In this document: piece by piece, positions 1 to 64,000 of the stretch
Layout: each line of letters begins with the position of its first letter
How positions within the stretch are numbered: the first letter of the stretch is position 1
Assembly: GCF_025770765.1 (NCBI RefSeq)
Contig: NZ_JANZKY010000010.1
Coordinates: 124,001-188,000 of the forward strand
Origin: Propionivibrio soli
GTDB lineage: Bacteria; Pseudomonadota; Gammaproteobacteria; Burkholderiales; Rhodocyclaceae
DNA: 64,000 nt
Direction: 5' to 3'
Position numbers and translations under genes: made by a program
The notes under the pieces: model-generated
What the model was told of the DNA's origin: nothing
The model's input: the letters and a program-made list of their open reading frames with translations, nothing else
The model's database searches: none

Positions 1-234
1 CACAGCAACCTGCTTTCGCCGCGCACGGACATCGGGTGTTTCGACATCATCTTTTTACGTAATGTGATGATCTATTTCGACGCGCCGACGAAACGCAAGG
101 TTGTGGCCAATCTTTTGCCGTTCCTGAAGAGCACGGGGTATCTGATCATCGGTCATTCGGAGTCCTTGAACGGGGTCACAACCGACCTTGCGCTGGCCCG
201 CCCGACCATCTTTCAACGCATCGGCACACGCTAG
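1..234 (+). CDS. cheR: Chemotaxis methyltransferase CheR, C-terminal part (cut by window edge)
   Basis: Reading frame 1 is open from the first base to TAG at 232-234 and gives 77 residues. It contains FLRNVMIYFD, matching the CheR motif usually written CRNVLIYF, then the closing strand GYLIIGHSES, both typical of the SAM-dependent methyltransferase that methylates glutamates on chemoreceptors. The N-terminal domain and the SAM-binding glycine motif lie outside the window. The cheB gene starts 27 bases downstream on the same strand, so the pair would set receptor adaptation together. The usual Cys before RNV is Leu-Arg here. Confidence 0.85.
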   Translation, partial: HSNLLSPRTDIGCFDIIFLRNVMIYFDAPTKRKVVANLLPFLKSTGYLIIGHSESLNGVTTDLALARPTIFQRIGTR

Positions 235-261
235 GCGCCGCCACTCCACACGAGGAGCCTC

Positions 262-1353
262 ATGGGACAAAAGATCAAGGTAATGATCGTCGATGACTCC
301 GCGTTGGTGCGCCAAATCGTTACGCAGGCAATCTCGCGCGAGCCGTCGATCGAAGTCATCGCAACGGCGCGTGATCCGCTTTACGCCATCGACAAGATGA
401 AGACGGAGTGGCCCGACGTCATCGTGCTCGACATAGAAATGCCGCGCATGGACGGGCTGACGTTCCTGAAGAAGATCATGGCGGAACGGCCAACGCCGGT
501 GATCATCTGCTCATCCTTGGCTGAAAAAGGTGCACAGGTGACGATGGAGGCGCTGAGCGCGGGCGCGATCACCGTCATCACAAAGCCGAAGTTCGATCTG
601 AAAGCCTTCCTCGAGGACTCGGCCAATGACATCGTCGGCAGCATCAAAGCCGCGGCGCGGGCCAACCTCGGTGCCTTGAAGCGGCGCGCCACGCTGCCGC
701 CAGCCGTCATTCCGGATCGGCCCAAGAACTCGGCCGATGTGATGCTGCCAAGCACGCATGGCGGCGCCCGCATGTACGGCACTACCGACAAGCTCGTCGC
801 GATCGGTACCTCGACGGGCGGGACTCAGGCGCTCGAGGCGGTGTTGACCCGGCTGCCGCGCACGAGCCCCGGCATTGTGGTCGTACAGCACATGCCGGAA
901 CGGTTTACCGCGATGTTCGCGGCTCGCCTCAACGGCCTGAGCCAGATCGAGATCCGGGAAGGCCGCGACGGTGACCGCGTACGCGGCGGCCTGGCGCTGA
1001 TCGCTCCCGGCGGGCGGCACATGCTGGTCAAGCGCTCCGGGGCGCAGTACTACGTCGAAGTGAAAGACGGCCCCCTTGTGAATCGTCACAAACCGTCGGT
1101 CGACGTTCTTTTCCGTTCGGTAGCGCAGGCGGCGGGCAAGAATGCCCTCGGCGTCATCATGACAGGCATGGGCGACGACGGCGCACGCGGGCTGAAAGAG
1201 ATGCGCGATGCAGGAGCACCGACGATCGCCGAGGACGAGTCGACATGTGTGGTATTCGGCATGCCCAAGGAAGCCATCCGGCTCGGCGGCGCCGCCCGCG
1301 TTATGCCGCTCGATGCGATCCCCGACGAAATCGTCGGCCACGGGCAAGCGTAA
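262..1353 (+). CDS. cheB: Chemotaxis response regulator / protein-glutamate methylesterase CheB
   Basis: The 363-residue protein is full length for CheB. An N-terminal receiver domain (about 5-120) carries the acidic pair D11-D12 and phospho-acceptor D57 in VIVLDIEMP. The C-terminal methylesterase domain (about 175-355) shows the catalytic triad: S184 in GTSTGG, H210 in VVQHMP and an aspartate near 306 in TGMGDDGA. CheB removes methyl groups from chemoreceptor glutamates and deamidates glutamines, in the cytoplasm at receptor arrays, activated by CheA phosphorylation. A GAGGAG-like ribosome site (acgaggagcc) sits just before ATG 262. The cheR tail lies immediately upstream. The next gene, livF, is convergent, so this is the end of the chemotaxis unit. 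Confidence 0.96.
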
Positions 1354-1424
1354 CCAGATGATCCTGAGCTACCCAAACACCTCAGGCAGCGTCCGCTTTC
1401 ACTCGTAGCCGGCTTCAAGTCCGC

Positions 1425-2141
1425 TCAATGCGCGGCGCCTTCGAGGTAGGCAGCGCGCACTTCTGAGCTTGCAAGGAGCTCGCGCCCGGTCCCGCTGAGC
1501 ACGATGCGTCCGTGCTGCAATACGTAACCGCGATGCGCCACGCGCAAGGCGTGGTGGGCGTTCTGTTCGACGAGCAGCACGGTCATTCCGTGGTCGCGAT
1601 TCAGGCTACGGATCGTCTGGAAAATCTTCTTGATATACAGAGGAGCCAGCCCGAGCGAGGGCTCATCCAGGAGCAGCAGCCGCGGTCTCGCCATCAGCGC
1701 GCGGGCGATCGCCAGCATCTGCTGTTCGCCTCCCGAGAGCGTACCGGCGCGCTGACCACGCCGTTCCTCCAGAATGGGAAACAAGGCATACACGCGACGC
1801 AAGTCCACGTCGAAATTCGTGGGATCGGCGAGCACAGCGCCCATCTGGAGGTTCTCGAACACGCTCATGCGCGGAAAGATCCGACGCCCTTCCGGCACCA
1901 GCGCGATGCCGCGGCGGGAGATCTCGTGCGTCGGCAAACCGGTGATGTCTTCGCCGTCGAAGACGATACGCCCCGCCGAAGCGCGGGGCTTGCCGAACAG
2001 CGACATCATCAGCGTCGACTTGCCCGCGCCATTGGCACCGATAAGGGTCACCACCTCGCCCACCTGCACCGATAGGTCGATGCCTTGCAGCGCGCAGATC
2101 GGGCCGTAATGCGCATGCACGCCTGAAAGCTTGAGCATCAT
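1425..2141 (-). CDS. livF: Branched-chain amino acid ABC transporter, ATP-binding protein LivF
   Basis: A 238-residue ABC ATPase, the normal LivF size. Visible motifs are Walker A (GANGAGKST), signature LSGGEQQ and Walker B LLLLDEPSLGLAP; the last extension is characteristic of LivF. It would power uptake through LivHM in the inner membrane. The start at 2141 (tandem ATG ATG) overlaps the livG stop by four bases (ATGA), so translation is coupled. The open frame runs further upstream, but that part is the shadow of livG. It is the last gene of livKHMGF. Substrate may be branched-chain amino acids, other amides or urea-like compounds; the family is broad and the exact ligand cannot be read from sequence. 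Confidence 0.93.
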   Translation of the reverse strand: MMLKLSGVHAHYGPICALQGIDLSVQVGEVVTLIGANGAGKSTLMMSLFGKPRASAGRIVFDGEDITGLPTHEISRRGIALVPEGRRIFPRMSVFENLQMGAVLADPTNFDVDLRRVYALFPILEERRGQRAGTLSGGEQQMLAIARALMARPRLLLLDEPSLGLAPLYIKKIFQTIRSLNRDHGMTVLLVEQNAHHALRVAHRGYVLQHGRIVLSGTGRELLASSEVRAAYLEGAAH

Positions 2142-2977
2142 CGTGCCGCCCCTTTGTCCCCATCGTAGCGCTCGTCTTCCTCCTCCCCAAGATACGCCTG
2201 GATGACGCTCGGGTTGGTGCGGATCGCTTCGGGCGTTCCCTCGGCGATCTTGCGCCCGTAATTGAGCACGCAGATGTGATCGGAGACGTTCATGACGACG
2301 TTCATGTCGTGTTCGATGAGCAGGATTGATAGTCCGTCGTCGCGCACCAGGGATTGCAGGAGCGCGTTGAGCTCGGCCGACTCGCGCGGGTTGAGACCGG
2401 CCGCCGGCTCGTCGAGACAAAGCAGGATCGGATCGACGCACAGCGCGCGCGCGATTTCGATACGCCGCTGCGTACCGTAAGGCAAATCGCCGGCGGCGAG
2501 ATCCGCCTTGTCGATCAGCCCGAGGCGCGTGAGCCATCGCACGGCCTTCTCGACCGCCTGCGTTTCCGCCCGGCGGTACGAGGGCAACCCCAACAACCCG
2601 GCGAGCGAAAAGCGCGACGCCTCTTGCAGCGGGTTGTGCTGCGCGACGATCAAGTTCTCGAGCACCGTCATTTTCGGGAACAAGCGAATGTTCTGGAAGG
2701 TGCGCACCACCTGCGCCGCACGCGCCACTTGGTGGCTGGCGAGCGCCTCCAGCGCCAGCGTTCCACGTTGCGGGTGGTTGAGACGGACACTGCCGACCGT
2801 TGGCTTGTAGAACCCGGTCATGCAGTTGAACAGCGTCGTTTTACCTGCGCCGTTCGGTCCGATCACGGCCGTGATTCTGCCCGTATGCACGTCAAGCGAC
2901 AGGTCGTCGATGGCTGTCAGCCCTCCAAAGCGCATGGTCAAGCGGTCGACGGCCAAAAGCGGTTGGCGTTCGCTCAT
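2138..2977 (-). CDS. livG: Branched-chain amino acid ABC transporter, ATP-binding protein LivG
   Basis: A 279-residue ABC ATPase beginning MSERQPLLAVDRLTMRFGG. It shows Walker A GPNGAGKTT, a LivG-type signature region (LPYGTQRRIEIARAL in place of LSGGQ), Walker B LLCLDEPAAGLNP and the H-loop in LLIEHDM. The PAAGLNP sequence and the long insertion after the Q-loop (NIRLFPKMTVLENL) are typical of LivG. It pairs with LivF as the heterodimeric ATPase on LivHM. The start at 2977 is chosen because it overlaps the livM stop (ATGA at 2974-2977) and matches the family N-terminus. Confidence 0.93.
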   Translation of the reverse strand: MSERQPLLAVDRLTMRFGGLTAIDDLSLDVHTGRITAVIGPNGAGKTTLFNCMTGFYKPTVGSVRLNHPQRGTLALEALASHQVARAAQVVRTFQNIRLFPKMTVLENLIVAQHNPLQEASRFSLAGLLGLPSYRRAETQAVEKAVRWLTRLGLIDKADLAAGDLPYGTQRRIEIARALCVDPILLCLDEPAAGLNPRESAELNALLQSLVRDDGLSILLIEHDMNVVMNVSDHICVLNYGRKIAEGTPEAIRTNPSVIQAYLGEEEDERYDGDKGAAR

Positions 2978-4281
2978 GGGCGTCCCTCCTCGCGTGCGTG
3001 GCGCAGCGTCGGTTCGCGCTTGGAGAGAATGCCGCCCGGTTTCCAGATCATGATCAGGATCATCGCGGTGCCGAAGAGCAGCATGCGGTACTCGGCGAAG
3101 TCGCGGCCGAGTTCCGGCAACAGCACGAGCACGAGCGACGCGAGCACGACGCCCAACTGGCTGCCCATGCCGCCGAGGACGACGATCGCCAGAATGATCG
3201 CCGACTCGTTGAAGGTGAAAGACTCCGGCGAGATGAACCCCTGCCGGGCGGCGAAGAAAACGCCAGCCACGCCGCCAAGCATGGCGCCGAGCACGAAGGC
3301 CGAGAGCTTCACGTTGGTGACGTTGATGCCGAGCGCCTTGCACGCGATCTCGTCCTCGCGAACCGCCTCCCAAGCCCGCCCGACCGGCAGTCGGCGCAGC
3401 CGCGTAACGAACACATTGGTCAGCACGCACAGCACGAGGATCACGTAGTAAAGGAAGACGATGCGATGCACGGGCGAGAATTCGAGCCCGAAGAACGAAG
3501 CGAAGGTCGGCTCGTCGCTCGGCGGCTTGAAGGGAAGACCGAAGAAGGTCGGGCGCGGAATCGACGTGATCCCGTTCGGCCCGCCCGAGAATTCAGTCCA
3601 GTTGATCAGGATAACGCGGATGATTTCTCCGAAACCGAGCGTCACGATCGCCAGGTAGTCGCCGCGCAGGCGCAGACTCGGCCAACCGATGATGAGTCCG
3701 AAGCCGGCGGCAATCAGGCCGGCTACCGGCAAGGCTACCCAGAAGCCCCAGCCGAATTGCGTCGACAACAAGGCGTAGGCGTAGGCGCCCACCGCGTAAA
3801 AAGCCACATGGCCGAGATCGAGCAGGCCGGCGAGGCCGACCACGACGTTGAGCCCCCATCCGAGCATCACGTAGATGAGCACGGTCGTCGCCGTATCGAC
3901 AACGTAGCGGTTGTCCGAGAACGCAATCGGCAGCAGCAAAGCCCCGATGAACGCCAGCCAGCCGACGCGAACGATCATCCGGCGCCCGCCTGCCGTCCGC
4001 CGCTGGTCACTCGACGTGAGCGAACGTTCGCGGCGCACACGGCGCTCCCCGAGTCGATCTGCGAGATAGCGCAGCACCAAGCGTCCGGCGAACACCGCCA
4101 GCACGAAAGCCGCGAGTATCGGCCAGCGCGTTGCCACCTGCAGCGTACCGCCCTGGTCGACGGTCGTCAGTCCGACCATTGGGATGCCAAGGAGCAGAGC
4201 GACGAAAGCGACGGCCAGCGCGTCCTTGCTGCGATCGGCGAGCGTGGCCCCGCCGAGAACCTGCACAACCGGCTCGCCCAT
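2974..4281 (-). CDS. livM: Branched-chain amino acid ABC transporter, permease LivM
   Basis: A 435-residue multi-spanning membrane protein. The N-terminal portion (about 1-110) has two hydrophobic segments and a basic linker, as in the long proteobacterial LivM. The conserved permease core follows, with motifs such as YVMLGWGLNVVVGLAGLLDLGH, GYLAIVTLGFGEIIR-like LAIVTLGFGEIIRVIL, and WEAVREDEIACKALGIN, the EAA-type loop that contacts the ATPases. Start ATG 4281 gives MGEPVVQVLGG and shares one base with the livH stop (TGATG). Upstream in-frame sequence is the livH shadow. Confidence 0.92.
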   Translation of the reverse strand: MGEPVVQVLGGATLADRSKDALAVAFVALLLGIPMVGLTTVDQGGTLQVATRWPILAAFVLAVFAGRLVLRYLADRLGERRVRRERSLTSSDQRRTAGGRRMIVRVGWLAFIGALLLPIAFSDNRYVVDTATTVLIYVMLGWGLNVVVGLAGLLDLGHVAFYAVGAYAYALLSTQFGWGFWVALPVAGLIAAGFGLIIGWPSLRLRGDYLAIVTLGFGEIIRVILINWTEFSGGPNGITSIPRPTFFGLPFKPPSDEPTFASFFGLEFSPVHRIVFLYYVILVLCVLTNVFVTRLRRLPVGRAWEAVREDEIACKALGINVTNVKLSAFVLGAMLGGVAGVFFAARQGFISPESFTFNESAIILAIVVLGGMGSQLGVVLASLVLVLLPELGRDFAEYRMLLFGTAMILIMIWKPGGILSKREPTLRHAREEGRP

Positions 4282-5195
4282 CACACCTTCTCCACTTCGG
4301 GCCGGCCGAGCAATCCGGAAGGACGGAACATCAGCACAAGAATCAGGATCGAGAAGGTCGCGACGTCCTTGTACTCGGGCGACAGATACGCCGCCCAAAA
4401 GGCTTCGACAAGACCGATCAGCAAGCCGCCGAGCATGGCCCCGGGCATGGAGCCGATACCGCCGAGTACGGCAGCAGTGAAGGCTTTGATGCCGGCGACG
4501 AAGCCGATATAGAAGTCGACGACGCCGTAATAGACGGTCACCAATACGCCCGCGACGGCAGCGAGGGTCGCGCCGAGCATGAAGGTGAGCGAGATCGTAC
4601 GGTCGACGTTGATGCCGAGCAGCGCCGTCATCGTCGGGTCCTGTTCGCAAGCGCGCTGTTGGCGCCCGAACGACGTTTTGCCGATCACGTACGAGAACGC
4701 GGCCATCAGCGCCACGGTAACGATCACGATCAGCAACTGCGAGTAAGCGAGGTGCACCGTGAAGCCCTCGCTGGCATAGAGATCGAAGCCGCCGACCACC
4801 ACCGGCGGAATAGGCTTCACCCGCGCACCTTGGGTCAGTTGCACCATGTTCTGCAAGAAGATCGACATGCCGATCGCTGAAATCAGCGGTGCCAGCCGCG
4901 TCGATCCACGCAGCGGGCGATACGCGGTGCGCTCGACGGCCCACCCGTACACCGATGTAAACAGGACTGAAAGGAGCAGCACGGTGAGCAGCGCCAGCGG
5001 CACCGAGGTGATGCCGAGCGAAGCGAGCAGGGTAAAGGCGCTGACGGCGATGAAGGCGCTCACCATATAGATGTCGCCGTGCGCGAAATTGATCATGCCG
5101 ATGATGCCGTACACCATCGTGTAGCCGATCGCGATCAGGCCATAGACGGCGCCCAGCGTCAGGCCGTTAATAAGTTGCTGCAGCGCCAGCGCCAT
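4281..5195 (-). CDS. livH: Branched-chain amino acid ABC transporter, permease LivH
   Basis: A 304-residue hydrophobic permease starting MALALQQLINGLTLGAVYGLIA, the hallmark LivH N-terminus, followed by MINFAHGDIYM. The loop RACEQDPTMTALLGIN is the ATPase-contact motif. It forms the inner-membrane channel with LivM. An in-frame upstream ATG (5255) would add 20 residues unlike the family and is not preferred. It is separated from livK by 166 bases containing a stable hairpin (5304-5329), which may keep permease expression lower than binding-protein expression. Confidence 0.93.
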   Translation of the reverse strand: MALALQQLINGLTLGAVYGLIAIGYTMVYGIIGMINFAHGDIYMVSAFIAVSAFTLLASLGITSVPLALLTVLLLSVLFTSVYGWAVERTAYRPLRGSTRLAPLISAIGMSIFLQNMVQLTQGARVKPIPPVVVGGFDLYASEGFTVHLAYSQLLIVIVTVALMAAFSYVIGKTSFGRQQRACEQDPTMTALLGINVDRTISLTFMLGATLAAVAGVLVTVYYGVVDFYIGFVAGIKAFTAAVLGGIGSMPGAMLGGLLIGLVEAFWAAYLSPEYKDVATFSILILVLMFRPSGLLGRPEVEKV

Positions 5196-5303
5196 GCACT
5201 TCCCCGATTCCCACTTCTTGTTCTTGACAACGTTCATCGACGCATCCAACCGCACCTCGCGTGCGAGCTAACTCATGCGTCAACGGTTTGACCCGCCGCG
5301 CTC

Positions 5304-5329
5304 CGCGCGACCCGGCGAGGAGTCGCGCG
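5304..5329 (-). promoter_or_regulatory. Intercistronic hairpin between livK and livH
   Basis: A perfect 8-bp inverted repeat (CGCGCGAC at 5304-5311, GTCGCGCG at 5322-5329) with a 10-base loop lies between the binding-protein gene and the permease gene. No U-tract follows on the minus strand, so it is more likely a 3'-end stabiliser or partial attenuator for the livK message than a full terminator. Confidence 0.5.
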
Positions 5330-5361
5330 CGAAACGAGCGCAAGGACGGGCTCATGACTGA

Positions 5362-6456
5362 TTACTTGGCGACGTAGTCGTACTTGCCGCCCTTCCATTG
5401 GTAAACCATGAAGCCGGGCAGTTTGTTGTCGCCCTTGGCGTCAAAGGAGAGCTTGCCGATGACGGTGTCGAAGCTGCCGGAACGCATGGCTTTTTCGAGG
5501 TCGGCGTACTTCACGCTCTTGGCTTGTTCGGTCGCTTGTGCAAACAGCTGCATCGCAGCATAGGCATACATCACGTAGCCCTCCGGCTCGACCTTGGCGT
5601 CGCGGAACTTCTTGACGACGTCAGCCGCGGCGGGGTTCTTGCGCGGATCCGGCGAGAAGGTGAACAGCACGTTGTCCGAGGCTGGACCGGCGGCCGTGAC
5701 GAGTTCGGTGTTGGTCATCGTGTCGCCGCCCATGACGGTCAGCTTGAGGCCTGCCTGTTGCGCCTGACGCAGGATCAGCGCCACTTCGGTGTGGTAGCCG
5801 CCGTAGGCCATCACTTCGACGCCGGCCGACTTGAGCTTGCTGACAAGACCCGAGTAGTCCTTCTCGCCGGCGGTGATCGACTCGCGCAGCGCCGGCTTGG
5901 CGCCCTTGGCCTGCAGAGCCTTGGCAATTTCATCTGCCAAGCCCTTGCCATACGCGCTCTTGTCGTCGACGACGGCGATCTTCTTGCCCTTGAACGTATC
6001 AGCGAGATAGTTGCCGGCGACTGCGCCTTGCTGGTCGTCGCGGCCCATGATACGGAAGATGTTCTTCAGGCCGCGCTCGGTGACCTGCGGGTTGGTCGAC
6101 ACCGTGGCCATCGGGATCTGTGCCTCGTTATACACATCGGACGCAGGGATCGTCGAGCTGGAACACCAGTGGCCGTGCATGAACACGATCTTCTTGTTCA
6201 CCATCGCGTTCGCGACCGATACGGCTTGCTTCGGATCGCACGCATCGTCGCCCACTTCGAGCTTGATTTTTTGGCCGAGAACGCCGCCCTTGGCGTTGAT
6301 GTCGGCGATGGCGAGCTCGGCCCCCTTTCGGATCTGATCACCCGCCGACGCGTACTGCCCGGTCATCGGCCCAGCGATCGCTACCAGGTGGTCGGCATAA
6401 ACCGGAACAGCGGATACCAGCAGGCCGATTCCGGCCAGCAGCATGTTCTTGCGCAT
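5362..6456 (-). CDS. livK: Branched-chain amino acid ABC transporter, periplasmic binding protein LivK-type
   Basis: A 364-residue type I periplasmic binding protein. The first 20 residues (MRKNMLLAGIGLLVSAVPVYA) are a classical signal peptide. The mature part begins DHLVAIAGPMTGQYASAGDQ, the Leu/Ile/Val-binding family opening, and continues with GVLGQKIKLEVGDDACDPKQAV and a paired Cys region typical of LivJ/LivK. The start at 6456 is supported by GAGGAG a few bases upstream and by the signal peptide; an extension to 6558 is possible but removes this logic. First gene of the livKHMGF operon; ligand probably a branched-chain or related amino acid. Confidence 0.93.
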   Translation of the reverse strand: MRKNMLLAGIGLLVSAVPVYADHLVAIAGPMTGQYASAGDQIRKGAELAIADINAKGGVLGQKIKLEVGDDACDPKQAVSVANAMVNKKIVFMHGHWCSSSTIPASDVYNEAQIPMATVSTNPQVTERGLKNIFRIMGRDDQQGAVAGNYLADTFKGKKIAVVDDKSAYGKGLADEIAKALQAKGAKPALRESITAGEKDYSGLVSKLKSAGVEVMAYGGYHTEVALILRQAQQAGLKLTVMGGDTMTNTELVTAAGPASDNVLFTFSPDPRKNPAAADVVKKFRDAKVEPEGYVMYAYAAMQLFAQATEQAKSVKYADLEKAMRSGSFDTVIGKLSFDAKGDNKLPGFMVYQWKGGKYDYVAK

Positions 6457-6683
6457 TATTCTCTCCTCGGGTCGTGGACGTGGAAGGCTAGGGAACGAAG
6501 CCGCTTCGCGGTGAGGGCCGAGTCGCCAACGGACTCTTGGCAACGGCGACGGCCGCAAAGAGGCGATATTTTAACCGCAGGACTTGCAGAAATCCTCCCC
6601 GTTTTGCGTGCCCGAGAATCGCGCGCTATGAGGCGAGACGGGGAGCCGGCTTCCTTTGCCTCTCCGCAGCCAGACGCGCAATG

Positions 6684-6718
6684 AAAAAAGGCAGGCACCC
6701 CGGCGGGGTCGCCTGCCT
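6684..6718 (-). terminator. Rho-independent terminator of the lipoprotein sugar-transport operon
   Basis: On the minus strand the arms AGGCAGGC (complement of 6711-6718) and GCCTGCCT (complement of 6689-6696) enclose an inner ACCCC/GGGGT stem and are followed by six T (complement of 6684-6689). It lies 23 bases after the stop of the binding-protein gene at 6741 and separates that operon from the liv operon promoter. The remaining bases to livK (6457-6683) should hold the liv promoter, but I see no clear -35/-10 pair. Confidence 0.88.
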
Positions 6719-6740
6719 CAAGCTCCTCGTGAAAAGCCGG

Positions 6741-7685
6741 TTACTTATTGCGCAGAATCGCAACGCCGGTGTCGATGACCGCCGGGCCAGTGCTCATGTC
6801 GTGGAGGGCGGCGTTAGCCTGGGCAACGCCGAGATAGCCCATGGTGAAGGGGTTCTGCGCCATCGCGGCCTTCAGACTGCCGTCCTTGATCAGACCGAGG
6901 ATTGCGTCGGACTTGTCGAAGCCGATGCCGATGATCGGTTTGCCGGAAGCCTTGATGGCGTTGCCAACGCCGACCGTCGAGCCTTCGTTGGCGCCGAAGA
7001 TGCCGACCAGATCCCCGTTGCCGGAGATGAAGCCGACGGCCGCTTCCTGTGAGGCAGCGGCGTCGCCGTCCTTGTACTCGGTGGTCAGGATGGTGTAGCC
7101 GGCGGGCTTGATGACGCTGCGGAAGCCGTTTTCACGGTCCATCGTCGAATTCGTCGCGGTGTTGACGCTGATGATGCCGATCTTGCCGCTCGTCTTGCCC
7201 GCGGCCTTGAGTTCCTCGATCATCGTCTGCCCGGCCAGCACGCCAGCCTGGTAGTTGTTTGTCGACAGTGTCGCAATCGCCGGAACGTCGGCACCGGAGT
7301 CGACGTAGATGATCTTCACGCCTTTGGACTGCGCGTTCTTCACCGCGTCGGAAATCGCCTTCGGATCGTTGGCGGCGAGCAGGATCAGATCGGCCTTGTC
7401 GGCGACGGCGTTGTTGACCGCTTCGATCTGCTTGGCGTTGTCCTTGACGTCCGGGGCGTCCCACTTGTACTTCAGGTTGAGCGCCGTGGCCATCGCCTTG
7501 GCACCTTCATCGACCTTCACCCAGTGCTGGTCCATCTTGTCCATCGTGATCAGATAGACGGTCTTCGACGGCGCCGGTGCCGCCGCGGGCGCGGCAGCAG
7601 CGGGGGCTTCCTGCTTCGGGGCGCAGCCGATCAACGCTACGGCGGCGAGCGACGCCAACATCAATGAACTAAGTCCTTTTCCCAT
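6741..7685 (-). CDS. Sugar ABC transporter substrate-binding lipoprotein (RbsB/MglB-like)
   Basis: A 314-residue type I binding protein that starts with a lipoprotein signal: hydrophobic stretch then lipobox LIGC, followed by an Ala/Pro-rich tether (about residues 22-40) and the PBP domain opening TVYLITMDKMDQHW. Sugar-binding features include the NDPKAI and GFDKSDAI loops. ATG 7685 is preferred because GGAGG lies 9 bases upstream; a TTG at 7694 abuts that site and is unlikely. Most proteobacterial sugar-binding proteins are soluble; a lipid-anchored one is common in Gram-positives. It is the last gene of the unit with permease 7747, ATPase 8759 and the signalling genes 10345-14444. Ligand unknown; galactose, fructose or mannose are reasonable guesses. 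Confidence 0.88.
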   Translation of the reverse strand: MGKGLSSLMLASLAAVALIGCAPKQEAPAAAAPAAAPAPSKTVYLITMDKMDQHWVKVDEGAKAMATALNLKYKWDAPDVKDNAKQIEAVNNAVADKADLILLAANDPKAISDAVKNAQSKGVKIIYVDSGADVPAIATLSTNNYQAGVLAGQTMIEELKAAGKTSGKIGIISVNTATNSTMDRENGFRSVIKPAGYTILTTEYKDGDAAASQEAAVGFISGNGDLVGIFGANEGSTVGVGNAIKASGKPIIGIGFDKSDAILGLIKDGSLKAAMAQNPFTMGYLGVAQANAALHDMSTGPAVIDTGVAILRNK

Positions 7686-7746
7686 TTTGTGCAACCTCCT
7701 TGTGAAGTTTCAAACCTTCCGATTCGTCTTGTGCCGGCTTGAACCC

Positions 7747-8751
7747 TTACTGAGCCGGGCGCTTCTTGAACAACTCCAGTTTGCCGCTACGCGCGATGCG
7801 GTCGATCAGCACCGAGATGATGACGACGACACCGATAACGAGGTTTCTCAAGGCCAGCGGGGCGCCGGCGAATTGCAGGCCGTTGTTGAGCACGCCCCAG
7901 ATGAACGCGCCGATCACCGTGCCGAAGAGCAGCCCCTGCCCGCCCATCGTGCTAACACCGCCGATCACCGACGCCGCCACCGCATTCAGTTCGTACATCA
8001 TTCCCGCGTTCATCGTCCCCATGCCGCTCTGCGCCGTGAGCATCAGGCCGACGACCCCGGCCAGGAAGGCGCTGAACACATACACGCGCGTCTCGGCGAC
8101 GACGACGTTGACGCCCGAGAGCTTGGCCGCCTCGTAATTGCTGCCGATGGCGTACGTATGGCGCCCGGTGCGCGTCTTGCCGAGGATGAAGGCGAAGATC
8201 ACGAAGAGGACGATGCCAATCCAGATCGGGTTATACAGGCCCAGCGTGTTGCCGTAATAGAAGAAGCTCTTGAACGCGTTGGCACTCGCCGGTATGCCGT
8301 CGGTATTCATATTGCCGTTGGCCAACTGTGCGATGCCGCGCGCGATGATCATCGTGCCGAGCGTGGCGATGAACGCGGGCAGCTTGGTGATCGAGACGAG
8401 TAGACCGTTGATCAGTCCCACCGCGCAGCAGGCGACGATCGTGATGGCGCTCGCCAGCCACGGGTCCATACCCCTGGTCGTCATCAGCGTCGCGGAAATC
8501 ATGCTCGACATGCCGGCCACCGAACCGATCGACAGGTCGATACCGCCGGTGATCATGACGAACGACTGGCCGATACCGATGATCATGATCGGCACCACCT
8601 GCCGCAGCAGGTTGGTGGTGTTCTCGCCCGAAAAGAAACTCGGGTTGATGACACCGAAGACGAGGATCATCACGGCGAGCGCCACGCTGACCGAAATGAC
8701 CTGTCCCATGCCGCGGATGGCCAGAATTTCCTTGAGATAGTTTGCTTTCAT
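7747..8751 (-). CDS. Sugar ABC transporter permease (RbsC/MglC family)
   Basis: A 334-residue membrane protein with about 8-10 hydrophobic segments. Family motifs are ITGGIDLSIGSVAGM and the late NAVAASVIGGVSTMGGQG...GTVIGAFIWGVLNNGL, both typical of MglC/RbsC permeases. ATG 8751 (MKANYLKEIL) begins 7 bases after the ATPase stop; the in-frame extension to 8784 is ATPase shadow. It forms the channel for the ATPase at 8759 and the lipoprotein at 6741. A single permease gene implies a homodimer. Confidence 0.93.
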   Translation of the reverse strand: MKANYLKEILAIRGMGQVISVSVALAVMILVFGVINPSFFSGENTTNLLRQVVPIMIIGIGQSFVMITGGIDLSIGSVAGMSSMISATLMTTRGMDPWLASAITIVACCAVGLINGLLVSITKLPAFIATLGTMIIARGIAQLANGNMNTDGIPASANAFKSFFYYGNTLGLYNPIWIGIVLFVIFAFILGKTRTGRHTYAIGSNYEAAKLSGVNVVVAETRVYVFSAFLAGVVGLMLTAQSGMGTMNAGMMYELNAVAASVIGGVSTMGGQGLLFGTVIGAFIWGVLNNGLQFAGAPLALRNLVIGVVVIISVLIDRIARSGKLELFKKRPAQ

Positions 8752-8758
8752 CCGTCGC

Positions 8759-10252
8759 TCACTGCAAAGCGTATTGGGTTGCACAGCGCAGAATCTCGTC
8801 CTGCGTCGTTTCCTTGGATATCAGGTTGCCGGTGATGCGCCCGTTGCACATGACGAGAATCCGGTCGCTCATGCCCATCACTTCGGGCATTTCGGACGAG
8901 ACGAAAAGCACGCCGATGCCTTTCGCCTTCAGTTCGTTCATGATGGTGTAGATCTCGACCTTCGACGCCACGTCGATGCCGCGCGTCGGCTCGTCGAAGA
9001 TGACGACCTTCGCCTCGCGCACCAGCCATTTGCCGAGCACGACCTTCTGTTGATTACCGCCAGAGAGATTTTTTGCCGTCTGCTCTTCCGACGGCGTGCG
9101 GATGCGCAGATCGCGAATGGCACGCTGTGTGAGGTCTTTCTCGGTGCCACTGCGCACGACGCCCCAGCGGTTGCAGACGCTGTCCAGGTTGGCGAGCCCG
9201 ATGTTCTCGCGGATCGAAAGCTCGGTGCACAAGCCTTCCTTTTTGCGGTCCTCCGGACCGAGAACGATGCCGTGCCGGATCGCATCCATCGGGTGCCGGA
9301 TCGATAGCGTTTCGCCATCCAGCGTGATCGTGCCGCTTTCGACCGGATCGGCGCCGAAGATTGCGCGCACGAGTTCGGTACGCCCCGCGCCCATCAGTCC
9401 GGCAAGGCCGATGATCTCGCCAGCGTAGAGCGAGAACGAGACATCACGCACCATGCCCGAGGACAGGCCGGAAACCTCTAGTATCTTCCGCCCCTTGTCG
9501 ACGGCGACATGCGGGAACTTCTCTTTGATCTCGCGCCCGACCATCATCGAGATGATCTCGTCGAGCGTAGTCTCCGCAAAGTCGCGGGTCGCGACGTACC
9601 GCCCGTCGCGGAAGATCGAAACGCGGTCGGTGATTTCCTTCAGTTCATCAAGACGGTGCGAGATATAAATGATGGCGCAGCCCTGTTCCCGCAAGTCACG
9701 CACGATACGGAAGAGCTCCGTGATCTCGCGCTCGGTAAGCGCCGAGGTCGGTTCGTCCATGATCAGGATGCGGGCATTCGTCGACAGCGCCTTGGCGATC
9801 TCGACCATCTGCTGCTTGGACACCGGAAGCTTCTTCACGACCGTGCGTGGGTCGATGTCGATCTTGAGCTTGTCGAGCATCGCCTTCGCCATGCGGTTCA
9901 TGTCGGTCTGCCGGACCACGCCGCGCGTATGCATCTCGCGCCCAAGGAACATGTTCTCGGCCACCGTAAGGTCGGTGCACATGTTCAGTTCCTGGTGGAT
10001 GATCGCAATGCCGAGTTCCTGCGCCTTCTTCGGCGTCAGTTCGCCGATCTCGAGGCCGTTCAGCCGGTAGCTTCCCGAATCGCGGTTGTAGATGCCGCTG
10101 ATGATCTTCATCAGCGTCGACTTCCCGGCGCCGTTCTCGCCGAGGAGCGCATGCACTTCTCCCGCCTTCAGATTGAAGTGCACATCGTCCAGCGCCTTGA
10201 CTCCGGGGAACGATTTGCTGATCCCGGACAGTTCCAACACATACTCTTGCAC
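8759..10252 (-). CDS. Sugar ABC transporter ATPase, tandem-domain (MglA/RbsA family)
   Basis: A 497-residue double-ABC ATPase. The N-domain has Walker [10 protein letters not shown] (about 38-46), IIHQELN Q-loop and MDEPTSALTE Walker B with H-loop ISHR. The C-domain has the usual degenerate Walker A (GLMGAGRTE), signature LSGGNQQK and Walker B FDEPTRGIDV. It is therefore the catalytically competent ATPase, in contrast to its upstream neighbour at 10345. Start is GTG 10252 with an AAGGGAAGG ribosome site upstream; it begins 92 bases after the pseudo-ATPase stop. Energises the permease at 7747. Confidence 0.94.
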   Translation of the reverse strand: MQEYVLELSGISKSFPGVKALDDVHFNLKAGEVHALLGENGAGKSTLMKIISGIYNRDSGSYRLNGLEIGELTPKKAQELGIAIIHQELNMCTDLTVAENMFLGREMHTRGVVRQTDMNRMAKAMLDKLKIDIDPRTVVKKLPVSKQQMVEIAKALSTNARILIMDEPTSALTEREITELFRIVRDLREQGCAIIYISHRLDELKEITDRVSIFRDGRYVATRDFAETTLDEIISMMVGREIKEKFPHVAVDKGRKILEVSGLSSGMVRDVSFSLYAGEIIGLAGLMGAGRTELVRAIFGADPVESGTITLDGETLSIRHPMDAIRHGIVLGPEDRKKEGLCTELSIRENIGLANLDSVCNRWGVVRSGTEKDLTQRAIRDLRIRTPSEEQTAKNLSGGNQQKVVLGKWLVREAKVVIFDEPTRGIDVASKVEIYTIMNELKAKGIGVLFVSSEMPEVMGMSDRILVMCNGRITGNLISKETTQDEILRCATQYALQ

Positions 10253-10344
10253 GCGACCTTCCCTTGGTTCGTTGGTCCGCCGTCGGCTCTTCTTCTAGGC
10301 CGAATTGCAGCGTGCGGCGACTCTAGCACCCGCTTTTTTTCGAC

Positions 10345-11787
10345 TCAAAGGTCATTCTTCAGGTGAAGGGAGACGTTCTTTGGATTGAGAACGATTTTTC
10401 TCTCGAAGAGGTCGGCTTCCGACGCACTCGACGTCAGGCCGAGAATCGCGACGCCTTTGGCGCGCAACAAGCGGATGAAGAACGCGCTGGTCTCTTCGAG
10501 ACTGCGATCGATCGAACTGAACGGCTTAACGCAAACGACGACGCCCGGCCGGTACAGGTGCCAGCGGCAATAGACGAGCTTGAGCAGGGCAACCGGCGAA
10601 AGCTGGTCCGGATACTTCCCCAGCTCTCCCGGTTCAAAAAAAGGCGCATATTCGCGCAGGCAACTGGCGAGGTAAGCGGGCGCGGCCCAGAACGTGGCTG
10701 TCTTGCGGCTGGCTGCGAAAGCGAGGTTCTCCACGGCCGTGAAATCGGGAAAGAGCATCGTTGCCGCCGGGTTCTCGGGTACGAAGGCAACGCGTTGATC
10801 AAGTGCCTCGTGGAGATTACGCGCGTTGAAAGGCCGACCATCGACGGCGATCGATCCAGCGGAGGGCGAAACCTCGCCGGCAAGCAAGGCACGTACGGCC
10901 TGCAGCATCGGCCCTTCCTCGTCGTACAGGCATAGTTCGTCGCCGGCATGCAGGCGAAAGCTCAGCCCTCTCAATGCTCCGGCAACAACCGTGGAAAAGG
11001 CCAACGCTGGCGGCGCATTGGCAGGAGGAGGCACACCGTGAGTCAGCGCCGGGTGGGGCACCGAACTCTCCCAGGAGAAGCAGGAGCGTATCGCCGCCGC
11101 ATCGAGCTGGCCGTGCTCGAAAGCCCAGAAGTTCTTCCCGTTCTTGATGACGATCACGCGATCGGCATATCGCTCGAGTGGTGCCACCGCACCGTCTACC
11201 AGCACGAAGCCGATGCCTGTTGCCGCGATTCTCACGACAAGCTGCATCAACTGGTCGACCTCGGCGTCGGAAAGAAACGTCGACAGATCCTGCAGAACAA
11301 CGACTTCCGCGCCAAGTGCGATGTTCTTGACCACCTCGACGTTACAACGTTCGAGCTCGCCAAGATCACGTGCCAGCACCCCGGGTTCCACGGCCAAACC
11401 GAACTCACTCAGAAGTTGCCGCGTTTGCCGTTTGATCAAGGGGGTATCGATGAACCGACCTTTCACGCCCGGCCGTATCACGAAGATATTTTCTCCGACC
11501 GACAGGTCGTCGATCAGGGTTTTCACCGGGCGAACCACGCCGACCTTGCGCGGCCGCCGCGGATCGATTTCCTCAATCGGGCTCGCTTCATTGCGCCAGT
11601 AGAAGCGCCCGCGTGTCGTAGCCATCTTGCCGGACATGATCCCCGACAGCGCATCCTTCACCTCGGCATGCATGGAGAAAACCCCGACGATCTCGCCGCC
11701 CCGCAGAACCAGGGTGAAATCGGAGAGCGGCTCCCGGCCAGGTTCACCCGCCGTCACGTCTTCCATGCGGAAGAGCTCGGGACGCAT
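10345..11787 (-). CDS. Degenerate tandem ABC protein (pseudo-ATPase) between transporter and two-component genes
   Basis: A 480-residue protein with the size and double-domain layout of an RbsA/MglA ATPase but without its catalytic motifs. Where Walker A should be, the N-domain reads GVFSMHAEVKDALSG (about 35-49) and the C-domain LYDEEGPMLQAVRALLAG (about 287-304), with no GxxGxGKS/T. The signature motifs are lost (RDLGELERCN, about 140-149; QLSPVALLKL, about 395-404). Walker B reads VVLQDLST (about 163-170) and VVCVKPFSSID (about 417-427), lacking the catalytic Glu, and the H-loop His is absent in both halves. The frame is intact, so it is a maintained protein rather than a decayed gene. ATG 11787 is only 2 bases after the kinase stop. 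I infer a non-hydrolysing partner that links the transporter to the kinase at 11790. Confidence 0.8.
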   Translation of the reverse strand: MRPELFRMEDVTAGEPGREPLSDFTLVLRGGEIVGVFSMHAEVKDALSGIMSGKMATTRGRFYWRNEASPIEEIDPRRPRKVGVVRPVKTLIDDLSVGENIFVIRPGVKGRFIDTPLIKRQTRQLLSEFGLAVEPGVLARDLGELERCNVEVVKNIALGAEVVVLQDLSTFLSDAEVDQLMQLVVRIAATGIGFVLVDGAVAPLERYADRVIVIKNGKNFWAFEHGQLDAAAIRSCFSWESSVPHPALTHGVPPPANAPPALAFSTVVAGALRGLSFRLHAGDELCLYDEEGPMLQAVRALLAGEVSPSAGSIAVDGRPFNARNLHEALDQRVAFVPENPAATMLFPDFTAVENLAFAASRKTATFWAAPAYLASCLREYAPFFEPGELGKYPDQLSPVALLKLVYCRWHLYRPGVVVCVKPFSSIDRSLEETSAFFIRLLRAKGVAILGLTSSASEADLFERKIVLNPKNVSLHLKNDL

Positions 11788-11789
11788 GG

Positions 11790-12791
11790 TCAGCCGCCAG
11801 TGTTCCGCCTGACGGGCAGCGCGATGTCTACGCGGCAGCCGATGCCCTCAACGCTCGAAATGCGCAGTCCGTACGGCTCGCCGAAAAGCAGCTTGATACG
11901 GTTGTTCACATTGACGAGCGCGATGTGCCCGGCGCGCGACTTTTCCTCATTGCGCGTCACGAGTTCCGGGAAAGCCAGACGCCTGTTGATGTCGTCAACC
12001 TTTTCCTCGGGCATACCGACACCGTCGTCGGCAACCTCGATCGACAGGCGTGGCCCATCGACGGCGATGCGTACCGTCACCTGCCCTGCCCCCACCTTGT
12101 TCTCCAGGCCGTGGATGATCGCGTTCTCGATGATCGGCTGCAGCGTCAGCTTGGGCACCAGAAAATCCCGCGCAACCTCGCTCCCCGGCGCCATCTCGAC
12201 GCGCATCGCGATCCGATCGCCGAAGCGGTAGTTCTGAATCGCAAAGTAGTTCTCGGCGTTCGCGAGCTCCTCTTCGAGCGTCACCAAATTATCCATATTG
12301 GATATCGTGTAGCGGAAAAAGGTCGCGAGCGCCTCGGTGATGTCGGCGATGTTGCGCATCCCGGCCGACAGCGCGTCGCCGCGGATCGCCTCCAGCGTGT
12401 TGTAGAGAAAGTGCGGATTGATCTGGTTCTGCAGCGCGAGGTATTGCGCCTGCCTGTTGGAAAGCCGGTTCACCTCGTGATTGTCGAGGCGCTTGCGGAT
12501 CTTCTCGAGCGCCTCCCGCTCGGCTTGCGTGTAATACACCGGGCGGTCGAAAATCGCCTCGGGATCGTAGCCGCGGTTGAAGCGCAGGTACAGCCGGTCG
12601 AGAGCCTTCAAGGGCCGCACGATGCCGCGGTAAAAGAAGATCGAGTTGGCCGCGAAGGCCCCGACCAGCAGCGCGCCGATTCCTGTGCCGGCCAGGCCGT
12701 TGAGGTAGAACAGGACGCCCAGGATCGCATAGGCCGCCGCGCAGGCCACCGCGCGACGCATCATGTCCCAGCCTTCGTAGAACGCGGCCAT
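11790..12791 (-). CDS. YesM/LytS-type sensor histidine kinase with minimal sensory region
   Basis: A 333-residue kinase. Two hydrophobic segments (about 13-33 and 36-56) are joined by only a few residues, so there is essentially no periplasmic domain. A HAMP-like or linker region (about 57-110) leads to the His_kinase motif LQNQINPHFLYNTLEAIR with H127, then an N-box LQPIIENAIIHGLE and G-boxes VADDGVGMPEE and the HIALVNVNNRIKL region of the YesM/LytS class. It would phosphorylate the AraC-type regulator encoded 12 bases upstream. Because it lacks an extracellular sensor, the signal must come through the membrane or a partner; the pseudo-ATPase whose gene begins 2 bases downstream is the obvious candidate. 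Confidence 0.9.
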   Translation of the reverse strand: MAAFYEGWDMMRRAVACAAAYAILGVLFYLNGLAGTGIGALLVGAFAANSIFFYRGIVRPLKALDRLYLRFNRGYDPEAIFDRPVYYTQAEREALEKIRKRLDNHEVNRLSNRQAQYLALQNQINPHFLYNTLEAIRGDALSAGMRNIADITEALATFFRYTISNMDNLVTLEEELANAENYFAIQNYRFGDRIAMRVEMAPGSEVARDFLVPKLTLQPIIENAIIHGLENKVGAGQVTVRIAVDGPRLSIEVADDGVGMPEEKVDDINRRLAFPELVTRNEEKSRAGHIALVNVNNRIKLLFGEPYGLRISSVEGIGCRVDIALPVRRNTGG

Positions 12792-12803
12792 CGTCTCCCC
12801 CGC

Positions 12804-14444
12804 TCAGTAGTAGAGCTTCCGGTACTTCGACGGATGGATGCCCGTAAGGCGCGTAAACACTCGCGAGAAATGCTTGACGTCGCCGTAGCCAACGTCGGCG
12901 GCAATGTCGGCGATCGTTTTGGCCGGGTCGGCGAGCAGGCGTTTCGCTTCCCGAATACGCACGTCCGTCAGGTATTCGAGAAAGTTGAGCCCCGTCTCCT
13001 TCTTGAACAGCACCGAAAAGTAGGTCGGATTGAAGCCCGCGCGCTGACTCACGCTCTCGAGCGAGACCGGTGCCGCGTAATTCGCCTGGATGTACCGCTG
13101 GACCTCGCGTACCGGCCGGTTGCTCTCGCGGCGACGCCGGGCCGCGACGTGCTCGACGAGTGCGCCCGCCCGCTCGCCGAGAAGTTCGAACACCTCGGCG
13201 CGGCTGGCACAGAACCCGAGCTTATCTTCGGTATCGGCAAGCATGGCTTCGATCGGTTCGTCCACGGCGTTCTGGCTCTTCAAAGCAAAACGCAGGATCT
13301 GCAAGCACTCGTCGGCCACGGCAAGAACACCGCGCCCCGACATGGCCCCGTCGTTCGCAACGCGGTCCCCTACCTCACCGATCACGCGGCACGTCTCGCC
13401 GGCATCGACGATTTCGACACACGCCAGCAGGCGCTGGCGCAGGCCGGGATTCAGTACGCGGGTCACGACGTCCCCCACATCGGGGTCGGGAAGCTTCTCG
13501 ATGATGCGGCCCGCGCCGAGCAACAGTCGGTCAGCCACCGCGGTTTCCGCGTCGCGCAGCGAATTGCGCAGCGTGCGCAAATCCGGCGTCGTCCGGCCGA
13601 GGCCGACCGTAACCTTGATGCGGTCGAACAATTCGCCTTGCGCCTGCAGCTTGTCGATCACGGCGAGCAGCGCGCGCCGCAGCGGTTTGAGGTGCGCATC
13701 GCCGAAGTTGATGACGCCATAAATACCACGCGGCGTCGCATGCAGCGCATGCGCGTGGGCTTTCCCGGCAAGCGCCCCGGTGAGCGCGGCCTGGGTTTTC
13801 TCGGCTAGCAGCCGGCGGACATTGGCATTGATCGATGCGTAATGCACATCAGCCTTGACAACAAGCCCCTGGAACAGATCGGGGACGAAGCCGAGATCGA
13901 ATTCACGGTTGATCCGCTCCAGCGTCGAGCCGTCGGCTCCGGCTTCGTGAGGGAACAGCGCCGCGTCGTCGTCGGCGAGCAGGCGCGCGACAAAGTCTTC
14001 GCGATGCCGCTTCGCGTCGTCGCGAGCGCGCTCCGAATACACGGCATCGCGTTGTTTCGTCGCTTCGCGCTCGGCATATTTCTGCACCATCTTGCGCAGC
14101 GTCTGGTTGATCTCCACGGCTTTCAAAGGCTTCAGGAGATAATCCTCGACGCCGAAGCGGATCGCCTTCTGCGCGTACTCGAAGTGCCGGTAGCCGCTCA
14201 CGATGATGAAGTCGGTTTCCGGGTTCGTCTGCTTCGCCCGGTCGATGAGCTCGATTCCGTCGTAACCCGGCATGCGGATGTCGGTGATGACGACATCCGG
14301 GCGCTCGGCGTTGATCAGATCGAGTGCAGAGAGGCCGTCGCTCGCTGTGGCAACGAGCTCAAGGCCGAGCTCGTCCCACTGGATCAGGTTCTTGATCAGC
14401 AGCAGGACTTTCGGTTCGTCGTCTGCAATGATTACGCGGAACAT
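12804..14444 (-). CDS. YesN-type response regulator (receiver plus AraC DNA-binding domain)
   Basis: A 546-residue regulator. The receiver domain (about 1-125) has D8-D9, phospho-acceptor D55 in VVITDIRMPG and K105 in YLLKPLK. A long middle region (about 130-430) resembles the YesN linker. The C-terminus (about 440-546) carries two helix-turn-helix motifs of the AraC family, including AGFNPTYFSVLFKKETG and VGYGDVKHFSRVFTRLTG. It is partner to the kinase at 11790 and probably activates this operon. The gene follows the PfkB kinase stop by 88 bases, which contain a GC-rich hairpin (CCGGGCG/CGCCCGG) without a U-tract. Confidence 0.93.
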   Translation of the reverse strand: MFRVIIADDEPKVLLLIKNLIQWDELGLELVATASDGLSALDLINAERPDVVITDIRMPGYDGIELIDRAKQTNPETDFIIVSGYRHFEYAQKAIRFGVEDYLLKPLKAVEINQTLRKMVQKYAEREATKQRDAVYSERARDDAKRHREDFVARLLADDDAALFPHEAGADGSTLERINREFDLGFVPDLFQGLVVKADVHYASINANVRRLLAEKTQAALTGALAGKAHAHALHATPRGIYGVINFGDAHLKPLRRALLAVIDKLQAQGELFDRIKVTVGLGRTTPDLRTLRNSLRDAETAVADRLLLGAGRIIEKLPDPDVGDVVTRVLNPGLRQRLLACVEIVDAGETCRVIGEVGDRVANDGAMSGRGVLAVADECLQILRFALKSQNAVDEPIEAMLADTEDKLGFCASRAEVFELLGERAGALVEHVAARRRRESNRPVREVQRYIQANYAAPVSLESVSQRAGFNPTYFSVLFKKETGLNFLEYLTDVRIREAKRLLADPAKTIADIAADVGYGDVKHFSRVFTRLTGIHPSKYRKLYY

Positions 14445-14532
14445 CGCTTCTCCGACCCGCCGGGCGCAGCTTCCGCCCGGCTCTATCGTTCGCCTATTGC
14501 GCCCATTGCCGCCGCCGGAGCGGCGTGGCGGT

Positions 14533-15459
14533 TCAGCCGGATATGATGCTCACCTGGGCGGAGAGCCGTGCGAGAACCTCCGCCGACGGCGGCGTTGCGC
14601 CGGCCGACAGGCAGGCGCCCGCTCCTGCCGCGATCGACGCACGCAGATGCTCGTCCCAGCCGGCATCCGGATGGTCCATCAGGCTGCACAGCAAACCGCC
14701 GAGACTGCAGTCGCCCGCGCCAACCGTGTCGACGACTTCGATCTTCGGAGGCGAAGCCCGCCACGAACGGTCGCCGACATAGATCGCTGCCCCCTCGGCG
14801 CCGCGCGTGAACAGGATCGGCGCCGCCGGGTTCATGGCCCGCAGCCTCACAAAGGCACCGGCGTCGTCGGTGGTGCGGAAGAGCCCGCACAGGTCCTCCT
14901 CGGAGACCTTCACGAGGTCGGCGATCGCTACCATGCGCGCGAGGATCGGGTCGTAACGTTCGGTCATGGCCACGCGGAAGTTCGGGTCGTAACTGATGCG
15001 TACGCCACGCTTCTTGAGCCGTTCGGCCAGGGCGACGAGGCGATCGGCGAGCGGCGGCCGGGCGAGGCTGATGCTGCCAAAGTGCGCCCAGCTCACAGCG
15101 TCTTCCCAACCCGCCGGCAAAGCGTCGGCGTCGAAGTGCAGATCGGCGCTGTCGTCGCCGACGAAGAAATACTTCGGCGGATGCGTCTCGTGCACGATCG
15201 CGAGCAGCGGGGAGCGGTCATAGCGCTGCATGAATCGCATGTCGAGCCCGGCTTTCTCGCTCGCCTGCCACAGCGTGTCGCCGAAGCAGTCGCGGCTGAC
15301 GGCACCGCCGAAGGCGCTCGGCACGCCGAAGCAGGCCATCACCTGCGCCACGTTCCACGGAGCGCCGCCGGGTACGCTGGCCCAGCGGTCCGGGCCGAGA
15401 CGGATCATGTCGGTCAGCGCTTCGCCGAAAGAAACGAATTTGGGAAGGCCGGCCATCAT
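14533..15459 (-). CDS. PfkB-family sugar kinase, fructokinase-like
   Basis: A 308-residue ribokinase-family protein. It opens PKFVSFGEALTDMIR, contains the substrate-side motif PGGAPWNVAQVMA, and ends with the anion-hole/catalytic motif VDTVGAGDCSLGGLL. This is the bacterial fructokinase layout (ATP-dependent phosphorylation of a ketose, cytoplasmic). ATG 15459 overlaps the epimerase stop (ATGA). Paired with an AGE-family isomerase it suggests aldose to ketose to ketose phosphate, e.g. mannose to fructose to fructose 6-phosphate. Substrate is inferred, not shown; the longer upstream frame is epimerase shadow. Confidence 0.85.
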   Translation of the reverse strand: MMAGLPKFVSFGEALTDMIRLGPDRWASVPGGAPWNVAQVMACFGVPSAFGGAVSRDCFGDTLWQASEKAGLDMRFMQRYDRSPLLAIVHETHPPKYFFVGDDSADLHFDADALPAGWEDAVSWAHFGSISLARPPLADRLVALAERLKKRGVRISYDPNFRVAMTERYDPILARMVAIADLVKVSEEDLCGLFRTTDDAGAFVRLRAMNPAAPILFTRGAEGAAIYVGDRSWRASPPKIEVVDTVGAGDCSLGGLLCSLMDHPDAGWDEHLRASIAAGAGACLSAGATPPSAEVLARLSAQVSIISG

Positions 15460-16670
15460 ACGTTCTCCAGTTCGCCCATGCCGCGCAGCACATCGAAACA
15501 GGCTCCGATGTCGTGGTAATCGACCTTGCCGCCGGGGCTCTTCTCGCGCGTGTGATTGAGGTTGGCCGGGTCGAGGATGCGGAACCAGGCGCCGTGTTCG
15601 TGATCGACGAAATGGTGCCAACAGTAGTCCCAGATCTTCTCGTACCACTGCCAGTACTCCGGCTTGCCGGTACGGGTGGCGAGCAGCGCCGCTGCCGCGA
15701 AGGACTCGGCCTGCACCCAGTGATACTTGTCGCCGTCGCAGATCTCGTCCTCGGGCCCGAAGCCGTAATGCAGGCCGCCGTGCTCCTTGTCCCAAGCACG
15801 ACTGACACCAGCGTTGAAGAGCGCTTCGGCACGCGGCAAATGCCAGTCGGCCGGCAAATGCGCATCGAGCTGCAGCAGCAGCTTCGCCCACTCCGTGTGG
15901 TGGCCCGGTTGGTAGCCCCACGGCCGGTAGATGTTCGTCTTGTCGTTGCGGTTGTAGTCCCAATCGACCGACCAGTCGGTGTGGTAGTGCTCCCAGATCA
16001 TGTCGTTGGCGAGCGCCGCCTGCCGGCATGTGATGTTGCGCGCCAGCATCTCGGCACGCTCGATATAGCGGCGATCACCGGAGGCGACAAAGGCGTAGAT
16101 CATCGCTTCGCAGGCGTGCATGTTCGCGTTCTGGCCGCGATAAGGCAGCACGGTCCAATCGGCGCGCGCCTCGTCGGCATAGAGGCCGGCGACCGGCTCC
16201 CAGAACCGCTTCTCGGCAACCTCGAAGGTTTCCTTGAGCCACCCCGCCGCCTCGGCGACTCCGCTCTTCAAGGCATGCGCATAGGCGAGAATGACGAAGG
16301 CCATGCCGTAGCAGTGGCGGGTATCGTCGAGCACGGTGGCACGCCCGTCGTGCCAGTCGATCAACCACGCGTAGCCGCCGGTTGCCGGATCGAGAAACGC
16401 CTTGCGCAGGAAGTCGACCCCGTGTCGTACGCCGTCCTGGAAGCGCTTCTCGCGCGTCAATGCATAGAGCATGGCATGGGTGATGATGAATCGTGTCGCA
16501 TTCACCAGATGCCGCGTGCGTTTGTCATAGACGGTGCCGTCGTCGAGATAGAAGTGGTACATGCCGCCACTCGGGTCGATCGCGCGGTCGGCGTAGAAAT
16601 CCATGATCCAGCGGATGTGCTGGCGCAGAAAGGCGGGGGAACGAAAATCCGGGGCTGGAGGTATGGTCAT
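15456..16670 (-). CDS. AGE-family epimerase/isomerase (N-acylglucosamine 2-epimerase fold)
   Basis: A 404-residue protein of the (alpha/alpha)6-barrel AGE family, which contains N-acylglucosamine 2-epimerase, cellobiose 2-epimerase and mannose isomerase YihS. Visible signatures include RFIITHAMLYALTR near the N-terminus, WHDGRATVLDDTRHCYGMAFVILAYAHA, GQNANMHACEAM, YQPGHHTEWAKLLL with conserved His residues, and WVQAESFAAAALL. ATG 16670 (MTIPPAPDF) is chosen; a 19-residue upstream extension has no ribosome site. It is first in the unit with a fructokinase-like kinase, so mannose-fructose isomerisation is the simplest reading. A divergent LacI regulator sits 254 bases away. Confidence 0.88.
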   Translation of the reverse strand: MTIPPAPDFRSPAFLRQHIRWIMDFYADRAIDPSGGMYHFYLDDGTVYDKRTRHLVNATRFIITHAMLYALTREKRFQDGVRHGVDFLRKAFLDPATGGYAWLIDWHDGRATVLDDTRHCYGMAFVILAYAHALKSGVAEAAGWLKETFEVAEKRFWEPVAGLYADEARADWTVLPYRGQNANMHACEAMIYAFVASGDRRYIERAEMLARNITCRQAALANDMIWEHYHTDWSVDWDYNRNDKTNIYRPWGYQPGHHTEWAKLLLQLDAHLPADWHLPRAEALFNAGVSRAWDKEHGGLHYGFGPEDEICDGDKYHWVQAESFAAAALLATRTGKPEYWQWYEKIWDYCWHHFVDHEHGAWFRILDPANLNHTREKSPGGKVDYHDIGACFDVLRGMGELENV

Positions 16671-16859
16671 GATGTGCCGATCAGTAAACAAGATTGACGA
16701 AGCGAAGCGCCGCCCAAGCCACAGCAACCGGAGCGCATCGCGGTTGCCAGAAATCCCTGAGGGAGCATCGGAAGCCTTTACCTACTACAATGCGGCCATT
16801 TTCCCTGCAAAGCGAGTTTAAGGTCGCCGACGGTGCTTGATCAAGCGCCGTCGAATGAA

Positions 16860-16870
16860 GTTTACTAAAC
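16860..16870. promoter_or_regulatory. Candidate LacI operator (GTTTACTAAAC)
   Basis: The 11-base perfect palindrome GTTTACTAAAC lies 54 bases before the LacI start in the 254-base gap shared with the epimerase gene. A second partial copy (GTTTACTG on the minus strand, 16683-16690) sits close to the epimerase start. Two half-matching sites flanking a divergent promoter region fit autoregulation plus control of the epimerase-kinase operon. Assigned by pattern and position only. Confidence 0.4.
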
Positions 16871-16924
16871 AGCGTCGGGAACCACAACGAAAAGGCGGCC
16901 CGACCGCCGAAAACCGGAGAACTC

Positions 16925-17932
16925 ATGTCCGTCACCGTCCGCGATATCGCGAAGGCCGCCAAGGTTTCCGTCGGCACTGTCTCGCGCGCGCTCAAGAACC
17001 AGCCGGGAATGGCCGAGCGCACGCGGCGCCGCATCCGTGACATCGCCGTTTCGCTCGGCTACGACTTCGAGCGCCTGCAATCCGAGCCGATCCGCCGTAT
17101 CGCATTTCTGCTGCACCGGCAGCACAAGCTCTCGGCGACCGCTTTTTTTTCGGAAGTCCTGCACGGGGTCGAAGACGCCTGCAGCAGCCTCGGCGTATCG
17201 CTGAGTTTCCTTGCCGTCGGCCCGGCCGACCCGGTGATGGCCCAACTCTCGCGGCATGAAGCAGACGCATTGATCTGTGCTGGCTACTTCGAGCCCGAAT
17301 TGCTGCAACTGCTCAGGCAAAGCGGCAAGCCGATGGTCCTCGTCGATCAATGGTCGCTCGATTTCACCTCGGTCAATCCGGATAACGAAACCGGCGCCTA
17401 TCTGGTCACGCGCCATCTGCTCGACACGGGCCGTCAGCGCATCGCCTTTCTCGCCCATTCGCTCGCCCACTTCAGCATCCGTCAGCGCGAACGCGGTTTT
17501 CGCCGTGCGCTGTTCGAGGCCGGCATCCTCGCCGATCCGGGACTCGACGTCGTGGCGCCGCCGGGAGCCGACGTGGAAACCGGCGTCGCGTTTCTGACCC
17601 AACACCTGCTCGCGCTGCCGAAACCACCCGATGCGATATTCGCGTACAACGACGCCGCCGCGTTGCTTACCATGCGCCACTGTCAGGAGGCGGGCTTCTC
17701 GGTGCCCGACGACATCGCTATTGCCGGGTTCGACGACATCGCGATGGCTGCGCTCAGCAACCCGCCGCTGACTACCGTGCATGTCGACAAACCGCAGCTC
17801 GGACGGCGCGGTGTCGAGTTGCTGATGCAGGCGGCAGCGAGCCGTAGCGAAGAGACGCTCCCGGTCGAACTCGTCGTCCGCGATAGCACGCGGCCGACGT
17901 CGTCGCCTAGCCGACCAACGCCGCACGCTTAG
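16925..17932 (+). CDS. LacI-family transcriptional regulator
   Basis: A 335-residue repressor. The N-terminal helix-turn-helix (about 4-30) reads VTVRDIAKAAKVSVGTVSRAL, with the hinge PGMAERTRRRIRDIAVSLGYD. A periplasmic-binding-protein-like effector domain follows (about 60-325), including VDQWSLDFTSVNPDNETGAYLVTRHLL and AIAGFDDIAMAALSNPPLTTV. Start ATG 16925 has AACCGGAGAAC upstream. Divergent from the epimerase/kinase unit and convergent with the polyol operon 21 bases after its stop. The likely effector is a sugar or sugar phosphate of the adjacent pathway. Confidence 0.94.
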   Translation: MSVTVRDIAKAAKVSVGTVSRALKNQPGMAERTRRRIRDIAVSLGYDFERLQSEPIRRIAFLLHRQHKLSATAFFSEVLHGVEDACSSLGVSLSFLAVGPADPVMAQLSRHEADALICAGYFEPELLQLLRQSGKPMVLVDQWSLDFTSVNPDNETGAYLVTRHLLDTGRQRIAFLAHSLAHFSIRQRERGFRRALFEAGILADPGLDVVAPPGADVETGVAFLTQHLLALPKPPDAIFAYNDAAALLTMRHCQEAGFSVPDDIAIAGFDDIAMAALSNPPLTTVHVDKPQLGRRGVELLMQAAASRSEETLPVELVVRDSTRPTSSPSRPTPHA

Positions 17933-17953
17933 TCACCAGGCCTCATTAGGCGG

Positions 17954-18973
17954 CTAAAGGTCAACCATCACCTTCATGATCGACGGCCCGTTGGCGTCGA
18001 TGAAACGGTAGGCATCGGGCCACTCGTCGAATGGGAGATGCCGGGAAACGAGCGGGGCGATCGAGACGGACGAGGCGAGCAGTTGCACGGCAGCCTCCCA
18101 GTCCTCACGCCAATACATCATGCTGCCGGCGAGGACGATCTCGTGCTCGCCGACGATGCTCATGTCGACGACCGGCGGCTTTCCATAAACGCCGACGATG
18201 AGAACCAGACCTCCCTTCTCAATCGCTTTCACGACCGAGCGCAGCGACGCTTCGACGCCCGCCGCTTCGAAGGCGAGATCGAATCCTCCCGGCCCGAAGG
18301 CCGCCTCCGTTGCATCTTCGAGCGACTCGCGGCTTGTGTTGACCGCGTGGTCGACACCGCACCGGCGGGCTACGTCGAGTCGGTAATCGGCCACGTCGGT
18401 GATGAGCACCTTGGCCGCGCCCCGCGCCTTCGCGACCTGGGCGATGAGGTTGCCGATCGTTCCGGCGCCGAGTACGACCACGTTACGTCCGGCAAGGTCT
18501 CCCGCACGCTTACAGGCATGCACGGCGACCGACACCGGCTCCACGAAAGCGCCTTGGTCGGCGGTGAAGTCGTCGGGCAGGATAACCAGGCGTTCGGCCG
18601 GGATGTTGTACAACTCGCGGCCGCAGCCGTCGGCCTGGAAACCGCGCACGCGCAGGTTCTCGCAAATGTTGAACCTCCCTTTGCGGCACGGATTGCATTG
18701 CCCGCACACGATCTGCGGCAAGGCGGTGACCTTGGCGCCGAGCGGTGGCGGCGTATCGACGCCTGGGCCGATCGCCTCGACCGTTCCCATGAACTCGTGG
18801 CCCTGGATGACGGGGTACGGCGTGAAGGGGTGCGAACCGTGCCAGACGTGGATGTCCGAACCGCAGATGCCAATCTGGCGCACGCGGATCTGTACTTCGC
18901 CGGGACCCGGCGGCGTCTCGGCGACGGTTTCGAAGCGGATGCTGCCGGGTTTTTCCATGACGGCCTGTTTCAC
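17954..18973 (-). CDS. Zinc-dependent medium-chain polyol dehydrogenase
   Basis: A 339-residue MDR-family dehydrogenase. Catalytic zinc ligands C37 (GICGSD) and H59-E60 (GHEFMG) and structural zinc cysteines C90, C93, C96 and C104 are present. The nucleotide-binding loop VVLGAGTIGN (about 170-179) is followed by D in ITDVADYR, favouring NAD. Closest in style to sorbitol/L-idonate/threonine-type dehydrogenases that oxidise a polyol at C2. Start is GTG 18973 with GGAGACC six bases upstream; ATG six codons in is an alternative. Last gene of the polyol operon. Confidence 0.88.
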   Translation of the reverse strand: MKQAVMEKPGSIRFETVAETPPGPGEVQIRVRQIGICGSDIHVWHGSHPFTPYPVIQGHEFMGTVEAIGPGVDTPPPLGAKVTALPQIVCGQCNPCRKGRFNICENLRVRGFQADGCGRELYNIPAERLVILPDDFTADQGAFVEPVSVAVHACKRAGDLAGRNVVVLGAGTIGNLIAQVAKARGAAKVLITDVADYRLDVARRCGVDHAVNTSRESLEDATEAAFGPGGFDLAFEAAGVEASLRSVVKAIEKGGLVLIVGVYGKPPVVDMSIVGEHEIVLAGSMMYWREDWEAAVQLLASSVSIAPLVSRHLPFDEWPDAYRFIDANGPSIMKVMVDL

Positions 18974-19022
18974 TTGGGTCTCCGTATTCTCAGAATGTCG
19001 AGGTCTTTGCCGATCGTCGTGG

Positions 19023-19964
19023 TCAGGACGACGAACCGCCGAACCGGCTTTCGGACTGCTTGCGGAACTCGGTCGGCGTCACGCCTTTGAGCTCGCGGAA
19101 GCGACGGTTGAAGTTGGCCACGTTGTTGAAGCCACATTCGTAGCAGATGTCGGTCACGTAGCGGTCGGTGCTCATGAGGAGCTGGCAGGCGCGGTTGATG
19201 CGCACCTGATTGACGAAGTCGGTGTACGTGTTCCCCGTGGCGCGGCGGAAGAAACGCGAGAAGCGGCTCTCGCTCATCCCAAGTTCAGCGGCAACGTCGG
19301 CGGCGGTAATCGACTGCGCGACGTTTTCGGTAATCCGGTTGACGATGTCGTTGATCTGATCGAACTCCGCATCGCTCTCTGCCCCCTTCATCTGCACGCT
19401 CGACAGCAGCCGATAATCGGTCCAGCGCGCGAGGTCAGTCATGAAGTCAAGGAAGGCGGCCAGGCGCCGCATGCCCTTCGCCGCCTTGACCTTGTGCCAA
19501 TGGTCCTGTCCACCGTTGGGGAACCCAAAGAACTCGACACCGTGGCGCGAGCGTTCGAGCAACGGCACAATCTCGGCAAGCTCCGGCATCTGGTGGCACG
19601 CGTTCTCGATCGGCGCGTGCTGGAACTGGATGACGAGGTCACGTTTCTGGACGCCCTCCTCCGGCAAATCGAGCGAAATCCAGTTGTGCGGGAGATTGGG
19701 GCCGCACAACACCATGTGGCCTGGTTCGAACGGGCCGATCCAGTCGCCGACGAAGGCTTTTCCCGACGTGGCGATGATCATGTGCAACTCGTATTCGTCG
19801 TGGCAGTGCCAGCGCGCCAGCGGGGTCGGAAAGCCGTGATCGAGGCAGCGGATGAAGCCGACTTCTGCTGTCGGCTCGTAGCCCAACTCAGGGTTGCGGT
19901 TGAAATCGCCTTCGAGCTCCGGCTGGCGTTTCCGCTGTGCGGCAGGCTTGGCAGGGGTCGCCAT
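19023..19964 (-). CDS. AraC-family regulator of the polyol operon (MtlR-like)
   Basis: A 313-residue protein. An N-terminal cupin (about 40-120) contains ARWHCHDEYELHMIIATSG, typical of sugar-binding AraC members, and the C-terminal DNA-binding pair of HTH motifs is clear (SITAADVAAELGMSESRFSRFF; ICYECGFNNVANFNRRFRELKG). In Pseudomonas fluorescens an AraC activator, MtlR, controls a mannitol/arabitol operon of the same composition; by length and setting this is its likely equivalent. It follows the short-chain dehydrogenase stop by 46 bases and would be autoregulated as part of the operon. Confidence 0.88.
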   Translation of the reverse strand: MATPAKPAAQRKRQPELEGDFNRNPELGYEPTAEVGFIRCLDHGFPTPLARWHCHDEYELHMIIATSGKAFVGDWIGPFEPGHMVLCGPNLPHNWISLDLPEEGVQKRDLVIQFQHAPIENACHQMPELAEIVPLLERSRHGVEFFGFPNGGQDHWHKVKAAKGMRRLAAFLDFMTDLARWTDYRLLSSVQMKGAESDAEFDQINDIVNRITENVAQSITAADVAAELGMSESRFSRFFRRATGNTYTDFVNQVRINRACQLLMSTDRYVTDICYECGFNNVANFNRRFRELKGVTPTEFRKQSESRFGGSSS

Positions 19965-20010
19965 GGCTAGGTTCCGTCCATCAGGTTCAGATCATTACTC
20001 AACTCATTAT

Positions 20011-20808
20011 TCAACTCATTACGTTCCCACCGTCCACGTTCAGGACTTGCGCGGTGATGTACGACGCCTCGTCGCTCGCGAGGAATACGGCCGCGCCAGC
20101 GATATCGGACGGCGCGCCCATGTACCCGAGCGGCACGGCTTCGCCGACCTGGCGCTTTTTTTCCCCGAGCGAAAGGTTCTCGTACTTCGCGAACAGCGCG
20201 TCGACATGCTTCCACATCGGCGTGTCGATGACGCCCGGCGCAATCGCATTGACGCGGATGCCGTGCGGCGCCATTGCCAGCGCGGCGCTCTGCGTATAAC
20301 TGATCATCGCCGCTTTCGTCGCACAATAGTGCGCCACCAGCGCCTCGCCGCGCCGGCCCGCCTGCGAACTCAAGTTGATCACGGCGCCGCGCGTGCGATT
20401 CTCCACCATGTGCGCCAAGACCTTCTGCATCACGAAGAAGGCGCCCTTGACGTTAACGGCGAACAGCTTGTCGAACATCGCCTCATCGCTCTCGAGCAAC
20501 GGCGCCAAGTCGAACAGGCCGGCATTGTTGAACAGGATGTCGATCGGGCCGAAACGCTCTTCGGCCTGCGTGATAAAGCGATCGATATCCCCCATGCGGC
20601 GCACGTCACCGGCAACGTACTGCGCCCGCCCGGGGAAAGCGGCGAGTAGCTCCGCCGCCTGAGGAGACGGATCGGCTGCCAGGTCGACGAGCGTGCAGAA
20701 CGCGCCCTGATCCAGATAAGCCTTGGCGACTGCCGCGCCGATGCCGCTCGCGGCACCGGTCAGCAAGGCACGGCGGTTCTGCAATCGCGACCCGCCGCCC
20801 GCGCTCAT
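20011..20808 (-). CDS. Short-chain polyol dehydrogenase (sorbitol/galactitol-type SDR)
   Basis: A 265-residue classical SDR. Cofactor motif TGAASGIG (17-24), NNAG (94-97), catalytic S148, Y161 and K165 (YCATK) are all present. Asp at the end of strand 2 (LVDLA) indicates NAD(H). The operon context and the VINLSSQAGRRGE segment point to a polyol dehydrogenase such as SmoS-type sorbitol dehydrogenase, which converts a hexitol to fructose or tagatose. ATG 20808 overlaps the dalD stop (ATGA). Confidence 0.88.
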   Translation of the reverse strand: MSAGGGSRLQNRRALLTGAASGIGAAVAKAYLDQGAFCTLVDLAADPSPQAAELLAAFPGRAQYVAGDVRRMGDIDRFITQAEERFGPIDILFNNAGLFDLAPLLESDEAMFDKLFAVNVKGAFFVMQKVLAHMVENRTRGAVINLSSQAGRRGEALVAHYCATKAAMISYTQSAALAMAPHGIRVNAIAPGVIDTPMWKHVDALFAKYENLSLGEKKRQVGEAVPLGYMGAPSDIAGAAVFLASDEASYITAQVLNVDGGNVMS

Positions 20809-22208
20809 GGTTGGCGCCCCCGCACGAAACCGGCGACACGCTCATAGGCCGCGCCCACCGCAGCAACCACGGTCGGATTGTTCGCCAGATCGCCCCATAG
20901 CACCGGATCGGCGCAGAAGGCGGCCACCGGATCGGGTGCGGCGCACACGGCATGCGCCGCTTCCGGGTTCATCGCCTGGTCCTGGTAGGTATAGGCGATC
21001 TGCCCGCGATGCCAGCGTTCGAGATAGGCGAGGAAGAGCGCCGGCAACATGGCGACGCTAGCGATGCCCTGGCCGCGCCCCAGACGGTCACGGAATGTCG
21101 GCACGATGAAGCCGGGGATCTTCGAATAGCCGTCCATCGCTACGCGCTGATTCGTGTCGCGGATCGCCGGGTTGCCGAAGCGGTCGAGCACGACATCGCG
21201 ATACTTCGCGAGATCGATCGGGCTCGGCGTCAACACCGGAATCACGTCGTCCGTGACATAGTCATACGCGAACTTGCGGATCTCGGCGTCGTGCGTTCCT
21301 TCGTGAATGTACTGGTAGCCGATCAGCGTTCCCGCCCACGCGATGCAGCTGTGCGTAGCATTGAGCAAGCGGATCTTCGCTTCCTCGTACGGCGCCACCG
21401 ATTCGACCATCTCGACGCCGACCTTCTCCCACTCGGGGCGCCCGGCGCAGAACTTGTCCTCGATCACCCACTGGATGAAGCTTTCGCCCATTACCGGCAC
21501 GGCGTCGGCCCAACCCGTCGCCGCGAGTACCCGCTGAGCGACATCCGGCGAAGGCCGCGGGGTGATGCGGTCGACCATCGCGTTCGGACACGTCGCATTG
21601 GCCTGTACCCAGTTGAGCAGAACCGTATCTCCGAGCCGCTCGATGAACTGCAGGAGGCCGCCGCGGAAGCGTTCGCCGTTATGCCGCAGGTTGTCGCAAT
21701 TGAGCAGCGTCACCGGCCCGCCACCGTCCTGCATGCGCCGACGCAGCATGGCCACGATAGCGCCATAGATCGTCGTTCCCGGCTTGCCGGCATGCAGCGC
21801 GGCAAGATCGGCGACGATGTCGGGCAGCCCGGCGTCAAGCCGGTTCTGCGTATCAAGGTAGTAGCCAGCTTCGGTGACGGTGAAGGAAATGATGCGGGTC
21901 GCCGGGTCAGCGGCACGGGCGATCAGCGCGCCGAGTGTGGGCTCGTACGGAATCACCTCGCGGATCGACGTCACCTTGGTGTAGGTGTGTTCACTCTGCG
22001 GCGAAATCGTTTCCAGCGTGTACGCCCCGCCTTGCTTGGCCAGCGCCGCGATCATCTCCATGTTGTCCGGGCGGACGTTGCCTCCGGCAAGGCTCCAGCG
22101 GGCATCGCCCGATTCGATCAGCTGGTGGATGTAGAGCGCCTGGTGCGCACGGTGAAACGAACCCAACCCCAAATGGAGCATCACCAGGGTTGCGGGGACG
22201 GAACTCAT
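20805..22208 (-). CDS. dalD: D-arabinitol 4-dehydrogenase (mannitol dehydrogenase family)
   Basis: A 467-residue long-chain polyol dehydrogenase. It begins with the nucleotide-binding LHLGLGSFHRAHQA motif and carries K278, N283 and H286 in YEEAKIRLLNATHS, the catalytic set of the mannitol dehydrogenase family. Segments TLLNCDNLRHNGERF, CPNAMVDRITPRP and DTNQRVAMDGYSKIP closely resemble remembered DalD sequences from enteric bacteria rather than MtlD or fructuronate reductases. It would oxidise D-arabinitol to D-xylulose with NAD; many relatives also accept D-mannitol, giving fructose. Start at 22208 has GGGAGACC upstream; the longer frame to 22325 is transporter shadow. Confidence 0.85.
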   Translation of the reverse strand: MSSVPATLVMLHLGLGSFHRAHQALYIHQLIESGDARWSLAGGNVRPDNMEMIAALAKQGGAYTLETISPQSEHTYTKVTSIREVIPYEPTLGALIARAADPATRIISFTVTEAGYYLDTQNRLDAGLPDIVADLAALHAGKPGTTIYGAIVAMLRRRMQDGGGPVTLLNCDNLRHNGERFRGGLLQFIERLGDTVLLNWVQANATCPNAMVDRITPRPSPDVAQRVLAATGWADAVPVMGESFIQWVIEDKFCAGRPEWEKVGVEMVESVAPYEEAKIRLLNATHSCIAWAGTLIGYQYIHEGTHDAEIRKFAYDYVTDDVIPVLTPSPIDLAKYRDVVLDRFGNPAIRDTNQRVAMDGYSKIPGFIVPTFRDRLGRGQGIASVAMLPALFLAYLERWHRGQIAYTYQDQAMNPEAAHAVCAAPDPVAAFCADPVLWGDLANNPTVVAAVGAAYERVAGFVRGRQP

Positions 22209-22242
22209 TTTGGTCTCCCTATCACATGATTTACGAAATTCA

Positions 22243-23289
22243 TTACGCGGCCTGCGAGGCGGAAACGACACGCCCCTGCGCGTCGAATACGTGGGCCACC
22301 TCGGCATCGACGTCGATGCCGACACCTGCGCCGACGTCGAGGTGGCAGCGTTCAGTCTGCCGTGCGACGAGCGGGACGCCCTGCTCAGTCGTGACGTAGA
22401 TCAGCGTCTCTGCGCCGAGCGCTTCGACGAGATCGACCTTGGCGCGAATCTGCCCGTCACCCTCGTGTACCAGCTTCACGCTTTCAGGGCGCAAACCCAC
22501 ATAGCCGCCAGCCGGTGCCTTGAGCGCGGCGATTGTTTCCAACGCCGGAAGTTTGGCCACGCTCACCACGTTCATCTGCGGCGTGCCGATGAACTGCGCG
22601 ACGAACTGATTGGCGGGCCGATCATAGAGCTCGAGCGGCGTGCCAACCTGTTCGATGACCCCCTCGCGAAGCACCACCACGCGGTCGGCCAGCGTCATCG
22701 CTTCGACCTGATCGTGCGTGACGTAGATCGTCGTCGCATCAAGATCGCGATGTAGTTTGGCGATCTCGATCCGTGTCTGCCCACGCAAGGCGGCGTCGAG
22801 ATTGGAGAGCGGCTCATCGAAGAGGAAGACCTTGGGTGCCCGCACGATGGCGCGGCCGATGGCGACACGCTGCCGCTGCCCGCCCGACAGCTCTTTCGGC
22901 GTGCGCTGCAGATACTGCGTCAGGTTGAGGATCTGCGCCGCGCGCTCGACCTTCTCCTTGATCACCGCCGGGTCAGCCTTGGCGAGCTTGAGCGCGAAAC
23001 TCATGTTTTCGTACACGCTCATGTGCGGATACAGCGCATAGCTCTGGAACACCATGGCCAGATCGCGTTTGCTCGAAGGCAGATCGGTGATCTCGCGTCC
23101 GTCGAGATGAATCGATCCGGTATCGACATTCTCAAGCCCAGCGATCAAGCGCAGCAAGGTCGATTTGCCGCAGCCCGATGGGCCGACGAAGACGACGAAC
23201 TCGCCCTTGTTGATCGAGAGGTCGACACCCTTGATGACACGCTGGGCGCCGAACGATTTTTCGATGCGGTTTAATTGCAGGTAACTCAT
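22243..23289 (-). CDS. Polyol ABC transporter ATPase (MalK/SmoK type)
   Basis: A 348-residue ATPase of the MalK/UgpC group: Walker A GPSGCGKST, signature LSGGQRQRVAIGRA, Walker B VFLFDEPLSNLDA, H-loop YVTHDQVEAM, and a C-terminal regulatory/TOBE region (about 240-345). It serves the two permeases at 23413 and 24252. Start ATG 23289 has GAGGGAC upstream. It precedes dalD by 34 bases, so transport and oxidation are co-expressed. Confidence 0.93.
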   Translation of the reverse strand: MSYLQLNRIEKSFGAQRVIKGVDLSINKGEFVVFVGPSGCGKSTLLRLIAGLENVDTGSIHLDGREITDLPSSKRDLAMVFQSYALYPHMSVYENMSFALKLAKADPAVIKEKVERAAQILNLTQYLQRTPKELSGGQRQRVAIGRAIVRAPKVFLFDEPLSNLDAALRGQTRIEIAKLHRDLDATTIYVTHDQVEAMTLADRVVVLREGVIEQVGTPLELYDRPANQFVAQFIGTPQMNVVSVAKLPALETIAALKAPAGGYVGLRPESVKLVHEGDGQIRAKVDLVEALGAETLIYVTTEQGVPLVARQTERCHLDVGAGVGIDVDAEVAHVFDAQGRVVSASQAA

Positions 23290-23412
23290 CACAGTCCCTC
23301 GCTGAATTGTGTTTGTTCCATGCCATCTGCCAACCATTCGTGACACGAAGACGAGCCGCAGACAGCACGGCAAGACGAAGTCGACACAGTCACGGATGGC
23401 TTGCACATGGAA

Positions 23413-24243
23413 TTACTTGACGGCACCAAAGGTCAGGCCTTGCACCAGCTGTTTCTGGCTGAACCAGCCGAACACCACGATCGGTGCGACGGCCATAAAG
23501 GAAGCGGCAGAGAGCTTGGCCCAGAAGAGCCCTTCCGGACTGGAATACGAGGCGATCAACGCGGCCAGCGTACCGGCCTTGGCGGCGCTGAGATTGAGCG
23601 ACCAGAACGCTTCGTTCCAACTCAGCACGAGGCAAAGCAGCCCCGTCGATGCCAGGCCGCCCATCGTCAGCGGTAACAGAACGAGCCGGAATTCCTGCCA
23701 TAGCGAGGCGCCGTCCATGCGCGAAGCTTCAAGAATCTCTCCTGGAATCTCCTTGAAGTTCGAGTAGAGCATCCAAACCATGATCGGCAGGTTGGAAAGC
23801 GTGAAGACGATGATCAACCCCGTCGTCGTGTCAAGCAGGCCGGAGGTCTGCGCCATCACATACACGGGAACCAGCGCACCGACGGCGGGCATCATCTTGG
23901 TCGAGAGCATCCACATCAGGATGTCCTTGGTCCGCTTGGTGCGGAAGAAGGCCATCGAGTACGCGGCCGGAAAGGCGAGCGCGAGGCCAAGCACGGTCGA
24001 TGCGACGCTGGTGACCAGCGAGTTCTGTGCGTACAACAGATAGTCGCTGCGCGCCTCGACGATGATGAAGTTCTCCATCGTCGGTTTGAAGAACAGCAGC
24101 GGCGGCACCGAGATCGCCTGCAGCTCGGTCTTGAATGCCGTCAAGACCAGCCAGCCGAGCGGGAAAAAGAGGAACAGCGCCACGGCCCACGAAAGGACCG
24201 CACGCACGACGTAGATGAGCTTGTTGATCTGGGTCTGAGTCAT
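23413..24243 (-). CDS. Polyol ABC transporter permease, MalG/SmoG type
   Basis: A 276-residue permease with six predicted membrane spans. The ATPase-contact EAA loop is EILEASRMDGASLWQEFRLVLLPLTMGG, and the family end VQGLTFGAVK is typical of sorbitol/mannitol MalG-type subunits. Starts at ATG 24243, 8 bases after the partner permease stop. It pairs with the MalF-type permease at 24252. A 123-base gap separates it from the ATPase gene. Confidence 0.92.
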   Translation of the reverse strand: MTQTQINKLIYVVRAVLSWAVALFLFFPLGWLVLTAFKTELQAISVPPLLFFKPTMENFIIVEARSDYLLYAQNSLVTSVASTVLGLALAFPAAYSMAFFRTKRTKDILMWMLSTKMMPAVGALVPVYVMAQTSGLLDTTTGLIIVFTLSNLPIMVWMLYSNFKEIPGEILEASRMDGASLWQEFRLVLLPLTMGGLASTGLLCLVLSWNEAFWSLNLSAAKAGTLAALIASYSSPEGLFWAKLSAASFMAVAPIVVFGWFSQKQLVQGLTFGAVK

Positions 24244-24251
24244 GGTGTGCC

Positions 24252-25112
24252 TCACTTGTCCAGGTTCTTGCCGACCATGCGGATCAGGAACACCGCGGCG
24301 ACGTTGGCAAGCACAACGGCGAACAACGCTCCGGCGGAAGCCACCCCGGCATCGAACCCGAGCAGTGCCTGCTTGAAGATCAGGAACGCGACGTTGGTGC
24401 TGGCATCGCCCGGACCGCCGCCGGTGGTCGTATAGATTTCGGCGAAGACGCTGAGCAGGAAGATCATCTCGATCATCACCACGACGGCGACCGAACGGCC
24501 GAGGTGCGGGATGTACAGGTAGCGCAGCTGCTGCAGGTAGTTGGCGCCGTCCATTCGTGAGGCTTCCAGCTGCTCGCGGTTCATCGACTGCAGCGCCGTC
24601 ACGAAGATCAGCGTCGCGAACGGCAGCCATTGCCACGAGACGATGACGATGATGCTGAAGAGCGGAAAGTCGGTCAGCCAGTCGACCGGCGCGGCGCCGA
24701 AGAACGCCCAAACCTGCGCCAGCACGCCGTAGATCGGGTTCATCATCATGTGCTTCCACAGCAAGGCGTTCACCGTGGGCATGATGAAGAACGGAGAAAT
24801 CAGGAGGATGCGGACGATATTGCGTCCGGGAAACGGCTCGTCGGTCAAGAGCGCGATGGCAATGCCGACGACAACGGTGATAACGATCACCCAGCCGAGC
24901 AACAGCAAGGTGTTGATGACCGCCGTGCTGAACGACGGATCGGTAACGAAATACTCGAAATTCTCCAGACCGACGAAACCGCTTTGATCGGGCTGCATCA
25001 GGTTGTAGCGGATGACGGAGAAATAGATCGTCATCAGCAACGGCACGATCATCCAGAGAAACAGCGTAAGTACGGCAGGCGCCATCAGGACGCGCGGGAG
25101 CAGACGTTTCAT
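24252..25112 (-). CDS. Polyol ABC transporter permease, MalF/SmoF type
   Basis: A 286-residue permease with six spans. The N-terminal VLTLFLWMIVPLLMTIYFS and the EAA loop EQLEASRMDGANYLQQLRYLYIPHLGR identify it as the MalF-like partner. It ends VRMVGKNLDK-like (FLIRMVGKNLDK). Located 100 bases after the binding-protein gene; a small hairpin (25152-25168) occupies that gap. The longer open frame to 25149 seen in another register is spurious. Confidence 0.92.
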   Translation of the reverse strand: MKRLLPRVLMAPAVLTLFLWMIVPLLMTIYFSVIRYNLMQPDQSGFVGLENFEYFVTDPSFSTAVINTLLLLGWVIVITVVVGIAIALLTDEPFPGRNIVRILLISPFFIMPTVNALLWKHMMMNPIYGVLAQVWAFFGAAPVDWLTDFPLFSIIVIVSWQWLPFATLIFVTALQSMNREQLEASRMDGANYLQQLRYLYIPHLGRSVAVVVMIEMIFLLSVFAEIYTTTGGGPGDASTNVAFLIFKQALLGFDAGVASAGALFAVVLANVAAVFLIRMVGKNLDK

Positions 25113-25151
25113 TGGCGTGGACCCTCGATGCTGGGAAGGATCCGGGCAAGA

Positions 25152-25168
25152 GCGGTCACGACGACCGC
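25152..25168 (-). promoter_or_regulatory. Small intercistronic hairpin after the polyol binding-protein gene
   Basis: Perfect inverted repeat GCGGTC-ACGAC-GACCGC in the 100-base gap between binding protein and first permease. There is no U-tract. As with livK, rbsB and xylF, it sits directly downstream of a binding-protein gene that heads its operon. Confidence 0.35.
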
Positions 25169-25212
25169 CCCCGCCACGGATAAACTCTTTGCGTCGCGTT
25201 CTACGCGTCGTC

Positions 25213-26520
25213 TTACTTGTAGTAACCCGCCTTCTTCATTTCACGGTCAGCCGCGACTTGCGATGCCTTGAGCGCCGCATCGATCGAGGTCTTGCCGGAA
25301 AGGGCGGCGCTCATCTGCTGCCCAACCGTCGTTCCGATCGACTGGAACTCGGGGATGGCGGCAAACTGAACACCGACATACGGGCTCTTCGGCAGCGTGC
25401 TCTCGTTCGGGTTAGCCGTATCGATGGCCAGCTTCTCGGCTTCGGCGAACTTGGCAACCTTCAGGAACTCGGGATTCGCGTAGGTGCTCTTGCGTGTACC
25501 GGTCGGAACGTTACCCCAGCCGACTTCCTTGCCAACGAGGTTGATGTAGTCCTTGCTGGTCGCCCAGTTAATGAACTTCGTCGCCGCCTCGACCTTCTGC
25601 GAGCCGGCGGGGATGGCCAGCGACCAGGCCCACAGCCAGTTGGCACCCTTCGGCGTCACCATCGTCGGTGCTTGGGCGAACGCGACCTTGTCGGCCACCT
25701 TCGATTGCTTCGGATCGCTGATGAATGAAGCCGCGATCGTCGCATCGATCCACATGCCGCACTTGCCCTCGTTGTAGAGCGCGAGAATTTCGTTGAAGCT
25801 GTTGGCCGACGATCCGGGCGGGCCGTACTTCTTCAGCAGGTCGACGTAGAAGGTGATGGCGTCCTTCCATGGCTTCGATTCGAGCTGCGGTTTCCAGTTC
25901 ATGTCGAACCATTGGCCGCCGAACGTGTTGACCAGCGTGCTCAGGAAGGCCATGTTGTCGCCCCAGCCCGGCTTGCCGCGCAGGCAGATGCCATAGACGC
26001 CGTTCTTCGGATCGTGGATTTTAGCGGCGAGGTCCTTGATCTCATCCCAGGTCGGCCGCTCCTTCACCGTCACACCCGCCTTGTCGGCGAGGTCCTTGCG
26101 GTACATCAGCATCGAGCTTTCGCCGTAGAACGGAGCCGCGTACAGCTTGCCGTCCACCGATAGGCCGTTACGCATTGCCGGCAGCAGATCGTCAACGTCG
26201 TACTCGGCGGGCATCTTCAGTTCGGCGAGCCAGCCCTTCTTGCCCCAGATCGGCGTCTCGTACATGCCGATGGTCATCACGTCGAACTGCCCCCCCTTCG
26301 TCGCGATGTCGGTCGTCACGCGCTGCCGCAAAACCCCTTCTTCGAGCGTTACCCACTTCACCTTGATATCCGGGTTCGCGGACTCGAAGTGCTTCGTCAG
26401 TTTTTGCATCTCGATCATGTGGCCGTTGTTCACCGTGGCCACGACCAGCTCAGTTGCGGAAAAAGCGGTCCCACTCATCAAACCAAAGGCTAAAGCTGCC
26501 AGTAAAGGTTTCAGGGTCAT
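25213..26520 (-). CDS. Polyol (sorbitol/mannitol-type) ABC transporter binding protein
   Basis: A 435-residue family 1 extracellular binding protein. Residues 1-21 form a signal peptide (MTLKPLLAALAFGLMSGTAFS). The mature chain starts ATELVVATVNNGHMIEMQKL and contains VDDLLPAMRNGLSVDGKLYAAPFYGESSMLMYRKDL and NMAFLSTLVNTFGGQWFD, as in SmoE/MtlE-like polyol-binding proteins. AAGGAGG lies 8 bases before ATG 26520. First gene of an eight-gene operon that ends at 17954. Ligand presumably D-arabinitol, mannitol or sorbitol. Confidence 0.92.
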   Translation of the reverse strand: MTLKPLLAALAFGLMSGTAFSATELVVATVNNGHMIEMQKLTKHFESANPDIKVKWVTLEEGVLRQRVTTDIATKGGQFDVMTIGMYETPIWGKKGWLAELKMPAEYDVDDLLPAMRNGLSVDGKLYAAPFYGESSMLMYRKDLADKAGVTVKERPTWDEIKDLAAKIHDPKNGVYGICLRGKPGWGDNMAFLSTLVNTFGGQWFDMNWKPQLESKPWKDAITFYVDLLKKYGPPGSSANSFNEILALYNEGKCGMWIDATIAASFISDPKQSKVADKVAFAQAPTMVTPKGANWLWAWSLAIPAGSQKVEAATKFINWATSKDYINLVGKEVGWGNVPTGTRKSTYANPEFLKVAKFAEAEKLAIDTANPNESTLPKSPYVGVQFAAIPEFQSIGTTVGQQMSAALSGKTSIDAALKASQVAADREMKKAGYYK

Positions 26521-27031
26521 GATTGCGCCTCCTTGTAGGTTTCGTATTGGTAGCCGACGTTAGCAAGCCATCGACGCGCTCAATATAGATACTTTGCTGC
26601 ACCCATATCGGTACTCTTTCGGCAGAACTATGTACTTATTTGCGTCGATACGGCGAAAATTTGCCGAATACGTGCTACATCGTATTACCTGTGAAATGAG
26701 CATGGTTTTAGCTGAAATGTCCATCTCACGGCCATTCCGGGACAGAAAAAATGACAACGAGATTCGTTTTCGCGCGAGAAAGGAGCTCTAGAGGGAACAC
26801 GATGTCGCTGCCGAGCATGAGAACCTTTTGCACCGTAAATAAACTCGCGCCCGAGCATCTCAAACGATCGCCAGAGCTTTGCCGCCTATGCGCAAGGTAT
26901 CGAAAGATGCAAGGGAGTCTCCTTAGCAAGTCGCCTCGCCTGCCCCCATGACGATTGTCTTCAAGCGGCTGACGCTCAGCCGTCTCGGCTCATTGCAGCA
27001 AGTGATGGCCAATCAGACTATTCTTTGACCC
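26521..27031. promoter_or_regulatory. Regulatory and non-coding region upstream of the polyol operon
   Basis: About 510 bases with no convincing gene. The base composition is more AT-rich than the neighbours. Near the polyol operon, TTCGGCA (26618-26624) and its inverse TGCCGAA (26662-26668) lie 37 bases apart, and this part most likely contains the AraC/MtlR-dependent promoter. No clear sigma-70 pair was identified, and the central part (26700-27030) shows nothing I can name. Confidence 0.4.
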
Positions 27032-27169
27032 ATGGACCCACAACGAGCCTTCAAATATGCCGGCCCCGCGCTCGAATCGCGCCGTCGCCGCTTGGACGCT
27101 GTGCTGACGAAACCGGCCCACCAACCCTCGCAGTCATCTAGTGCCACAGTGAAAGGCGGCCAAGAATGA
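27032..27169 (+). CDS. Small basic ORF overlapping the next gene (45 residues)
   Basis: ATG 27032 to TGA 27169 encodes MDPQRAFKYAGPALESRRRR and 25 more polar residues. Its stop overlaps the start of the next gene (ATGA at 27166-27169), the arrangement used for translational coupling, so it may be a leader peptide or a tiny gene. No ribosome site is obvious upstream and no family is recognised. It may equally be chance. Confidence 0.3.
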   Translation: MDPQRAFKYAGPALESRRRRLDAVLTKPAHQPSQSSSATVKGGQE

Positions 27170-27693
27170 CGACGATCCGCTTAGCACGAGGCCGCTACGG
27201 AGCGCTTCAAATCTGTCCTCGTTGGCCGTCTTCAAAGGTTCTTGTGTCCCCTGTCGCCCTGGAGAGATTACTTGTCGTACAGGCAGAGCTACCGTGCGAG
27301 ATCGGTTTGATATTGACGAGGGCCTATGAGCCACGGCGGTCTGGATTAGGGTGGTTGCGCCGGGTTTCTCGAACCGCCGGAATTGTTCTGTTCAAGTTTC
27401 TTTATGCCAACCGGGACGGTGAAGTCGAGGACATTTTCGGTTCCAATGGGCACGATGTGGACGGAACCCATCTTGATGTTTCGCTGACGGTCAATGGCAA
27501 CAGACTACGCTTGCTTCCACTAAGCGTTTTCACGCCAGTTTCTTGGCAGAAACGCAGAGCCGAAAGATCCTTGCGATCCATCGAGATTGTGAAGAATGCT
27601 CTTGTCCAAAATGGATTCACTATCCATAGGAACGCGACTGAGGGTCACCAGATTCACTGCGATCTTGCCCACACTAACTGTCCGGCGAGATGA
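27166..27693 (+). CDS. Hypothetical protein, possibly M15-like peptidase fold
   Basis: A 175-residue protein that I do not recognise. The segment NGHDVDGTHLDVSL resembles the HxxGxxxD zinc-binding pattern of D-Ala-D-Ala peptidases (VanX/VanY, M15), and a later HQIHCDL could supply the third ligand; this is a weak pattern match only. No signal peptide or membrane span is visible. AAAGGCGG lies ahead of ATG 27166. Codon use and composition look less GC-rich than the flanking operons, suggesting later acquisition. The methyltransferase at 27776 is convergent. Confidence 0.5.
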   Translation: MTTIRLARGRYGALQICPRWPSSKVLVSPVALERLLVVQAELPCEIGLILTRAYEPRRSGLGWLRRVSRTAGIVLFKFLYANRDGEVEDIFGSNGHDVDGTHLDVSLTVNGNRLRLLPLSVFTPVSWQKRRAERSLRSIEIVKNALVQNGFTIHRNATEGHQIHCDLAHTNCPAR

Positions 27694-27775
27694 CGCTGCA
27701 TCATCGGTTTTCAGAACCACTTCCGGGGACAGTGTCCAGCAGCCATAAACGCCTCGGTCGTTCATGTCAGATCCA

Positions 27776-28345
27776 CTACGACGACCGCTCCGCTATCACT
27801 TCCCAGACCGCTTTCGGTTCCGCATACCGATGGATGACGAACTCTTGTACTGAGTGCAGGTGCCAGCCATTCGCGAAGAGGTCGTCAACCGCGCGACGAT
27901 CGAAGAATCGCTTGGGATGGCCGTCAACGTTGTAGTAGTTCTCCGCCAGGCGGGGGTGGCCGCTGGCGCCGAAGTGGTGATCGTTGGTTGAGTTCAGCCG
28001 GCACAGGAGCAAGCCACCGGGTTGCAACGTCGAACGAAGCCGCTCCGCAAGCGCGAGCGTCTCGCCCCACGGGAAGTAGTGAAGCGACAGGCTGGCAACG
28101 ATAACGCCGGCGGTAGCGACGGGGAACGGCTCGCGCAGGTCGCGACAATGGAATTCCGCGGTGGTTCGCTTCCTGGCTATCTCAATCGAATCGCTCGACA
28201 GATCAATGGCGACGACGCGCAAGCCTGCGTCCACGAGAGTCGCCGTGTCTTCACCGGCCCCACATCCGAGTTCCAGGATCGGTTCGCGACCGGCGCGTTC
28301 TTTCACCAATGGTAGCCAGCGGCCGATCCACGGGTCACTATTCAT
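27776..28345 (-). CDS. Class I SAM-dependent methyltransferase
   Basis: A 189-residue single-domain protein. SAM motif I is ILELGCGAGEDTATL, motif II acidic residue in VVAIDLSSDSIEIA, and post-I motif VIVASLSLHYFPWGE, as in TehB/UbiE-like enzymes. The substrate cannot be deduced. It lies 83 bases after the start side of the AraC-GyrI regulator gene and may be transcribed with it. Starts at ATG 28345. Confidence 0.82.
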   Translation of the reverse strand: MNSDPWIGRWLPLVKERAGREPILELGCGAGEDTATLVDAGLRVVAIDLSSDSIEIARKRTTAEFHCRDLREPFPVATAGVIVASLSLHYFPWGETLALAERLRSTLQPGGLLLCRLNSTNDHHFGASGHPRLAENYYNVDGHPKRFFDRRAVDDLFANGWHLHSVQEFVIHRYAEPKAVWEVIAERSS

Positions 28346-28428
28346 GTTGTTGTCCTAGTTGTCTTCAACAGATAAGCGAGCGGCCTGTGCGGGACCGTTC
28401 CGCCGCAAGCGCCCGCCCAACCTTTCAC

Positions 28429-29379
28429 CTACAGCTTCTTCAGCGGAATGCAGGCGTTCACGACCCACTTGCCTTCCGGATGCTGCTCGGCGTTGTTCAA
28501 GTACATCTCATAACACGGCTTGTCGTCGCACTCGTAACCGGATTGCACCAACCAGGCAAACGCGTCTTCCCAGGCCTGCTGAAAGCCATCGTCGGTAATC
28601 TCGAAACCGCACACCGCGTAGCGTCCGCCGCTGATCGTCTGGATACCGATCTGGCCTTCAGGCTTGGTACCGGGAGGAACGACGACGCAGGCGTCGACGC
28701 GGCATCGCTCGGGCGGCGTCACTTCCGGATTGTCCCAGTACACCGCGAACGTCAGGCCCGACGCGAGAAATCCTCGGGGCTCCGCCCACTGCATGAGTTC
28801 GCCGAATGCCCGCTGACAGACTTCCTTGCCGTACGGACCGATCTTGCGCACATAGGCCACGTTGTAGTCCGGCATTTCCTTGATCTTTGCATCCACTTCG
28901 GTTTTCCTTTCGTCGTTGTTCTGGGCTAAGCACCCAGTCCCGGCATTGTTGCCGGCGACCAACAACGAAACGTTTTCCCGCTTGCGCTCTGTGTTTCCCG
29001 TCTTGCTTTTTCGATAGGCCGAGGGCGAGACCCCGAAATGCAATTTGAATGCCTTGGCGAAATTCTGCGAACTCGAAAAGCCGCATTCGATGGCGATGAC
29101 GGTAACCGGCTCCACGCGCACCGCCAGCAGCTGGTTGGCCGCCCATTCCAGGCGGAGGCGCCGCGTGTAATCGGCCACCGTCTCACCAACCACCGCCTTG
29201 AAGATGCGATGAAAGTGGAACATGGAGAGCGACGCCGCTTTGGCCACCGCTTCCAGCGAAACGTCGGCATCCAGGTGTTGGCTGATGTAGTTCATCGCCA
29301 GGCAGACCCGCCGCCGATACTCGTTCGCCCGATACTCCTTCGTATGAGGCGCGACTTGAATACTGTGGGACGGAGGCAT
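28429..29379 (-). CDS. AraC-family regulator with GyrI-like effector domain
   Basis: A 316-residue protein. The N-terminal DNA-binding region (about 20-120) shows both HTH motifs (SLEAVAKAASLSMFHFHRIFKAVVGE and ECGFSSSQNFAKAFKLHFG with SPSAYRK). The C-terminal part (about 160-316) matches the GyrI/Rob/SbmC small-molecule-binding fold, e.g. MPDYNVAYVRKIGPYG and the closing YEMYLNNAEQHPEGKWVVNACIPL. Such proteins often respond to drugs or other amphipathic compounds. ATG 29379 is chosen; an in-frame upstream ATG (29460) would add 27 atypical residues. Its target may be the methyltransferase gene downstream. Confidence 0.88.
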   Translation of the reverse strand: MPPSHSIQVAPHTKEYRANEYRRRVCLAMNYISQHLDADVSLEAVAKAASLSMFHFHRIFKAVVGETVADYTRRLRLEWAANQLLAVRVEPVTVIAIECGFSSSQNFAKAFKLHFGVSPSAYRKSKTGNTERKRENVSLLVAGNNAGTGCLAQNNDERKTEVDAKIKEMPDYNVAYVRKIGPYGKEVCQRAFGELMQWAEPRGFLASGLTFAVYWDNPEVTPPERCRVDACVVVPPGTKPEGQIGIQTISGGRYAVCGFEITDDGFQQAWEDAFAWLVQSGYECDDKPCYEMYLNNAEQHPEGKWVVNACIPLKKL

Positions 29380-29584
29380 CCGTTTCCCAACTCCCCGAAC
29401 CGTGGACGAAGCCGAACTATACCAGCCGCCGAAATCGTTCTTCTTCGCACACGACCACACGAAATCGGAACGTCATGCGTGGCAATCAAGTGACGGCGTG
29501 CCGTCCAGGCAAATCGCGCTCGTAAACGAACCATCGCGCCCTGCCTTACGGCCGGACGCGATGAGAAGGACTAAGACTCGAAAT

Positions 29585-30631
29585 TCAGTTAGCGCTGTTG
29601 TGCTGCTGACGCCACTTGTCGAGCAACACGGCGAGGACAATGACGACACCCTTGGCGACGTATTGCCAGAACGACGACAGACCGAGAATCGTCAGGCCGT
29701 TGTTCATCACGCCGATGATCATGGCGCCGATCACGGTGCCCCAGATGGACCCGATACCGCCGTTGAGGCTGGTGCCGCCGAGAACGACGGCCGCAATGGC
29801 ATCCAGCTCGTAACCCACGCCCCAGTTGCCGTTAGCGGCATAGAGCCGGCTCGAAGACATCGCCCCGGCGATCCCCGAGAAGAGCCCGTTAATCGCGTAG
29901 ACGAAGAGCAGCACCGTCGCCACCTTGATGCCCGTGAGGCGTGCCGCCTGGGCGTTGCCGCCGACAGCGTAGATGTGCAACCCGAGGATCGTCTTGCGCA
30001 GGATAAACCAGGAGAGAATCGCGATCGCTACCGCGACCCACACCAGCCAGGGTACGGCCAGGAAATCGCCGTTACCAAGCCAGTCGAAGCTCGGGATGTT
30101 GTTGTTAAGCACCGTCGTGCCGTCGGCCAGCAGGTAGGCCGCGCCGCGCAACGCGGTCATCGTTCCCAACGTGACCACGAAGGGGTTGATGCTGAAGTAC
30201 GCGACCATCGTGCCGTTGATCAAGCCGCACAGCAGCCCGGCGAGGATGAACGTCGGCAATGAAAGTTCGGGTATCGCCGTAGGCAGCGACATCTTCATGC
30301 CGAGCACGGCCGAGACGGCGAGCATTGAGCCCACCGAGAGGTCGATACCGCCGGTCAGGATCACGAACGTCATTCCCGCGGCAAGGACCAGGTTGATCGC
30401 CACCTGGCGCAGGATGTTCATGTTGTTCGCGGCGGTAATGAAGTTCGACGTGCCGTCGTCGCTGTAGTAAATGGTCAGCGCATAGAACAATGCGTACATC
30501 ACAACGAGCACGGGCAGCATGCCGAGGCGTTCGAAGGCGCGCCGTCCGAACGAGACCTGCGTGCCTTGCCCCGAGCTTTCGCCGGCCGGTTTGGCCACCG
30601 TCGCGGCCGCTGATTCGGTTCCAGTAGTCAT
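29585..30631 (-). CDS. rbsC: Ribose-type ABC transporter permease
   Basis: A 348-residue permease with a polar N-terminus (about 1-35), then the RbsC family core: LTGGIDLSVGSMLAVSAVLGM, NPFVVTLGTMTALRG, and GYELDAIAAVVLGGTSLNGGIGSIWGTVIGA. About ten membrane spans. ATG 30631 follows the ATPase stop by 15 bases. With 30647 and 32297 it forms a complete RbsABC-type importer. Ribose is inferred from family resemblance; related systems take allose, galactose or fructose. Confidence 0.9.
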   Translation of the reverse strand: MTTGTESAAATVAKPAGESSGQGTQVSFGRRAFERLGMLPVLVVMYALFYALTIYYSDDGTSNFITAANNMNILRQVAINLVLAAGMTFVILTGGIDLSVGSMLAVSAVLGMKMSLPTAIPELSLPTFILAGLLCGLINGTMVAYFSINPFVVTLGTMTALRGAAYLLADGTTVLNNNIPSFDWLGNGDFLAVPWLVWVAVAIAILSWFILRKTILGLHIYAVGGNAQAARLTGIKVATVLLFVYAINGLFSGIAGAMSSSRLYAANGNWGVGYELDAIAAVVLGGTSLNGGIGSIWGTVIGAMIIGVMNNGLTILGLSSFWQYVAKGVVIVLAVLLDKWRQQHNSAN

Positions 30632-30646
30632 GTTTTCTCCTTGCCC

Positions 30647-32149
30647 TCAGGCGGCCAGACGCGCGTCGTGCGTGGCCAGCGTCATCACTTTTTCTTGTGT
30701 CACGTTCGCACCCTGGCATTCGCCAGTGATCACGCCTTCGCGCATGACGATCACCCGGTCGCAGATGCCGATCACCTCCGGCAGCTCGCTGGAGATGACG
30801 ACGATCGCCACGCCCTGGGCGGCGAGCTGATTGATGATGCGGTAGATCTCGGATTTGGCGCCGACGTCGACGCCGCGCGTCGGCTCGTCGAGCAGCAGCA
30901 CTTTCGGCTTGATCTCGAGCCAGCGCGCCAGCAGGACTTTCTGCTGATTGCCCCCCGAGAGACCGCCGACGATGCCTTCCGGCCCGTTCACCTTGATCGA
31001 CAGGCGCGAGATGGCCTCTCCGGTCAGCTTGCGCAGCGCCGAGTGGTTGATGACGCCAAGCTTCGCGTTTTGGCGCAGCACGTTCATCGACGTATTGGCG
31101 AGCGCGGAGAGTTGCAGGAACAAGCCCTGCCCCTTGCGATCTTCCGGCAGATAGCCGATACCGAGCCGGATCGCGTCCAGCGGCTCATTGATGTTGACCT
31201 CCTGCCCTTCGAGCAGCACCCGACCGCTCGTCCTCGGATCGGCACCGAAGATCAATCGGGCGAGTTCGGTACGCCCGGCACCGACCAGCCCGGCCAAACC
31301 GAGCACTTCACCAGCATGCGCCTTGAATGATGCGGGTTTGACTTTGCCGCCGCCGAGGTTTTCGACCTCCAGCACCGGTTTCCCGGCCTGCCGACCCGTT
31401 TTGTGCTGATAGAAGTCGCCCAACGGGCGCCCCACCATCATTTGCACGATGCGTGCGGGATCAAGCTCTTCGCGCGACAGTTCGCCGACATAACCACCGT
31501 CGCGCAGCACCGTCACGCAGTCGGCCAACGCATTCACTTCGGCCATGCGATGGCTGATGTAGATCACCGCCATGCCCTCATCGCGCAGCTTGCGCACGAT
31601 ACGGAAGAGCGCGTCGGTTTCTCGATCGGAAAGCGCCGCCGTCGGTTCGTCCATGATCAGCACGCGTCCCTGATGGATCAGCGCGCGGGCAATTTCGACC
31701 TGCTGTTGCTGGGCGATTGAGAGCCGGCTCGCCGGCGTCGTCGCCTTGAACGGCGCGTCCAGGCTCTGCAAGACGATTTCGGTGCGCCGGTTCATCTCGG
31801 CAATGTCCGCCATGCCCCAGCGGGTGCGCGGCTCGCTGCCCATGAATACGTTCTCGGCTACCGTCAGATTGGTGGCAACTGAAAGCTCCTGGTAGATGAG
31901 ACCGATGCCCGCCGCCCGCGCATCGGCGGGTTTGTCGATGGAGGTCGGCTTGCCGTCGACCTTGATGATGCCGGCATCTGGTTGGTAAACACCCGAAAGC
32001 ACCTTCATCAAGGTGCTCTTGCCGGCGCCGTTTTCACCCATCAGCGCGTGGATCTCATGGCTGCGCACGGTCAGCTTGACACCGTTCAGCGCACGCGTGG
32101 CACCGAAGCTCTTGCTGATGCCTTCCATTTCCAGAACGACTTGACCCAT
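30647..32149 (-). CDS. rbsA: Ribose-type ABC transporter ATPase (tandem domains)
   Basis: A 500-residue double ATPase. The N-domain has Walker [11 protein letters not shown]-loop IYQELSVA, MDEPTAALSD and ISHRM. The C-domain has GLVGAGRTE, signature LSGGNQQK and [15 protein letters not shown] 32149 (MGQVVLEMEGISKSFG) has GGAG five bases before it; the in-frame extension to 32182 lacks support. Energises RbsC. Both ATP sites look as in functional RbsA, unlike the protein at 10345. Confidence 0.93.
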   Translation of the reverse strand: MGQVVLEMEGISKSFGATRALNGVKLTVRSHEIHALMGENGAGKSTLMKVLSGVYQPDAGIIKVDGKPTSIDKPADARAAGIGLIYQELSVATNLTVAENVFMGSEPRTRWGMADIAEMNRRTEIVLQSLDAPFKATTPASRLSIAQQQQVEIARALIHQGRVLIMDEPTAALSDRETDALFRIVRKLRDEGMAVIYISHRMAEVNALADCVTVLRDGGYVGELSREELDPARIVQMMVGRPLGDFYQHKTGRQAGKPVLEVENLGGGKVKPASFKAHAGEVLGLAGLVGAGRTELARLIFGADPRTSGRVLLEGQEVNINEPLDAIRLGIGYLPEDRKGQGLFLQLSALANTSMNVLRQNAKLGVINHSALRKLTGEAISRLSIKVNGPEGIVGGLSGGNQQKVLLARWLEIKPKVLLLDEPTRGVDVGAKSEIYRIINQLAAQGVAIVVISSELPEVIGICDRVIVMREGVITGECQGANVTQEKVMTLATHDARLAA

Positions 32150-32244
32150 ACCCTCTCCTGCCGAAGATACGACTCGAAGCACTGACCGGCGGCTCGCTGG
32201 CTCAATACTTCATCGTACTCCCTGCGTTTCGTTCGTGTTCTCAA

Positions 32245-32274
32245 CCGTCGGTCCCCGCCCCCGGGGGCCGACGG
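32245..32274 (-). promoter_or_regulatory. Intercistronic GC-rich hairpin between rbsB and rbsA
   Basis: Arms CCGTCGG (32245-32251) and CCGACGG (32268-32274) enclose an inner CCCC/GGGG stem, giving a long stable stem-loop in the 147-base gap. The minus-strand continuation is not U-rich, so it is probably an RNA 3'-end protector that raises rbsB over rbsAC. Confidence 0.55.
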
Positions 32275-32296
32275 ATTTACTGCGTCGAAACGACGA

Positions 32297-33229
32297 TTAC
32301 TCCTTCACCCATCCCGGGTAGTCTTTGAGGTTGGCCTTGGTGACCAGAGGAACCGGCAGCAACTTGACGGCGCTCTTCGGCTTCTTGCCGTTCATGATGT
32401 CGTAGCCGACCTTGACGCCTTCGTTGGCCATCGCATAGGGGTTCTGCGCCGAGCTGCCTTCGAAGATGCTGTTCGGGTCCTTGAGAGCGACCACTGCGTC
32501 CGGAGCACCGTCAACGGCCGTAATGAAGATGCCGGTACGCTTGGCTTGCTTGATCGCCAGTTCCGCGCCGATCGCCGTCGGATCGTTGATCGCGAACACA
32601 GCGTCGATCTTCGGATTCGCCGTCAGCAGATCCTGCATGACCTGCATGCCGCCGTCACGGCTGCCCTTGGCATCCTGGTTGTCGGAGAGAACCTTGATGC
32701 CAGGCGACTTGGAGAAGACCTTCTTGCAACCGACCACGCGGTCAACGACGGAGGTGACGGGCGGCCCGTTGACGATCACGACGTTGCCCTTGCCGTTCAG
32801 TTTCTTGGCGATGTATTCGCACGCATTCGCGCCTGCAGCCACGTTGTCCGACATGACCGTGTAGTCCGCGCCTTCCGCGCCTACGTCAACGGCGACGACG
32901 ACGATACCGGCGTCACGCGCCTTCTTCAGCACCGGGGCGATGGCCTTCGGGTCAACGGCGTTGACGAGGAGGAGGTCGATCTTGTTGGCGATGAAGTTTT
33001 CGATCTGGCCGACTTGCGTGTTCAGGTCATACTTGGTCGACAGAGCCGTGACCTTGACGTTCGGGTTGATCTTCTTGGCGGCGTCTTCCGTGCCCTTGCC
33101 CATGGCCACGAAGAAGGGGTTGGCCATGTCGCCGACGGTGAGGCCGACGGACTTCAATTGCTTGTCGGCGGCCGAGGCGCCGGCTGCCAGGAACAGCGAT
33201 GCGAGCATTACGGGAATGATGCGCTTCAT
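32297..33229 (-). CDS. rbsB: Ribose-type periplasmic binding protein
   Basis: A 310-residue type I binding protein. Residues 1-20 form a signal peptide ending ASA. The mature chain reads KSVGLTVGDMANPFFVAMGKG, the RbsB opening, with ligand-loop segments VNAVDPKAI, AVDVGAEGADYTVMSDNVAAG and FAINDPTAIGAE. AAGGAGGAG precedes ATG 33229. First gene of rbsBAC. Its paralogue at 37563 is encoded with a sensor kinase. The upstream gap holds a perfect long palindrome (33405-33427). Confidence 0.92.
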   Translation of the reverse strand: MKRIIPVMLASLFLAAGASAADKQLKSVGLTVGDMANPFFVAMGKGTEDAAKKINPNVKVTALSTKYDLNTQVGQIENFIANKIDLLLVNAVDPKAIAPVLKKARDAGIVVVAVDVGAEGADYTVMSDNVAAGANACEYIAKKLNGKGNVVIVNGPPVTSVVDRVVGCKKVFSKSPGIKVLSDNQDAKGSRDGGMQVMQDLLTANPKIDAVFAINDPTAIGAELAIKQAKRTGIFITAVDGAPDAVVALKDPNSIFEGSSAQNPYAMANEGVKVGYDIMNGKKPKSAVKLLPVPLVTKANLKDYPGWVKE

Positions 33230-33404
33230 GTAACTCCTCCTTGGTTGAATAGTTCTTCGAGCGACGTCGGCACAAAGCTGAACTACGACCGCCTGGCCCC
33301 CGTCACCGCAGTTCGGTCGCTCGATCATCACGTGAGGCTGATCTGCGAACGACGCGCGGAGTCTAGGAGGTGCCGGTTAACGGCGAATTTCAATTTCTCG
33401 CGTC

Positions 33405-33427
33405 ATGTTTCAACCGGGTTGAAACAT
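33405..33427. promoter_or_regulatory. Perfect 23-bp palindrome, candidate operator upstream of rbsB
   Basis: Eleven-base arms (ATGTTTCAACC and its exact complement) flank a central G. It lies in the 348-base gap between rbsB (start 33229) and the divergent GFA gene (33578), about 176 bases from rbsB. Nothing else in that gap is recognisable. It is not followed by a T-run on either strand, so it is better explained as a protein-binding site than as a terminator. The binder is unknown; the response regulator at 34232 is the nearest candidate, although OmpR-type regulators more often use direct repeats. Confidence 0.6.
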
Positions 33428-33577
33428 TTGTAACAATCGGTGCGCGCTGCCGACTCCCCCTCCGCAAGCGTCGAATCCGAGCAAACGCCGTTCCCGAAAG
33501 CGCATTCATGCGTTCCCGGAACCATCTGCCGGCGTGCGAATCCATCGGCCATTACGAAGTTGTGTTCAGGAGGCCAC

Positions 33578-34063
33578 ATGCATCTCGAAGGCAGTTGCCA
33601 TTGCGGCGCCGTCCATTTCAGCCTCGAGTCCGACTCGCCGGTGCCTTTCATGCGTTGCTACTGCTCGATCTGTCGAAAAACAGCGGGAGGCGGAGGGTAC
33701 GCCATCAACATCGGCGGTGATGCGCGCACGCTGAAGATACGCGGCAAGAAGAATCTAGGGGTCTTTCACGCCATCCTGCGCGAGCCGGGTGAACGGCCAA
33801 AACGTTCCCCGGCGTTCCGCCACTTCTGTCTCAAGTGCGGCAGCGCCCTCTGGCTCTGGGACCCACGCTGGCCGGACCTCGTCTACCCGCTCGCCTCGGC
33901 GATCGACACGCCGCTGCCCAAACCGCCGGAGGTGGTAGAAGCTTCGCTCGACTCGGCGGCTTCGTGGGCAGACGTCCCGCCGGATGTACCGCGGAGACGG
34001 CATGGGCTTTGGCCCAGCGAGTCGCTTGTGGAGTGGCACGACCGCCATCACTTGCGCCGCTAA
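33578..34063 (+). CDS. GFA-family (glutathione-dependent formaldehyde-activating-like) zinc protein
   Basis: A 161-residue protein with the CENP-V/GFA cysteine pattern: GSCHCGAVHF, CYCSICRKTAGG and HFCLKCGSALWLWD, which bind two zinc ions. The family was named for binding S-hydroxymethylglutathione, but most members have no proven reaction. AGGAGG lies five bases before ATG 33578; the frame continues upstream without support. Placed between the rbs transporter and its sensor operon, with no obvious link to sugar use. Confidence 0.88.
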   Translation: MHLEGSCHCGAVHFSLESDSPVPFMRCYCSICRKTAGGGGYAINIGGDARTLKIRGKKNLGVFHAILREPGERPKRSPAFRHFCLKCGSALWLWDPRWPDLVYPLASAIDTPLPKPPEVVEASLDSAASWADVPPDVPRRRHGLWPSESLVEWHDRHHLRR

Positions 34064-34231
34064 CCCAGGGCGCACTTCCCTATGACTTCTTCCGTCCTCT
34101 TCTGGGACAGGGCACCGCTTGCACGAGCCCTGCGACTCCAAGAAGCGTACAAGAACGGTTATCATCCGTCCTCTGCTTGAACGTCCCGGGCAACACAATA
34201 AGGCATCGATCCCCGGGCGGATGGAGGGCCG

Positions 34232-34987
34232 ATGACCACGAATGCCGTACCGCACATCCTGATCGTTGACGACGAGGTCGACATGCGCGAGCTGTTGTGC
34301 GACCTCGTCGAATCGAACGGGCTGCGCGCGACGGCGGTTGCCGACGGCGCTACGATGCGCGCCGAACTCGCCAATGGCGGTTATGCGCTGCTTATCCTCG
34401 ACCTGCGCCTGCGCCGCGAGGACGGTCTGGCGCTCGCGCGCAGCGTGCGCGAATCGGCGGAAGGCTGGGATGCGGCGATCCCGATCATGATCCTTACGGG
34501 CAAGGGCGACGAAACCGATCGCATCCTCGGCCTCGAACTCGCCGCCGACGATTACCTGATGAAGCCGTTCAATCCGCGTGAACTGCTGGCCCGCGTCCGC
34601 GCTTTGCTGCGCCGCGCCGGCCGGGAGCCGAACGGTGGGCGGAAGGCAGAAGCGGCGCCTGCCGCGCACGAGACCGCCCGCTTTGGGGACTGGACGCTCG
34701 ACTTTACCGACCGCGTGCTGCGTGATCGGAACAACCAGCCATGCCCGCTCACGCCGAGCGAATTCGCGCTGCTGGAAGCCTTCTGCCGCAATGCCAACCG
34801 TGTGCTGACGCGCGACCAGTTGCTCGAACAGTTGCGCCGCGACCATTCCGAAGTGTTCGATCGCATGATCGACGTGCTGATCCTGCGCCTGCGCCGGAAG
34901 ATCGAACGCAACCCGACGCACCCCGAATTCATCCGCACCGAGCGCGGCATCGGCTACCTGTTCTGCCTGCAACCCGGGCACCCGTGA
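34232..34987 (+). CDS. OmpR/TorR-type response regulator
   Basis: A 251-residue regulator. The receiver domain (about 7-122) has D13-D14-E15, phospho-acceptor D57 in LLILDLRL and a lysine in LMKPFNP. A winged-helix domain follows (about 150-245) with LTPSEFALLEAFCRNANRVLTRDQLLEQL and RTERGIGYLF. GGAGGGCC precedes ATG 34232. The stop shares bases with the start of the hybrid kinase (TGATG), giving coupled translation. Probably controls the rbs-type transporter 1 kb away. Confidence 0.94.
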   Translation: MTTNAVPHILIVDDEVDMRELLCDLVESNGLRATAVADGATMRAELANGGYALLILDLRLRREDGLALARSVRESAEGWDAAIPIMILTGKGDETDRILGLELAADDYLMKPFNPRELLARVRALLRRAGREPNGGRKAEAAPAAHETARFGDWTLDFTDRVLRDRNNQPCPLTPSEFALLEAFCRNANRVLTRDQLLEQLRRDHSEVFDRMIDVLILRLRRKIERNPTHPEFIRTERGIGYLFCLQPGHP

Positions 34988-37566
34988 TGCAACCGGCTCC
35001 CGCCGAAGCGCGCTTCCTGCCGACGAGCGTTCGCAGCCGCCTGCTGCTCGCCTTCGCGATTATCTTTGCCTCGGCGATGGCGCTGGCCCTCGTCGGCTGG
35101 ATCGGTATCCGCGACACACGCGACGCGCTGCGCGACTTCCAGTCGCACGTCCTGCCCGAAGTCGCCCGGTCGCTCGAACTCTCGCAACGCACCGCGGCGA
35201 TCGCCGCCATGGCGCCGTACGTCGCCGAAAGCACGCGCCCGTTCCAATTGCAGAGCGAGGCGCAAGGTCTGCTGAGCCGGCTGGACGAAGCCGAGCGGTT
35301 GGCCGCGGCACTACCGGCGGAACGCAGCCGCGAACTCGACGTCGGCTCGGCGCTCGCGGCCCTTAAATCCACCGTTACCGAACTGATTGCGGTCACGCGC
35401 AAAGATCTTTTTCTCCAGGAAGACCTGCGCGAATACTTCTACCGTCTGTCGAGCGAGAGTAGCGAACTGCAGATGGCCGCGACGCCGGGCCGCGACGACG
35501 TTGACGCCATCTTCCGTGATCTGATGACGGCCATCGAGGTCGACAACCCCGAGATGCTGGTGCGTCTGCGCGAGCGGGTCACGCAGCAGACGAATCGCAT
35601 CGACCGCCGCAACCTCGCCTCGGCTCGCGTCGTCAATCTGGTGCGCGACAACTTGGAGGGGCCGGACAACGTTTTCGTATTGCGCGAGCGCCAGTTCCAG
35701 TTGCGCGAGCGCAAGTCCTTTCTTGTCTCGCGTACGCGCGCCGAGGCAGAGCGCCTGAGCGAGCGCGTCGACGCCTACGTGCGGACGGCGCGCGCGCAGG
35801 TGGACCGGCAGGGCGAATCGGTCACCCGGGCCGTACGTTCCGGCGCGCTCGGCATTACCGTGCTCACCCTCGTCTGCATCGCCGTCGCCGCGCTCGGCAT
35901 CTGGGTCGTGGTGCGCATGGTGAGCAGCCTCGCCGGCATTACCCGCGTGATGAGCAAGCTCGCGCAAGGCGACACCGAGCAATCGACACCGGAGACCGGA
36001 CGCCGCGATGAGCTAGGCGCCCTCGCCCGCGCCTTCGAGGTTTTCCGGGACAACGCGCGCGCCGTACGGCGCATGGCACATGACATCCGCGAGCAGAGCG
36101 CACTGCTCGGCACCGTCGTCGAGAGCATGAAGGACGGTCTGTCAGTGTTCGACCGCGACGGCCGGCTAGTCACCTGGAACCGCCAGTACCCGCCGCTGCT
36201 CAACCTCGACTCGAGCGCCATCAAGCGCGGCATGACGCTCGAAGACATCCAGGCCCTGCTGCCCGAGATCATTCACGATGGTACCGGCGCCCCGTCGGTA
36301 CTCGCCGGGTTCAACCAGGCGCGCCAGGAAGAGGCCTACCGCTTCGAACTCGCCTTCGCCGGCGGGCATGTCGTCGAGTTCCGTAGTAACCCGATGCCGG
36401 GCGGCGGTTTCGTGACGCTCTACAGCGATCTCACCGAGCGCCGCGCGGTGGAGGCGCAACTGCGCCAGGCGCAGAAAATGGAAGTACTCGGCCAGCTCAC
36501 CGGCGGTGTCGCCCACGACTTCAACAACCTGCTGGCCGCGATCAACGGCAACCTCTACCTGCTGCAGCAGGACGAGACGCTCTCGCCCGCCAGCAAGCGG
36601 TATGCGGCGCGCGCCAATTCGGCCGCCGAACGCGGCGGCACGCTGACCCGCCGCCTGCTCGCTTTCGCCCGCCGCCAGTCGTTGTCGCCGAGCGCCGTCG
36701 ATGTCGACGCGTTCATCGGTGATCTGGCCGACCTCATCGAATACAGCGTCGGCCAGGGCATCGAGGTGATCCTCGAACTCGACGCCGGAGGAGCCTGCGT
36801 GTGGGCGGACCGGGGGCAACTTGAAAACGCGCTGCTCAACCTCGCGATCAATGCCCGCGACGCCATGCCCAACGGTGGCACGCTGCATCTGCGCAGTCGT
36901 TACGAGGACGAACGCGACGTCGTCGCCATCGAGGTAGCCGACAGCGGGCAAGGCATGGAGCCGAAAATCCGTGAGCGCGTATTCGAGCCATTCTTCACCA
37001 CCAAGGAAGATTCGGGCAGCGGCCTCGGCCTGAGCATCGTCTACGGCTTCGTCAAGCAATCGGGCGGTGACATCGAGGTTGCCAGCGAACCGGGACGGGG
37101 GACGACGTTCACCGTGCATCTGCCGCGCCACGTCGGCCAGGCGATCGTTCACGCGTCCGCCCCAGCGATCAGCGAGCCGCTGCCGGCGCAATCCATTCTG
37201 CTCGTCGAAGACAATGCCGACGTGCGTTCGGCGCTCGCCGATCTTCTGGTTTCCGACGGCCATATCGTCTCCGCCGTATCGAGCGTGGACGAGGCGCTCG
37301 CCCGGCTGGCGAGCGATCAGTACACGCTGGTGCTCTCCGATGTCGATCTGGGCGGCGGCGCGCACGGCGTCGAACTCATGCGCCGGATCGCGGAAGCGCG
37401 TCCGGGGTTGCCGCGTATCCTGATGTCTGGGCTACCGGCGGAAATCCTGGCCTTCCGCTTCGGCCTCACCGGCAAGCAACCGCTCCTTTCCAAGCCGTTC
37501 ACGATCGCCGAACTCAAGGCGGCGGTACGCGAAGCGGCGTCACTGTTCAGCCACGAGCGATCATGA
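34987..37566 (+). CDS. Hybrid sensor histidine kinase with PAS and C-terminal receiver
   Basis: An 859-residue membrane kinase. TM1 (about 18-40) and TM2 (about 287-310) bracket a large, mostly helical periplasmic domain, as in TorS-like sensors that read a binding protein. Then HAMP (about 310-362), PAS (about 372-485, [18 protein letters not shown]), HisKA with H510 in [13 protein letters not shown], and HATPase (N-box [17 protein letters not shown]-boxes DSGQGM and GSGLGLS). A receiver (about 735-855) with acceptor D785 ([11 protein letters not shown]) follows. There is no Hpt domain, so transfer to the partner regulator is either direct from H510 or via a separate Hpt. The stop overlaps the next start (ATGA). 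Frame upstream of 34987 is shadow of the regulator gene. Confidence 0.93.
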
Positions 37567-38576
37567 GCCTACCCAGAGACATACTCAAAACCGCCCGCCC
37601 TTCAGTTGGCGCCATGCTGTGCCGCGTTCTCTCGCGCTTCGCGCGCCGGCAAATTCTTGGTCTGGCGAGTGCCTGCGCGCTGGTTGCTTTGCCCGCTCTT
37701 TCCGGCGCCGCCGAACTCGGCCGCATTGGCGTCACGGTCACCGACCTCGGCAATCCGTTCTTCGTGCGCATCGCCCGCGGTGTCGAAAACGCCGCGCGCG
37801 GTATCGCTGGAAAGGACGTGAAGGTTTTCGTGATGTCGAGCGCCTATGACCTGCAACGGCAGAACGAACAGATCGAAGCTTTCATCAAGAAGAAGGTCGA
37901 CCTCATCATCCTCATCGCTGCCGACCCGGTGAACATCGAACCAGCCGTGCGACGGGCGCAGGCCGAAGGCATCCGCGTCATCGCGCTCGACGTGCGCGCC
38001 GCCGGTGCCGACGCGACCTTCACCACCGACAACGTGCAGGCCGGCGAACTCGCCTGCCAACACATCGTGCAGCGGCTCAAGGGCAAGGGCAACGTGGTGA
38101 TCGTCTCCGGCCCACCGGTATCGTCGATCGTGGACCGGGTGTCGGGCTGTATGTCGGTTTTCAAGGCATCTCCCGAGATCAAGGTACTTTCCTACGATCG
38201 TAACGGCGGTGGTAGTTCGGAGGGCGCGTTCGCAAAAATGACGGATTTGCTGACTGCCTTTCCCCGGATCGACGCCGTGTTCGCGATCAACGACCCCACC
38301 GCGATGGGCGTGGAGGAAGCAGCCCGTCAGGCCGGGCGCAAGGAATTCTTCATTGTCGGCATCGACGGCGCGCCCAAGGCAAAGGCGCGCATGCGCGAGG
38401 TTGATTCGCTGATCGTCGCCACGGTGGCCCAGATGCCTGATCTATTGGCTCAGAAAGCGATCGAAGCGGGCTACACGCTGTTGCGGCAGAAGCCCTTGAG
38501 CCAGCCTGTGGTAATGATTCCCGGCGTTCTGCTTACGCGCGAATCGCCGCTCGATGTCGGTGGTTGGGGGCCGTGA
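37563..38576 (+). CDS. Periplasmic sugar-binding protein dedicated to the hybrid kinase
   Basis: A 337-residue type I binding protein with an extended N-terminus and signal region (hydrophobic about 31-48, ending SGAAE), then LGRIGVTVTDLGNPFFVRIARG. It is clearly paralogous to the transporter binding protein at 32297: shared segments include KGKGNVVIVSGPPVSSIVDRV versus NGKGNVVIVNGPPVTSVVDRV, and IDAVFAINDPTAMG versus IDAVFAINDPTAIG. Its start overlaps the kinase stop (ATGA 37563-37566), and there are no transporter genes in this unit, so it most likely presents ligand to the kinase rather than to a permease, as TorT, LuxP or ChvE do. Confidence 0.9.
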   Translation: MSLPRDILKTARPSVGAMLCRVLSRFARRQILGLASACALVALPALSGAAELGRIGVTVTDLGNPFFVRIARGVENAARGIAGKDVKVFVMSSAYDLQRQNEQIEAFIKKKVDLIILIAADPVNIEPAVRRAQAEGIRVIALDVRAAGADATFTTDNVQAGELACQHIVQRLKGKGNVVIVSGPPVSSIVDRVSGCMSVFKASPEIKVLSYDRNGGGSSEGAFAKMTDLLTAFPRIDAVFAINDPTAMGVEEAARQAGRKEFFIVGIDGAPKAKARMREVDSLIVATVAQMPDLLAQKAIEAGYTLLRQKPLSQPVVMIPGVLLTRESPLDVGGWGP

Positions 38577-38585
38577 TCCGCGTGG

Positions 38586-38615
38586 TTGTTGGCGTATCAC
38601 GTCAGGGCGTATAAT
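38586..38615 (+). promoter_or_regulatory. Sigma-70-like promoter of the manganese riboswitch transcript
   Basis: A -35-like TTGTTG (38586-38591) and a perfect -10 TATAAT (38610-38615) are separated by 18 bases. They end 10 bases before the conserved riboswitch sequence, so the predicted RNA start lies near 38622. Confidence 0.65.
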
Positions 38616-38625
38616 GCGCGCCGTC

Positions 38626-38730
38626 ATTGGGGAGTAGCCTCCCTTCGCAACGAAGGGGCGTGCGCCAACAGACTTGCCTTACGGGGCATGGCGTACGCGG
38701 TTTCCATACTTGGCGAGACCTTTGACCACC
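38626..38730 (+). ncRNA. yybP-ykoY manganese riboswitch
   Basis: The conserved blocks of the yybP-ykoY family appear in order: GGGGAGTAGCC near the 5' side, the CGCAACG-containing first arm, TGCGCCAACA, a variable GC hairpin, and the closing GGCGAGACCTTTGACC. This family binds Mn2+ and turns on exporter expression. The downstream sequence GACCAC (38723-38728) can pair with GTGGTC (38754-38759), a plausible expression-platform stem before the exporter start at 38794. It controls a GDT1-type exporter, the partner expected for this class. Confidence 0.9.
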
Positions 38731-38793
38731 GCTTCCGAGGGCCGGAGAGGCGCGTGGTCAATCGTCTGCTCCGGCCAGGAAAACCACAAGAAA

Positions 38794-39369
38794 ATGGAAG
38801 CCTTCCTCATCTCGACAGGCATCGTCGCTCTGGCTGAAATCGGCGACAAGACGCAACTCCTTTCCTTCATTCTCGCCGCCAAGTTCCGCAAGGCGATGCC
38901 CATCACTCTGGGTATCCTGTTCGCGACCATCATCAACCACGGTTTCGCCGGCGCGGTGGGCGCGTTCGTCACCTCACTGGTATCGCCCGGCACCATGCGC
39001 TGGATCTTGGGCCTCTCGTTCATCGCCATGGCGATCTGGACGCTGATCCCGGACAAATTCGACGAAGGCGATGCGAAGTTCGCCCGTTTCGGCGTCTTCG
39101 GAACCACGTTGATCGCCTTTTTCCTCGCCGAGATGGGAGATAAGACGCAGATCGCGACCGTTGCCCTAGCCGCCCAATACAAGTCTTTTTACAGCGTTGT
39201 CTCCGGTACCACCGTCGGCATGATGATCGCCAACGTGCCGGCCGTACTGCTTGGCGGCAAGCTGGCCGACAAGCTTCCGGTGCGTCTGGTGCACGCGGTC
39301 GCCGCCGCCATTTTCGGAATTCTCGGCATTGCCACGCTGGCGGGCGCTGGCTCGGGTTTCGGGTTCTAG
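38794..39369 (+). CDS. GDT1/UPF0016 family manganese exporter
   Basis: A 191-residue membrane protein with six spans and two copies of the family hallmark E-x-G-D-[KR]-[TS]: AEIGDKTQLLSF (about 14-25) and AEMGDKTQIATVAL (about 110-123). Bacterial members such as MneA export Mn2+, and GDT1/TMEM165 relatives move Mn2+/Ca2+ against protons. ATG 38794 follows the riboswitch; an in-frame ATG at 38674 falls inside the RNA element and is rejected. Its stop overlaps the convergent MFS gene by 4 bases. Confidence 0.92.
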   Translation: MEAFLISTGIVALAEIGDKTQLLSFILAAKFRKAMPITLGILFATIINHGFAGAVGAFVTSLVSPGTMRWILGLSFIAMAIWTLIPDKFDEGDAKFARFGVFGTTLIAFFLAEMGDKTQIATVALAAQYKSFYSVVSGTTVGMMIANVPAVLLGGKLADKLPVRLVHAVAAAIFGILGIATLAGAGSGFGF

Positions 39370-40610
39370 CCCGACGTCACCTGGTCAAGGCGGACAACCA
39401 GTACGAGCAATAAGACGGCGAAACCGCCAATCGTCGGGAAGATCGCTTCCAGCCCGACGTGGGCCGCAAGCAACCCGAAGCCTGCCGGCATCAGCGCGCC
39501 GCCCAGACACGCCGCCCCAACCTGCCAACCGATGACCTTACGCGCCGTGACGGGGTCGAAGCGGCGTGGCGTTTCGTGCATCAGGCCGGGATAAACAGGC
39601 GCACAGCCGAGGCCGAGCAGTGCCAGCCCAGTCATCGCCAATACCGGCGTACCGGGAACAAGCAGGAGGACGATGCCGGCGAGCGAAACGGCAATCCCCA
39701 GCCGCACCAGCCGCCGGTTGCCCAAGCGGTTGGAAACGAAGCCGGCGAGCACACGCCCGGCCATGATGCAGCCGTAATACAACGTCACGGCCTTGGCCGC
39801 GGTTCCGGCGTCAAAACCGCGCCCCTCGATCAACAGACTCGGCACCCACAACCCAGCCCCCATCTCGACGCCGACATACACCGTAAACAGGAAGGCTGCT
39901 AGCACCGGCGCCCACGTCGGTGTGCCTGGGCGACCTCCCGCGGCCACCTTTTCCGGGTCGTGGCGTGCCGGTCCCTGGCGTTGCCAAAGACCGAGGCTGA
40001 GCAGCAGCACGGTCGCCAAGCTCAACTGGCACACGCCGAGCAGAAGATAGCCGCGGGACCACCCGCCGGCTGAAGTCAGCGCCGCGCCCATGATTACCGG
40101 GCCGAGCGCTGCGCCGACGCCCCAGCACGCGTGTAGCCAGTTCATGTGCTTGGACGAATAGTGCTCGGCGACGAAATGATTGAGGCCGGCATCCACCGAC
40201 CCGGCGCCAAGGCCGAGCGGGAAGGCCAGTACGACGACAAGCGGGAAGTTGGGCACGTGCGCCAACGCAAGCAGCGAAAGCCCGGTCAGCAAGGCGCTGG
40301 CGAAGGTGACTGGCCCCGTACCAAACCGCGCCAATACCCGACCGCTGACAAAGCCCGAAAGCGCTGAACACGTGGCGAGAATCAACGTGACCACGCCAAG
40401 AGCTTCCAACGGCTGCGCGAGGCTGATCCGCATCGCCGGCCACGCAAGGCCAAGAACACCGTCCGGCAAACCGAGGCTGACGAAGGCGAGATAAATGATC
40501 GTCAGCAGAATAAGGCGTACGAAGGCGCCACCGTGCACCGCGGCTTCCTCGGGCACACGTTGTATCGGCACCTGCATACCGGCGACCCCGGCGCTTTTCT
40601 CCTGACTCAT
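39366..40610 (-). CDS. Major facilitator superfamily transporter
   Basis: A 414-residue protein with twelve hydrophobic spans in two halves. Motifs include YLAFVSLGLPDGVLGLAWPAMR at span 1 and GFVSGRVLARFGTG, reminiscent of FucP-like and YfkF-like sugar or multidrug carriers. AGGGAG precedes ATG 40610. The start overlaps the stop of the DeoR regulator (ATGA), so the regulator and carrier form one unit, and a sugar or sugar-derived substrate is likely. The exact substrate is not deducible. Confidence 0.85.
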   Translation of the reverse strand: MSQEKSAGVAGMQVPIQRVPEEAAVHGGAFVRLILLTIIYLAFVSLGLPDGVLGLAWPAMRISLAQPLEALGVVTLILATCSALSGFVSGRVLARFGTGPVTFASALLTGLSLLALAHVPNFPLVVVLAFPLGLGAGSVDAGLNHFVAEHYSSKHMNWLHACWGVGAALGPVIMGAALTSAGGWSRGYLLLGVCQLSLATVLLLSLGLWQRQGPARHDPEKVAAGGRPGTPTWAPVLAAFLFTVYVGVEMGAGLWVPSLLIEGRGFDAGTAAKAVTLYYGCIMAGRVLAGFVSNRLGNRRLVRLGIAVSLAGIVLLLVPGTPVLAMTGLALLGLGCAPVYPGLMHETPRRFDPVTARKVIGWQVGAACLGGALMPAGFGLLAAHVGLEAIFPTIGGFAVLLLVLVVRLDQVTSG

Positions 40611-41437
40611 GCTCGACTCCCTGTAGTGGGTGTGGCGGGTGCTGCCCGGTGCACCTCGACGCCGATTGCAAGCAAGGCGGCTGCCTGCTCGTGCGGCGCG
40701 TCAGCTTCAAGAACCACGTCGTGGAACATTCGCGCCGGACCGACCGAGAACGGCGCTCCCGTGCCCAGTTTGTCGGACGTTACGGCGCCGATCACCCGCC
40801 GCGCCTGAGCGGCGAGTTGCCGTTTAAATTCAGCTTCCTCGAAGCCGAATACCGCCACGCCTGCCACGGCGTCGAGCGCGCAGGCGCCGAGCAGATAAAC
40901 GTCCGGCCGCAGTTCGGCAACATCGCGCAGCGCACGGGCACCGAAGGCGCCTCCAGTGCGTTTGTCCACAGTGCCGCCGATCATCACGACCTCGATGCCC
41001 TCACGTCCCGCCGCTTCCGCAGCAACCGCGGGAAAGTTGGTGACGAGCGTCATTCGCATATCGTCGGGTAGCGCACGAACCGCCGCGAGGTTGGTCGAAC
41101 CTGCGTCAACAAACACCGTCTGACCGGCCGCTAGCATGCTCAACAACCCGGCAACCGTTTCACCGAGGCGGCGCTTTTCGGCCGGCATGACGCGGGCGCG
41201 CTCGACGAGCGGCCCCGAGGCCGCCGAGAGCGGCAAGGCACCGCCATAAACGCGACGACAAAGCCCAGCCGCCGCTAGCTCGCGCAGGTCGCGGCGGATC
41301 GTGTCTTCGGATGCGCCGAACTGCCGGGCAAGTTCCGCAGCCAGAACGCGGCCCTCGCTCCCGAGGCGTTCAAGAATGCGGCGTTGCCGTTCCTCGGGAA
41401 GGCATTCCTCCAGAAGCGTTGCAGAATCGCTTTGCAC
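40607..41437 (-). CDS. DeoR-family transcriptional regulator
   Basis: A 276-residue protein. The N-terminal winged HTH reads RQRRILERLGSEGRVLAAELARQFGASEDTIRRDLRELAAAG, the DeoR signature, and the DeoRC effector domain (about 85-245) shows VFVDAGSTNLAAVRAL and VTSDKLG, which bind phosphorylated sugars. Start is GTG 41437; no ATG fits. It sits upstream of and overlaps the MFS transporter, probably repressing it and itself in the absence of inducer. Confidence 0.9.
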   Translation of the reverse strand: MQSDSATLLEECLPEERQRRILERLGSEGRVLAAELARQFGASEDTIRRDLRELAAAGLCRRVYGGALPLSAASGPLVERARVMPAEKRRLGETVAGLLSMLAAGQTVFVDAGSTNLAAVRALPDDMRMTLVTNFPAVAAEAAGREGIEVVMIGGTVDKRTGGAFGARALRDVAELRPDVYLLGACALDAVAGVAVFGFEEAEFKRQLAAQARRVIGAVTSDKLGTGAPFSVGPARMFHDVVLEADAPHEQAAALLAIGVEVHRAAPATPTTGSRA

Positions 41438-41537
41438 GTTTTCACCCGGTTCAACATAAACGCGTCTAATTGTGCATCAATACGCACAAACACGCAATGA
41501 TCGCTGGAGTGCCCGGGAACAAAGCGAACGGGACGCC

Positions 41538-41565
41538 AAAAAAAACCGGCGAAGGGGATCGCCGG
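41538..41565 (-). terminator. Rho-independent terminator of the chemoreceptor gene
   Basis: CCGGCGA (41546-41552) and TCGCCGG (41559-41565) form a 7-bp stem with a 6-base loop. On the minus strand it is followed by eight T (complement of 41538-41545). It lies about 50 bases after the chemoreceptor stop. The plus-strand side (CTTTC) is a weaker T-run. Confidence 0.9.
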
Positions 41566-41615
41566 CTTTCTGCTCTTAACGTTGGGGGCGTTCGGTGGCG
41601 CCCCGAAGCTTTCCG

Positions 41616-43226
41616 TTACACCTTGAAACGCTGCACCGATTGCCTCAGATCGACAGCCAGCTGTTCCAGAGCGAGCACGTTGTCGTTGGCGGCATGCACC
41701 GATTGCGCGGACTCTTCGAGCATCGACGAAATCTGCTCGACGTTGCGCGCGACACTGCTGCTCGCCTGGCTTTGTTCGGTCGTCGCCGCCGCCACATCGC
41801 TGACCTTGCCCAAAGCGATTGCCGTCGCCTCGTTGATCTGCCGCAGTGCGTCGCCGGCCTTGGCGGCGATCTCGACGCCGCGCGTTACCTGCGGCCCTAC
41901 CTGCCCCATGCCGTCGACGACGCGTTCGGTATCGCGATGAATGGCTTGAATCATGCCGGTGATTTGGTCGGTGGCTTGGCCCGTGCGCTCGGCAAGCTTG
42001 CGCACCTCGTCGGCAACGACGGCGAATCCGCGCCCTTGTTCACCGGCACGCGCGGCTTCGATCGCCGCGTTGAGGGCGAGCAGGTTCGTTTGGTCGGCGA
42101 TCTCCTTGATCACCTGGGCGATGCCGCCGATTTCGCGCGAACGCTCGACGAGACCGCCGATCAACTCGGTCGCTTCGCTCACGCGGCTTGCGGCGCGTTC
42201 GATTTCGGCGCTTGCCTGATGCACAAGCTCTTGGCCCTGGTTCGCCAGTTGTGTGGCGCGGGTGGAGTTTTCCTCGGTTTCACGCGAACTCTGCGAGATG
42301 TGGTCGACGCTCACCGCGAGTTCCTCGATCGCGGCAGCCGTCGATGAAACGGCTTCCGACGACTGCTTCGCCGCGTTGTTGATCTGCTCCATCTGCCCGG
42401 ACAAGCTTGCCGAAGCATCGCCCACCCGGCCGGCACTCTCCTGAATATGACCGATGATGTCGTGCAAGCTGCCGCGCATGCGTTCGACCGATTCGATCAG
42501 GCTGCCCGATACCGTTGCCCCGTCCACTCGCTGCGTCAAATCGCCGCCCGCGATCGCGCCGGCCAGCGACGCTGCCTGATCAGGCTCACCGCCGAGGACC
42601 CGGTAGATGCGTCTGGCCATGAAAACGGCCACGGATACGACAACCGCGAAGATAACGAGTCCGATCAAGCCGAACCGCAGCGCGTACGCGGCATACGCCT
42701 CGTCGATGTCATCGATGAAGAGGCCAAAGCCGACGATCCAGTTCCACTCGGGAATCTTCACCAGGCCGTTGAGCTTCGCTACCTCGACTTCACCTTTCGG
42801 ACGCTTGGTCTTGATTTCGACCATCGACTGGTCGGCAGACTTCAGCGAATCGACGTAGACCTGCATCAGCGTACGGCCATCCGGGCCTTTGCTGCCCAGA
42901 TCGATCTGCCCTTCCTTGCGGGAGTCCGGATGAACGACGACGAGGCCGTCCATCTGGCGTACGAATACATAGTCATCACCCTGGCGCAACCCAGATAGCG
43001 CCTGCTTCGCCCGCGCCTGGGCCTCTTCGTGGCTGAGCTTGCCGGATTTCTCCTGCGCCACGAAAAGGTTCACCTGTTTGCCGGCTAGACTGACCATCAG
43101 CTCAATTTGGTTCCGGCGCTCCTCAATCATTGAGGAACGGATGATCTGCAGCGCGACGACGACGAGAACGAGAGCTCCCAATGCCGCGCAGCCGACGACC
43201 CAGGCTAATCGTGTGGATAGTTTCAT
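41616..43226 (-). CDS. Methyl-accepting chemotaxis protein with single Cache domain
   Basis: A 536-residue chemoreceptor. TM1 is about 8-28; a periplasmic sCache_2-type ligand domain (about 33-188) contains [19 protein letters not shown] and [17 protein letters not shown]2 is about 189-210. HAMP follows, then the signalling domain with the invariant hairpin tip [41 protein letters not shown]. sCache_2 domains often bind short carboxylates or similar small molecules. It is transcribed alone, ending at the terminator at 41538. No C-terminal CheR-tethering pentapeptide is seen. Confidence 0.95.
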
Positions 43227-43246
43227 GTTCCCCTCCGCCAGGTTAT

Positions 43247-43296
43247 GAATGAATTCTTCGGAACCCGACGCGCGTTCCGCGTCTGTGAATTCATTC
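43247..43296. repeat. Inverted repeat GAATGAATTC / GAATTCATTC upstream of the chemoreceptor
   Basis: Two perfect 10-base arms (43247-43256 and 43287-43296) flank 30 bases that contain a further GGAAC/GTTCC inverted pair, so a long stem-loop or operator is possible. It begins 21 bases before the chemoreceptor start. The rest of the 331-base gap to mnmA (43297-43557) shows no gene, and I found no clear FliA (sigma-28) promoter. Confidence 0.5.
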
Positions 43297-43557
43297 TAGA
43301 CACTGTGCAGAAGGTATGGGCTAACCGATGCAAGCTAACGGTTCAAAGACGGCAGAGGACTAGCCACCCGATGAGGCGATTGGCCCACGCGCACATGCCG
43401 GAACAAAGCGCGGATGATCAATGGCATCCGGGAAAAGGCGGGGAACAGCCCGACGGAAACCACTTCATGAACGCGGTTACTTGCGCTCGTGTGTCCTCTC
43501 TCAACCGCCCACGTCCCGAAAACGGCTCAGATACGGGGTTCCCGCCGTGTCGACGAC

Positions 43558-44655
43558 TTACGCGATGATGCCGCCCCCTAGGCAGACGCGGCTCTCGTAG
43601 ACCACCACGGACTGCCCGGGCGTAATGGCCCATTGCGGTTCGGCGAAACGAATGCGGCATGTTTGCGCGTCTACGCTTTCGACCTCGCACGGCGCATCCG
43701 GCTGACGATAACGCGTCTTCGCGGCGTACACCCAGTGCGTATGCGGCGCGCGCCCGGAAATCCAGGAAAGCTGGTCGGCGACCAATTCGTCCTTGAGCAA
43801 CGCCGGGTGATCATGCCCCTGCACCACGTAGAGGACATTGCGCGCCATATCCTTGCCAGCGACAAACCAGGCATCGTGCTCTCCATCCTTCGCATACGTC
43901 TTCGTACCGCCGATGTGCAGCCCCTTGCGCTGCCCGAGCGTGTGGTAAGTCAGGCCGTCGTGTTCGCCGAGAACCCGCTCGTCGTCAAGGCAACGGATTT
44001 CGCCTTTCTTCGGCGGCAGATAGCGCATCAGGAACTCTTTGAACGGACGCTCGCCGATGAAGCAGATGCCGGTCGAATCTTTCTTCACCGCCACATGCAG
44101 CCCGGCCGCTTCGGCCATTTTTCGCACGTCGCGCTTGTACAGGTCGGCGAGCGGAAAGAGCGTGCGCGCGAGTTGCTGCTGATTGAGACGATGCAGGAAG
44201 TAACTTTGGTCTTTAGTGCCGTCTTCGGCCTTGAGCAGTTGAAACTCGCCGTTGAACTCGCGTACGCCGGCGTAATGGCCGGTGGCGATCTTGTCGGCCC
44301 CCATGGCCAACGCATGATCGAGAAACGCGCGGAACTTGATCTCCGAGTTGCACAACACATCGGGATTCGGAGTCCTCCCAGCCTGGTATTCAGTGAGGAA
44401 GATCGAGAACACGCGTTCCCGGTATTCCTTGGCGAAGTTGACCACTTCGACGTCGATGCCGATCTTGTCGGCGATGCTCATGACGTCGATGAGATCCTGT
44501 CGCGATGAGCAGTATTCGTCAGTGTCGTCATCTTCCCAGTTCTTCATGAACAGGCCGATGACGTTCCATCCCTGTTCCTTCAGCAGCATCGCCGCGACGG
44601 CCGAGTCGACGCCGCCGGACAAGCCGACGACGACTGTTTTCTTTTGTTCAGGCAT
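43558..44655 (-). CDS. mnmA: tRNA-specific 2-thiouridylase MnmA
   Basis: A 365-residue enzyme that thiolates U34 of tRNA-Lys, -Glu and -Gln using relayed sulfur and ATP. The PP-loop SGGVDS lies at 13-18. The catalytic cysteine pair is C102 ([12 protein letters not shown]) and C198 ([12 protein letters not shown]). The C-terminal barrel includes GLHIGGTK and [13 protein letters not shown] 44655 overlaps the preceding gene by 8 bases. Order nudJ, hypothetical, mnmA on one strand recalls the nudJ-mnmA linkage of other proteobacteria. Confidence 0.97.
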
Positions 44656-45238
44656 CAGGCTTTCCCCAGCTTAACCATTTGTCCAGAGGCAACACGACGG
44701 CAGGCTGCCCATTGTCATTGAACCAGCTATCCACCGCGTAACGAACCCCTGCCATGGGGTCTCCCATCGATACCTTGCGCGGCGCAACGCCATCGATCTC
44801 CTCGATGACCGCCGTCCAGTGGTCGAAAATCAGGAAACGGGTACGCACCACCGGCTCGCGTACTCGATGCCAGCGCAACATCGCGTTTCGTTCGAGCAGG
44901 TTCAGCAACCGCGTCGTCGTCGTCGAGTGGTCGATGCAGTCCATCCGTCCGTAGACGCCATCATCGGCAATGTTGCCGCCTTTGTCGGCCCCTATCGGGG
45001 ACACCTTGCCCGCCCAGCCGAGGAGACGCCCGATTGCGATGCCGATCAGAGCGCGCTCCTCGGCAGGCGTTTGCGCCGTCCCGAGGAACGTACGGATTTC
45101 GCTGAGTTGCCCGGCACTGAACGTTACGGATGCCGTGGTCAGGCAACTGTAGTTGAAGCAAACATCGACGCTTTCCTGCGCACTGACCACTGCGCCGGGT
45201 AGCAACAGCGCAAAGACGAGACCCGGCAACCGCTTCAT
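44648..45238 (-). CDS. Conserved hypothetical exported protein
   Basis: A 196-residue protein with a signal peptide (about 1-20, ending VSAQ). The mature part has paired cysteines ([13 protein letters not shown]) and a conserved-looking [20 protein letters not shown] segment with Cys, Asp and His, followed by HWTAVIEE and [12 protein letters not shown]. The C-x-D-x-x-T pattern with a later His recalls transglutaminase or papain-like active sites, but I do not recognise the family. Overlaps both neighbours (ATGA with nudJ; 8 bases with mnmA), so it is co-translated with housekeeping genes. Confidence 0.8.
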
Positions 45239-45681
45239 TTGTAGTGGGTGATAAGGTCGAGCGGGTAGCGTCGCCCGGCGCGCAGGTCTTCGACGCAGCG
45301 CAGAATCATCGGGCTGCGATGACGATCTTCAAGCGCGCGTACTTCGTCGAACGAGAGCCAGCGCGGCCCGATGATGCCTTTATCCAGCGGGCGCTCGGGC
45401 TCATGGCCGATGATTCGCCCGCCGAAAGCAAAGCGCAGATAGGTAATGTCCTTGCCCGGATGCCGCCAGTTGTAGATGCCGACGAGGTATTCCGGCACGA
45501 AATGGTAGCCGGTTTCTTCCAGCGCCTCACGGGCAACCGCGTCCGTCAGCGCCTCCAACCGTTCGAGGTGGCCGGCCGGCTGATTGAAGCGTATTCCTTC
45601 GTCGGTCTCTTCTTCGACAAGCAGGTATTTCCCGTCTTGCTCGAGCACGGCGGCGACGGTTACATGGGGTTTCCAGATCAT
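45235..45681 (-). CDS. nudJ: Nudix hydrolase, NudJ-like phosphatase
   Basis: A 148-residue Nudix protein. The Nudix box spans about 37-59: G37, E43, R51-E52, E55-E56 and G58 in GHLERLEALTDAVAREALEE followed by TGY. The opening WKPHVTVAAVLEQDGKYLLVEE and its linkage to mnmA match NudJ (YmfB), which hydrolyses thiamine pyrophosphate precursors and nucleoside tri- and diphosphates. Divergent from ilvE across 104 bases. Confidence 0.9.
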   Translation of the reverse strand: MIWKPHVTVAAVLEQDGKYLLVEEETDEGIRFNQPAGHLERLEALTDAVAREALEETGYHFVPEYLVGIYNWRHPGKDITYLRFAFGGRIIGHEPERPLDKGIIGPRWLSFDEVRALEDRHRSPMILRCVEDLRAGRRYPLDLITHYK

Positions 45682-45785
45682 TATGCGGGTAGGTAAAACG
45701 CGGCAAACCCTTATTCTACCGCCATCCGGGGGGCAAAATCGGCTAGAATCCGACCTTCGAATTCGATACCCGGGGAGACGAAATC

Positions 45786-46715
45786 ATGTCAATGGCGGAT
45801 CGCGACGGCTTCATCTGGCACGATGGCCAACTCGTGCCGTGGCGCGAGGCGACGACCCATGTCCTGACCCATACGCTGCACTACGGCATGGGCGTCTTCG
45901 AAGGCGTGCGCGCCTATAAGGCAGCGAAAGGAACCGCGATTTTCCGCCTCCGCGAACACACCGACCGGCTATTCAACTCGGCGCACATCTTCCAGATGAA
46001 GATGCCGTACGACAAGGCAACGCTGATTGAAGCACAGAAGGAAGTCGTTCGCGCCAACAAGCTCGAATCCTGCTACATCCGGCCAATCGTCTTTTATGGA
46101 TCGGAGGCCATGGGCATCGCGGCCAATACCCTCTCGGTGCACGTCGCCATTGCGGCTTGGCCGTGGGGCGCCTACCTGGGTGCCGAAGGCATGGAAAAAG
46201 GCATCCGCATCAAAACGTCGTCGTTCACGCGCCACCATGTGAATATCAACATGTGCCGTTCGAAGTCGGTGGGCACGTATACCAACTCGATTCTCGCGCA
46301 TCAGGAAGTGGCCAACGACGGCTACGACGAAGCGCTTCTCCTGGACGTCGACGGCTATGTTGCCGAAGGCGCCGGCGAGAACATCTTCATCGTCAAGGGC
46401 GACACCCTATTCACGCCGGACCTCACCTCGTGCCTTGAGGGGATCACCCGCGCCTCGGTACTCGCGCTGGCCCGGGATCTCGGATTGTCGGTGGTCGAGA
46501 AACGCATCACGCGCGACGAAGTGTACTGCGCTGACGAAGCGTTCTTTACCGGAACCGCCGCCGAGGTAACGCCGATTCGCGAACTCGACGGTCGCCAGAT
46601 CGGCGCCGGCCAGCGCGGCCCCATCACCGGCAAGCTCCAGAACCTCTACTTCGACTGTGTGAACGGCCGCGTGCCCGCACACGAAGATTGGCTAACCTAC
46701 GTCAACGCGGCGTAA
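45786..46715 (+). CDS. ilvE: Branched-chain amino acid aminotransferase IlvE
   Basis: A 309-residue PLP-dependent class IV aminotransferase catalysing the last step of Val, Leu and Ile synthesis. The opening IWHDGQLVPWREATTHVLTHTLHYGMGVFEGVRAY is diagnostic. PLP lysine K160 lies in CRSKSVGTY, the phosphate-binding and glutamate region is EGAGENIFIV, and SCLEGITRASVLALA follows. GGGGAGACG precedes ATG 45786; a second in-frame ATG two codons on is less likely. TAGAAT at 45744-45749 could be its -10. Confidence 0.97.
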   Translation: MSMADRDGFIWHDGQLVPWREATTHVLTHTLHYGMGVFEGVRAYKAAKGTAIFRLREHTDRLFNSAHIFQMKMPYDKATLIEAQKEVVRANKLESCYIRPIVFYGSEAMGIAANTLSVHVAIAAWPWGAYLGAEGMEKGIRIKTSSFTRHHVNINMCRSKSVGTYTNSILAHQEVANDGYDEALLLDVDGYVAEGAGENIFIVKGDTLFTPDLTSCLEGITRASVLALARDLGLSVVEKRITRDEVYCADEAFFTGTAAEVTPIRELDGRQIGAGQRGPITGKLQNLYFDCVNGRVPAHEDWLTYVNAA

Positions 46716-46749
46716 CCCCAGCGGAAATAACTCAATCGAAAGTACGACC

Positions 46750-46944
46750 ATGGCCGACAACAACACCCAACGGACGGTTGAAATCACCGCCAAAGACCTG
46801 CCGCTGCACTGCCCGATGCCGGACGCCCCCTTGTGGGCCAGGCACCCGCGCGTCTTCCTCATCGTCGCGCCGGACGGCGAAGTGGTCTGTCCGTACTGCA
46901 GCACCCGCTACGTTTTCAAGGGCGAAGCTCCCAAGGGACACTGA
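46750..46944 (+). CDS. CHCC-type zinc-finger protein
   Basis: A 64-residue protein with the zf-CHCC pattern: LHCPMPDAPLWARHPRVFL and VVCPYCSTRYVF (Cys, His, Cys, Cys). The domain is shared with the NDUFS6 subunit of complex I. In betaproteobacteria such a gene regularly sits between ilvE and a heptosyltransferase gene, as here. Function is not established. 34 bases separate it from both ilvE upstream and waaF downstream. Confidence 0.9.
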   Translation: MADNNTQRTVEITAKDLPLHCPMPDAPLWARHPRVFLIVAPDGEVVCPYCSTRYVFKGEAPKGH

Positions 46945-46978
46945 CGCGGCTGCCCGCGTGGAGTAGTTGGAGTAACGT

Positions 46979-48082
46979 TTGAAAGGCCGTCCTCAGAATT
47001 CCGGAGAACCGGTTTCAGCCCGCCGCAAGGCGCCTTCCGCCGAACAGGCTCTGATCGTCGCCCCCAACTGGATCGGCGACGCAATCATGGCGCAGCCGCT
47101 GTTCATGCGGCTGCTCGAACACCACCCCGGTCTGCGACTCGACGCCCTCGCCCCACCCTGGGTGGCGCCGGTGCTCGAACGGATGCCGCAGATTAGAGAG
47201 ATTGCCATCAACCCCTTCGCGCATGGCGAGCTCTCGCTCAAGGCCCGCTTCCGCCTCGCCCGTACGCTGGCCGCGAAAGGTTACGACCAAGCGTACGTTC
47301 TGCCCAATTCGCTCAAGTCGGCGCTGATTCCGTTGTTCGCCGGCATTCCCCGACGCGTGGGCTTTACGGGTGAGTCGCGGTACAGGCTGATCAACGTGCG
47401 CCATACGCTTGACCCCGCCGCGTTGCCGCAGATGGCCGAACGCTTCGCGCAACTCGCGGAGGAGGTCGGTGCACCGCTGCCACGCCCGCTACCACTGCCC
47501 CGGCTCGTGAGTACGCACGAACAGCAGGCGAAAGCGCTGGACGAACTGCGTTTGGCGAAGCCCGCCCGGGTAGCCGTGTTCTGCCCGGGCGCGGAATACG
47601 GACCGGCCAAGCGCTGGCCGGCGCGCCATTTTGCCGCCCTCGCCGATGCCCTGGCGACCCATGGGTACGTCGTCTGGCTACTTGGCTCGGGCAAGGACAA
47701 ACCGGTCGGCGACGAAATCGTACGGCTGGCGACCGGCGGGGCGCGGCCGGTCAACTTCTGCGGCGCCACGCGGCTTACTCAGGCCATCGACCTGATCGGT
47801 CTTGCCGACGTCGTCGTCTGCAATGATTCGGGCCTGATGCACGTGGCGGCGGCAGTAGGGCGACCCCTGGTCGCACTCTACGGCTCGTCCTCGCCGGGAT
47901 TCACGCCGCCGCTCTCGCCGACGGCGCAAATCCTGAGCCTGAACCTTGATTGCAGTCCCTGCTTCAAACGGGAATGCCCGCTCGGCCATCTGGATTGCTT
48001 GAACAAACTCGAACCGCAACGCGTGCTCGCCGCCTGCCTGGCGGCGGCCTCGCGTGCGGCGGTGATGGGAGAAAGCGCATGA
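46979..48082 (+). CDS. waaF: ADP-heptose:LPS heptosyltransferase II
   Basis: A 367-residue GT9 glycosyltransferase that adds the second heptose to the LPS inner core at the cytoplasmic face. Motifs: LIVAPNWIGDAIMAQPLF, LPNSLKSALIPLFAGIPRRVGF, FCPGAEYGPAKRWP and VVCNDSGLMHVAAAVGRPLVALYGSSSP. Start is TTG 46979 with GGAG six bases upstream; no nearer ATG suits. Its stop overlaps the next gene (ATGA). Presence supports a Gram-negative outer membrane with heptose-containing LPS. Confidence 0.94.
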   Translation: MKGRPQNSGEPVSARRKAPSAEQALIVAPNWIGDAIMAQPLFMRLLEHHPGLRLDALAPPWVAPVLERMPQIREIAINPFAHGELSLKARFRLARTLAAKGYDQAYVLPNSLKSALIPLFAGIPRRVGFTGESRYRLINVRHTLDPAALPQMAERFAQLAEEVGAPLPRPLPLPRLVSTHEQQAKALDELRLAKPARVAVFCPGAEYGPAKRWPARHFAALADALATHGYVVWLLGSGKDKPVGDEIVRLATGGARPVNFCGATRLTQAIDLIGLADVVVCNDSGLMHVAAAVGRPLVALYGSSSPGFTPPLSPTAQILSLNLDCSPCFKRECPLGHLDCLNKLEPQRVLAACLAAASRAAVMGESA

Positions 48083-48525
48083 GAACGCTCTACACCTCGT
48101 CGGAGGACGCCGAGGAGGCGTTCTACAACGCGATTGGCCACGGCGATATCGACGCACTGATGAATGTGTGGGCCGAAGACGAAGAAATCGTCTGCATCCA
48201 CCCCACCGGGCAACGAATCACCGGGGTGGGCGCCATCCGCGAAAGTTGGCAGGCGATCTTCGGCGACAACGCGCGCTTTTCGATGCAAGCGCGCTGCCTT
48301 GTGCGCTGGGAGAGCATGTTGCTGTGCATCCATAGCGTCATCGAGACGCTTTATGTCGGAGACGAGCCCATGCCGCATGCACAGATGCTGACGACGAACG
48401 TTTACCAGCGCGGAGCCGATGGCTGGCGCCTGCTCGTTCACCATGCAACGCCGGCTTCGGAAGCGGACCATGAAGGCGCCGACTTTGCCGACGATTTCGG
48501 CGGTGGCGAGCGGACGCTGCATTGA
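48079..48525 (+). CDS. SnoaL/NTF2-like fold protein
   Basis: A 148-residue single-domain protein with the NTF2-like pattern: AEEAFYNAIGHGDIDALMNVWAEDEEIVCIHPTG, GVGAIRESWQAIF and TNVYQRGADGWRLLVHHATP. Members range from polyketide cyclases to stress proteins, and no function can be assigned. ATG 48079 overlaps waaF and its stop overlaps the next gene (TTGA), so it sits in a tight waaF-orf-yheT operon. Confidence 0.88.
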   Translation: MRTLYTSSEDAEEAFYNAIGHGDIDALMNVWAEDEEIVCIHPTGQRITGVGAIRESWQAIFGDNARFSMQARCLVRWESMLLCIHSVIETLYVGDEPMPHAQMLTTNVYQRGADGWRLLVHHATPASEADHEGADFADDFGGGERTLH

Positions 48526-49526
48526 ACGCTCTCCACCCGAAACCAGAAACCGGACCCCCGGGGGTATATCGCGCTCCGCCGTGGCTGCCGGGCGGCCATG
48601 CACAGACCATCTACCCGGTCCTCTTCCGCCGCGCCATCCGGGCTTTCCGCCGTGAGCGATGGGAAACGCCCGACGGCGACTTCATCGATCTGGACTGGAA
48701 CGCGGCGGGCGGGTTTGCCGAGAATGGCCAATCGCCGCTTGTCGTGCTCTTCCACGGCCTTGAGGGCAGTTCGCGCAGCCATTATGCGCAGGCGCTCATG
48801 CAAACCCTCGACCATGTGGGCTGGGCCGGAGTCGTGGCCCATTTTCGCGGCTGTTCAGGCGAACCGAACCGCCTGCCGCGCGCCTACCATTCGGGCGACA
48901 GCGACGAAGCAGACTGGGTTCTGCGCCGCTTGAAGCAGTTGCATCCTCAACGTCCGCTCTACGCCGCCGGGGTGTCGCTCGGTGGCAACGTGTTGCTCAA
49001 ATGGCTCGGCGAGCGCGGCGATGACGCGGCGAAGATGGTGGATGGAGCCGCGGCCGTCAGCGCGCCACTCGACCTCTCCGTTTGCGGCCACCACCTGAGC
49101 CGCGGTTTCAATCGCATCTACTCGCTACATTTTCTGCTCAGTCTGAAAGCCGCGTCGGCGGCAAAGCTCGAACGTTTTCCGGGATTGTTCGACCGGCGAC
49201 GCCTGCGCGCCGCGGCCACGCTTTACGATTTCGATGATGTCGTCACCGGCCCGCTGCATGGTTTTGCGGGCGCCGACGACTACTGGCGCCGGGCGTCGAG
49301 CAAGCCTTGGCTGGGCGGCATTCGCGTCCCGACGCTCATCCTCAACGCACTTAACGACCCCTTCCTGCCGCGCGAGGCGCTGCCTTTGCGACACCAAGTT
49401 GCGCCGAGCGTCACACGCGATTTCCCGGATCAAGGCGGCCACGTCGGTTTCATGACCGGCCCGTTCCCCGGGCATACCGAGTGGTTGCCGCAACGCTTGC
49501 TGAGTTTTTTTCGCCATGGCCGCTAA
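48522..49526 (+). CDS. yheT: YheT-family alpha/beta hydrolase
   Basis: A 334-residue alpha/beta hydrolase of the YheT/EMB8 family. N-terminal WLPGGHAQTIYPVLFRR is the family hallmark. The fold shows VVLFHGLEGSSRSHY, the nucleophile elbow GVSLGGNVLLKW, an acid in LNDPFLP and the catalytic His in QGGHVGFM. Substrate unknown, probably an ester. Start is TTG 48522 overlapping the preceding stop. Confidence 0.92.
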   Translation: MNALHPKPETGPPGVYRAPPWLPGGHAQTIYPVLFRRAIRAFRRERWETPDGDFIDLDWNAAGGFAENGQSPLVVLFHGLEGSSRSHYAQALMQTLDHVGWAGVVAHFRGCSGEPNRLPRAYHSGDSDEADWVLRRLKQLHPQRPLYAAGVSLGGNVLLKWLGERGDDAAKMVDGAAAVSAPLDLSVCGHHLSRGFNRIYSLHFLLSLKAASAAKLERFPGLFDRRRLRAAATLYDFDDVVTGPLHGFAGADDYWRRASSKPWLGGIRVPTLILNALNDPFLPREALPLRHQVAPSVTRDFPDQGGHVGFMTGPFPGHTEWLPQRLLSFFRHGR

Positions 49527-49604
49527 AACTGCGGCTACAAGACGCGTCCGCCTTAGCCGCGCCGCGCCGCAATCAACCGATCCTTCACACCTGAGGAGGC
49601 CATC

Positions 49605-50786
49605 ATGTCACTGAACCCCGTTATCGCCCTGCTCGGCCGCCGCCTGCGTCTCGCTGTCATTGGCGGCGGACCGGGCTCGTTCATCGGCGCGATGCACCGG
49701 CATGCCGCCGCGCTCGACAACCGGTACGAGCTCGTCGCCGCCGCACTGTCTTCGGACGCTGAAAAAGCGCGCCGGGCGGGAAGCGAACTTGGCCTCGCCC
49801 CTGAGCGTGCCTATGCGAGCGGACTGGAACTTATCTCGGGCGAAAAGGCGCGCGCGGATGGCGCCGACGTTATCGCCATCATGACGCCGAACGACAGCCA
49901 CTTCGAACTTGCCAGCGCAGCCTTGGGCCTGGGTTTCGACGTCATCTGCGATAAGCCGATGACCAACACGGTCGACGAAGCGGAACGACTCTACGCAGCG
50001 GTCCAATCGAGCGGCCGGGTGTTCTGCCTGACGCACAACTACACCGGCTACCCGCTGGTCCGCCAGGCGCGCGCCATGATCGCCGCCGGGGAACTCGGCG
50101 AGATTCGTCTGGTGCAGGTCGAATACGTGCAGGGCGGCAACGCCCGCGAGACCGATCCGATACGCGCCCGCAGCTGGCGCCACAATCCAACCAAGAGCGG
50201 ACCGTCGCTCGTCATGGGCGACATCGGCTCGCACGCGCACAACCTGCTGCGCTTCATGACGGGCCTCGAGGTCACCGAGGTGGCGGCTGAAGTCGGCAGC
50301 ATCGTCCCCGGCCATCTCGTGCATGACTACGCCGGCGCCATGCTGCGCCTGAGCAACGGCGGACGCGGCAGCTTCTGGGTTACGCAAGCCGCCGCGGGCG
50401 TCGAGAATGGATTGCGCATCCGGGTGAGCGGCGCGCTCGGTAGCCTCGAATGGGAGCAGGAACTGCCGCAGGTACTGCGTTATAAGCCACTCGACGGACC
50501 GGCGCAATTGCGTACGCCGAACGGGCCGGGCACATTGCCGCTTGCCGCGCGCTCATGCCGTGTCGTAAAGGGACACCCGGAGGGCTTCCCGGAAGCCTTC
50601 GCCAACCTTTACTCGGATGCCGCCGAAGCCATTGCGGCACTCCGTGCCGGCGCCGCCGTCGATCCGCTCGCGTTGCACTTTCCGAACTGCGGCGACGGCC
50701 TTCTGGGCGTCCGCTTCATCGCGGCGGTGATCGAGTCCAGCGCCGCAAACGGCGCCTGGGTCAAGCTGAACAGCCACCTGGGATAA
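49605..50786 (+). CDS. Gfo/Idh/MocA-family sugar or inositol dehydrogenase
   Basis: A 393-residue oxidoreductase. Nucleotide-binding GGGPGSFIG lies near residues 20-28; DVICDKPMT carries the family EKP-like motif (DKP here); GDIGSHAHNLLRF holds the catalytic Asp and His region. The family oxidises myo-inositol, glucose, galactose and related compounds with NAD(P). GAGGAGG precedes ATG 49605. It faces a PfkB kinase and an aldolase-like gene, suggesting a sugar or cyclitol degradation route. Confidence 0.9.
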   Translation: MSLNPVIALLGRRLRLAVIGGGPGSFIGAMHRHAAALDNRYELVAAALSSDAEKARRAGSELGLAPERAYASGLELISGEKARADGADVIAIMTPNDSHFELASAALGLGFDVICDKPMTNTVDEAERLYAAVQSSGRVFCLTHNYTGYPLVRQARAMIAAGELGEIRLVQVEYVQGGNARETDPIRARSWRHNPTKSGPSLVMGDIGSHAHNLLRFMTGLEVTEVAAEVGSIVPGHLVHDYAGAMLRLSNGGRGSFWVTQAAAGVENGLRIRVSGALGSLEWEQELPQVLRYKPLDGPAQLRTPNGPGTLPLAARSCRVVKGHPEGFPEAFANLYSDAAEAIAALRAGAAVDPLALHFPNCGDGLLGVRFIAAVIESSAANGAWVKLNSHLG

Positions 50787-50796
50787 GCAAGTTCGG

Positions 50797-50817
50797 GGCA
50801 GGCTCCGGAGCCCTGCC
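50797..50817. terminator. Hairpin between convergent genes (possible terminator)
   Basis: GGCAGG-CTCC and GGAG-CCCTGCC form a GC-rich stem with one bulge in the 52-base gap between the Gfo/Idh stop and the PfkB stop. No clear T-run follows on either strand, so termination is only suggested by position. Confidence 0.35.
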
Positions 50818-50838
50818 GGACAAACGGAGGCGGCACGC

Positions 50839-51855
50839 CTAGATCGGGGCCCGCCAGCCCCACATATCGGCCAGCGCGCGGCACTCGGCGACGGTGCCGA
50901 CGCTTTCCGTCGTCGAAACCGAACGCAGCGCCGACGCGGCGGCGCATAGGCCGAGCGACAAGCACTCGTCGACAGGCCAACCTTCGTGCAGCCCATACAA
51001 GACGCCAGCGGCGAACGCATCGCCCGCACCGTTGGCTCCTTTGATCGCTTCAGGCGGTACGTCGAGGGACGGACGGGCGATCACCTCGCCGTCGCGCGTC
51101 GCGGCGACGCAGCCGCCCGGGAAGTGAATGGCGACGAGTTCCAGCGGACCCTTGACGAGCAGCGCGACCGCCGCGCGCCTAGCCGCCCCGGCTGAAGTCA
51201 TGCCACCGGAAACAATGTCGATACCGGTCAGCACGCCGGCCTCGTAATCATTGATGATCAGGCTGTCGAGATGCTGCAGGCATGGGGTGACGAGCCGGCG
51301 AACCTCCTCGGGCTCGCCGGAAATCATTTCGAGATTGGTGCGCAACCCCGCGGCACGGGCGCGGCGCAGGACCGTGACCCAGCCGTTGGCTTCCTCATTG
51401 CCAGCGGCGTCCATGCGCGCATGAATCCCCGGCGCACCGAGATGGAGGATGCGCGCCGCGGTGGTCGAGAAATCAAAGTGCTCCGGACCCAGCAGCGCGT
51501 TGGCGCCCTGGTGATGGAAGAAGGTCCGCTTGCCGGTCGAGCGCACGGTCATCACATCGGTATGCGAAGTACCGACGCCGTCGAGCACATGCAGGCCGCA
51601 ATGTTCGATACCGTGCCGAGCGCACGCGGCGATCAGCAGCCGCCCCGCATCGTCGTTGCCGACGACGCCGGCCGCCGAGACAGGGAATCCCGGAGCGAGG
51701 CGCGCCAGATCGAGCGCCATGTTATGCGCCGGACCACCGCCCTGTATCTCGCGTGCGACGATCTGGGTGAGGGTTTCCTGTTCCGGCCAGTGGCTGATCG
51801 TGTTGTTGTGATCGACGAGCCAGCAACCGCCACAGAGAATGCCGCGGCGTTTCAC
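50839..51855 (-). CDS. PfkB-family carbohydrate kinase
   Basis: A 338-residue ribokinase-family protein. Motifs: REIQGGGPAHNMALDLARL (substrate glycines), SLIINDYEAGVLTG and IKGANGAGDAFAAGVLYGL with the catalytic Asp. Start is GTG 51855, overlapping the aldolase stop (GTGA). Coupled translation with an aldolase-like enzyme suggests kinase then aldol cleavage of a sugar or sugar-acid phosphate. Substrate not recognisable. Confidence 0.88.
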   Translation of the reverse strand: MKRRGILCGGCWLVDHNNTISHWPEQETLTQIVAREIQGGGPAHNMALDLARLAPGFPVSAAGVVGNDDAGRLLIAACARHGIEHCGLHVLDGVGTSHTDVMTVRSTGKRTFFHHQGANALLGPEHFDFSTTAARILHLGAPGIHARMDAAGNEEANGWVTVLRRARAAGLRTNLEMISGEPEEVRRLVTPCLQHLDSLIINDYEAGVLTGIDIVSGGMTSAGAARRAAVALLVKGPLELVAIHFPGGCVAATRDGEVIARPSLDVPPEAIKGANGAGDAFAAGVLYGLHEGWPVDECLSLGLCAAASALRSVSTTESVGTVAECRALADMWGWRAPI

Positions 51856-52850
51856 TCTCGTTCGTCCCGCAGCAAAGGATCGCTGATCGCGAGGTCGTCG
51901 TCCAGGCCAAGCACAGGCTGGATGTTCCGGCTCTGCAAGGCACCGTGGTAGGCGCGCACGGCTTCTTCCGGCGAAAGCTCCCGAGTGATGACGCCGCGCA
52001 TCAGGCGCACGAGATCAAGCGGGCTTTGCGCCAGATTAATCTTGCGCCCGAACAGCGCCACGCGCGCGCCGGCACGCTCGGCTCGGGACAGCAACTCGAA
52101 GGTATCGCGCGTCGTACCTTGTGCGCCACCGAGAATGCCGACGATAAGCCGTTGCGGATCATAGGAGGCCAGCGCTTCCATCGCGCGCCGGCCGTTATAG
52201 ACGATTTTCAGGAATACGGGCTGCTCGGCGGAAACGACGCCGGCCAGCAGACGCACGATCGAATCCCCGAGGAAATCGCCGATCTCGGGAGCCGGAACAC
52301 CAATATCGAGATTCGGGTTGAATACTTCAAGGAAGTGACGCATCCCAAGTTCGGCTGCTTCGGCGCGGAACGCCGAATACGCTTCCAGCGTCGCCAGATC
52401 GCGCACGACTTCGTTGGAGAAGGTGACCGAATAGAGCCCGAGGTCGGCAAACTCGCGCACACGCGGCAAGCGTGCCGTACGGAACGGACGCGAGGGCTCG
52501 CTGCCGTAACGGCCGCCACGCGGATACCAGATGTCCGTGGCGTCGTTGTAACGCACGGCGGGGGTCACTTCACTGTTCGCAAACAACCCCTCCCGGGCCA
52601 GAATCTCCGCCGCCGACGCGCTCGTCAGCATGATGTCGACCAAGCCGGACTTTGTCATGGCGCGGATCGCGTCCAGATAGACGGCTCGCCGCGCGAAACC
52701 GGGGAGCGGCTGTCCGTCCGTGCCGCGGACGGGGCCGGGCGAAGTAAGGCCAAACGCCATTTCCGCGTCCTTGGCGTCGGCAATGATGAAGTCCTGCGGG
52801 GTATAGGCGCCCGAACGGAGGCGCGCCAGCTTTCGGTCGAGACTTTTCAT
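51852..52850 (-). CDS. Aldolase-like TIM-barrel protein of unrecognised family
   Basis: A 332-residue protein. The opening FIIADAKDAEMAFG and the end RVALFGRKINLAQSPLDLVRLMRGV with a preceding VGILGGAQGTTRDTFELLSRA resemble the DhnA/LacD type of class I aldolases (strand-ending phosphate loop, possible Schiff-base Lys in FLKIVYNG). I cannot match it to a named enzyme. ATG 52850 is preferred over TTG 52865. It precedes the PfkB kinase gene with a 4-base overlap and lies 116 bases from xylA. Confidence 0.65.
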   Translation of the reverse strand: MKSLDRKLARLRSGAYTPQDFIIADAKDAEMAFGLTSPGPVRGTDGQPLPGFARRAVYLDAIRAMTKSGLVDIMLTSASAAEILAREGLFANSEVTPAVRYNDATDIWYPRGGRYGSEPSRPFRTARLPRVREFADLGLYSVTFSNEVVRDLATLEAYSAFRAEAAELGMRHFLEVFNPNLDIGVPAPEIGDFLGDSIVRLLAGVVSAEQPVFLKIVYNGRRAMEALASYDPQRLIVGILGGAQGTTRDTFELLSRAERAGARVALFGRKINLAQSPLDLVRLMRGVITRELSPEEAVRAYHGALQSRNIQPVLGLDDDLAISDPLLRDERE

Positions 52851-52966
52851 TATTCGGACTCGCAATCGAAGAAAGCGGAAAGAAGAAGACGCTTTGGTAG
52901 CACCGGATTACGGCGGAATACGCTGGCGTCCGGGCCCCTCGGCCTGGACGCCCCAGGTGTCACCGC

Positions 52967-54283
52967 TTAGATGTAACGGGCGACGAGATTCTCGAGCATT
53001 TCCTGACGTCCCGAACGCGGCTTGGGATCGAGCCCTTGCTGCGCGGCGCGGTCTGCTACCGCGGCAAGATCGAGCTGCTTGTTCAGGATGTCCTTGCCCA
53101 TGCCCGCGTTCCAGCCGGCGTAGCGAGCTTCCCTGAACTTACCGAGCTGATCGTCCTCGACCATCTTGGCGGCGATGAGCAGGCCGTGCGCCAGCGTATC
53201 GATGCCGCCGACATGCGCGTGCACCAGATCGGCCGCGTCGATGCTCTGACGACGAACCTTGGCGTCGAAGTTGAAACCGCCGTTCGTCAGGCCGCCGCTC
53301 TTCAAAACGTGATAGAGCGCCAGCGCCGTTTCGCCGACATCGTTCGGGAACTGGTCCGTATCCCAGCCATTCTGGGGATCGCCGCGGTTGGCATCCACCG
53401 AACCGAAGCAGCCGAGCGCGGTGGCCATGGCGATTTCATGCTCGAAGCTGTGGCCCGCGAGCGTCGCATGGTTGCACTCGATATTCACTTTGACTTCGTT
53501 TTCAAGGCCGTGCTGCTTGAGGAAGCTGTACACCGTCGCCACGTCGAAGTCGTACTGGTGCTTGGTCGGCTCCATCGGCTTCGGCTCGATCATGATGAAA
53601 CCCTTGAAGCCGATCTTGTGTTTATGTTCGACGACCATCGAGAGGAAGCGGCCGAGTTGCGCCAGTTCGCGCTTGAGATCGGTATTGAGCAGCGTCTCAT
53701 AGCCTTCACGGCCGCCCCAGAGCACATAACCGCTGCCGCCCAGACGCTTCGTCGCTTCGAGTGCGTCGCGCACTTGCAATGCCGCGCAGGCGAAGACTTC
53801 GGGATCCGGATTGGTCGCCGCACCGGCCATGTAGCGCGGGTGCGAGAAGAGGTTCGCGGTACCCCAGAGCAGCTTGACACCATGCCGCTCCTGCGCCGCC
53901 GCTGCCTTGTCCACCATGTGCGCGAAGGCCTTCTGGCTCTCGCGCAGGTTGCCCAATTCGGGCGCCAGATCGCGGTCGTGGAAAGTGTAGAAAGGAACGC
54001 CGAGCTTGGTCACGAAGCTCATCGCTTCGTCGAGCTTGGCTTCGGCTTGCGCGAGCGGGTCACCGGCCTTCTGCCAGGGACGGTCGAACGTGCCCGACCC
54101 GAAGACGTCGCTACCGCCCGAACAGAAGGTATGCCAATAGCAGACGGCGATACGCAGTTGCTCTTCCATCGTCTTGCCGAGCACGACGCGCTTCGGGTCG
54201 TACCAGCGGTAGGCCAACGGATTGGTCGTATCCGGGCCGGCGTAGCGGACGGGCTCGATTTCCGAGAAGTAAGTTGCAGCCAT
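52967..54283 (-). CDS. xylA: Xylose isomerase
   Basis: A 438-residue class II xylose isomerase that interconverts D-xylose and D-xylulose. H102 and D105 in [11 protein letters not shown], metal ligand E233 and K235 in [17 protein letters not shown], and [15 protein letters not shown] are all present. AAAGGAGAC precedes ATG 54283. Divergent from an AraC regulator across 404 bases. The 21-bp ROK operator found at xylF, xylG and xylR is not seen here, so xylA is probably controlled by the AraC protein. Confidence 0.97.
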
Positions 54284-54687
54284 TCAAGTCTCCTTTAAGT
54301 GATCCGGGCGCAATCCGACGCATCCGGGCGTATCCCAACCAAAACTATTCGCGGATTAAGGATGGTGAAAACATCTCTGCTTCCGCGACAACAAAGTACC
54401 ATCCCCTATCGCCGAATCGCCTCGAAAACACCTTCTGCAGTTCCGAACAGCGCTCGATCAATACCGTCTGTCCAGCGATGGCAAAACGGGAAAACCCTCT
54501 CGAATCGCCTTTCTTGTTCTTGTTTTCGGTGAGTTTCCAGGCGATTCCCACAGCGCTCAATTTAACGAAGACTAGACACGCGGTCTGTTATCTTTCACAC
54601 TAAGACTGATACTTTTTTAGCAACTTCGGCAAGCAGGCTAATTGGCCGGTCAGACACCGCAAACGCCTCCCTTATCATTTATTTGTC
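54284..54687. promoter_or_regulatory. Divergent promoter region between xylA and AraC regulator
   Basis: A 404-base gap with no gene. CTAA (54600-54603) and TTAG (54617-54620) near the regulator form a loose inverted pair, and the AT content rises close to the AraC start. I could not define -35/-10 boxes or repeats for the AraC protein with confidence. Confidence 0.4.
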
Positions 54688-55638
54688 ATGCGTATCGTTT
54701 TCGAAAAAGTCCCCGATTCGGATGGCTCGTCGTTTGGATGCTTCCACGCCGGCGGGCGAGTGTTTGATTGCCCGTATCACATCCATCCGGAAGTCGAAAT
54801 CCTTCATATCCTGAGCGGGACGGGTCTACTCGTCGTTGGTGATCACATCGGCCGATTCGTACCCGGCGATCTCTTCCTTTTCGGCAGCGGGCTGCCGCAC
54901 ATGCTGTGCAGCGATCCAATTGCCGCTGAGTCCAGCGAACCGACTCACATTCGTTATATCCAGTTTAAGCGTGAGAACTTCGGGCCTTCGTTCTGGGAGA
55001 TGCCCGAACAACAGCGGGCCGCCGGTCTGCTTGCTCGGTCCGGGCGCGGCCTCCGTTTCAGCGGAGCCGAGACCGCCCGCCTGTTGCCGACGATGGATCG
55101 GCTATGGGAAACATTCGGCGCACGACGCCTCTGGGGATTGCTGGAATTGCTCGAGGATATGGCGCAGTGTGCAGACGCCGACGTAACGGCGATGACTAGC
55201 GTTGGTTATGCGCCGGTGGCTACTCATCGTGATTCAGAACGCCTCAATCGCGCCATCCAGTACATGAACAACGGGCTCGGCAGTCCGCTCACGTTGGCCG
55301 ACGTAGCCAAGACCGCGGGTATGTCGCCCCAGGCATTCAGTCGCTTTTTCCACAAGTTCATGGGGGTCCCTTTCGTGGAATACGTCGCCTCGCTGCGCAT
55401 CAGCCATGCTTGCCGCTACCTTCTGGAGACCGACAAGACGATTGCGGCCATCTGCTATATCTGCGGCTTCAACAATCTGTCGAACTTCAACCGGCAGTTT
55501 CTCAAGCACAAAGGGACGACGCCAAAGGCCTATCGCCGCGACGGCAACGTCAAGAAGACCGAGTCTTTTCCGGTATCCACCGCGCTTCCAGGGAGCCGAA
55601 CAGCATTGGCCGGGCCTTCTCGTGCACACGCGTTGTAA
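54688..55638 (+). CDS. AraC-family regulator, probable xylose activator
   Basis: A 316-residue protein of the same build as the MtlR-like regulator at 19023. The N-terminal cupin has CPYHIHPEVEILHILSGTGLLVVGD, and C-terminal HTH motifs are LTLADVAKTAGMSPQAFSRFFHKFMG and ICGFNNLSNFNRQFLKHKGTTP. The last 35 residues are low-complexity. No strong ribosome site precedes ATG 54688. Divergence from xylA suggests it activates xylA; sequence alone does not prove xylose as effector. Confidence 0.88.
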   Translation: MRIVFEKVPDSDGSSFGCFHAGGRVFDCPYHIHPEVEILHILSGTGLLVVGDHIGRFVPGDLFLFGSGLPHMLCSDPIAAESSEPTHIRYIQFKRENFGPSFWEMPEQQRAAGLLARSGRGLRFSGAETARLLPTMDRLWETFGARRLWGLLELLEDMAQCADADVTAMTSVGYAPVATHRDSERLNRAIQYMNNGLGSPLTLADVAKTAGMSPQAFSRFFHKFMGVPFVEYVASLRISHACRYLLETDKTIAAICYICGFNNLSNFNRQFLKHKGTTPKAYRRDGNVKKTESFPVSTALPGSRTALAGPSRAHAL

Positions 55639-55789
55639 GCCTTCAGCATAATTCGGGATGGACAACGTTCGCCTCCGAAGTCTCTGGCACCCGCTCAAGG
55701 AGCCTTCTCCGATAAACTGTCGCTTTTCCAATCGCCAATGATTGGCGTCCGTAGACGCGAGACGGACGCTCCTGACCGCTCTGACCGCT

Positions 55790-56422
55790 ATGTCAAACAC
55801 CTTGCCTTCGATCGCTGAACATTATCTGGAACGCCTCAAGAAACTGCTCGCGGGCGGCGAACGACGACTGATCGGGCTAGTCGGTGCCCCCGGCGCCGGG
55901 AAGTCGACGCTGGCCGAAGCGCTTGCCGCGGCTTTCCCCGCCGTATCTCAGGTTGTTCCGATGGACGGTTTCCATCTCGCCAATGCCGAACTGGCTCGCC
56001 TCGGCCGGGGCCACCGTAAGGGTGCACCGGACACTTTCGATAGTGCCGGGTACGCCGCGCTGCTGCGCCGCATTCGCCATCAATCCGCTGACGAAATCGT
56101 CTACGCGCCGGCTTTCGACCGGGCGCTCGAGGAGCCGGTGGCCGGGTCGATCCCCGTCCAAGCGGAAACACGGCTGATCATCACCGAAGGCAACTATCTG
56201 CTGCTTGAAGACGGCCATTGGGCGAAGGTTGCCTCGCTACTCGACGAGACGTGGTATGTCGCGACCGACGACAAGTTACGTGTAAGCCGGCTTACTCAAC
56301 GGCATGAGCGGTTCGGCCGCAGCCCTGAAGCTGCGGCGGCCTGGGTGGAAAGCACCGACGAGCCCAACGCGCGCCTGATCGAGCGATGCAAGGAACGCGC
56401 GAACGTCGTTTTCGAGTGGTGA
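55790..56422 (+). CDS. P-loop kinase of the YggC/FrcK (uridine kinase-like) family
   Basis: A 210-residue P-loop protein with Walker A GLVGAPGAGKSTLAEAL and the PMDGFHLANAELARLGRGHRKGAPDTFDSAGY segment typical of uridine/pantothenate kinase-like proteins of the YggC group, whose rhizobial member FrcK lies with a fructose ABC transporter. Substrate unknown; a sugar is plausible from context. ATG 55790 is preferred to TTG 55742. A 13-base palindrome (GCCAATGATTGGC, 55734-55746) lies upstream. Confidence 0.83.
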   Translation: MSNTLPSIAEHYLERLKKLLAGGERRLIGLVGAPGAGKSTLAEALAAAFPAVSQVVPMDGFHLANAELARLGRGHRKGAPDTFDSAGYAALLRRIRHQSADEIVYAPAFDRALEEPVAGSIPVQAETRLIITEGNYLLLEDGHWAKVASLLDETWYVATDDKLRVSRLTQRHERFGRSPEAAAAWVESTDEPNARLIERCKERANVVFEW

Positions 56423-56481
56423 TGACAAGCCACCCTGCTCCTGCTGGAGTGGCTGCTGCCTTTAACCCTTGCGATGGAACG

Positions 56482-57234
56482 CTACTTGTCGCGGTGCAGG
56501 CATTCCTCGGCGAACAGGGCTGCGCCCACGATACCCGCCTGATTGAGAAAACTTGCCGCGATAACGGGCGCCTTGGTCGTGATCATCGGCGAGAACTTGT
56601 GCAGTTCGTCGCTGACGCCCCCTCCGAGGATGATTAGATCGGGCCAGAGCAGCGCTTCCATCGTCGTCAGATAGTGGTCGAAGCGTTTCCCCCACTCCTT
56701 CCACTTCAGCCCCTTGGTGACCCGAACGGCCTCAGAGGCATAGCGTTCGGCCTCAACCCCGTTGTCGAGGTAAACGTGGCCAAGCTCGGTATTCGGCAGC
56801 AGATGCCCGTCGATAAATACGGCGGTGCCGAGCCCCGTGCCGATCGTGATGATAAGGACCACGCCGGCGTTCCCTTTGCCGGCTCCAAAGCGCATCTCCG
56901 CCATGCCGGCCGCATCGGCGTCGTTGGCGACGAAAACGCGGCAACCGGTCTGCGCCGAGAAAAACTCGGCGATCGGCAGACCGATAAACGATTTGTGAAC
57001 ATTGGCCGCCGTCCGCGCAATGCCACGCTGGATGGCGGCGGGGAACCCGATGCCAACAGGCCCTGTCCATTTGTGCTCGGTGACGAGTTCCTTCAACACC
57101 GCACCGATCGCTTCCGGCGTCGCGGGACGCGGGGTCGGGACGCGCACCCGCTCGGTGATCATCTCCCCCGTTGTCGTTTCGACAACAGCCACCTTGATGC
57201 CGGTACCGCCTACGTCAATGCCTAGAACTTGCAC
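56482..57234 (-). CDS. ppgK: ROK-family glucokinase, polyphosphate-glucokinase-like
   Basis: A 250-residue ROK kinase: phosphate-1 motif [15 protein letters not shown], catalytic Asp in [12 protein letters not shown], and [31 protein letters not shown], the segment characteristic of polyphosphate-dependent glucokinases. It lacks a DNA-binding domain and the usual ROK zinc cysteines, as PpgK does. Start is GTG 57234 with AAGGGGA upstream. Last gene downstream of xylGH, so glucose phosphorylation may be tied to this transporter. Confidence 0.82.
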
Positions 57235-57358
57235 GATGTAATCCCCTTAAAGACCGTTGGTGCGAAGATCGGCACCGGACGGTTGGGCGCGAGACGGGCA
57301 CATTGGATACAACGTCCCTCGCCCTCCGTGCGGTGAATGCCGACTGGCCGTGCTCGGA

Positions 57359-58510
57359 TCAGCGCTCGCTGCCAGCGCCGGAAATGACGTCGACCCACAC
57401 CGCGAGCAGCAGGATGGAGCCTTTGACGATCATCTGCCAGAAGGAATCGACACCGATCATCGACATGCCGTTGTCCAGGCTCGCCATAATCAACGCACCG
57501 ATCAACGCGCCGTACACCGTACCCACCCCACCACGGCTGGATGCGCCACCGATGAAGCAGGATGCGATGGCGTCAAGCTCGCCCAAGGTACCGGCCGAAG
57601 GCGATCCCGCCGCCAGACGCGCCGTCGTCGTCAGGCCAGCAAATGCAGCCATCAGTCCCATCAAGCCGAAAACGAGCATCTTGATCAGGCGGACATTGAC
57701 GCCCGAAAGACGGGTGGCTTCGAGGTTTGAGCCAATCGAGTAGATGCGGCGACCGAACACCGTGCTGTTGGCGATAAAAGTGAAAATACCAAGGATGATC
57801 AACGTCGCGAGCACGGGAACCGGAATTCCCTCGTACTGGTTAAGAGCCGTGACAAAGCCAGCGATCACCACCGCAACGATCACCAGCTTCGCGATGTCCT
57901 GCCACATCGGCGCCACGGAGAGACCGTGTTTCGCCCTACCGGAGCGCGTCCGGTAAGTGAGGAACGCTAGCAGGAGGAAAACGACAAGACCCAACATGTT
58001 GCCGAAAGCGATCGGCAGATAACCCTGCCCGATCAGGATCAGGCCCTGGGAATCCAGCGGAACTGTCGTGCCCTTCGTAATGCCAAGAAGGATTCCACGG
58101 AAGGCGAGGAAGCCCGCGAGACTGACGATGAACGAAGGAACGCGGAGATAGGCCACCCAGTAACCGTTGAACAACCCGATGAAGATGCCGAGCGCAATCA
58201 CGATCGCGATGGTGACCGCCATCGGCATATGGTAGGTGTAGTCGAGGATTGCGGCGACGCCACCGAGCAAGCCCAGCGAAGCGCCGACCGACAGGTCAAT
58301 TTCACCCGAAATAATGATGAACACCATTCCCGAAGCCAGCATGCCGGTGATGGCCATTTGCCGCAGCAGGTTGGAGAAATTGCGCGACGTCAGGAAGGCG
58401 CCGTCGGTGATGTAGCCGAAGAAGCTCCAGATCGCGACGATGGCGATCAATAGCGCGAGCACCTTGTACTGGGAGAAAAACCGCTTAAGGTTTCGGGTGG
58501 CAGTAGTCAT
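57359..58510 (-). CDS. xylH: Xylose ABC transporter permease
   Basis: A 383-residue permease, longer than RbsC as expected for XylH. Motifs: IISGEIDLSVGASLGLLGG, RVPSFIVSLAGFLAFRG and GELDAIASCFIGGASSRGGVGTVYGALIGA; about ten to twelve spans. ATG 58510 (MTTATRNLKRFF) follows the ATPase stop by 52 bases. Acts with XylG and XylF; such systems may also carry glucose. Confidence 0.93.
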   Translation of the reverse strand: MTTATRNLKRFFSQYKVLALLIAIVAIWSFFGYITDGAFLTSRNFSNLLRQMAITGMLASGMVFIIISGEIDLSVGASLGLLGGVAAILDYTYHMPMAVTIAIVIALGIFIGLFNGYWVAYLRVPSFIVSLAGFLAFRGILLGITKGTTVPLDSQGLILIGQGYLPIAFGNMLGLVVFLLLAFLTYRTRSGRAKHGLSVAPMWQDIAKLVIVAVVIAGFVTALNQYEGIPVPVLATLIILGIFTFIANSTVFGRRIYSIGSNLEATRLSGVNVRLIKMLVFGLMGLMAAFAGLTTTARLAAGSPSAGTLGELDAIASCFIGGASSRGGVGTVYGALIGALIMASLDNGMSMIGVDSFWQMIVKGSILLLAVWVDVISGAGSER

Positions 58511-58562
58511 TTTCGAGTCGCTTTCTCTTGAGTCTCTGGAAGATGGGAACGCCGTGGAGCGC

Positions 58563-60098
58563 TTACGCGGCCATGCCGACCGCACCGAGCGCTGCGGTAA
58601 GAACCTGTTCTTGCGTCAAACCGTCGTTGATGAAATCACCGCGCAGTTGGCCCTCACCGATTACCAGCACGCGGTCGGAGATGCCCAGCACCTCGGGAAG
58701 CTCGGAACTGATCATGATGATCGACAGGCCCTGACGAACCAGTTCAAACATCAGCTTGTAGATTTCGTATTTCGCACCCACGTCGACGCCGCGGGTCGGC
58801 TCGTCGAGAATCAGCACCTTGGGGCTCGGCAGCAGCATTTTCGAAAGCACCGCCTTCTGCTGATTTCCGCCTGACAGGCCACGGATCGGCAGGTCCGGCG
58901 AGGCGGTCTTGATGCGCATGCGTTCGATCGATTTTCCGATCTGATGCAACTCCGATTCTGCGTCGATGACGCCGAACTTGGCATAAGTTTCGAGAACCGC
59001 CATCGTGATGTTCGCACCGACGCCCTGCAGTGGAACGATGCCGTGCCGTTTGCGATCCTCCGGTACCAGGCAGACCCCCTGGGTCACGGCGGCGCGCGGT
59101 GAATCGATTTCGATCTTCTTCCCGTCGAGCCAGAGCTCAGCTTCGTATTGCCCGGGGTAGCAGCCGAAAATTGCCATGGCGAGCTCAGTTCGCCCTGCGC
59201 CGACAAGACCTGCAACACCGAGGATTTCGCCGCGCCGCAGTTTGAACGATATGTTGTCGACGCGCTTGCGGGCCGGGTTGTTGACGTCGAGACAGGTAAC
59301 GTTGCGCGCCTCGAAAAAAGGCTCGCCGATCGGGTGCTCCTCTCGCGGGAAGAGATTCTTGATCTGGCGCCCAACCATCATGGTGATGATCTCGTTGGTG
59401 TCCATCTCGCTCATCGCGCGTGTCCCGACGTGGGTGCCGTCGCGGATGACGCTGACCGTATCGCACACGGCGGCGATCTCATCGAGCTTGTGGGAGATCA
59501 TCACGCACGCGACGCCCTTGCGCCGCAGGTCGCGGATGATGTCGAGCAGGATTTCGGTCTCGGACTTGGTCAGCGACGAGGTCGGCTCGTCGAGAATGAG
59601 GAGCTTTGCCTTCTTGTTAAGCGCCTTGGCGATTTCGATCAACTGCTGATGCCCGCCACCATAGTGATGCACTGGTAGAGCGACGTTCACGTCCGGCATC
59701 TTCAACTCGGCCATCAGTTCTTCCGCACGCTTGTACATCGCCGCATAGTTCATCAGGCCACCGGGGAAGGTGATCTCGTTGCCCATGAAGATGTTCTCGG
59801 CGACCGACAACTGCGGTACGAGCATCAGTTCCTGGTGAATGATGACGATGCCGGCCTCTTCGGTCTCGCGGATCGTTTTGGCCTTCAGCTCCTTGCCTTC
59901 CCAGAAAACCTCGCCTTCCCATGTTCCATGGGGGTATACGGCCGACAGCACTTTCATGAGCGTGGACTTGCCGGCGCCATTTTCACCGCACAACCCCACG
60001 ACTTCGCCCGCCCGCACTTTGAGATCGATTCCGTCGAGCGCCTTGACGCCATTGAAATCCTTGACGATTCCTCGCATATCCAGAAGGTATTCGGACAT
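58563..60098 (-). CDS. xylG: Xylose ABC transporter ATPase (tandem domains)
   Basis: A 511-residue double ATPase with XylG-type spacing ([25 protein letters not shown]). Walker [30 protein letters not shown]-domain [36 protein letters not shown] 60098 has GCGGGGAA upstream; the frame beyond is spurious. Its operator-promoter lies about 410 bases upstream, leaving a long untranslated leader. Confidence 0.94.
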
Positions 60099-60507
60099 GA
60101 TTCCCCGCTTCAAAAGAAAGTTATTTGATCCCTGCGACGAGGGAAGACGAAGGTTCTGGTTCCAATACCCCTCGACGCAACAGTGCGTCGGCCGTGGGGG
60201 AATCTGTATGTTGCGGCAAGCGCCTTGGGACGCTTGCGCTCTGTGTTGTCGGATATGGGAAGCCGGGAGCCGCGACAAAAACCGTAACAGCCGCTCGGCG
60301 CGAGCCGCATGATCGCTGTGCTGTGGTCGCATGGCAGCTAGCCGAGCGTGCGCAGTCGATTTCACGGAGAAATCGCCGCGCCCGCGTCGTGCCCGCTGAG
60401 GTCCGCTTATGCATCTGACCAACTCCTGAAATCGGCGCTGCCCTGAAGGTGAGCCGTTTTATCCCTGTTTGGTGCCCTGTTCGATGCAAGGCTCCGAATT
60501 TGTTCGT
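60099..60507 (-). promoter_or_regulatory. Long untranslated leader of xylG
   Basis: About 400 bases between the predicted promoter (60508-60536) and the xylG start. GC-rich inverted segments occur (e.g. CGACGCA/TGCGTCG near 60173-60190), but no protein or known RNA family is recognised. It may fold into a regulatory leader. Confidence 0.35.
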
Positions 60508-60536
60508 ACATTAGTTCATTAATCGTACTAATGCAA
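60508..60536 (-). promoter_or_regulatory. xylG promoter with ROK operator
   Basis: On the minus strand TTGCAT (complement of 60531-60536) and TAATGT (complement of 60508-60513) are spaced 17 bases. The 21-bp inverted repeat TTAGT-N11-ACTAA (60511-60531) fills the spacer. The same layout recurs at 63636-63664 before xylF. A repressor bound here would block polymerase. An additional AACTAA half-site lies at 60545-60550. Confidence 0.7.
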
Positions 60537-60629
60537 TACCCTTGAACTAACTTTTGCTAACGAATTACCCCGACTACGTCACACCACGATTTTTCGATGA
60601 AGTTTCACCTACATAGCCGCACAGAGGCG

Positions 60630-61829
60630 TTAGTTCAAGCGCAGCCCGAAATCCAGCGGACGTAAGAGCGCGTGCTTGACGAGAGCCGCCGCACCGACAG
60701 CCACCCAGCGGGAACCGAAACGCGAGAGTCGTATTTCCGGCAACTGCAGCTGGCAATCCAAGGCGTAGCGTTCGACGCACGCGTTGGCGGCGTCCAGCAA
60801 GGGCGCGCCCAGGTCGCATAACGGGCCGCCAAGTACGATTCGACCGGGGTTGAAGTACATCCAGAGGTTCTGGATCAGGATGCCCAGATAGTGCCCGGCA
60901 CGGCGCACCGCCAGCATGGCGGCCTCGTCGCCCCGATCGACGAGCTCCTTTATGGTGTCGACCGAAAGCAGGTCTTCCGTGTTGCCGACGATACGCGTAC
61001 TAATCGCCCGCTGCCCAATGAAAGTCTCTGCGCAGCCGCGGCGCCCACAAGAACACCCCGGCCCGTCGAATTGCAGGATCGAGTGCCCCACTTCGCCGGC
61101 AAAGCCGTCCGCGCCGAGGAACAGTCTGTCGCGCACGATGATTCCAGCGCCGACGCCGACGCCAATACCCAGGCACACCAGCGGATCGGGCAAGGGCGAA
61201 TCCCCGAACTCATGTTCGCTCAAGGCGGCAACGTCGTAATCGTTTTGTACTTGAATTGACAGGCCTTTAACGCCGATCAAGGCAAGCTCACGGGAAAGGC
61301 TCGCCTGGAAGGGAACGTCTCGCCATGGGAGGTTTGGAGCGAGCTTGACGACACCCTGCCTGTCCAGAACCGCACCGGGTACGCCGACCCCGATCCCCAG
61401 AAGGTACCGCCCCGCGGCTTGCGCCTGCTTAACCAACGTCCCGATGATCCGCGCCAACTGTCGGATGGCTTTTTCCGGGTCGTGACTAGCCAAGGCTTCT
61501 GACGCCTCGTGGAGAATCTCGCCGGTGAGCGAGACGATCAGCACATTGATTGCGTCGAGGCTGACGTCAGCCCCGATCATTGCCAGGCTTTTACCGTTCA
61601 GAAACAAAGGCGTAGGGCGGCGACCAATCGCGCCCGTCGCCTGCACGTCCGATTCTTCAAGCCAACCTTCGTCGATCAAATCCTGGACAAGTAGGCTGAC
61701 CGTCGATTTCGTCAGTCCAGTCTCTTTGGCGAGATCGGCACGCGACAGACCGGGAGCCCTTTGAACGACCCGCACGAGCGCCATCCGATTGATTTCGCGC
61801 AGGAGGCTTTGGTCGCCAGTGATGGACAT
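60630..61829 (-). CDS. xylR: ROK-family xylose repressor XylR-type
   Basis: A 399-residue ROK regulator. N-terminal winged HTH (about 14-62) reads RVVQRAPGLSRADLAKETGLTKSTVSLLVQDLIDEGWLEE. The sugar-kinase-like domain has VSLDAINVLIVSLTGEI, GVGVGAGIIVRDRLFLGADGFAGEVGH and the zinc motif CSCGRRGCAE. The kinase loop is typical of regulators rather than enzymes. It lies between xylF and xylG, with the 21-bp operator right at its own start (61834-61854), so autoregulation is likely. Effector presumably xylose or a derivative. Confidence 0.92.
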   Translation of the reverse strand: MSITGDQSLLREINRMALVRVVQRAPGLSRADLAKETGLTKSTVSLLVQDLIDEGWLEESDVQATGAIGRRPTPLFLNGKSLAMIGADVSLDAINVLIVSLTGEILHEASEALASHDPEKAIRQLARIIGTLVKQAQAAGRYLLGIGVGVPGAVLDRQGVVKLAPNLPWRDVPFQASLSRELALIGVKGLSIQVQNDYDVAALSEHEFGDSPLPDPLVCLGIGVGVGAGIIVRDRLFLGADGFAGEVGHSILQFDGPGCSCGRRGCAETFIGQRAISTRIVGNTEDLLSVDTIKELVDRGDEAAMLAVRRAGHYLGILIQNLWMYFNPGRIVLGGPLCDLGAPLLDAANACVERYALDCQLQLPEIRLSRFGSRWVAVGAAALVKHALLRPLDFGLRLN

Positions 61830-61833
61830 GGTG

Positions 61834-61854
61834 TTAGTTGTTTTATCGAACTAT
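61834..61854. promoter_or_regulatory. Third copy of ROK operator, upstream of xylR
   Basis: TTAGT-N11-ACTAT, 21 bases, with ATCG at the same internal position as the copies at 60511-60531 and 63639-63659. It starts four bases before the xylR ATG, fitting autorepression. Confidence 0.6.
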
Positions 61855-61976
61855 TAATTAAAGACGAGGTCTCGCCAACCGTCAGACAAAAGGATGAAAA
61901 GAAAAACCCCGCTTACAGGGACAACAAAGAAACTGACCGTGCCGGGGAATTCCGCGCCCCGTAACAGAACGCGGTT

Positions 61977-62017
61977 CGCCGGAGACCGGCGGAATGCAGA
62001 GTTCTGCTCTGCATTCC
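61977..62017 (-). promoter_or_regulatory. Tandem hairpins downstream of xylF
   Basis: CGCCGG-AGA-CCGGCG (61977-61991) adjoins a perfect 11-bp stem GGAATGCAGAG/CTCTGCATTCC with a 5-base loop (61991-62017). They begin 19 bases after the xylF stop and are followed further on by CCCTGTAAGCGGGG plus a T-rich run on the minus strand (61900-61920). Together they probably stabilise or end most xylF transcripts. Confidence 0.6.
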
Positions 62018-62035
62018 TCCCAGCCGTAAGCCCGA

Positions 62036-63046
62036 TTACATGCCGAGCTGTTGCTTCGTGTAGAAGTTGTCCTTCACCAGAACGTCCATGTTCTGCTTGG
62101 TGATGACGATCGGATCAAGCAGAATCTGCTCGATGCCGCCTTCCGCCTTCTCGGGCTTGTAATTGAACTTCTCGCCCTTGACGAGGCCGACGGACAGCTT
62201 GGCCGCTTCGGTAGCGATCAGGCGCAGCGACTTGTAAACCGTCATCGTTTGCGTGCCAGCGAGGATGCGCTTGCAGGCGGCAAGTTCGGCGTCCTGCCCG
62301 GTCACCGGCACTTTACCGGCCAACTTCTGGCCAGCCAGAGCCTGGATGATGCCGCCGGCGGTACCGTCATTCGGGCCGAGGAAGCCGTCGATCTTGTTCT
62401 GATATTGCGTCAGGACGTTTTCGGCGATCGACAATGCGTTGGCGGGCAGCCAGTCCTTGACGGCCTGTTCACCGAGGATCTTGACCTTGCCGCTCTTGAT
62501 CGCCGGATCCATCGCCTTCATCGCACCAGCCTTGAACAATTTGGCGTTGTTGTCGCCGGGATCGCCGGACAGAACATAGACGTTGCCGCCGTTCGGCATG
62601 GCCTTCATCAGCGCTTCGCCCTGCATGAAGCCGACGCGCTCATTGTCAAAGGAGATATAGACATCGACGTCCGGGCTCTTGATCAGGCGGTCGTACGAAA
62701 CGATCTTGATGCCAGCCTTCTTGGCTTCCTTGAGCACGTTGGTCAGTGTCGACTGATCCTTCGGCACGATCACCAGCGCGTCAACTTTGCGCGATATCAG
62801 GTTTTCGATCTGAGCGACTTGCTTGGCGCTGTCGCCGTCGGCGGACTGAACGCTAACTTCGGCGCCGAGTTTCTTCGCGGCCTCGATGAAATAGTCGCGA
62901 TCGCGCGCCCAACGCTCAACACGCAGGTCGTCGATCGAGAAGCCAATGACCGGCTTTTCCTTGGATGCAAATGCGGGCAACGACGCGCAGGCCGCTGTGG
63001 CAGCAAGCAGAGCCAAAAGGGTGCGGCGAACGGTAAAACGGTTCAT
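62036..63046 (-). CDS. xylF: Xylose periplasmic binding protein
   Basis: A 336-residue type I binding protein. Residues 1-27 form a signal peptide ending AFA. The mature chain KEKPVIGFSIDDLRVERWARDRDYFIEAAKKLGAEV is the XylF hallmark, with IVPKDQSTLTNVLKEAKKAGIKIVSYDRLI and VTGQDAELAACKRILAGTQTMTVYK in the ligand cleft. AAGGAGA precedes ATG 63046. Head of the xylF-xylR-xylGH-ppgK series; about 590 bases separate it from its operator-promoter. Confidence 0.95.
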   Translation of the reverse strand: MNRFTVRRTLLALLAATAACASLPAFASKEKPVIGFSIDDLRVERWARDRDYFIEAAKKLGAEVSVQSADGDSAKQVAQIENLISRKVDALVIVPKDQSTLTNVLKEAKKAGIKIVSYDRLIKSPDVDVYISFDNERVGFMQGEALMKAMPNGGNVYVLSGDPGDNNAKLFKAGAMKAMDPAIKSGKVKILGEQAVKDWLPANALSIAENVLTQYQNKIDGFLGPNDGTAGGIIQALAGQKLAGKVPVTGQDAELAACKRILAGTQTMTVYKSLRLIATEAAKLSVGLVKGEKFNYKPEKAEGGIEQILLDPIVITKQNMDVLVKDNFYTKQQLGM

Positions 63047-63635
63047 CTAGGTCTCCTTGAAAGAATAACGAGAGGCAAAGCTCCCAATAATTACCGCTGC
63101 ATGGAACAGCGACGAAACGCTTGAATAAACGAACTCACAACCGCTCGTACGTCTCCGGACGAGCCTTCAGCACACAACAAGAAACACAACGAAAAAAACC
63201 ATCACTTTTCCGCCGGGCAGAGCGAAACCCCGCTAAAGCATGGCTCGTCACTGACGGAGGAAAACGCGACGTACCGAACAATCGGGGATGGAAATACAGG
63301 TGCAAGTCGCGGCGTGGACGAGATAAAAACCGAGAAAAAAGCGGTAAGGACTTCCGCGAAACCGCAGAGAAGAACAGCGAGCGCGCTTGCGAACCGGAAT
63401 GGCCGGAAAGACCGAAGGCAGATGGGGCGTACGAAGCCGAATGCGCGGTATCCGAGCTATGCACTCGCCACGCCGACGTTGACAGAAGCTTGACCCCAGC
63501 GACGCAGGGATTGATCCCCAACTCCATCTGACGCCTCCTGCTGGACCCGCTGCCGGCTTATGGAGCCCGCTGGCGGAATCGTTATCCCTTGACCTGGACT
63601 TCAGCGTCCGGTCGTATATTTTGTTCAGCGCTCGT
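63047..63635 (-). promoter_or_regulatory. Long untranslated leader of xylF
   Basis: About 590 bases lie between the predicted promoter and the xylF start. Overlapping ORFs of 136 and 130 residues exist on opposite strands, but both are low-complexity, rich in Arg/Ser and without ribosome sites, so I treat the stretch as non-coding. No known riboswitch is recognised. Confidence 0.4.
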
Positions 63636-63664
63636 ACGTTAGTTCAAATATCGTACTAAAGCAA
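63636..63664 (-). promoter_or_regulatory. xylF promoter with ROK operator
   Basis: On the minus strand TTGCTT (complement of 63659-63664) and TAACGT (complement of 63636-63641) are 17 bases apart, with TTAGT-N11-ACTAA (63639-63659) between them. This matches the xylG site in sequence and spacing. A further inverted repeat CTAAC-GCC-GTTAG lies upstream at 63693-63705. Confidence 0.7.
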
Positions 63665-63781
63665 GCCCATCTTCGAACTATTTTTGAAAAAGCTAACGCC
63701 GTTAGTCGAACCTCGAATTAATCGCGGGCGATAGGGAGCTAGGTTCCGAAAAAGAATAATAAATTTCTTGTCACACGCCTT

Positions 63782-64000
63782 TTACGGCCCCGCTGCCTGT
63801 CCATCTGGATATTCGGGAATAACCCTCAACTCATTGTTGTTACTACCATTACCGAAGAAAATCGAGGGAAAAAGAGGCGCCGGGCATACAACACCGAAAC
63901 ACAAATCTCGCTCCATACCAAATAAATAGGATGCATCCAATGCATCAATCACGGCGGAGAGTTTGCTATCGGACAAAAACCGACGTTGCTGCATTCGTTT
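63782..64000 (-). CDS. Possible C-terminal part of a gene entering from the right edge
   Basis: The frame is open from the right edge to a stop at 63782 and gives about 72 residues, including SKLSAVIDALDASYLFGMERDL and FFGNGSNNNELRVIPEYPDG. It looks more protein-like than the shadow ORFs, but composition here is AT-richer and no family is recognised. It could equally be chance. Confidence 0.25.
   Translation of the reverse strand, partial: KRMQQRRFLSDSKLSAVIDALDASYLFGMERDLCFGVVCPAPLFPSIFFGNGSNNNELRVIPEYPDGQAAGP

Follow-up and report, generated by a model that had tools for sequence, protein, structure and literature searches.

The closest described systems to the locus reported here are XylFII-LytS/YesN, which serves D-xylose perception in Clostridium beijerinckii, and CuaD-CuaS-CuaR of Ruminiclostridium cellulolyticum. 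LytS is a member of PF06580, and XylFII-LytS/YesN controls the CUT2 importer XylFGH. Both systems are reported to use an extra solute-binding protein as an accessory sensor that touches an extracellular domain of the kinase, and CuaD-CuaS-CuaR has a YesN-type regulator (PMC10384115, PMC6321045). An SBP2 "signal collector" idea has been proposed for C. cellulolyticum (PMC3656788).

A standing question is how a kinase that lacks a sensor domain comes to know its signal. A transporter ATPase is tied to gene control in Pst-PhoU-PhoR and MalK-MalT, where the connection is made by the working ATPase or by PhoU. BceS, whose kinase core is of the HisKA type (unlike that of YesM-type kinases), has no outside sensing domain. 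BceS is described as being read by its ABC transporter, with transporter cycling proposed as the signal, and the Bce regulator induces its transporter (PMC7828314, PMC10314905). In open-licence PMC papers, we found no prior description of a sensory system combining a dead RbsA with YesM.

In the window (the whole 64,000-nucleotide stretch of Propionivibrio soli DNA that was analysed), genes for a YesN-type regulator, a YesM-type kinase and a catalytically dead RbsA relative, here called pseudo-RbsA, are followed by those of an RbsACB-type importer (Table 1). A first-pass annotation of this DNA had described a 480-residue protein of tandem-ABC length starting 2 bases after the kinase, and its coordinates, length and gap are right; the corresponding gap is 4 bp in each of three orthologous loci. 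The YesN regulator that it placed upstream matches both Response_reg and HTH_18 in Pfam (61-62% identity to two orthologues). It was likewise correct in placing a competent ATPase, a permease and a binding protein downstream: the motifs of the ATPase are intact, and profile matches place the permease and the binding protein in their respective families. The importer is complete without pseudo-RbsA, having a single RbsA, RbsC and RbsB, and the sensory cassette contains YesN, YesM and pseudo-RbsA alone, with no second solute-binding protein. Between pseudo-RbsA and rbsA, the spacing is 92-109 bp in four species.

Table 1. Features of the sensory cassette and the adjoining importer (positions in the window).
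Feature	Position	Strand	Description and evidence
yesN-type response regulator	12804..14444	-	receiver (Asp55), middle region, AraC-type HTH; Pfam Response_reg 3.3e-26, HTH_18 2.3e-24
YesM-type histidine kinase, 333 aa	11790..12791	-	Pfam His_kinase 1e-24, HATPase_c 4.2e-11; alignment, hydropathy, AF2
pseudo-RbsA, catalytically dead tandem ABC ATPase, 480 aa	10345..11787	-	profiles, motifs, AF2, dN/dS
predicted YesN operator, direct repeat AAGAACGTCT / AAGAATGACC, 21 bp apart	10350..10380	-	last pseudo-RbsA codons
predicted rbsACB promoter, TTGAGT - 17 bp - TAGAGT, TGC just 5' of -10	10320..10348	-	4-species comparison
RbsA, intact tandem ATPase of the transporter	8759..10252	-	NCBIfam RbsA 1.1e-179; motifs intact
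RbsC-type permease	7747..8784	-	Pfam BPD_transp_2 1.8e-43
RbsB-type periplasmic sugar-binding protein	6741..7694	-	Pfam Peripla_BP_4 9.7e-49

Like XylFII-LytS/YesN and CuaD-CuaS-CuaR, this locus joins a YesN/AraC-type regulator and a kinase tied to a sugar ABC importer with a paralogue of a transporter part as accessory. Among the features that characterize XylFII-LytS/YesN (a list drawn partly from general knowledge), the PF06580 kinase, the YesN/AraC-type regulator and the CUT2 importer are all present, whereas a second solute-binding protein in the cassette and an extracytoplasmic domain in the kinase are both absent. The accessory of the described systems is a binding protein outside the membrane, while here it is a cytosolic motor paralogue; LytS and CuaS have an extracellular domain, and the YesM-type kinase does not. 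The novelty would thus be that an outside accessory sensor of the XylFII-LytS type has been swapped for a dead motor inside the cell. Like BceS, the kinase has no outside sensing domain; its association with an ABC transporter is seen here as gene linkage. In Bce, however, the working transporter itself is the sensor, with no dead ATPase part, and its permease is of another family: an FtsX-like protein with a large outside loop, in contrast to the 345-aa BPD_transp_2 permease of RbsC type found here. A dead paralogue as the link also differs from the working ATPase or PhoU of Pst-PhoU-PhoR and MalK-MalT.

Pseudo-RbsA is related, at a distance, to RbsA/AraG/XylG/YtfR, with a best NCBIfam E of 1e-24. 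Its best NCBIfam score of 87 bits is far below the cut-off of 670 for an RbsA-like equivalog, a measure that separates weakly, as the operon's intact RbsA is also under the equivalog cut-offs (598 vs 745). Pfam ABC_tran scores 26.6 bits for pseudo-RbsA and 43-56 bits for its three orthologues. The protein aligns over nearly its full length with RbsA-type tandem ATPases, and an AlphaFold2 model of it alone, a check that the first-pass annotation had proposed, shows a full tandem NBD (mean pLDDT 80, with working RbsAs included in the input alignment). It therefore shares with the RbsA/MglA/AraG tandem ATPases of CUT2 importers a tandem NBD fold across approximately 500 aa; unlike them, it is without catalytic motifs, falls on a separate long branch and is encoded with a kinase.

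The catalytic motifs had been annotated as missing from both halves. In the alignment, Walker A, the signature, Walker B and the H-loop are gone from both halves in all four orthologues, leaving no composite ATP site with these elements, and a pattern search detects no Walker A-type loop, LSGGN or DEP in any of the four. Both Walker A-type loops, together with two or three DEPs, occur in each of the 22 working RbsAs of the comparison set, and LSGGN occurs in 20 of them (the H-loop pattern used was too strict, matching 11/22); the N-half Walker A is present in 21/21 other RbsA-like loci checked. From the operon's RbsA to pseudo-RbsA, the N-half changes are GENGAGKST to SMHAEVKDA (Walker A), HQE to RPV (Q-loop), MDEP to LQDL (Walker B) and YISHR to LVDGA (H-loop); those of the C-half are GLMGAGRTE to DEEGPMLQA (Walker A), LSGGN to LSPVA (signature) and FDEP to CVKP (Walker B). 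The annotation holds with a qualification: the cognate working RbsA is itself non-canonical, with GLMGAGRT as its C-half Walker A, no LSGGQ in the N-half and no His in the C-half H-loop, so for three of the eight "missing" features absence is the norm at this locus. Moreover, Asp is retained at the N-half Walker B Glu position in all four pseudo-RbsAs, and two glycines of the C-half loop are retained in three of the four. It is fairer to say that the motifs have gone from both composite ATP sites, the single canonical one among them. The decisive losses are those of the N-half Walker A, both Walker Bs, the C-half LSGGN and the N-half H-loop, and from these ATP binding has probably been lost.

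Three other genomes of the genus each carry an orthologue of pseudo-RbsA (52-54% identity), giving four known carrier species, three of them represented by MAG contigs of 5.7-55 kb. The order YesN-YesM-pseudoRbsA-RbsA-RbsC-RbsB is conserved as far as the orthologue contigs extend: in each of the three loci (L015, L016 and L017) a short kinase precedes pseudo-RbsA and RbsA comes after, YesN is seen where the contig reaches it (L015 and L016), and RbsC and RbsB are seen in L016 and L017. The contig scan used short peptides of one sequence and detects close relatives only. Homologues with intact motifs in the same position, and the lack of a conserved linkage to kinase genes, had been named in advance as observations against a signalling role; neither was seen, as 3/3 orthologues are dead and the kinase linkage is found in 4/4 loci. 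Pseudo-RbsA and the cognate RbsA (at least 86% identical) co-occur in the same four of 28 genus genomes, which vary in completeness; since the two genes are neighbours, this represents one gain or loss event rather than many independent ones.

For the pair L015-L017, dN is 0.111 and dS 1.05 for pseudo-RbsA (dN/dS approximately 0.1), and the kinase has an identical dN with a dS of 1.23. In wider pairs, for most of which dS is near saturation, pseudo-RbsA has a dN of 0.27-0.42, compared with 0.24-0.27 in the kinase, 0.25-0.33 in YesN and 0.07-0.10 in RbsA and RbsC. Pseudo-RbsA thus changes as fast as the sensory genes or faster still, unlike the slower importer genes. In a tree, the four pseudo-RbsAs form their own branch, separate from the operon's RbsA, with a stem of approximately 3.7 substitutions per site, which indicates an old clade; given this length, the attachment point of the branch is uncertain (the RbsA alignment omits L006, L020 [853 aa] and L005 [the cognate RbsA again]). 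A recent duplication of the operon's own RbsA is not supported by this placement. That pseudo-RbsA is a decaying, functionless duplicate of that RbsA would account for the disappearance of every catalytic motif, and yet this is scarcely credible: an intact frame of 480-483 codons persists in four species, the dN/dS of the closest pair is low, and the clade stands apart on its long branch. Decay is refuted by selection and orthology, and pseudo-RbsA is, judging from these substitution patterns, under purifying selection.

The kinase consists of a two-helix membrane hairpin, a linker of approximately 48 aa, a His box (NPHFLYN, His127) and an ATPase domain. Its two membrane segments with almost no loop, as first annotated, are evident both from hydropathy (hydrophobic at approximately 6-60) and from an AF2 hairpin with helices at 2-34 and 39-72, leaving 4 residues between them (at most about 10 by eye); outside the hairpin the AF2 model is poor (mean pLDDT 51). 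The protein thereby has the make-up of an intramembrane-sensing kinase: two helices, a very short outside loop and no sensor domain. Across four species, with region borders set manually, invariant columns number 10/50 in the hairpin, 19/48 in the linker, 75/84 in the DHp and 78/143 in the ATPase domain. The lack of an extracytoplasmic domain, together with a hairpin that is the least conserved region, suggests that the input comes from the cytosol. Ten further kinases of the YesM type, found on Bacillota plasmids and in faecal contigs, measure approximately 500-630 aa (170-300 residues longer). Given that the kinase lacks a sensor, that its cytosolic partner is constant and that the importer is complete and separate, pseudo-RbsA would be the natural signal input.

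A direct repeat with a spacing of 21 bp lies at the 3' end of the pseudo-RbsA gene in 4/4 species. Its half-sites are identical at 7/10 positions in the window, 10/10 in L015, 9/10 in L016 and 10/10 in L017, and L015 and L017 carry AAGAATGACC twice. Among spacings of 18-24 across the gene and gap, the repeat ranks best in L015, L016 and L017; that of the window is weak, as two other 21-bp spacings out of 1504 score higher and more may tie. The last five codons of pseudo-RbsA that are identical in amino acid are also identical in DNA in 4/4 species, compared with 34/198 such columns overall, and L016 retains the repeat DNA despite a shifted stop codon. Abutting the repeat at the same spacing in 4/4 species is a promoter-like sequence, TTG(A/T).T, 17 bp, TGC-TA...T, which was read by eye and varies in its -10 ends. 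The window promoter is weak (8/12 consensus matches), and a generic promoter scan did not list it. Tandem half-sites two helical turns apart next to a -35 are a common arrangement for AraC-family activators. The repeat and the adjoining promoter-like sequence match this layout and are read as a predicted YesN operator of rbsACB. A relaxed half-site-pair pattern hits the operator place in 4/4 genomes, by construction as it was derived from these sites, plus one stretch between open frames in genome G000; a reversed control gave one match, in genome G015. No conserved operator was recognized upstream of yesN, where the alignment is poor. By spacing and operator placement, the pseudo-RbsA gene sits with the sensory genes.

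Outside the catalytic motifs, pseudo-RbsA has kept more of its ancestry: columns conserved among RbsAs are retained at 11/52 catalytic positions vs 43/97 elsewhere (Fisher p = 0.007), or at 10/45 vs 28/59 under a stricter conservation cut (p = 0.013), with the catalytic column list compiled by hand. This selective loss is carried by the N-half (2/23 catalytic vs 25/54 other columns), and the contrast is weak in the C-half (9/29 vs 18/43). The 12 consecutive residues best retained relative to RbsA, DLSVGENIFVIR, follow the N-half Q-loop and have 51% mean identity, vs 12-26% for whole regions; LSVxENxFxxR is retained in this segment. In ABC importers, the region after the Q-loop lies near the permease coupling helix. 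Sequence searches among solved structures retrieved neither a close RbsA (E 1e-40) nor a close RbsC (E 1e-5), so a permease-facing role for the segment draws on general ABC knowledge, and this motif, common to ABC ATPases, may be retained for folding alone. Of the structured parts, the C-half helical subdomain resembles RbsA least (15.5% mean identity), so that the full two-sided coupling-helix dock is not kept; 46% of this subdomain is invariant among the four pseudo-RbsAs. The residues invariant in all four form a new set, with blocks around KLVYCRWHL, VIKxGxNFW and KPxSSxDxxLEE and some members at old catalytic sites. Most invariant blocks are in the C-half (KLVYCRWHL, SSxDxxLEE), and VIKxGxNFW is at the end of the N-half. 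We infer a division of labour in which the N-half faces the permease and the C-half the kinase.

We propose that YesN, YesM and pseudo-RbsA together make up a three-gene sensory cassette serving the sugar importer encoded directly downstream. Pseudo-RbsA, a motor paralogue that would have lost ATP binding and kept its tandem-NBD shape, would be positioned at the cytosolic membrane face between the importer and the sensorless kinase. Its N-half would occupy, or compete for, the coupling-helix dock of RbsC, and its diversified surface, largely in the C-half, would touch the kinase linker/DHp. Changes in the importer driven by sugar would alter this contact and lead the kinase to phosphorylate YesN, and YesN~P would then activate rbsACB by binding the 21-bp-spaced repeat in the last pseudo-RbsA codons. 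Catalytic motif loss, the relationship to tandem NBDs, purifying selection, fixed linkage and the conserved operator/promoter-like layout are the parts of this proposal that can be read from the DNA; the biochemical loss of ATP binding, permease docking, kinase contact, YesN binding and the direction of the signal are inferred.

Pseudo-RbsA is probably a signalling component and no longer a motor. That it is the input subunit of the YesM kinase, coupling sugar transport or the state of the permease to YesMN, is the most likely of the readings considered here, and in our view evenly balanced between right and wrong. A signalling role tied to the transporter, as the first-pass annotation had suggested, is supported by selection, operator placement and co-occurrence. 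In favour of the input-subunit proposal we would count the dead orthologues in the same place (3/3), purifying selection, the tempo shared with sensory genes, the 2-4 bp kinase gap, the operator/promoter-like rbsA junction, co-occurrence, the complete importer, the sensorless kinase, selective retention outside the catalytic columns and the greater length of the ten other YesM-type kinases. Counting against it are the confinement of selective catalytic loss largely to the N-half, the poorly RbsA-like C-half helical subdomain, the chance that the motif after the Q-loop is kept for folding, a faster change than that of the kinase in wider pairs and the small number of carrier species; in addition, pseudo-RbsA could compete with intact RbsA for RbsC and so hinder transport. 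The bolder form of the proposal, in which an ATPase-stripped motor paralogue is the obligatory input of a sensorless YesM kinase and reads permease occupancy or turnover from the ATPase dock as a cytosolic counterpart of XylFII-LytS, is possible and somewhat more doubtful than not. If a dead transporter motor is the sensor, the result is a compact three-gene system in which the input, the kinase and the output promoter can all be named, and it would show that evolution can turn transporter ATPases, as it does binding proteins, into purely signalling components.

The genetic and selection evidence would serve equally well for a cytosolic ligand sensor, in which a sugar, a sugar phosphate or another metabolite occupies the emptied nucleotide sites and its binding is relayed to the kinase without the permease. 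The new invariant set, with some residues at old catalytic sites, is in keeping with such a sensor; the best-retained segment, however, is outside the nucleotide-binding motifs, and descent from a transporter motor is not needed for it. We consider a ligand sensor unlikely. Retention of the segment after the Q-loop in an RbsA-like tandem fold could instead mark a decoy that sits on RbsC, keeping the permease inactive until the decoy is displaced by the intact RbsA that YesMN induces, the more so as pseudo-RbsA is made from the sensor cassette and intact RbsA from the predicted regulated operon. A decoy is a distinctly unlikely reading: pseudo-RbsA evolves at least as fast as the sensory genes and not at the tempo of RbsA or RbsC, its gene is within 2-4 bp of that of the kinase in 4/4 loci, and the sensorless kinase would be left without an evident input.

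The near absence of an outside loop in the kinase also fits direct sensing of RbsC by the hairpin, as by BceS with BceB, with pseudo-RbsA being a scaffold or minor modulator. Structures of BceAB-S place BceS helices beside BceB helices, largely via lipids (PMC10314905). Here, conservation of the hairpin is low even though RbsC shows 89-90% identity across the three species compared, and a strictly retained pseudo-ATPase would go unexplained; direct sensing is accordingly very improbable.

With regard to distribution, 1,179 of 72,556 plasmid records match pseudo-RbsA, all at less than 60% identity (best 26.8% among the 40 matches listed), and 62 viral stretches match one of two short patterns, none of them encoding a pseudo-RbsA relative; a plasmid or viral home was therefore rejected. 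At a threshold of E 1e-165, the remaining 273 class genomes yielded no match to the cognate RbsA. Relatives of the kinase elsewhere match only its core, from residue 68 onward: one other of 395 family genomes (E 1e-30, a search that recovered three of the four known carriers, with G015 absent from the matches) and 22 others of 398 phylum genomes (E 1e-25). The genome searches scored up to 4 or up to 5 candidates per genome, a depth at which very remote dead ATPases may escape, and in-depth searching was confined to Pseudomonadota. From its long branch, pseudo-RbsA may be one member of an unnoticed pseudo-NBD sensor family with others outside Pseudomonadota, and relatives in other phyla are likely. 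A profile of the four pseudo-RbsA orthologues revealed no tandem dead ATPase beside other kinases in three Subdoligranulum plasmid records, five faecal contigs and two Paenibacillus plasmids. It did match an RbsA-type ATPase with a visible Walker A in L044, a single-NBD protein in L043 and a Cetobacterium RbsA-type ATPase, the last being the nearest RbsA to pseudo-RbsA in the tree. Beside the Cetobacterium transporter no kinase is annotated, and the 516-aa hypothetical protein preceding it has no ABC match.

The GC content of the operon (0.615) is close to that of the whole window (0.619), and a recent foreign origin is not supported. The GC3 of pseudo-RbsA is 0.717, vs 0.79-0.86 in nine neighbouring genes.

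The sugar/polyol catabolic genes in the window, on the other side of the YesN-YesM-pseudo-RbsA cassette from the RbsACB-type importer, encode a PfkB-type fructokinase, a mannose-isomerase-like AGE protein, D-arabinitol 4-dehydrogenase, L-iditol 2-dehydrogenase, and an importer with a UgpC-type ATPase and an SBP_bac_1 protein. This gene content suggests a hexose or polyol as the substrate for the region. The genes flanking the orthologous loci appear unlike those around the importer in the window, so for the importer itself a hexose or polyol is a tentative candidate substrate. At one orthologous locus (L017), RbsB is directly followed by a dihydroxyacetone kinase family gene.

Coordinates of the features discussed
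Feature	Location	Strand
Sugar/polyol catabolic neighbourhood	window 14533-26520	
Second RbsA-type ATPase, motifs intact	window 30647-32182	
RbsA-like ATPase	L006 (G000:C33:48438-52787) 1336-2961	-
Dihydroxyacetone kinase family protein (Dak1 + Dak2 domains, 588 aa)	L017 6355-8121	opposite to RbsB
End of permease-like frame, YesN, full-length YesM, two consecutive binding-protein-like frames	L040 1-6494	

The second RbsA-type ATPase lies 19 kb from the pseudo-RbsA, with which it shares 22% identity. In the RbsA-like ATPase of L006, the Walker A and Walker B (LDEAT) motifs of the N-half are intact, but the C-half is unusual (loop GLDGQGQTQ, with LNDP replacing DEP); it is a partly degenerate RbsA of a different kind from the pseudo-RbsA.

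The gene arrangement of the faecal contig L040 is similar to that of XylFII-LytS, a sugar-sensing system with an additional solute-binding protein; the two consecutive frames in L040 are putative binding proteins by appearance.
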